A DNA stretch of 20,219 nucleotides from a virus: positions 1-20,219 of the IMG/VR virus record IMGVR_UViG_3300025127_000379; one strand, written 5' to 3'. The translations under genes were made by a program, and so were the position numbers. The stretch's first letter is position 1; each line of letters begins with the position of its first letter. The notes under the pieces were generated by a model. It made no database searches. It saw nothing but the letters and a program-made list of their open reading frames with translations, and had not been told where the DNA came from. Below are positions 1 to 20,219 of the stretch, in pieces.

Positions 1-9
1 CGAAGATAG

Positions 10-3000
10 CTATTTTATTTTAGCAAAATCTATTATCTTTTCCAAGTGAATTGGATTAGATAAATCTAAAGTTTCTCCTTTTAAAAATATGTCCATTTTA
101 TTTAAGGCATCTTTTTTAGCTGTAGCAGGTAGTCTTCTAAATTTCTGTGCAGCTAATACATATCTACTCTTTTCAAACTCAATATCAAATTTAAGAGAGC
201 CTTTATCATCTGTCTCTATACCTGCTATAAATTTATCAATTTTAGATTTAAAAAATTTAAGTTGATTATCAATTTCTTTTCTTTGTGCATCTCTAATAAA
301 TGTTCTTTTTTTAATATTTGATTTTGCTTTATCCGATAGTTTATTATAGAACTTTTCCTGCATTGTATAAAAGTAACTACCCTCTTTCACATGGTCAACT
401 ATAGTAGTTAAATTTTCTCTTAAACTAGCAGCTTCAAAATTTTTAAATCCGGGTGAAATACTTCTAGTTACAATTTTAAAATCTCTGTAACCTAAGTCTT
501 CTAAATACTTACCAGCATCTGAATACTCTCTTTTTGTACTTAAACCTGAAAATACTTTTAGCATTGAGCCAACTCTATAATTACGATTTCCTGCCTGAAA
601 AACAGTTTCTCTATTTGGTACTTTTACAACATTACCATCAACATCAATAAATTCTTCATCTGTTCCGGGGCTAAATATATTTAAATAACCTCTTTTCTTA
701 GATGGTTGCATTACATATTTACCCACCTCTTGTGCAAAATTTATAATGTTTCCAGATGCTTTTATTTCAGGTTCTGTATTAAAATCTTTAAATTCATCTG
801 TTCTATATCCCATACCACGTTGAACTTCTATTATTTGATTCAATGGTGTTCCAAATCTTGAAATCCACTCACCCATAAAAGTTCCTAAAAATTTAGCACC
901 CTTTTCTGTACCCATTCCATCAGAAGAAAGTACAGCTTCTGCAAGGTCTTTAAATATAACTTCACCACTACCAACTCTTAAATTTGTTCCAAATATTGTT
1001 TCTGTTGCTTCTCTCCAACCTTGTTTCTCCATCCATTGTAATAGTTCACCATCATCATTTCTTTTTATGGCTTCAGCTATCCAAAGAGATTGTCGTAGCA
1101 AAGGAGACATTGGAGTGGTATCTGTTGTAGTACCATCATTATTTGCTAATAATTTATAATCAGCAGGAGCATCATCTTGATTTCTGTACATCATAGCTGC
1201 AGGTAGCACTACTGTCCAACCCAACATATTTCTAGATATTTGTTTTCTATCTTTAGCAGTAAATTTACCACCACCTAAAACTTTTTTCATAATTGGTAAT
1301 GGAGCACCTGCAGCGTAATTTCCTAGTAGTTCCATACTATTAAACATAAAACGTGGAAAAGGTGCTACAGTGGTTAAACCATTACGTGTTATAAAATTAG
1401 TGGTTTCTTTAAAAAAATAAAAATCAGGTTGTTTTGCATATGTAATATCCATTGCTTTGGTTACAGAATCAGTAAGAACTTCTTTAAAATCCTCTTTAGA
1501 AAGAAGGTCATCTATATTGCCTGTTTTTGCTAATTCCATTAAATCTATATCATATTTTCTTTTTACAAGTCTTTCAAGTTCTCCCATAAAAGTGGCTCTT
1601 CTTATCATATACTCTTGCCATCTGTTCACACTATTTAAAAAATCTACTCCACCTTCTGCACCCTTTAACACTTTTTCCATAGCTTTTGTTTTTAAGCCAG
1701 AACCTTTTAAATCTAATTCCATGTTACGTCTAACTTCACTTACTTGGTCAAACATTCTTTTATGTTCATCACCAAATCCGGGTGTTTTTAATATAAAATC
1801 TGTTAGTTCAGCAAACTCACCCCAATTTGAAGCATCATACATATATCTCATGCCTTTAAAAGAATCAGTCCAATTTGTAGGACTTATTATGGCTTTCATT
1901 CCTGATGCAATACCCTCATTCTCTAAATTATATAATGCCGTATCCATTACATTTTGTAATGCTTCTAGTGGTGCTCTTATACCTGCAGACTGTATATTTC
2001 TCATAGCTGTTGCTATTTGAGAAACAAGCAAACCCCTACTTATATTTTCTATTCTTAAACCTACTTTAGCTATATTTTTTTGTGTTTTATTTATATTATC
2101 TCTTTCTCCAAGAACCTCTTTTGACTTAAATCTTTTCGCTATAGCACTCATTTTCTGTAACACTTTACCTGCTGATGAAGCAGAGCCAACAGACATTGTT
2201 ACGTATTCTTCAAAACTTATACCATATTTATTTAATGTTTCAAGCAATTCATCCGTAGCTAACAAAGGCTTACCATCTGATGCTGTCTCTAAAGACAATT
2301 CCATTAAATTATCTATTACAGATTTGTTTTTTAAATCTACTTTGTTTGGAAATTTTTCAAACACATCACCTGCTGCTGCGACTAGAGCATCTAACTTTTC
2401 TGGTTTTAATATAGGAAATACTAAATTATTTTCTGCATCACGTATTAAAGAAGCTGTTTCATCTCCTCTTTCTCCTCTTCCTAAACTTTGCCTATAATCT
2501 AATACATCCATATTTAATTCATCGGCATTTCTGTATTTTGCAATATTAAGACCTGATTTTTTAGCCTTATCCATATCTAAAACTAAAAAACCTTTTTTAT
2601 CTTTTTTTGATATTAATAAACTATCGTCTATAACCTCATCTATATCAAATTGACTTCTTGCTCCTATAGTTTGTTCAAATTGTTTAATTAAAGTAGACCT
2701 TATTTCTCTATATTTCAAAGCCTGTTTTGCTGCTGTTTTAGCTTTCCCTGTTCTAACTATTTTTGTCGCTTCTTTTATAGCTTTTGGGTCATATTCTTGC
2801 TCTGTTATACCTCTTATAATTATTGTTTTTAAATCTTCATTACCTTTTGCATACTTTAATCCTACCATAAATCCGTCAACAGCTAATCCTAATATACCAC
2901 CTTCTACAGATTGTTTTAGTCTAGCCCTTATTTTGTCTTCTGCTTCTGCACTATCGTCTACTTTACTATCTAAAAAATCTAATACTTCTTTTACAATACC

Positions 3001-3777
3001 TATCTGCTCATCTCCGTTGTCATCTACATACGCAAACTCTTTTATAAAAGTAGCTAGGTTACCTTCTTTAGGGTCAAACAGAGCATCTGCTATAGCACCT
3101 TTAGTTACATATTTTCCAACTGCTGTTTTTCCACCCGGAGCAAGAACAAAAGAAGTTAAAAATTGAGAAGCATCTCTAACAAAAGAACCTAATATTGTTT
3201 TTGGCTCTTCTACACTAGGTAAGTTATATGGAACTTCTAAATCAACATTTTTTCCGAAATATATTTTGTCTCCTTTTTCTTGGTCATAGACTCTAAATAT
3301 TTCTCTGTACTTATTTTTTTGTTCATCAGATAATGTATTCCATTTACTTTTATCCATTTCGTAGCCTAGTTCTTTTCCTAATTCTTCTAAACCTGCTTCA
3401 GTAAATTCTGTAGTAGCCTGTATTAATTGCTGACCTGCTTCTCTACTACCACCTAGTATACCTCTATATAATACATCATCATAATAATATTTAAAACCAG
3501 ATATTGCTTTTAAAAATATGTTTTTTTGTGCTTTCAAATCATCTACATTAGCTTCTAATTTCATAGCATCTTGTTCTATTTGAATGTTACTATCATCTTC
3601 TAATTCTTGTGTGACTTTATTTGTGTTTTGATTTGATTGATGTTGCAATATGAGACTTTTTATTTTAGTTTTTGCTTCATCGCTAGTATCTGCATTAGAT
3701 GTTACACCATTAGACGATAAAGCATTTCTGTTGTCATTATAAACTGTGTGTTGTTCAATTAGTTCTTGCAGACCCAT
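10..3777 (-). CDS. Very large internal virion/ejection protein candidate (gp16-like position)
   Basis: A 1255-aa protein, complete (start MGLQELIEQHTVYNDNRNAL, stop TAG at 10-12). It is close in size to T7 gp16 (about 1300 aa) and is the last of the large virion genes here. It is mostly helical with several hydrophobic patches: about 289-308 (SVEGGILGLAVDGFMVGLKY), 582-603 (GLLVSQIATAMRNIQSAGI) and 852-863 (LGWTVVLPAAMM). APFPRFMFNSMELLGNYAAG (about 805-824) is a conserved-looking patch before the last one. I do not see a lysozyme or transglycosylase active-site pattern at the N-terminus, unlike T7 gp16, so wall cleavage may be missing or carried elsewhere. The start has GGAG some distance upstream and follows the 594-aa stop by two bases. 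The role is inferred from size and context. Confidence 0.62.
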   Translation of the reverse strand: MGLQELIEQHTVYNDNRNALSSNGVTSNADTSDEAKTKIKSLILQHQSNQNTNKVTQELEDDSNIQIEQDAMKLEANVDDLKAQKNIFLKAISGFKYYYDDVLYRGILGGSREAGQQLIQATTEFTEAGLEELGKELGYEMDKSKWNTLSDEQKNKYREIFRVYDQEKGDKIYFGKNVDLEVPYNLPSVEEPKTILGSFVRDASQFLTSFVLAPGGKTAVGKYVTKGAIADALFDPKEGNLATFIKEFAYVDDNGDEQIGIVKEVLDFLDSKVDDSAEAEDKIRARLKQSVEGGILGLAVDGFMVGLKYAKGNEDLKTIIIRGITEQEYDPKAIKEATKIVRTGKAKTAAKQALKYREIRSTLIKQFEQTIGARSQFDIDEVIDDSLLISKKDKKGFLVLDMDKAKKSGLNIAKYRNADELNMDVLDYRQSLGRGERGDETASLIRDAENNLVFPILKPEKLDALVAAAGDVFEKFPNKVDLKNKSVIDNLMELSLETASDGKPLLATDELLETLNKYGISFEEYVTMSVGSASSAGKVLQKMSAIAKRFKSKEVLGERDNINKTQKNIAKVGLRIENISRGLLVSQIATAMRNIQSAGIRAPLEALQNVMDTALYNLENEGIASGMKAIISPTNWTDSFKGMRYMYDASNWGEFAELTDFILKTPGFGDEHKRMFDQVSEVRRNMELDLKGSGLKTKAMEKVLKGAEGGVDFLNSVNRWQEYMIRRATFMGELERLVKRKYDIDLMELAKTGNIDDLLSKEDFKEVLTDSVTKAMDITYAKQPDFYFFKETTNFITRNGLTTVAPFPRFMFNSMELLGNYAAGAPLPIMKKVLGGGKFTAKDRKQISRNMLGWTVVLPAAMMYRNQDDAPADYKLLANNDGTTTDTTPMSPLLRQSLWIAEAIKRNDDGELLQWMEKQGWREATETIFGTNLRVGSGEVIFKDLAEAVLSSDGMGTEKGAKFLGTFMGEWISRFGTPLNQIIEVQRGMGYRTDEFKDFNTEPEIKASGNIINFAQEVGKYVMQPSKKRGYLNIFSPGTDEEFIDVDGNVVKVPNRETVFQAGNRNYRVGSMLKVFSGLSTKREYSDAGKYLEDLGYRDFKIVTRSISPGFKNFEAASLRENLTTIVDHVKEGSYFYTMQEKFYNKLSDKAKSNIKKRTFIRDAQRKEIDNQLKFFKSKIDKFIAGIETDDKGSLKFDIEFEKSRYVLAAQKFRRLPATAKKDALNKMDIFLKGETLDLSNPIHLEKIIDFAKIK

Positions 3778-3779
3778 TT

Positions 3780-5564
3780 TTAATAAGACTCCATTTGATT
3801 AGTCTGTAAATTTAAAGAGTAAATATTTTTACCTGTCCAAATTAATTGTATAAAAGCGTCATCTGTTAATGATGTTGGAATTTTTAATTCAAAAAAATCT
3901 CCCGGTTTAAGTTTACCTTCTTGTGATAGTTTTTTTATTGTCTGACCATCTAATATTTGTTCTTCAGATACTACTATCCCTGAATGTACATTTTCGTCTG
4001 TTCCTGCAGCTTTTAATGTTTTATTATTTTTAAATTTTAAAAAGTAATCCTTTAAGTTAGATTTAAAGTCTTCTAATTCTGCACCTACAGGTCCTAATAA
4101 AAATTTATCATCCTTATATGGATTTTTTACATCTGTATTAGCATATTTATCATTATTAATTAAACCATTTAAATATGGCAAAACATTACTATCCATTTTT
4201 GAAATGTAATCTCTGTAATTTTTAGCTTGATTTTCGTCAGCACCTGCAAATTTAAGAGCATATTGAGTTTCAAGACCTTCACTTGCTATAAAATATTCAC
4301 TAGATAATTTATTAGCTTTTGCTTTTAGCACAAAATTTTGTGCTCCAGTAATGCTTGTAAAGCCACCTTTAGATTTTGTAGGTTCTGCTTTGTCTTTATA
4401 TTTTTCTTGTGCCTTTTCTTTAGCTTCTTGTATTGCTTGTATTGATTTAAGTGCAGCAATCTGTGTTGCTTGTAATTCTTCTATTTTGTCTTTATTTGCT
4501 ACAGGGTCTAATCTGTTTAATTTATCTATTTCCATTGTTGTATTTGCTACAACTTCATTTAACGGAGCAACTTTACCTGCGTTTTTAATTATTGCACTTT
4601 TACCTAAATAAAAATCTAAATCATTTTCTAATTGTTTTACTTTTTCTGCATTTGGCTCATCTGCATTTCTAGCTTCATTTAGTTGTTGTACTGTATCACC
4701 TATTAGTTCATCTATTTTTTTAGATTCAGTAGGTTTTAATTTGTTATATCTGTCTAACTTATATTTTTTTTCATTAATTTTTTGTATTAATGCTTTATGT
4801 TCTTCACTATTTGCCTGATTAGATGCTCTCATTGCTTTTTCAGCTATGTTTAAATCTATTAGTTCTAAATTTGTTTTATCTATAGCTTCTGTAATACTTG
4901 CAAATTCTAGTGCTTTTTCTGGGTTAGCTAATGCTTCTTTCAAAGCATCTTGATTAACAGTAAGAGTACCTAATGTTGGTATAGCAACTTCTGTTTCATC
5001 TGCTTGAGAGTCTGCAAACTGAAAGTAATCTGGTAAATCTTCCTGACTTAAAGACATACCATATTGTGCTAAATATGCTTGTATAGGTGCTGAGTCATAT
5101 TTAACTGTATTACGCATAAATAAATCTAAAAACTCTTTGTTTGTTAAAGATGAATAATCTGTTGCTGTGTTTTCATTAGCACTTTTTTGAATATCATAAA
5201 AGTCTCCAAACTCTAGAGTTGAGTCAGACTTCTCACCAAAGGTAGATGTCCAAGTATTAAATCTATCCATTATGTCATTTACAGCAGACTCCCCACCTTG
5301 TGCTATTCTAAATCTTTCATCTACATCAAGACCTGTAGTTTCTAGTCTACTCATAAGTTTTTCTACAGCTGCTCTTTCTGCTTCTGCAGCTTCTTTTTTC
5401 TTATAATATAATTGGGTTGCAGTATCTATTGCCTTATCCATGATAAGGTCTGTTCTATTTCTCTCATATCTTTCTTCTTCACGTCTAGAAGCCCTTTTTT
5501 CTGCTTCATCTGCTTGAATTGCTTCACCTATTTTACCTAACGCTGCACCTACATAAAATACCAT
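3780..5564 (-). CDS. Helical internal virion protein candidate (gp15-like position)
   Basis: A 594-aa protein. After a short hydrophobic start (MVFYVGAALGKIGEAIQ) comes a strongly charged helix (AEKRASRREEERYERNRTDL, about 20-40), then more helix to about residue 95. The central part (about 225-400) is rich in long coiled-coil-like helices (e.g. KLKPTESKKIDELIGDTVQQ). The C-terminal 130 residues look globular with GKLKPGDFFELKIPTSL (about 549-565) and end in NQMESY. No catalytic motif is seen. T7 gp15 is likewise a large helical ejection protein encoded just before the larger gp16, and size order and position match here. AGGAG seven bases before ATG supports the start, which overlaps the 170-aa gene stop as TAATG. 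The assignment is by architecture and place only. Confidence 0.6.
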   Translation of the reverse strand: MVFYVGAALGKIGEAIQADEAEKRASRREEERYERNRTDLIMDKAIDTATQLYYKKKEAAEAERAAVEKLMSRLETTGLDVDERFRIAQGGESAVNDIMDRFNTWTSTFGEKSDSTLEFGDFYDIQKSANENTATDYSSLTNKEFLDLFMRNTVKYDSAPIQAYLAQYGMSLSQEDLPDYFQFADSQADETEVAIPTLGTLTVNQDALKEALANPEKALEFASITEAIDKTNLELIDLNIAEKAMRASNQANSEEHKALIQKINEKKYKLDRYNKLKPTESKKIDELIGDTVQQLNEARNADEPNAEKVKQLENDLDFYLGKSAIIKNAGKVAPLNEVVANTTMEIDKLNRLDPVANKDKIEELQATQIAALKSIQAIQEAKEKAQEKYKDKAEPTKSKGGFTSITGAQNFVLKAKANKLSSEYFIASEGLETQYALKFAGADENQAKNYRDYISKMDSNVLPYLNGLINNDKYANTDVKNPYKDDKFLLGPVGAELEDFKSNLKDYFLKFKNNKTLKAAGTDENVHSGIVVSEEQILDGQTIKKLSQEGKLKPGDFFELKIPTSLTDDAFIQLIWTGKNIYSLNLQTNQMESY

Positions 5565-6073
5565 TAACTTCTCCTAGCCATTAATCCTTGTGGTTCTTCC
5601 GTTTCTTCAACCACATCTTTCTTAATATTATCCTCTACCTTTTCTTTTTCAGACATCTTTTCTTTTAATCTTTTCTTAGCAAGGGCAATAGTGCTATCAT
5701 TAAAATTACTTTTCTTTAACCTATCATCTTCTGTGCCAACTCTGTATTCTATATCTGCTTCTTCTGCTAAGAATACCATCATCTCTACAAGTACAGGTAT
5801 AACTAATATACCTACATCTAATGTGTGATAGCCTTGCATAACACCACCTGTCTGCATAGCATTTGCTATAGTAGTTATGGGTATACCCATTTCTATGACA
5901 TCCATTAACTGTTCTGATATGTCAGAGTCTAGAAAACGTGGTATATAATACTCAAGTGTTTCCTCTACAGTATTAAACTGTGGTGGGTTTTGCCAAGGTC
6001 TATTACCTAATTCAAATGTTAGTGACTGACCTGCTATAGGACCATCAATATAAGGTGCATCAGGTTGTGCCAT
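5564..6073 (-). CDS. Conserved marine-phage virion-associated protein, unknown function
   Basis: A 169-aa protein starting MAQPDAPYIDGPIAGQSLTF. The ATG at 6073 is preferred over the GTG at 6076 directly before it, because related proteins as I recall begin MAQ. AAGG nine bases upstream of the ATG would serve either. The pattern YIDGPIAGQSLTFELGNRPW followed by VEEALEYY-like and MGIPITTIANAMQTGGVMQG segments is one I associate with a conserved marine phage protein of no known role. A hydrophobic helix, DVGILVIPVLVEMMVFLAEE (about 86-105 from the ATG), could be a membrane segment or a buried helix. The C-terminal 50 residues are highly charged (KKRLKEKMSEKEKVEDNIKK). It overlaps the 66-aa gene by 14 bases and the 594-aa gene by one base (TAATG), a tight cluster. 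Confidence 0.7.
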   Translation of the reverse strand: MAQPDAPYIDGPIAGQSLTFELGNRPWQNPPQFNTVEETLEYYIPRFLDSDISEQLMDVIEMGIPITTIANAMQTGGVMQGYHTLDVGILVIPVLVEMMVFLAEEADIEYRVGTEDDRLKKSNFNDSTIALAKKRLKEKMSEKEKVEDNIKKDVVEETEEPQGLMARRS

Positions 6074-6260
6074 CACGATATGCCTTTCTTCTATTTCTTA
6101 TTTGCTGTACATACTTTGCAACAGTTTGTCTTGCATCCATATTTTCTTTAGTCATCTGTGGCATATTGCTACGAGACAATAGACCTGATGTTTCTTTTTT
6201 AGGTTGCTGTTCTGTTGGCAACTTTAAATTTGTAACTGCTTTAAATGCTGCATCAAACAT
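6060..6260 (-). CDS. Small helical basic protein, unknown function
   Basis: A 66-aa protein from MFDAAFKAVTNLKLPTEQQP to NRRKAYRDGTT. No family is recognised. It has a short hydrophobic start, a polar Q/K linker and a C-terminal helix rich in Q and R (ARQTVAKYVQQIRNRRKAYR). AGGAG is placed seven bases before the ATG and overlaps the stop of the 877-aa gene, which supports translational coupling. The stop codon lies inside the first codons of the 170-aa gene in another frame. Its size and position between the ejection-type proteins suggest a minor virion or assembly protein. Confidence 0.62.
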   Translation of the reverse strand: MFDAAFKAVTNLKLPTEQQPKKETSGLLSRSNMPQMTKENMDARQTVAKYVQQIRNRRKAYRDGTT

Positions 6261-6268
6261 ATATTCTC

Positions 6269-8902
6269 CTATCCTAATCCAAATATATTACCAATAACGC
6301 TATCTGCTCCTGCAGTTAAGAAAGAACCAATAAGTGTTCCAAATCCTGCAGAAGAACTATAATCATTTTTCATTGACTGTATGTTAGCATCTGCGTCTGC
6401 TCTTAACTGTTCGATAGCTAAATTAATAACACGACTTCTTTCATTTTCAGCAGATGTCCAAGCCCATTCCATAGCATCACCATAATATTGCCACAAGTTA
6501 TTATATGCAGTATTCGATAATCCTAATAATGCTGTTGCATTTAATTCATTTGCACGATTGATTGCAGCAGTATCTGCTGTAGCTAACTGTCTTCTCCACT
6601 GTGCATTACTTTGGTCTATAACTAGTCTATTCTGTGCATTAAATTGGTCACGTTGATTATTTAATTCTGCATTAAATCTCTCTATTGTATTTACTTGACC
6701 TGCATTATACTGTGATTGTGCATTAGCTTGTGCTGCATTAAACTGTCCTACTTGTGATTGTAATTGTGAAAAGAATTGATTAACTTGATTTTGAGATGTT
6801 GCATTAAATTGTTGTGATGCGTTTATTGCAGCTTGGTCTGTAAATAAAGATTGCTGTCTTGCTTGAGCGTTAAATAATTCTGTTTGCTGTGCGTTACTTA
6901 AATTAGCCATATCCATTTGCATAAAATTTTGAGCATTCATTACTGCAGCTTGTTGTCTATTATTTAGATTGGATAAGTCCATATTTGCTAATGCAGATGC
7001 TTCTGCTATGACCATAGCTTGTTTATTAGATAAATTATTTAAATTAACTGTATTTGCTGCACGAGAGTTTTCTAGTGCTACCTGCTGTTCAGCAGTAAAG
7101 TTCATATTAGCTATATCACCTATACGAGCAGAGTTTTGAACTCTAGACTGAAATGTTTGGTCAAACTCCATACCCATAAATGTAGCACGTTGCTGTGCGG
7201 CTAACATTGCTCTTTGTTGTCTGTTACTTAAATTTTGTGCTTCAAACTGTGCTTGTGTCTGTGCATCTGCTGATGCTATAGGTAACGCTGACTCCATAGC
7301 AGCCTGTACAATCGCTTGTCCTGCGATACTAGATGCACCAACACCTCTTTGTATCATTGCATGATTTGCAGCTCTTATTGCACCTGCAGCCCACGCAGGT
7401 GTATTACCATCCTCAAACTGTTTCATCATTCCTTCTAATTGACCTTGCACAGTCGCTTGTTGTGAAGGTGTTGCTGTTGCAACCTGAACTTGCTCTACAA
7501 ATTGTGCTGCAGTTTGAGCATTGGCACTAGGAGATATAATCTCTCCTGCTTGTATTTGTCTTTGCACAGGATTTTGCATTTCTATTGCCGTACCCTGTGC
7601 AGCATTTAAGTTTGAAATAGAAGATGCATTAGCAGTTTGTGCTGATACAATAGGAACAGAAACATTTTGCTGTGCGTCAGCCTGTAACATTTTTAAATTT
7701 TGTTGTGTTGTTACAGGGTCTATTTGCATAGCAGGTGCAACCATAGGTGTTTGTGTGAGTGCTGTAGTAGCTTGTGCTATGGGTGTTTGTATAGAACCTG
7801 TTACCTGACCCTCTGATGGGTCAATCATCTGTCCCGGCTCTTGTAGCGTTCCTTGAGGTACTATCGTAGCACCTGTGGGTAATGCAGGTGACTGTGCTTG
7901 TTTAGCCATTAAATCCTGTATTTGTTTTCCGGGTGTAAAAGATTGTTGTGGTATAAACTGTTGGGGTAAAGGTTGTGCTGTGCCTGTAGTAGGTGTAGTA
8001 GGATTAGTAGGTGTAGTAGGATTAGTAGGTGTAGTAGGTGTAGTAGGTGTAGTAGGTGCAGGTTCAATTACATCTGGTATCATAGGTGATACACTATAAT
8101 TAGCACCAAGTTGGTCTAAATATTGTCTAAAAGCAGCACCCTCTGCCATGCTATTAAAACCAAATTTTCTACCATCAGCTAGTGTAATAGTATCAGACAT
8201 TGCCATGTCTCTTATAGTATCATCTGGTAAAGCAAACCTAGACATTTGAAATCCTTTTAGTGGGTCTTGTAATTGTTGTTGTCTTATATAAGTATTTAAT
8301 GCATCACCCTGACCTTGTAAAAATAAATTAGCAGGAGCATCTCTATAGTATGTTTGTAAAGGACCTGCACCTTGCATATTAGATAGATATTTATTTTTTT
8401 GAATTATAGGGTCTAGTTGGTCTGCTCTAAATTGTGCTTGTTGTCTTAAATTACTATAACTTCTTTTAAAAGGACTAAATGTTCCAGACCTTTTGTAGGC
8501 ATCGGAATAGTATTGTTGTAACTTTCTTAAATCTTCTAAATTAGTATTATCTGTAAAATATGGAACACCTGACCTATCACCTGATAAACCTACAACCTCA
8601 CTACCAAATTGCATATCACCTGTATACGCAGGTCTAGCCATGCCACCCTGTTGAAATGTTTGTTTAGGTGGCTCTACAAATCCACCAATAGTATCTTGTG
8701 GTTGTTGTTGTGTTTGTGTAGGTAAGCGTACAACTCCTGCATCAGCCATCTCAATAGCAGAATCTTCTAGCTGTTTCATTCTTTGTTTAAGAGAAACATT
8801 ACTATCTAGGTATTGTCGAAAGCCACTCATGTCTCCTGAGTAGCCCATACCTCTAGCTATACGTTCCATAGCCTGTGGCTTAAATGCCTTAAACTTTGCC
8901 AT
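6269..8902 (-). CDS. Large Q/N-rich repeat virion protein, probable internal/ejection protein
   Basis: An 877-aa protein starting MAKFKAFKPQAMERIARGMG. The N-terminal part (1-275) is a mixed charged domain. Residues about 283-306 are a TTP/TNP repeat, a likely flexible hinge. Residues 310-480 are P/Q/T-rich and probably disordered. Residues 480-550 include GNTPAWAAGAIRAANHAMIQ. Residues 554-770 hold degenerate repeats (NLSNRQQxAMxxAQ, then QFNAxxxNQxxQFNAQ), predicted as long amphipathic helices. The extreme C-terminus (about 851-877), AGFGTLIGSFLTAGADSVIG then NIFGLG, is a glycine-rich hydrophobic segment that could enter a membrane. No enzyme motif is visible. Being between the membrane protein and two other large helical proteins, it is likely part of an ejectosome. 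I recall similar Q/N repeat proteins in marine phages as structural but unassigned. Confidence 0.62.
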   Translation of the reverse strand: MAKFKAFKPQAMERIARGMGYSGDMSGFRQYLDSNVSLKQRMKQLEDSAIEMADAGVVRLPTQTQQQPQDTIGGFVEPPKQTFQQGGMARPAYTGDMQFGSEVVGLSGDRSGVPYFTDNTNLEDLRKLQQYYSDAYKRSGTFSPFKRSYSNLRQQAQFRADQLDPIIQKNKYLSNMQGAGPLQTYYRDAPANLFLQGQGDALNTYIRQQQLQDPLKGFQMSRFALPDDTIRDMAMSDTITLADGRKFGFNSMAEGAAFRQYLDQLGANYSVSPMIPDVIEPAPTTPTTPTTPTNPTTPTNPTTPTTGTAQPLPQQFIPQQSFTPGKQIQDLMAKQAQSPALPTGATIVPQGTLQEPGQMIDPSEGQVTGSIQTPIAQATTALTQTPMVAPAMQIDPVTTQQNLKMLQADAQQNVSVPIVSAQTANASSISNLNAAQGTAIEMQNPVQRQIQAGEIISPSANAQTAAQFVEQVQVATATPSQQATVQGQLEGMMKQFEDGNTPAWAAGAIRAANHAMIQRGVGASSIAGQAIVQAAMESALPIASADAQTQAQFEAQNLSNRQQRAMLAAQQRATFMGMEFDQTFQSRVQNSARIGDIANMNFTAEQQVALENSRAANTVNLNNLSNKQAMVIAEASALANMDLSNLNNRQQAAVMNAQNFMQMDMANLSNAQQTELFNAQARQQSLFTDQAAINASQQFNATSQNQVNQFFSQLQSQVGQFNAAQANAQSQYNAGQVNTIERFNAELNNQRDQFNAQNRLVIDQSNAQWRRQLATADTAAINRANELNATALLGLSNTAYNNLWQYYGDAMEWAWTSAENERSRVINLAIEQLRADADANIQSMKNDYSSSAGFGTLIGSFLTAGADSVIGNIFGLG
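6593..7243 (-). repeat. Degenerate Q/N-rich helical repeats
   Basis: Codes for residues 554-770 of the 877-aa protein. Recurring cores are NLSNRQQ, NLSNKQA, NLNNRQQ, NLSNAQQ, then QQFNA, GQFNA, ERFNA and DQFNAQ. Spacing is roughly 21-24 residues in the first half and 11-22 in the second. Confidence 0.75.
7985..8062 (-). repeat. TTP/TNP hinge repeat (9-base units)
   Basis: Tandem copies of a 9-base unit (plus strand GTAGTAGGT or the variant GTAGGATTA) encode the TTP and TNP run at about residues 281-306 of the 877-aa protein. Because the unit is three codons, slippage would change hinge length without a frameshift. Confidence 0.8.
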
Positions 8903-8904
8903 AA

Positions 8905-9135
8905 TTATTTACCTATTAATATTTTATCTAATTTATCTTCTAGTCTTTGTAACGCATCCATTACTGTGTGCATATCTTCTTTTACATCATCACGTTTAGC
9001 ATATTCCTCTCGTGTCTTATTGAGGAGTATATCCAAGCGTTTTACTTCCATAAACATACCACGAAACACCCATATAGCAGGTGCTATGACGAGTGTTAGT
9101 AGTCCATTCCAAAATAGTATTGGGTTTACTTCCAT
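8905..9135 (-). CDS. Single-span membrane protein with coiled coil, holin candidate
   Basis: A 76-aa protein. Residues 5-24 (PILFWNGLLTLVIAPAIWVF) form a clear hydrophobic membrane segment. The rest (about 30-76) is charged helix and coiled coil (KRLDILLNKTREEYAKRDD, then LQRLEDKLDKILIGK). The predicted form is a short N-terminal tail, one transmembrane helix and a soluble helical domain. T7 places its small holin (gp17.5) right after the fibre gene, so a pinholin- or holin-like role is a fair inference. No endolysin gene is in the window. Other options are a spanin-like anchor or a virion membrane protein. The start overlaps the preceding gene as TAATG, and the stop lies two bases before the 877-aa gene. 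Confidence 0.66.
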   Translation of the reverse strand: MEVNPILFWNGLLTLVIAPAIWVFRGMFMEVKRLDILLNKTREEYAKRDDVKEDMHTVMDALQRLEDKLDKILIGK

Positions 9136-9425
9136 TACTCCATTTTACCTGTGTCAGGATTAAATGTCTTACCCACTAACTTATATTCATTTGACCACGC
9201 AGTAGCATTATCTTTCATAGCTTCATATGCTTCTTTAACATAATCATCATCAGATTTACTGCTATCTATAGTCAACCATACAGTTTCTATATATGAGTTA
9301 TTATCAATATCTGTATCTTTAAATTTTAAAGTTACATTTTGTTTTAACGTACCATCAGGTACTATATCTTTATTTTCATCTATTTTTTCTTGAACAAATC
9401 TTTCTACTGTAACGCTTAATGTCAT
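9135..9425 (-). CDS. Small acidic protein of unknown function
   Basis: A 96-aa protein starting MTLSVTVERFVQEKIDENKD and ending NPDTGKME. I do not recognise a family. It has a short helix with KIDENKD, then strands around VTLKFKDTDIDNNSYIETVW, then a helix SDDDYVKEAYEAMKDNATAW. There is no signal peptide, membrane segment or cysteine. The start is well supported by AGGAG seven bases before ATG. It lies nine bases after the third fibre gene, and its stop overlaps the start of the membrane protein gene by one base (TAATG), so the two are probably translated together. A fibre-assembly or lysis-related role is possible from position alone. Confidence 0.62.
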   Translation of the reverse strand: MTLSVTVERFVQEKIDENKDIVPDGTLKQNVTLKFKDTDIDNNSYIETVWLTIDSSKSDDDYVKEAYEAMKDNATAWSNEYKLVGKTFNPDTGKME

Positions 9426-9434
9426 TTTATTCTC

Positions 9435-10850
9435 CTAACTTAATACACCAAATGATGCTATTTTAAATCCATATGTTGCTCCAAATCTATTTCTAAAAGT
9501 TACATTATTGGAACTAGCTGCTGATATAAGACAGAACTTTCCATCTGTATCAGAGTTTGTAAAATTAGAATTACCACTAATTAAAGTAGGGGTATTTTGC
9601 CCTTCAACTCTATATACAGCTGTTAAGGCATTACTCGTTGAAGTTACAACAACTATACCTTGAAAACTATTAGCAACAGCAATCGCAGTTGCATCATCTG
9701 CTAAACTAACTTCTGTCATTGACCTAAACATAAGTTGGTCATTTACTGATTCTATATTTACAACATGTGAATTGTCTGTTTGATTATAAATAGAAAAAGT
9801 AGTATGTGAATAAACACCCGGACCTATTCTCCAAATATTACCACTATTTGCTGTATTATCAAATCTTATATAGTTTCCATCTCCTGCTTTACCTTCTACT
9901 TGAAAAAAACCTTTTACATGAAGATGGTCGTCAGGTGTTACACCTATACCTACATTTCCACTAGAATCAATTCTCATTCTTTCACTAGAACCATTAGTAT
10001 GAAAGGTCATATAGTTATCTGTTTGACCACTATAATCAGTTCTGTATGCTATCTTGCCGTCTATATTTCCATCATCATCTTTAAAACCTATTGAACCTTC
10101 GCCACCATCACCAGTTGCAGCTAAAAACAATTCAGGATTACCTTCACTGATAGTTAAATTGTCACTAAAAGTTGATGTACCACTAACATCTAAAGTACCA
10201 TTAAGGTCAACAGCCGTAGCGTTTAACTCAATTTCGTCTGTTGCATTTATATCTAACACTGTAGCACTTGGTGCATTAATAGACTGACTTGCATCATTAA
10301 ACTGTAAAGCCATTGTACTATTAAGTAATAAACCTGTGTCTGCAACGTGTGTTAAAGTAACATCTGAATCAGCACCAAACTTTACTACAGCAGCATCTGA
10401 CTTTAATAATATATCATCACCAACAACCACATCTTTTGCTACACCTAAACCACCATCTGTCTGTATAGACCCTGTTGTAGTAGATGTAGAGTCAGTAGTG
10501 TCATCAACAGTAACTGTGCCACTATGTGTAACATTACCACTAAACGTACCACCACTTGTAGCACTGACCATATCGGCAGTTGTAAAGATGTCATAGACTA
10601 ATACAGTTACTTCATCATTTGCTACAGTCGCTGTTAGTCCTGCTATGGTGTTAGCTGTATTTGTGTTATAGTCTGTTCCTGCTTTGAGCAACACACCATT
10701 GAGAAACACATCCATGTACACACTATCTGAAAAGGTTAGTGTAGCACCACTAACATCATTGCCACTTATTGATGTAGTACCTGCATTTGGAGTAAATACA
10801 AATCTTTGTCTTACACCAAAGCCATCTGTTGTTCTACCTATATATGCCAT
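9435..10850 (-). CDS. Third tail fibre, no S74 domain
   Basis: A 471-aa protein starting MAYIGRTTDGFGVRQRFVFT. The N-terminal domain (about 1-95), with VYMDVFLNGVLLKAGTDYNT and VTVLVYDIFTTADM, is a small beta domain I have seen at the start of marine phage fibres, probably for attachment. Residues 113-146 (TVDDTTDSTSTTTGSIQTDG, then GLGVAKDVVVGDDI) are related in form to a segment of the 511-aa fibre. A shaft with SSERMRIDSSGNVGIGVTPD (about 288-307) follows. The C-terminal region (about 380-471) ends in FRNRFGATYGFKIASFGVLS and looks like a distinct folded tip, so it must trimerise without the S74 chaperone. The start is joined to the 511-aa gene by the same GCG-TAA-ATGG junction found upstream of that gene. 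Confidence 0.8.
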   Translation of the reverse strand: MAYIGRTTDGFGVRQRFVFTPNAGTTSISGNDVSGATLTFSDSVYMDVFLNGVLLKAGTDYNTNTANTIAGLTATVANDEVTVLVYDIFTTADMVSATSGGTFSGNVTHSGTVTVDDTTDSTSTTTGSIQTDGGLGVAKDVVVGDDILLKSDAAVVKFGADSDVTLTHVADTGLLLNSTMALQFNDASQSINAPSATVLDINATDEIELNATAVDLNGTLDVSGTSTFSDNLTISEGNPELFLAATGDGGEGSIGFKDDDGNIDGKIAYRTDYSGQTDNYMTFHTNGSSERMRIDSSGNVGIGVTPDDHLHVKGFFQVEGKAGDGNYIRFDNTANSGNIWRIGPGVYSHTTFSIYNQTDNSHVVNIESVNDQLMFRSMTEVSLADDATAIAVANSFQGIVVVTSTSNALTAVYRVEGQNTPTLISGNSNFTNSDTDGKFCLISAASSNNVTFRNRFGATYGFKIASFGVLS

Positions 10851-12386
10851 TTACGCTTTCTCCAATGTTGCTACTCTAGCTTCTAATTCTTGTATTGTTT
10901 TAACTAACAATGGTACGAGTTTACTTTGGTCTATACCTTGATAAACATTTTCTGTTTTTGTTTTTGTCCAAGTTTGTCCTTCATCTTTTTTTGTTTTTGC
11001 TTCTAAAACATTTTCTTGAACTATATTACCCTCTTCATTTTTTATAGTTCCTAAATCTTGTGTTTCATCTTTTACTCCAACTATAGCTTCTGGAACAATG
11101 TCAGACACTTCATGTGCTAAAAATCCATCTACAGTTGTGTCTTCATCTATTTTAAAATTAAATCTTGCAGGTTTTAATTGTTTTAATCTTGATGTTGCAT
11201 CCCAATCATAGGTAACATTTTCTTTAAGTCTATAATCTGATGATGTATGATAAGTTGTAGCTGTGGTGCTTGTTGAAATTCTACCTACAAGACTCCCACC
11301 ATTTAAAAAAGAAAGCATAGTTGCGTTGGAGTCACTTCCCCTTCTAATTACTAAATTACCTGCATCCTCAAAATAAGCTGAATTATCAACAGAGGTATCA
11401 GCACCACCTATATGTAAATATCCACTAGAAGTAATTCTAATTTTTTCATCGTTAGTTAAATGCACTGCACCAGAATCTGCACCATCTACAGCAAATATTA
11501 AATTACCTGAACCATAACTACCAGTGTCAATATGTGCGATTGCTGCTTTTTTTCTAGCACCACTATCATTACTAAATATAAGAGAAGCGTTATTGCCTGT
11601 TGAATTTTGCCTATTGTTTATAAATAAACCTTCAGCAGTCGTTGAGTTATCTGATGTAAATATGTGACTTATAAATCCACTTGCATCAATATTTAATCTC
11701 TCAGCACTAGCAGTTTTAATTTTTAAAAGGTCTGCACCATGACCATACTCAATAGCACCATGCGTTACATTTCCAGTGGCATCACTAAAATATATTGAAC
11801 CATAACCATCTGTTGCACTAACTAAAGTTATTCCTGATGACCCAGATGTTTCTGACCTATCAATAACAAGTCCATTGCCATAAGAATTATAATCAGCAGG
11901 ATTTGAAACACCTATACCAACTAAACTTGTGCTACCTTCAAGAAAAAAGGCATGACCTTGTGAATCTGATTCAAGTCTAAAATCTACATCAGCACTACTC
12001 TCGTTAAATACAAAGTTACCACCATCAAAACTTATATCACCTGCAGCACTAAGGTCTGTACCAACATACAATTTTTTAGCTATACTAACACCACCTTCTG
12101 TTCTTAACGCACCTGTATCTCCAGTAGCATCACTTGCATCTGTAGTATCTGTTACATCAACCACACCACTAGCTGTAATAGTCGTTGCAGTCAAAGCCTG
12201 TGCAGCTATTGTACTTCCTGATTGAGCAGTAAAGGTGTTTGCAGTAAATTGAAAGTCATCAGCACCTGCTATTTTAATATCAATTTGGTCATCAGTATCT
12301 GCTGATATAGATGTGTCAGCATCTGCATCAAGAATAAACTCTTGACCATTTAAGTCTGCACTTGCTCTATCTCTTGCTCTTCCCAT
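10851..12386 (-). CDS. Second tail fibre/spike with C-terminal S74 self-cleaving chaperone
   Basis: A 511-aa protein starting MGRARDRASADLNGQEF. Residues 18-61 are the same DADADT module as in the 551-aa fibre. Then comes a segment at about 75-112 (VDVTDTTDASDATGDTGALR, then GGVSIAKKLYVGTDL) that the 551-aa fibre lacks but the 471-aa fibre shares in form. DISFDGGNFVFNES (117-130) matches the 551-aa fibre again. Residues 165-375 are a different variable region. The S74 domain starts at S383 in SSDYRLKEN with K388 five residues on, followed by GFLAHEVSDIVPEAI and a short coiled coil (IQELEARVATLEK). The predicted released chaperone is 129 residues. The start ATG directly follows the previous TAA, with GGAGG about eight bases before it. 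Confidence 0.86.
   Translation of the reverse strand: MGRARDRASADLNGQEFILDADADTSISADTDDQIDIKIAGADDFQFTANTFTAQSGSTIAAQALTATTITASGVVDVTDTTDASDATGDTGALRTEGGVSIAKKLYVGTDLSAAGDISFDGGNFVFNESSADVDFRLESDSQGHAFFLEGSTSLVGIGVSNPADYNSYGNGLVIDRSETSGSSGITLVSATDGYGSIYFSDATGNVTHGAIEYGHGADLLKIKTASAERLNIDASGFISHIFTSDNSTTAEGLFINNRQNSTGNNASLIFSNDSGARKKAAIAHIDTGSYGSGNLIFAVDGADSGAVHLTNDEKIRITSSGYLHIGGADTSVDNSAYFEDAGNLVIRRGSDSNATMLSFLNGGSLVGRISTSTTATTYHTSSDYRLKENVTYDWDATSRLKQLKPARFNFKIDEDTTVDGFLAHEVSDIVPEAIVGVKDETQDLGTIKNEEGNIVQENVLEAKTKKDEGQTWTKTKTENVYQGIDQSKLVPLLVKTIQELEARVATLEKA
12204..12335 (-). repeat. DADADT fibre module, copy 3
   Basis: Codes for residues 18-61 of the 511-aa fibre. It is almost the same protein as copy 2, and the match continues into AAQALTATTITA, but the codons differ widely. 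Confidence 0.85.
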
Positions 12387-14042
12387 TTACGCTTCCTCCA
12401 ATGTCTTTACTTTGGCTTCTAATGTTTCTATTCGTTCCATTGCTTCCTGTAATGCTTTAACTGCTTTCATATACAATACTGAATATCCAATAGATTTAAC
12501 TTTTGATTTTACTTCTTTAACATCACCAATTTGTTTACCCTCTGGAATGTCATCATTATCTTTATCAGTTTGAGTGTATAAAGTTCCAAACTCTGCACTC
12601 ATTTTAATATCTTCAGGTGTAGGATTTGATTCTCTTATTATATTTGGACAAACAGTTTCTACTTCTTGAGCAACAACACCTATTTGCGACCATGCTTTGT
12701 CACCATATTGTGCAACATCATCTTTTCTTTTAAAGTTTCTAACTTTGATATTTTTTATATCATTCCATTGAGAGTTTGAATCTACAATATCTTGTTTAAT
12801 TCTTTCATCAGATAATGCACCATAAGAGTTATCGTGATTTCTTACATCACCATCATTAAAAACTAAAAATCTAGCAGCAGTGCCATCAAAAAAGTAATAA
12901 GCATATTGGTCTTGGTCATCTGGAGTTCCATCATAAGCTACAGATATCCCTGCAGGATAACTTCCTGTACTCTTATTATGAATAACTGCTGAAGAAATAT
13001 TATCGGCTGTTGAGTATGCTTCAAATGCTCTTGTAGTATACGCAGGTTCTGTTCTGCCTGAAACTGAATAATTGAATATTGTGCAACCACCACCAAAAAT
13101 ACTAACGTGTTTTGATGTAGAATTACTAGTAGCAGAAACTTGGTTACTTGTAGTGTTATTAGGTGATACATAAAAATCTAAAGTTTCAGTATGACCATAC
13201 CCCTTTTTAGAACAAGCTATTTTTGACCTTATACCTTGACCAGTAGAATCATCATCTGAACTAAAAATAATTTGACCAACACTAGCAGCACCATTATAAC
13301 CATTCTCAAAATTAATATCATTAAAAAGATGTAGTACAGCACCTTGGTCTGTATTAGAAGCAGAAACAGTAGCAAATTGTCTTGTAATTCTTAATTCTGC
13401 ATCTGTAGTGCCATTAACATCTAATTTTGCAAGTGGGGTTGCAAGTCCAATTCCTACTCTATCTGCACTACCATCAGCCAATAGTAAATTGGCATCAGAG
13501 TCACCTTCAACTCTAAAATCTTTTGATGCACCACTTTCATTAAATACAAAGTCACCACCATTAAAACTGATGTCACCTGTAGCAGTTATTGTAGTTGCAG
13601 TTAAAGCTTGGGCGGCAATAGTGCTACCTGACTGTGCTGTAAAAGTATTAGCAGTAAATTGAAAATCATCTGCTCCTGCTATTTTTATGTCTATTTGGTC
13701 ATCTGTGTCAGCAGTAATAGAAGTATCTGCATCTGCATCTAGTATGATTTCATTTCCATTAACGTCAATGCCACCATCTTTAAGAAGAACACTATCTATT
13801 GTAACACCTGAACCTGATGTTGTTTCTGATATTGTGTTAGTTGCAATAGTGCTACCTGATTGAGCAGTAAAAGTATTAGCAGTAAATTGAAAATCGTCTG
13901 CTCCACCAATCTTAATATCTATTTGGTCATCAGTATCGGCTGTGATACTTGTATCTGCATCAGCATCAAGTGTCATTTCCTTGCCGTTTTGAGCAACAGT
14001 ATTTAATAATAATGGTGAAGGATTATTTCCAAAATAAGGCAT
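12387..14042 (-). CDS. Tail fibre/spike with C-terminal S74 self-cleaving chaperone
   Basis: A 551-aa protein starting MPYFGNNPSPLLLNTVAQNG. Residues 24-67 and 100-143 are two near-identical 44-residue modules (LDADADTSITADTDDQIDIK, then DDFQFTANTFTAQSGSTIA), followed by a shaft with DRVGIGLATPLAKLDVNG (about 194-211). Residues 230-405 are a variable beta-rich region, probably the receptor-facing part. From residue 411 a peptidase S74 (intramolecular chaperone) domain begins with LSDERIKQDI. In that family the Ser (here S411) and the Lys five residues on (K416) form the cleavage dyad, and cutting before the Ser releases the chaperone after trimer folding. Later come IGVVAQEVE and a C-terminal coiled coil (LQEAMERIETLEAKVKTLEE). 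The predicted mature fibre is about 410 residues. The start overlaps the previous stop as TAATG. Confidence 0.86.
   Translation of the reverse strand: MPYFGNNPSPLLLNTVAQNGKEMTLDADADTSITADTDDQIDIKIGGADDFQFTANTFTAQSGSTIATNTISETTSGSGVTIDSVLLKDGGIDVNGNEIILDADADTSITADTDDQIDIKIAGADDFQFTANTFTAQSGSTIAAQALTATTITATGDISFNGGDFVFNESGASKDFRVEGDSDANLLLADGSADRVGIGLATPLAKLDVNGTTDAELRITRQFATVSASNTDQGAVLHLFNDINFENGYNGAASVGQIIFSSDDDSTGQGIRSKIACSKKGYGHTETLDFYVSPNNTTSNQVSATSNSTSKHVSIFGGGCTIFNYSVSGRTEPAYTTRAFEAYSTADNISSAVIHNKSTGSYPAGISVAYDGTPDDQDQYAYYFFDGTAARFLVFNDGDVRNHDNSYGALSDERIKQDIVDSNSQWNDIKNIKVRNFKRKDDVAQYGDKAWSQIGVVAQEVETVCPNIIRESNPTPEDIKMSAEFGTLYTQTDKDNDDIPEGKQIGDVKEVKSKVKSIGYSVLYMKAVKALQEAMERIETLEAKVKTLEEA
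13614..13745 (-). repeat. DADADT fibre module, copy 2
   Basis: Codes for residues 100-143 of the 551-aa fibre. In protein it differs from copy 3 (in the 511-aa fibre) at one residue of 44 (T versus S), yet by hand about 28 of 132 bases differ, nearly all at synonymous third positions. Confidence 0.85.
13842..13973 (-). repeat. DADADT fibre module, copy 1
   Basis: Codes for residues 24-67 of the 551-aa fibre (DADADTSITADTDDQIDIKI, then GGADDFQFTANTFTAQSG). It differs from the other copies by one or two residues. The half encoding the FTANTFTAQSGS end shares codons with copy 2, while the DADADT half does not. Confidence 0.85.
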
Positions 14043-14389
14043 TATGTTATCTCCATAATTGAAAGTGCAACATCTGTAGCACCACTCCCTGTAACACTAA
14101 TAGTGTCTGTTGTTTCTAGTACAACTTTGTTACCTGATAATAATTCTAATGATGACCCTGCAGGAATAGGTGCATCAGTAATTAACTCTACTGCTTGGTT
14201 AGCTTCATCATTAGCACCTGCTCTAGAACTTGTATCTGATGAAAGTGTCACTGTAGATGTTATTTGAGAAGTTGTTGTGTTGCCAAGTATTAATCCTAAC
14301 ACAATAGCTGTAACACCTGAACCTGCTGTATAAATAACATCTGCTGATGTAACTCCTGCTTTTGTTACAACTTTAAATGTATTTGCCAT
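14042..14389 (-). CDS. Conserved small phage protein of the fibre cassette, unknown function
   Basis: A 115-aa protein from MANTFKVVTKAGVTSADVIY to ALSIMEIT. I recognise the general type: a beta-rich small protein found beside tail fibre genes in many marine phages, with a central PIPAGSSLELLSG and a C-terminal SIMEIT. Its role is not known to me. Attachment adaptor, small fibre-associated protein or baseplate decoration are possible. It is the first gene behind the consensus promoter, with AGGA about seven bases before the ATG, so it is probably strongly expressed. Its stop TAA overlaps the ATG of the next fibre gene by one base, which suggests translational coupling to the fibres. No membrane segment or signal peptide is seen. 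Confidence 0.7.
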   Translation of the reverse strand: MANTFKVVTKAGVTSADVIYTAGSGVTAIVLGLILGNTTTSQITSTVTLSSDTSSRAGANDEANQAVELITDAPIPAGSSLELLSGNKVVLETTDTISVTGSGATDVALSIMEIT

Positions 14390-14406
14390 TTTATTTTCCT
14401 TTACTA

Positions 14407-14435
14407 ATTATACTTTATTTTTGCTTATTTGTCAA
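14407..14435 (-). promoter_or_regulatory. Consensus sigma70 promoter upstream of the 115-aa gene and fibre cassette
   Basis: On the minus strand TTGACA (14430-14435) and TATAAT (14407-14412) are separated by exactly 17 bases (14413-14429), matching the full bacterial housekeeping consensus. It sits in the 49-base gap after the 720-aa fibre stop. A start seven bases beyond the -10 box would be A at 14400, giving an 11-base leader, AGGAAAATAAA, before ATG at 14389. The leader would then begin with the Shine-Dalgarno-like AGGA. In an A+T-rich genome isolated -10 boxes are common, but an exact -35 at exact spacing in an intergenic gap is unlikely by chance. Confidence 0.85.
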
Positions 14436-14438
14436 GCA

Positions 14439-16601
14439 TTATCCTAATGCTATAGCTAATGCTGTAGCTTCATCTGCAGCAGTAGCAGTTGTGGCAACTG
14501 TACCTGCACTGCTTGGTAATGTTAAAGTAATGTCTGATGTAGATGAAGGACCTATCAAAGTTACTTTATTTGTACCATTATCACTATCTTCAAAGAACTC
14601 TAAAAATCCTGCTGAAGTAGAACCATTCTTTAACTGTATACCTGCATTTGCTATTGGTGTTGTTAATGTAGGTGTAGTTAAAGTTTTATTTGTTAATGTA
14701 TCTGTTGTTGTTCTGCCTACTATTGTATCTGTTGTTGCAGGTAGAGTTAATGTAGTATTACCTGAAAAAGCAGAGTGAGCAGGTGCTTGTAATTGTGCAT
14801 AGTGAGCATTAGAAGACTCACAGTAAAATCTAATATATGATTGAGAACCTGAGTTCTTTAAATCTATAACACCTGATTCAACACCCACATTACCATCAAG
14901 TACAACTTGCCCTGAACCTTTTGGTGTTATCTTTAAACTAACATTTGTATCGTCACCTGTTGCAGATATTTCAGGTGAATTACCTGTTGCAGCATTTGTT
15001 ACATCAATCTGATTAACAGCAGAAGATGTAGTTTGGAATATAATTTGTTCATTACCATTTTCATCTGCAATAAAATGTGCATCGTCAATAAGTATGTTAT
15101 GTGAATTAGTATCAAGATTACCACCTAACTGTGGAGTTGTATCTTGTACGATTGTATTGATAGCATCTGAAGAAGCTAGTCCTGCAGTAAAATTAGCACG
15201 AGTAATCTTTCTAATTGCACTAGCACTTGTATCATAAATCAAAAGAACATCGTTACTAGCAACAGAAGTTTCAGCAGTCTGTCCTGTAATAATATTATCA
15301 TTAAGCATTGCAGTTTCAACTGCATCATTTGCTATTGTTACAGCACCTGTATTACTGATTGTTACGTCACCTGATACTGCTACAGGATTAAAGTTAGTAC
15401 CATCTGCAACCATGATATGACCACTAGTGTTTGTACCCATAGTTAGGTCATCACCTGATATAGTTAAATCACCTGCGATTGTAACGTCAGCACCACTACC
15501 TGTAAGCATAGTGGTAGAACCTGATTTAATTACTAAATCACCACTAGAGTTTGTAAAAGATGCGTATTGTGTGCCATCATCTTTAAGAACTACATCTGCA
15601 CCCCCTGCATCTAAAGTAATATCTGCTACTGCATCCACTGTAAGATTGTTTGCAGAGATAGTCATATCTGTGCCATCTCCTTCAATCTTTTCACTGTCAC
15701 CACCAAATACAACACCAACATTGTTTGGTATATGTACATCAGAAGTTGCTGTTAAGTTTATTTTAGCACCTGATGTAATAGTTAAATCTGTGCTATCACC
15801 TTCAATTTTTTCACCACTACCAAATGTAATACCTACATCTGCAGGAACTACAATATCTGCTGTAGCAGTTAAGTTAATATTATTACCTGTTATAGTAAGG
15901 TCTGTACCATCACCTTCTATCTTCTCTCCATCATCACCAAATGTCAATCCTATATCGGCAGGTATATTAATATCACCACCTGACCCAACAGTTATACTTA
16001 AATCAGTACCATCTGATTCTATTTTTTCTGCTGTAGCAAATGTTAGCCCTACACCTGATGGAATATTTACATCTGCAACTGCTGTAAGATTTATGTTGTT
16101 ACCTGAAACAGTTAAATCAGTTCCGTCACCTTCTATTTTTTCTGCATCATCACCAAAAGTTAAACCAACATTAGCAGGTATATTAATATCTGTTGTTGCT
16201 GTTAAATTAATGTCATTTCCTGATGCTATTGTTAAATCTGTAGCATCACCACTTATATGCTCTCCACCTTCATCATTTAAATATAATTTTTTAGTGCTAT
16301 CTATTACTATGTCATCTGAAAATTTAAAGTGGTCTTCATCTTCCATCCAAGTAAGAACACCATCTGATGTTTCACCATCAAAAGTTACAGCTATATCTGT
16401 ACCTGCTGTACCATCTCCTATTGTTATAGATGTGCCTAATAATTTAGTTATAGGACCACCTTCAGCACTTGTACCATCATGTGTGTGTCCTGTGCTTGAT
16501 GCAAATGCAGCTAATAACTGATTAAATTCATTATTAGTATCGGATGCCTGTATAACATCGCCATCAGTATATGTAGACTGTCTTGTATACGTTGCTCCCA
16601 T
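14439..16601 (-). CDS. Tail fibre protein with tandem beta repeats
   Basis: A 720-aa protein starting MGATYTRQSTYTDGDVIQAS. The N-terminal region has NEFNQLLAAFASSTGHTHDG (about 24-43), a head- or tail-attachment pattern common in marine phage fibres. Its HTH residues could bind metal. Residues 105-338 hold six tandem copies of a 33-42-residue unit (xTFGDDxEKIEGDGTDLT, then NNINLTATADxxIPxxVG), which probably forms a trimeric beta shaft. Residues 340-580 are further S/T/G/D-rich fibre shaft. The C-terminal part has NTTLTLPATTDTIVGR, then TDTLTNKTLTTPTLTTPI, and ends in an A/T-rich helix (EATALAIALG). No S74 chaperone domain is visible. The start abuts the nozzle stop (TAAATG). Fibre identity is clear, but receptor and attachment point are not. 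Confidence 0.8.
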   Translation of the reverse strand: MGATYTRQSTYTDGDVIQASDTNNEFNQLLAAFASSTGHTHDGTSAEGGPITKLLGTSITIGDGTAGTDIAVTFDGETSDGVLTWMEDEDHFKFSDDIVIDSTKKLYLNDEGGEHISGDATDLTIASGNDINLTATTDINIPANVGLTFGDDAEKIEGDGTDLTVSGNNINLTAVADVNIPSGVGLTFATAEKIESDGTDLSITVGSGGDINIPADIGLTFGDDGEKIEGDGTDLTITGNNINLTATADIVVPADVGITFGSGEKIEGDSTDLTITSGAKINLTATSDVHIPNNVGVVFGGDSEKIEGDGTDMTISANNLTVDAVADITLDAGGADVVLKDDGTQYASFTNSSGDLVIKSGSTTMLTGSGADVTIAGDLTISGDDLTMGTNTSGHIMVADGTNFNPVAVSGDVTISNTGAVTIANDAVETAMLNDNIITGQTAETSVASNDVLLIYDTSASAIRKITRANFTAGLASSDAINTIVQDTTPQLGGNLDTNSHNILIDDAHFIADENGNEQIIFQTTSSAVNQIDVTNAATGNSPEISATGDDTNVSLKITPKGSGQVVLDGNVGVESGVIDLKNSGSQSYIRFYCESSNAHYAQLQAPAHSAFSGNTTLTLPATTDTIVGRTTTDTLTNKTLTTPTLTTPIANAGIQLKNGSTSAGFLEFFEDSDNGTNKVTLIGPSSTSDITLTLPSSAGTVATTATAADEATALAIALG
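15588..16289 (-). repeat. Six tandem fibre-shaft repeats
   Basis: Codes for residues 105-338 of the 720-aa fibre. Units begin near residues 105, 147, 186, 219, 258 and 297. Core residues are EKIEGDGTDLT and NLTATADxxIP. Copy 3 is short (33 residues) and lacks the NNINLTATAD segment. Copies 1 and 6 are diverged at the edges. At the DNA level the EKIEGDGTDL core is encoded with different synonymous codons in each copy. Confidence 0.85.
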
Positions 16602-18344
16602 TTATCTTCTTGCTCCCACTTGATATTCTAATCCAAACCCTTTTAATGAGTATGGTGCAGTAGTTCCACTATCATTAACCCTAAGTGCTACTGCAAACCC
16701 TGAACCTTCTACTGACTGTCTTACTAGTGGCTGTGTTGAACCACCATAAGTCGCTGTTCCATATGTTGATGTTCCATAAACAGCAGACACTTTTGAAGAA
16801 TCAAAAGGATAAGCAGCAGGTCTTGGTGCTTGTGCATCTTCATAATCATATCTTAAAAATAAATCTGCACTAATTGATGCTTCAGGTGCATAATTTAAAA
16901 TAACTCTTTGCATGTGTTTACGAACTCCGGGGTCTCCAAATGTTAAATCAGGACTTCTATATTTACCATCTATAGCTTCTCCATCAAAATCATTGCCTTT
17001 TTCTTGTCTGTAAACATAACCATCAAAACCACCATGTATTGCTTTTACATCTCCTGTTTCTACAAATGTATCTGTAGCTGATGGTTTAATGCCTTTTAAT
17101 TTTGCAAACTCAAACTGTTGACCTTTTAAAACACATATTAAACCTTTTGTTGCTGTTTCAGCATCTGAACTATTACTAAAAAATAATCTATATTGTGTTT
17201 TATCAGGTATAACAATAGACTCAAATAAATCTGAATCTATTATATTATTATCTATTTCAGTTTGTACAGCACGGCTAATTGTACCAATCTCAACGTCACC
17301 AATTCTTGCTGTACCTGCAACTGTACGTAATCCATCAGGTCCTAAAAATATTAAGTCACCTGCAAATTCTTGTATTGTGTCTCCATTTACACAACCTATA
17401 TTTCTTGTTACAGGTGTTATTGTAAAATCACTTAATGTACTTCCTGATAATTTAAATATTCTATTTTCACAAAATATAAATAAATCACTACGGAAAACTT
17501 TTAATCCAACTATTGTATCATCAACTTTTATTGAACCTGCACCACTGCCTGTTGCAAAGTTATCTTCATCAAAAGGTACACTAAAAACTAACTCTTGTGG
17601 TGTACTAGACATACCTGCATAAAACATATGCTCTCTAAAAGCTGCTACAAACTTAGCACCTGTTACTGCTGTGCTAACTTCGCCACTACCTGCTGATGAT
17701 ACATCAGTCGCTGCTATAGACGTATTAAATACTGTAGGTGCATTATCCCCATCTACAACAACTAATTTATCATTACCATCAAAGTTAAATCTTTCAAAAT
17801 TATATTTACCTGCATCAGAACGACTTGCATCTCTTTCTGTCCAACTTTCTGATACTACATCATTTACTGCATGAGCTGCGGCACTTGTAGAACTTGTTGC
17901 TCTCGTTACACCTGTAAAGGTTGTTGATGTAACACCTGTGTATGTAAATATTTCTGAATTAATTTGTAATGTTCCACTAGAACTAAATCCTGTTGTACTG
18001 TCTACAGTTATAGTTCCTGAACCTGTCATACCTGTTCCTGAAGCTATGGCTATAGAAAGTTCAGTTGATGCAGAACTAAATATTTTTTGACCTCTAGCTG
18101 CAATAACTTTATTTGCAAACTCTGCAACCATTAATACTTTTTCTGTTGAAGCAGATGTTTGAGGTACAATATGATTTATATACTTTCTAAAACCACTTAT
18201 TCTTCTATAACCACCATCAATATCAGGTTCAAAGTTTTGTAACTCTAATGCTTGACCCGGTTGCATGTTAAATGTCGGTTGATTTAAAACTAATCCACCT
18301 TGACACGCAAAAGTAAAAGGGGATGTTTGTGATTGGTCAGGCAT
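16602..18344 (-). CDS. Probable tail tube/nozzle protein (tail tubular protein B-like)
   Basis: A 580-aa beta-rich protein. The N-terminus has the pattern GGLVLNQPTFNMQPGQALEL, then NFEPDIDGGYRRISGF. I recognise this pattern (an N-F-E, then GGYRRISG turn) from podovirus tail-nozzle or stabilisation proteins with a propeller-like fold. Such proteins extend the tail below the adaptor. Residues 108-164 carry the same 57-residue module as the adaptor. Near the C-terminus is a short tandem motif, VYGTSTYGTATYGG (about 522-535), and the protein ends GFGLEYQVGARR. The stop TAA abuts the ATG of the 720-aa fibre gene. The start follows the adaptor stop by one base, with AAGG a little upstream. No membrane segment is visible. 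The fold-level call is moderate and the exact role is inferred from order. Confidence 0.62.
   Translation of the reverse strand: MPDQSQTSPFTFACQGGLVLNQPTFNMQPGQALELQNFEPDIDGGYRRISGFRKYINHIVPQTSASTEKVLMVAEFANKVIAARGQKIFSSASTELSIAIASGTGMTGSGTITVDSTTGFSSSGTLQINSEIFTYTGVTSTTFTGVTRATSSTSAAAHAVNDVVSESWTERDASRSDAGKYNFERFNFDGNDKLVVVDGDNAPTVFNTSIAATDVSSAGSGEVSTAVTGAKFVAAFREHMFYAGMSSTPQELVFSVPFDEDNFATGSGAGSIKVDDTIVGLKVFRSDLFIFCENRIFKLSGSTLSDFTITPVTRNIGCVNGDTIQEFAGDLIFLGPDGLRTVAGTARIGDVEIGTISRAVQTEIDNNIIDSDLFESIVIPDKTQYRLFFSNSSDAETATKGLICVLKGQQFEFAKLKGIKPSATDTFVETGDVKAIHGGFDGYVYRQEKGNDFDGEAIDGKYRSPDLTFGDPGVRKHMQRVILNYAPEASISADLFLRYDYEDAQAPRPAAYPFDSSKVSAVYGTSTYGTATYGGSTQPLVRQSVEGSGFAVALRVNDSGTTAPYSLKGFGLEYQVGARR
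17853..18023 (-). repeat. 57-residue module, copy 2 (in nozzle protein)
   Basis: Codes for residues 108-164 of the 580-aa protein, with the core TITVDSTTGFSSSGTL followed by TYTGVTSTTFTGVTR. It is co-linear and ungapped with copy 1 in the adaptor (18721-18891). Confidence 0.8.
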
Positions 18345-18345
18345 A

Positions 18346-19284
18346 TTATGTTAACCTTAGTGGTATGTCTGCTGTATTAGAATATCCTGTTCTTGGTATA
18401 TATGTAGACCTAACGTATTCAAATCTATTGACTAGCAATGTTTGCATATTTTTAATACCCTGTTCAAATCTTTGCATATTTAATTGATATTGTTGGGTTT
18501 CACCTCTGTATTGATATACGAAAGCTGTAGCACCATCTGCTATTATAGGTGCAAATCTGTCAGGTATAGATGTTGTGTCTCCATGTGCTGACATATCACT
18601 AGGAAACGTAAAGTAATCATATTTTATAGAAAAAGATTTATTGGGGTAAGGATAAAGAATATAATTATTGTCAGGTGTTCTAGTTACATAAGATGGTATA
18701 GCACCTCTATCAAACTGTGCTACTTGAACACCACTATCATGTGCTGATGCTGTTGTTGAATTAGCACCTCTTGTAGCACCTGTAAATGTTGTGCTTGTTG
18801 TGCCTGTATATGTAACTTGTTCGTTACCTATGTGCAAAGTTCCTGCACTATCAAAACCTGTTGTACTAGCTACTGTAATTGTTGTAACTGAATCCGTATG
18901 TGATGTGCTTAATGTTGTTGTAACTATTTCATCTTCTTGTGTTATGTAAGAATTTACATAATCATTGTAATTAAGTATGGATAATCTTCCACCACTTACA
19001 CCTAAATCACTATCTTTTACTAATCTAAATGTATTATAATCTACAGTTTTAGCATCTGTTGGAATACTGTACTTAACTGTTCCTGCTGTAAGTGTTTGTG
19101 TTTTTGTAGTATGGTTAAAAGGGTATTGAAATTCTTTTTGATTAATATATCTTACAGCTTCGTTGATGGCATTCTTACACTGTGTTTGTATACCTCGTGA
19201 AGAAGCAAAATCAGAAGATGTTAATGCTACCTCATTTAATCGTGCTATAACTCTATTTGTATGTGTAAGGAATGTTTCTGCCAT
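18346..19284 (-). CDS. Probable head-tail adaptor (tail tubular protein A-like)
   Basis: A 312-aa protein starting MAETFLTHTNRVIARLNEVA. The helical N-terminal part (residues 1-55), including NQKEFQYPFNH, resembles the gp11-type adaptor/tail tubular A proteins of marine podoviruses as I know them. Such proteins form a ring between portal and nozzle. The C-terminal part is again helical (YQLNMQRFEQGIKNMQTLL, about 265-285) and ends in a loop with YIPRTGYSNTADIPLRLT. Residues 132-188 form a T/S/G-rich beta module that is also present in the next gene and looks inserted between the two helical halves. The start has only a weak GAG upstream. The gene lies just after the terminator and is followed one base after its stop by the nozzle gene. 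Function is inferred from motif and order. Confidence 0.66.
   Translation of the reverse strand: MAETFLTHTNRVIARLNEVALTSSDFASSRGIQTQCKNAINEAVRYINQKEFQYPFNHTTKTQTLTAGTVKYSIPTDAKTVDYNTFRLVKDSDLGVSGGRLSILNYNDYVNSYITQEDEIVTTTLSTSHTDSVTTITVASTTGFDSAGTLHIGNEQVTYTGTTSTTFTGATRGANSTTASAHDSGVQVAQFDRGAIPSYVTRTPDNNYILYPYPNKSFSIKYDYFTFPSDMSAHGDTTSIPDRFAPIIADGATAFVYQYRGETQQYQLNMQRFEQGIKNMQTLLVNRFEYVRSTYIPRTGYSNTADIPLRLT
18721..18891 (-). repeat. 57-residue module, copy 1 (in adaptor)
   Basis: Codes for residues 132-188 of the adaptor, with the core TITVASTTGFDSAGTL followed by TYTGTTSTTFTGATR. By eye about 34 of 57 residues match the copy in the neighbouring 580-aa protein without gaps. It is probably a small beta domain carried as an insertion. 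Confidence 0.8.
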
Positions 19285-19298
19285 AATAAACTCGTGTT

Positions 19299-19326
19299 AA
19301 AAGGATGGCAAGTTTCCCTGCCACCC
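19299..19326 (-). terminator. Intrinsic terminator after the capsid genes
   Basis: On the minus strand the arms GGGTGGCAGG and CTTGCCATCC flank a GAAA tetraloop and are followed by TTTT. All ten positions pair in the leftward RNA if two G-U wobbles are allowed. In the opposite RNA those two positions become A-C mismatches, so the hairpin favours leftward termination. It lies 13 bases after the 176-aa gene stop and 14 bases before the adaptor start. The U-tract is short (UUUUAAC), so partial read-through to the tail genes is likely. I see no promoter between it and the next gene. Confidence 0.75.
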
Positions 19327-19339
19327 TATATCTAGCTAA

Positions 19340-19870
19340 TTAAGCTAATTGGTCTCTATCAACTTCATCAGGCTTATCATCTAATCCATGCCCTGCTAAA
19401 TCAATAACAGTTGCATACATTCTGAGTCTGCCTGTAGCTGGAGCTGCACCTGCAATCTTAGCATCAATAGTATCTGTAGTAGTTACAAATTGAGTGTAAG
19501 TTGAAGCTGCACTTCCCACAATAGTATTAGTTTGACCATTACTTCCTGCTGCACAAAAACCTGTAGAGGTTATGTCTGCACCATCAATAATGTCATCACC
19601 TGCTGCAAAATCCATGTCAAGAGTACAACTGCCTGTGAATGCTTTCATCACTTCTGCACCTGCATTTAAGACTAGAGTATTTGCAGGTATTTCTAACACC
19701 TGAAAAATGTCTCCATCTGAAAAGCTACCACCTGCTGCTACTAAAGCATCAATATCTAAGTATGCTTCAATATTTCTCATTACATGAGTATTTTTAACAG
19801 ATGGCATAGCTGCGATAGAATTTGAGGATACCCCTGTGGTATCGGATGATGTTAAATCATATGTTGCCAT
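19340..19870 (-). CDS. Capsid-adjacent structural protein, possible head decoration protein
   Basis: A 176-aa acidic protein starting MATYDLTSSDTTGVSSNS. The start is supported by GGGAGG seven bases upstream (19878-19883), the strongest ribosome-binding site in the window, which implies high expression. The sequence is rich in G, A, S, T and D, with predicted short strands and no signal peptide or membrane segment. It sits 13 bases after the capsid stop and just before a terminator, so it belongs to the capsid transcript. Known families do not let me name it with certainty. Its position, ribosome-binding site and beta-rich make-up suggest a head decoration or cement protein. An alternative is a head-completion protein. 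It ends in DKPDEVDRDQLA. Confidence 0.6.
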   Translation of the reverse strand: MATYDLTSSDTTGVSSNSIAAMPSVKNTHVMRNIEAYLDIDALVAAGGSFSDGDIFQVLEIPANTLVLNAGAEVMKAFTGSCTLDMDFAAGDDIIDGADITSTGFCAAGSNGQTNTIVGSAASTYTQFVTTTDTIDAKIAGAAPATGRLRMYATVIDLAGHGLDDKPDEVDRDQLA

Positions 19871-19883
19871 AGTCTATCCTCCC

Positions 19884-20219
19884 TTACGCTACGTTGTATT
19901 TAGCAGTTACGATAGCTTCAGGTCGAAGTATCTTTCTGCCATACAAATGCATACCACGAACAATGTCAGCAAAAGAATCAGGGTCTCTGTAAGACTCTGT
20001 TTTGTTGATTTGTTCAGCAGTAGCTACTGAAGAACTGTGTCCTGCAACAATAAGCCCATAATTAGAGTTTTGGTTTGCTGAACCTGAAGTTCCCGGACCT
20101 GTTCCAACGGCAGGTAAATTGTTTGATGAGTAAACATCAAAGCCATGTATCTTACCGATTGATAGTCCTGCTCTTAATCCACCTGATTCACCGAAGTCTG
20201 CATTGAGAAGTCTTGAGTC
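19884..20219 (-). CDS. Probable major capsid protein, C-terminal part (5' end outside window)
   Basis: The last 111 codons of an open frame enter from the right edge and end in TAA at 19884-19886. The closing stretch reads SYRDPDSFADIVRGMHLYGR then KILRPEAIV, a pattern I associate with the end of HK97-fold phage capsid proteins (a helix followed by a YGxKxLRPEA strand). The position upstream of adaptor and tail genes fits a capsid, which would form the icosahedral head. The N-terminal part and any scaffold or portal gene lie outside the window, so fold and length cannot be checked. The stop codon is followed directly by GGGAGG, the ribosome-binding site of the next gene, so the two are co-transcribed. 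Capsid identity is likely but rests on the C-terminal motif and the context. Confidence 0.72.
   Translation of the reverse strand, partial: DSRLLNADFGESGGLRAGLSIGKIHGFDVYSSNNLPAVGTGPGTSGSANQNSNYGLIVAGHSSSVATAEQINKTESYRDPDSFADIVRGMHLYGRKILRPEAIVTAKYNVA

Follow-up and report, generated by a model that had tools for sequence, protein, structure and literature searches.

An optional, very probably functional sigma70-type promoter before the fibre cassette of HMO-2011-type marine podoviruses

In phage T7, the internal class III promoters phi13 and phi17 precede the ejection and tail-fibre genes. Natural promoters seldom score 12/12 against the sigma70 consensus, and a perfect consensus requires no activator. 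The phages closest to the one described here are of the HMO-2011 type, a very abundant marine group whose DNA polymerase has a partial DnaJ domain (PMC6918029). A paper on this group (PMC9038755) makes no mention of promoters, and our literature search returned no earlier report of a promoter at the junction in question.

We analysed the whole stretch of 20,219 nucleotides of IMG/VR virus record IMGVR_UViG_3300025127_000379, called the window below, which is a 20-kb fragment with structural genes only. Its relevant features are:

14439..16601, minus strand: 720-aa fibre-like gene upstream of the promoter, ending ..TALAIALG and stop
14402..14438, minus strand: 37-nt block, present in the window and missing from the relative L001 as a clean indel
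14430..14435, minus strand: -35 box TTGACA, 6/6, with little or no variation in 111 homologous gaps
14413..14429, minus strand: spacer AATAAGCAAAAATAAAG, 17 nt, of the same length in 108 of the 111 homologues and divergent in sequence
14407..14412, minus strand: -10 box TATAAT, 6/6, assigned from the sequence and the homologous gaps
14390..14400, minus strand: predicted leader AGGAAAATAAA, 11 nt, with the start placed 7 nt past the -10 box
14042..14389, minus strand: 115-aa small virion protein gene (phrog_1276 / phrog_26609), 'virion structural protein' in relatives
9435..14042, minus strand: fibre cassette of three fibre-type genes, downstream of the promoter
12387-14042, minus strand: first of these, Peptidase_S74 / phrog_9942 tail fiber
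10851-12386 and 9435-10850, minus strand: second and third fibre-type genes
10..9425, minus strand: remaining co-oriented genes
10-3777, minus strand: 1255-aa ejection-type protein, similar to HMO-2011 gp22

Read on the minus strand from 14435 to 14407, the site consists of TTGACA, AATAAGCAAAAATAAAG and TATAAT; TAGTAA, AGGAAAATAAA and the ATG at 14389 follow. From the stop of the 720-aa gene to the ATG of the 115-aa gene there are 49 nt, and the site is within this gap. The earlier note had described the two hexamers as exactly 17 bases apart and between structural genes, and this holds. Its span of 14400-14435 has to be narrowed, as the boxes occupy 14407-14435 and 14400-14406 is merely the stretch downstream. 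When both strands were scanned for TTGACA-N15..19-TATAAT, this was the single match in the window, whereas shuffles that preserved dinucleotides gave an expectation of 0.08 matches per window. Out of 79 promoter-like matches in the window, it is also the sole one with 12/12. The hexamers of sigma70-type promoters stand 16-18 nt apart, and the site has TTGACA, the 17-nt spacer, TATAAT and the right start-codon distance in common with sigma70 (RpoD) consensus promoters. Together with the comparisons described below, these features make it very probable that the site works as a sigma70-type promoter.

The predicted transcript would begin with a Shine-Dalgarno-like AGGA (14400-14397, minus strand) at its extreme 5' end. 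The 11-base leader at 14400-14390 with AGGA at the transcript start, as proposed in the earlier note, was thereby confirmed. Across the family of the 115-aa gene, predicted leaders measure 5-20 nt, bar one misassigned start, and the distance from -10 box to ATG is 17 nt in the window, 26 nt in HMO-2011 and 11-12 nt in HTVC103P and HTVC104P. The leader is predicted to be just 5-6 nt long in HTVC103P (39761-39733), HTVC104P (40033-40005) and the L426-L453 group. In these phages the Shine-Dalgarno AGGA is upstream of the predicted start, and probably the mRNA born at the promoter would be leaderless, while the read-through mRNA would carry the Shine-Dalgarno element. In L315, L316, L318, L371 and their relatives, the stop TGA of the fibre-like gene falls within the -35 box (GGT TGA CA), and the promoter overlaps the coding end of that gene.

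The 580-aa tail protein of the window is 60% identical to HMO-2011 gp44, and the 1255-aa protein is 37% identical over 67% to HMO-2011 gp22. Because of these similarities and the co-linear gene order, we assign the window to an HMO-2011-type podovirus with a homologous structural module. The 720-aa gene is by position the counterpart of HMO-2011 gp43 'tail fiber protein' and of HTVC115P gp66, and its C-terminal ending is also found in relatives. The three fibre-type genes have repeats in common (..ILDADADTSISADTDDQIDIKI..ADDFQFTANTFTAQSGSTIA..), which suggests a duplication within the cassette.

Puniceispirillum phage HMO-2011 and the Pelagibacter phages HTVC103P and HTVC104P carry an identical TTGACA-17-TATAAT before the homologous structural gene, with the same gene order around the junction as in the window. 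These isolates came to light when the search was widened with divergent family members. The promoter is absent from the isolates checked first, namely HTVC010P, 034P, 106P, 115P, 026P, S-TIM5, S-SRM01, Melnitz, Deep1, Sf-CH5 and S-T4; HTVC115P is related to the HMO-2011 type and in this respect differs from the window. CRP-345 was set aside as a candidate, as its 49-nt gap at the corresponding place contains no promoter and the following gene is unlike the family. HMO-2011 has just two perfect sites with spacer 17. One (53396-53368) precedes gp71 at the head of a 36-kb leftward operon that ends at 16927. The other (31754-31726) precedes gp42, the gp41-gp28 fibre run and the gp25-gp22 proteins, that is, it lies 21.6 kb into the operon at the fibre/ejection cassette. 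Such a placement suits the separate boost of fibre and ejection genes that the earlier note had proposed.

Among the 80 IMG/VR loci nearest to the 115-aa protein, our first sample, most had a fused gene pair, with 4-30 nt between the genes, and lacked the promoter, and L068, L077 and L078 had a matching promoter at the equivalent position. A blind IMG/VR pattern scan with CTTGACAAA-N15-TATAATTA returned 119 loci, and in 16 of them the site stood 16-26 nt upstream of the ATG of a homologue of the 115-aa gene. We then enlarged the sample by further family queries to 292 distinct upstream regions of such homologues. A site of at least 11/12 was present in 111 of the 292 (102 of them perfect), a prevalence that is biased because promoter-positive loci supplied three of the four family queries; in the window-centred set, the promoter was found in 5 of 75 loci, the window counted, and 70 were without it.

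The family falls into two states. Promoter-plus gaps are mostly 43-62 nt long, and the other members have a short gap and no site. The promoter occupies 106 of the 107 family gaps of at least 35 nt, and family members with fused genes have none. As a control we took other genes with gaps of at least 35 nt in the same loci, and about 2 of 312 had a site of at least 11/12; this figure is corrected for 19 of the 22 listed sites, which were family members dropped as duplicates, and the corrected control also leaves one such site at a contig edge. Over the 111 gaps, the columns of the boxes hold about 2 bits and those of the spacer mostly 0.1-1. The perfect match persists across family proteins down to about 30-40% identity. 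Almost invariant boxes around divergent spacers of nearly constant length argue for selection on the promoter. The earlier note had called for an alignment of relatives; among those that keep the site, 102 of 111 have it in perfect form and nearly all have the 17-nt spacer.

In two more loci of the blind scan, L129 (~10713) and L183 (~196; gene-strand coordinates), an extra gene of about 150 aa (MANSATV.. / MADDATV..) stands between the promoter and the family gene. In both loci the promoter still follows the fibre-like gene directly; what it marks is thus the beginning of the cassette, and it belongs to the junction, not to one gene. Five long IMG/VR contigs of the promoter-plus state had one or two perfect sites, among them always the one at the family gene. 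G029 (L454-L456) and G033 (L463-L464) have further strong sites with a perfect TTGACA and the -10 box TATAAC, for example at 391+, 41247- and 53546- in G029 and at 37097+ and 25526- in G033; possibly these phages have in them a second class of promoter. The promoter-minus phage L080 has, at the contig start (~110-140, plus strand), TTGACA-16-TATAAT before a tail-tube-like gene (MSTTYLTLVNNVLNELNE..), which indicates that such sites can stand at other structural junctions too.

The relative L001 is 96% identical to the window on both flanks and its 115-aa protein is identical, but the promoter is missing; it is also absent from L002. The earlier note had named close relatives that keep the flanking genes and lose the boxes as evidence against its proposal, and L001 is literally such a case. 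Some close relatives with conserved flanks have thus not kept the site, which lowers the claim of it being essential but not of it being a promoter. The pair L189/L377 differs by a clean 47-nt indel with TATAA repeats at its edges and the leader retained. Here a loss is favoured, since the empty site joins the TATAA repeats and the leader of the plus state is kept. For the window and L001, gain and loss look the same in the sequence comparison. The promoter state changed at least 33 times on a protein tree of 150 tips (122 columns, many unresolved forks), and 16 of the changes are forced by well-supported branches. Plus/minus pairs keep their homology on both sides of the junction. Judged by these comparisons, the promoter is optional and not essential: it is absent from relatives with near-identical flanks and from most of the window-centred loci, and its state has changed many times. 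It is a block that is readily lost and perhaps regained.

A search with PF00940 (RNA_pol) gave no match in 44 IMG/VR records or in HMO-2011, HTVC103P, HTVC104P, HTVC115P, HTVC010P, CRP-9 and CRP-13. None of the 14 built-in control genomes matched; KT997847 and HTVC019P served as positive controls and matched clearly. Since no T7-type RNA polymerase was found in the HMO-2011-type group, host polymerase would have to transcribe the late genes. The window phage presumably lacks such an enzyme too, judging from the relatives of this 20-kb fragment. The two phages that do bear the polymerase have the family gene and no promoter, which fits a dependence of the promoter-plus phages on host polymerase, though two such phages make the association weak. 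The earlier note had set the site against T7-type phages and proposed reliance on host polymerase. The second point is supported, but the phage is of a podovirus type in which no T7-type RNA polymerase was found, and we rejected the idea of a T7-type phage with an exceptional promoter.

The first gene behind the promoter is not a fibre gene. The 115-aa protein was predicted by AlphaFold2 as a 9-strand beta sandwich (pLDDT 95). Among the structural neighbours of the model are tail parts, pentameric nucleoplasmin cores and virion proteins of the decoration or turret kind. At Z 8.6-9.6 it matched nucleoplasmin-type cores, the HFTV1 turret, the KHP40 trimeric cement protein and Ena endospore fibres, with no single clear relative among them. 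BFVD relatives are named virion structural proteins. The Pfam search gave no family above the cut-off and the sequence search against solved structures no match. The model points to a small oligomeric beta sandwich, decoration-like, and nothing narrower. A dedicated strong promoter would suit such a virion protein if it is multi-copy. The aim at the fibre cassette stated in the earlier note is therefore right for the direction, as the site faces the fibre/ejection cassette, but not for this first gene.

Our preferred reading, to which we give a probability of roughly 0.77, is that of a genuine host-sigma70 promoter, an optional start point inside a long late operon that would serve its fibre/ejection part. 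The host RNA polymerase holoenzyme would bind the perfect -35/-10 pair and start some 11 nt ahead of the ATG at 14389. The 115-aa gene would be transcribed first, and the transcript would run on into the fibre genes and internal virion proteins, because no gap or terminator precedes the genes that come next (the following gene overlaps the end of the 115-aa gene in the window, and the gap is 1-21 nt in other promoter-plus loci). This output would add to read-through from the operon head. The promoter presumably fires in infection, be it late, early or throughout, and a raised dosage of fibres and small protein would be the benefit. Tentatively, and with more doubt than trust, we suggest that the 37-47-nt block might serve as an evolutionary on/off dial for expression of the fibre cassette, repeatedly lost and regained. 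Loss, for example by deletion between TATAA repeats, and later regain would switch between read-through only and a separate boost of fibres and small virion protein, with the proteins unaltered.

A chance match in an A+T-rich intergenic gap has next to no probability. Such a match turned up somewhere in the window in 8 of 100 shuffles, and several close relatives lack the site. However, the perfect match recurs in 102 of the 292 homologous gaps, across proteins as distant as stated above, and in three cultured phages, and the data from homologous gaps already refute this explanation. The site could also be read by a phage-encoded factor, its own polymerase or a sigma-like protein, whose signal resembles the sigma70 consensus. 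Our search for phage regulators was non-exhaustive, which leaves some room for it. But no T7-type polymerase was found in these phages, and the site matches the host consensus exactly, canonical 17-nt distance included, although the phages infect different hosts (SAR116, SAR11); we rate this reading as highly improbable.

We consider it unlikely that the promoter is autonomous in the manner of a moron, firing from the first minutes or from a prophage, outside late control, so that the small virion protein and fibres would be expressed, for example, to alter the cell surface. A perfect host consensus would work without a phage factor, the promoter precedes one small gene and is variably present in close relatives, and temperate members are possible among HMO-2011-type relatives (PMC6918029). 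But promoter, gene and terminator do not form one unit. The gene is present in both states, no terminator or terminator-sized gap lies behind it, and its product is annotated as a virion structural protein. Very unlikely, in our view, is that the block serves as a common stretch through which fibre modules recombine, with promoter activity secondary. It does stand exactly at the border of the variable cassette, tracks this border when a gene is inserted, and has a highly mosaic state. Recombination would, however, need contiguous identity, whereas only the hexamers and their distance are kept and the spacer diverges; homology on both sides in the plus/minus pairs means that they were not created by exchange at the junction.

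Near-identical phages that differ in whether they have a strong internal promoter provide a natural experiment on the need for restarts in long late operons. The question can be tested, as there are cultured phages with the promoter (HMO-2011, HTVC103P, HTVC104P) and without it (HTVC115P). In metagenomic contigs, the promoter sequence also shows where the host-range (fibre) cassette begins.

When compared to sigma70 promoters in general, this one junction stands out in that a perfect 12/12 match is the rule. Like phi13 and phi17 of T7, the window site is an extra promoter in the structural region that would restart fibre/ejection transcription, but those are read by a phage single-subunit RNA polymerase, while the window site has the host sigma70 consensus. 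With lambdoid morons it has in common a sigma70 promoter between structural genes, variably present among relatives. In a moron, however, promoter, gene and terminator are inserted jointly, whereas here the promoter block alone varies and the gene stays.
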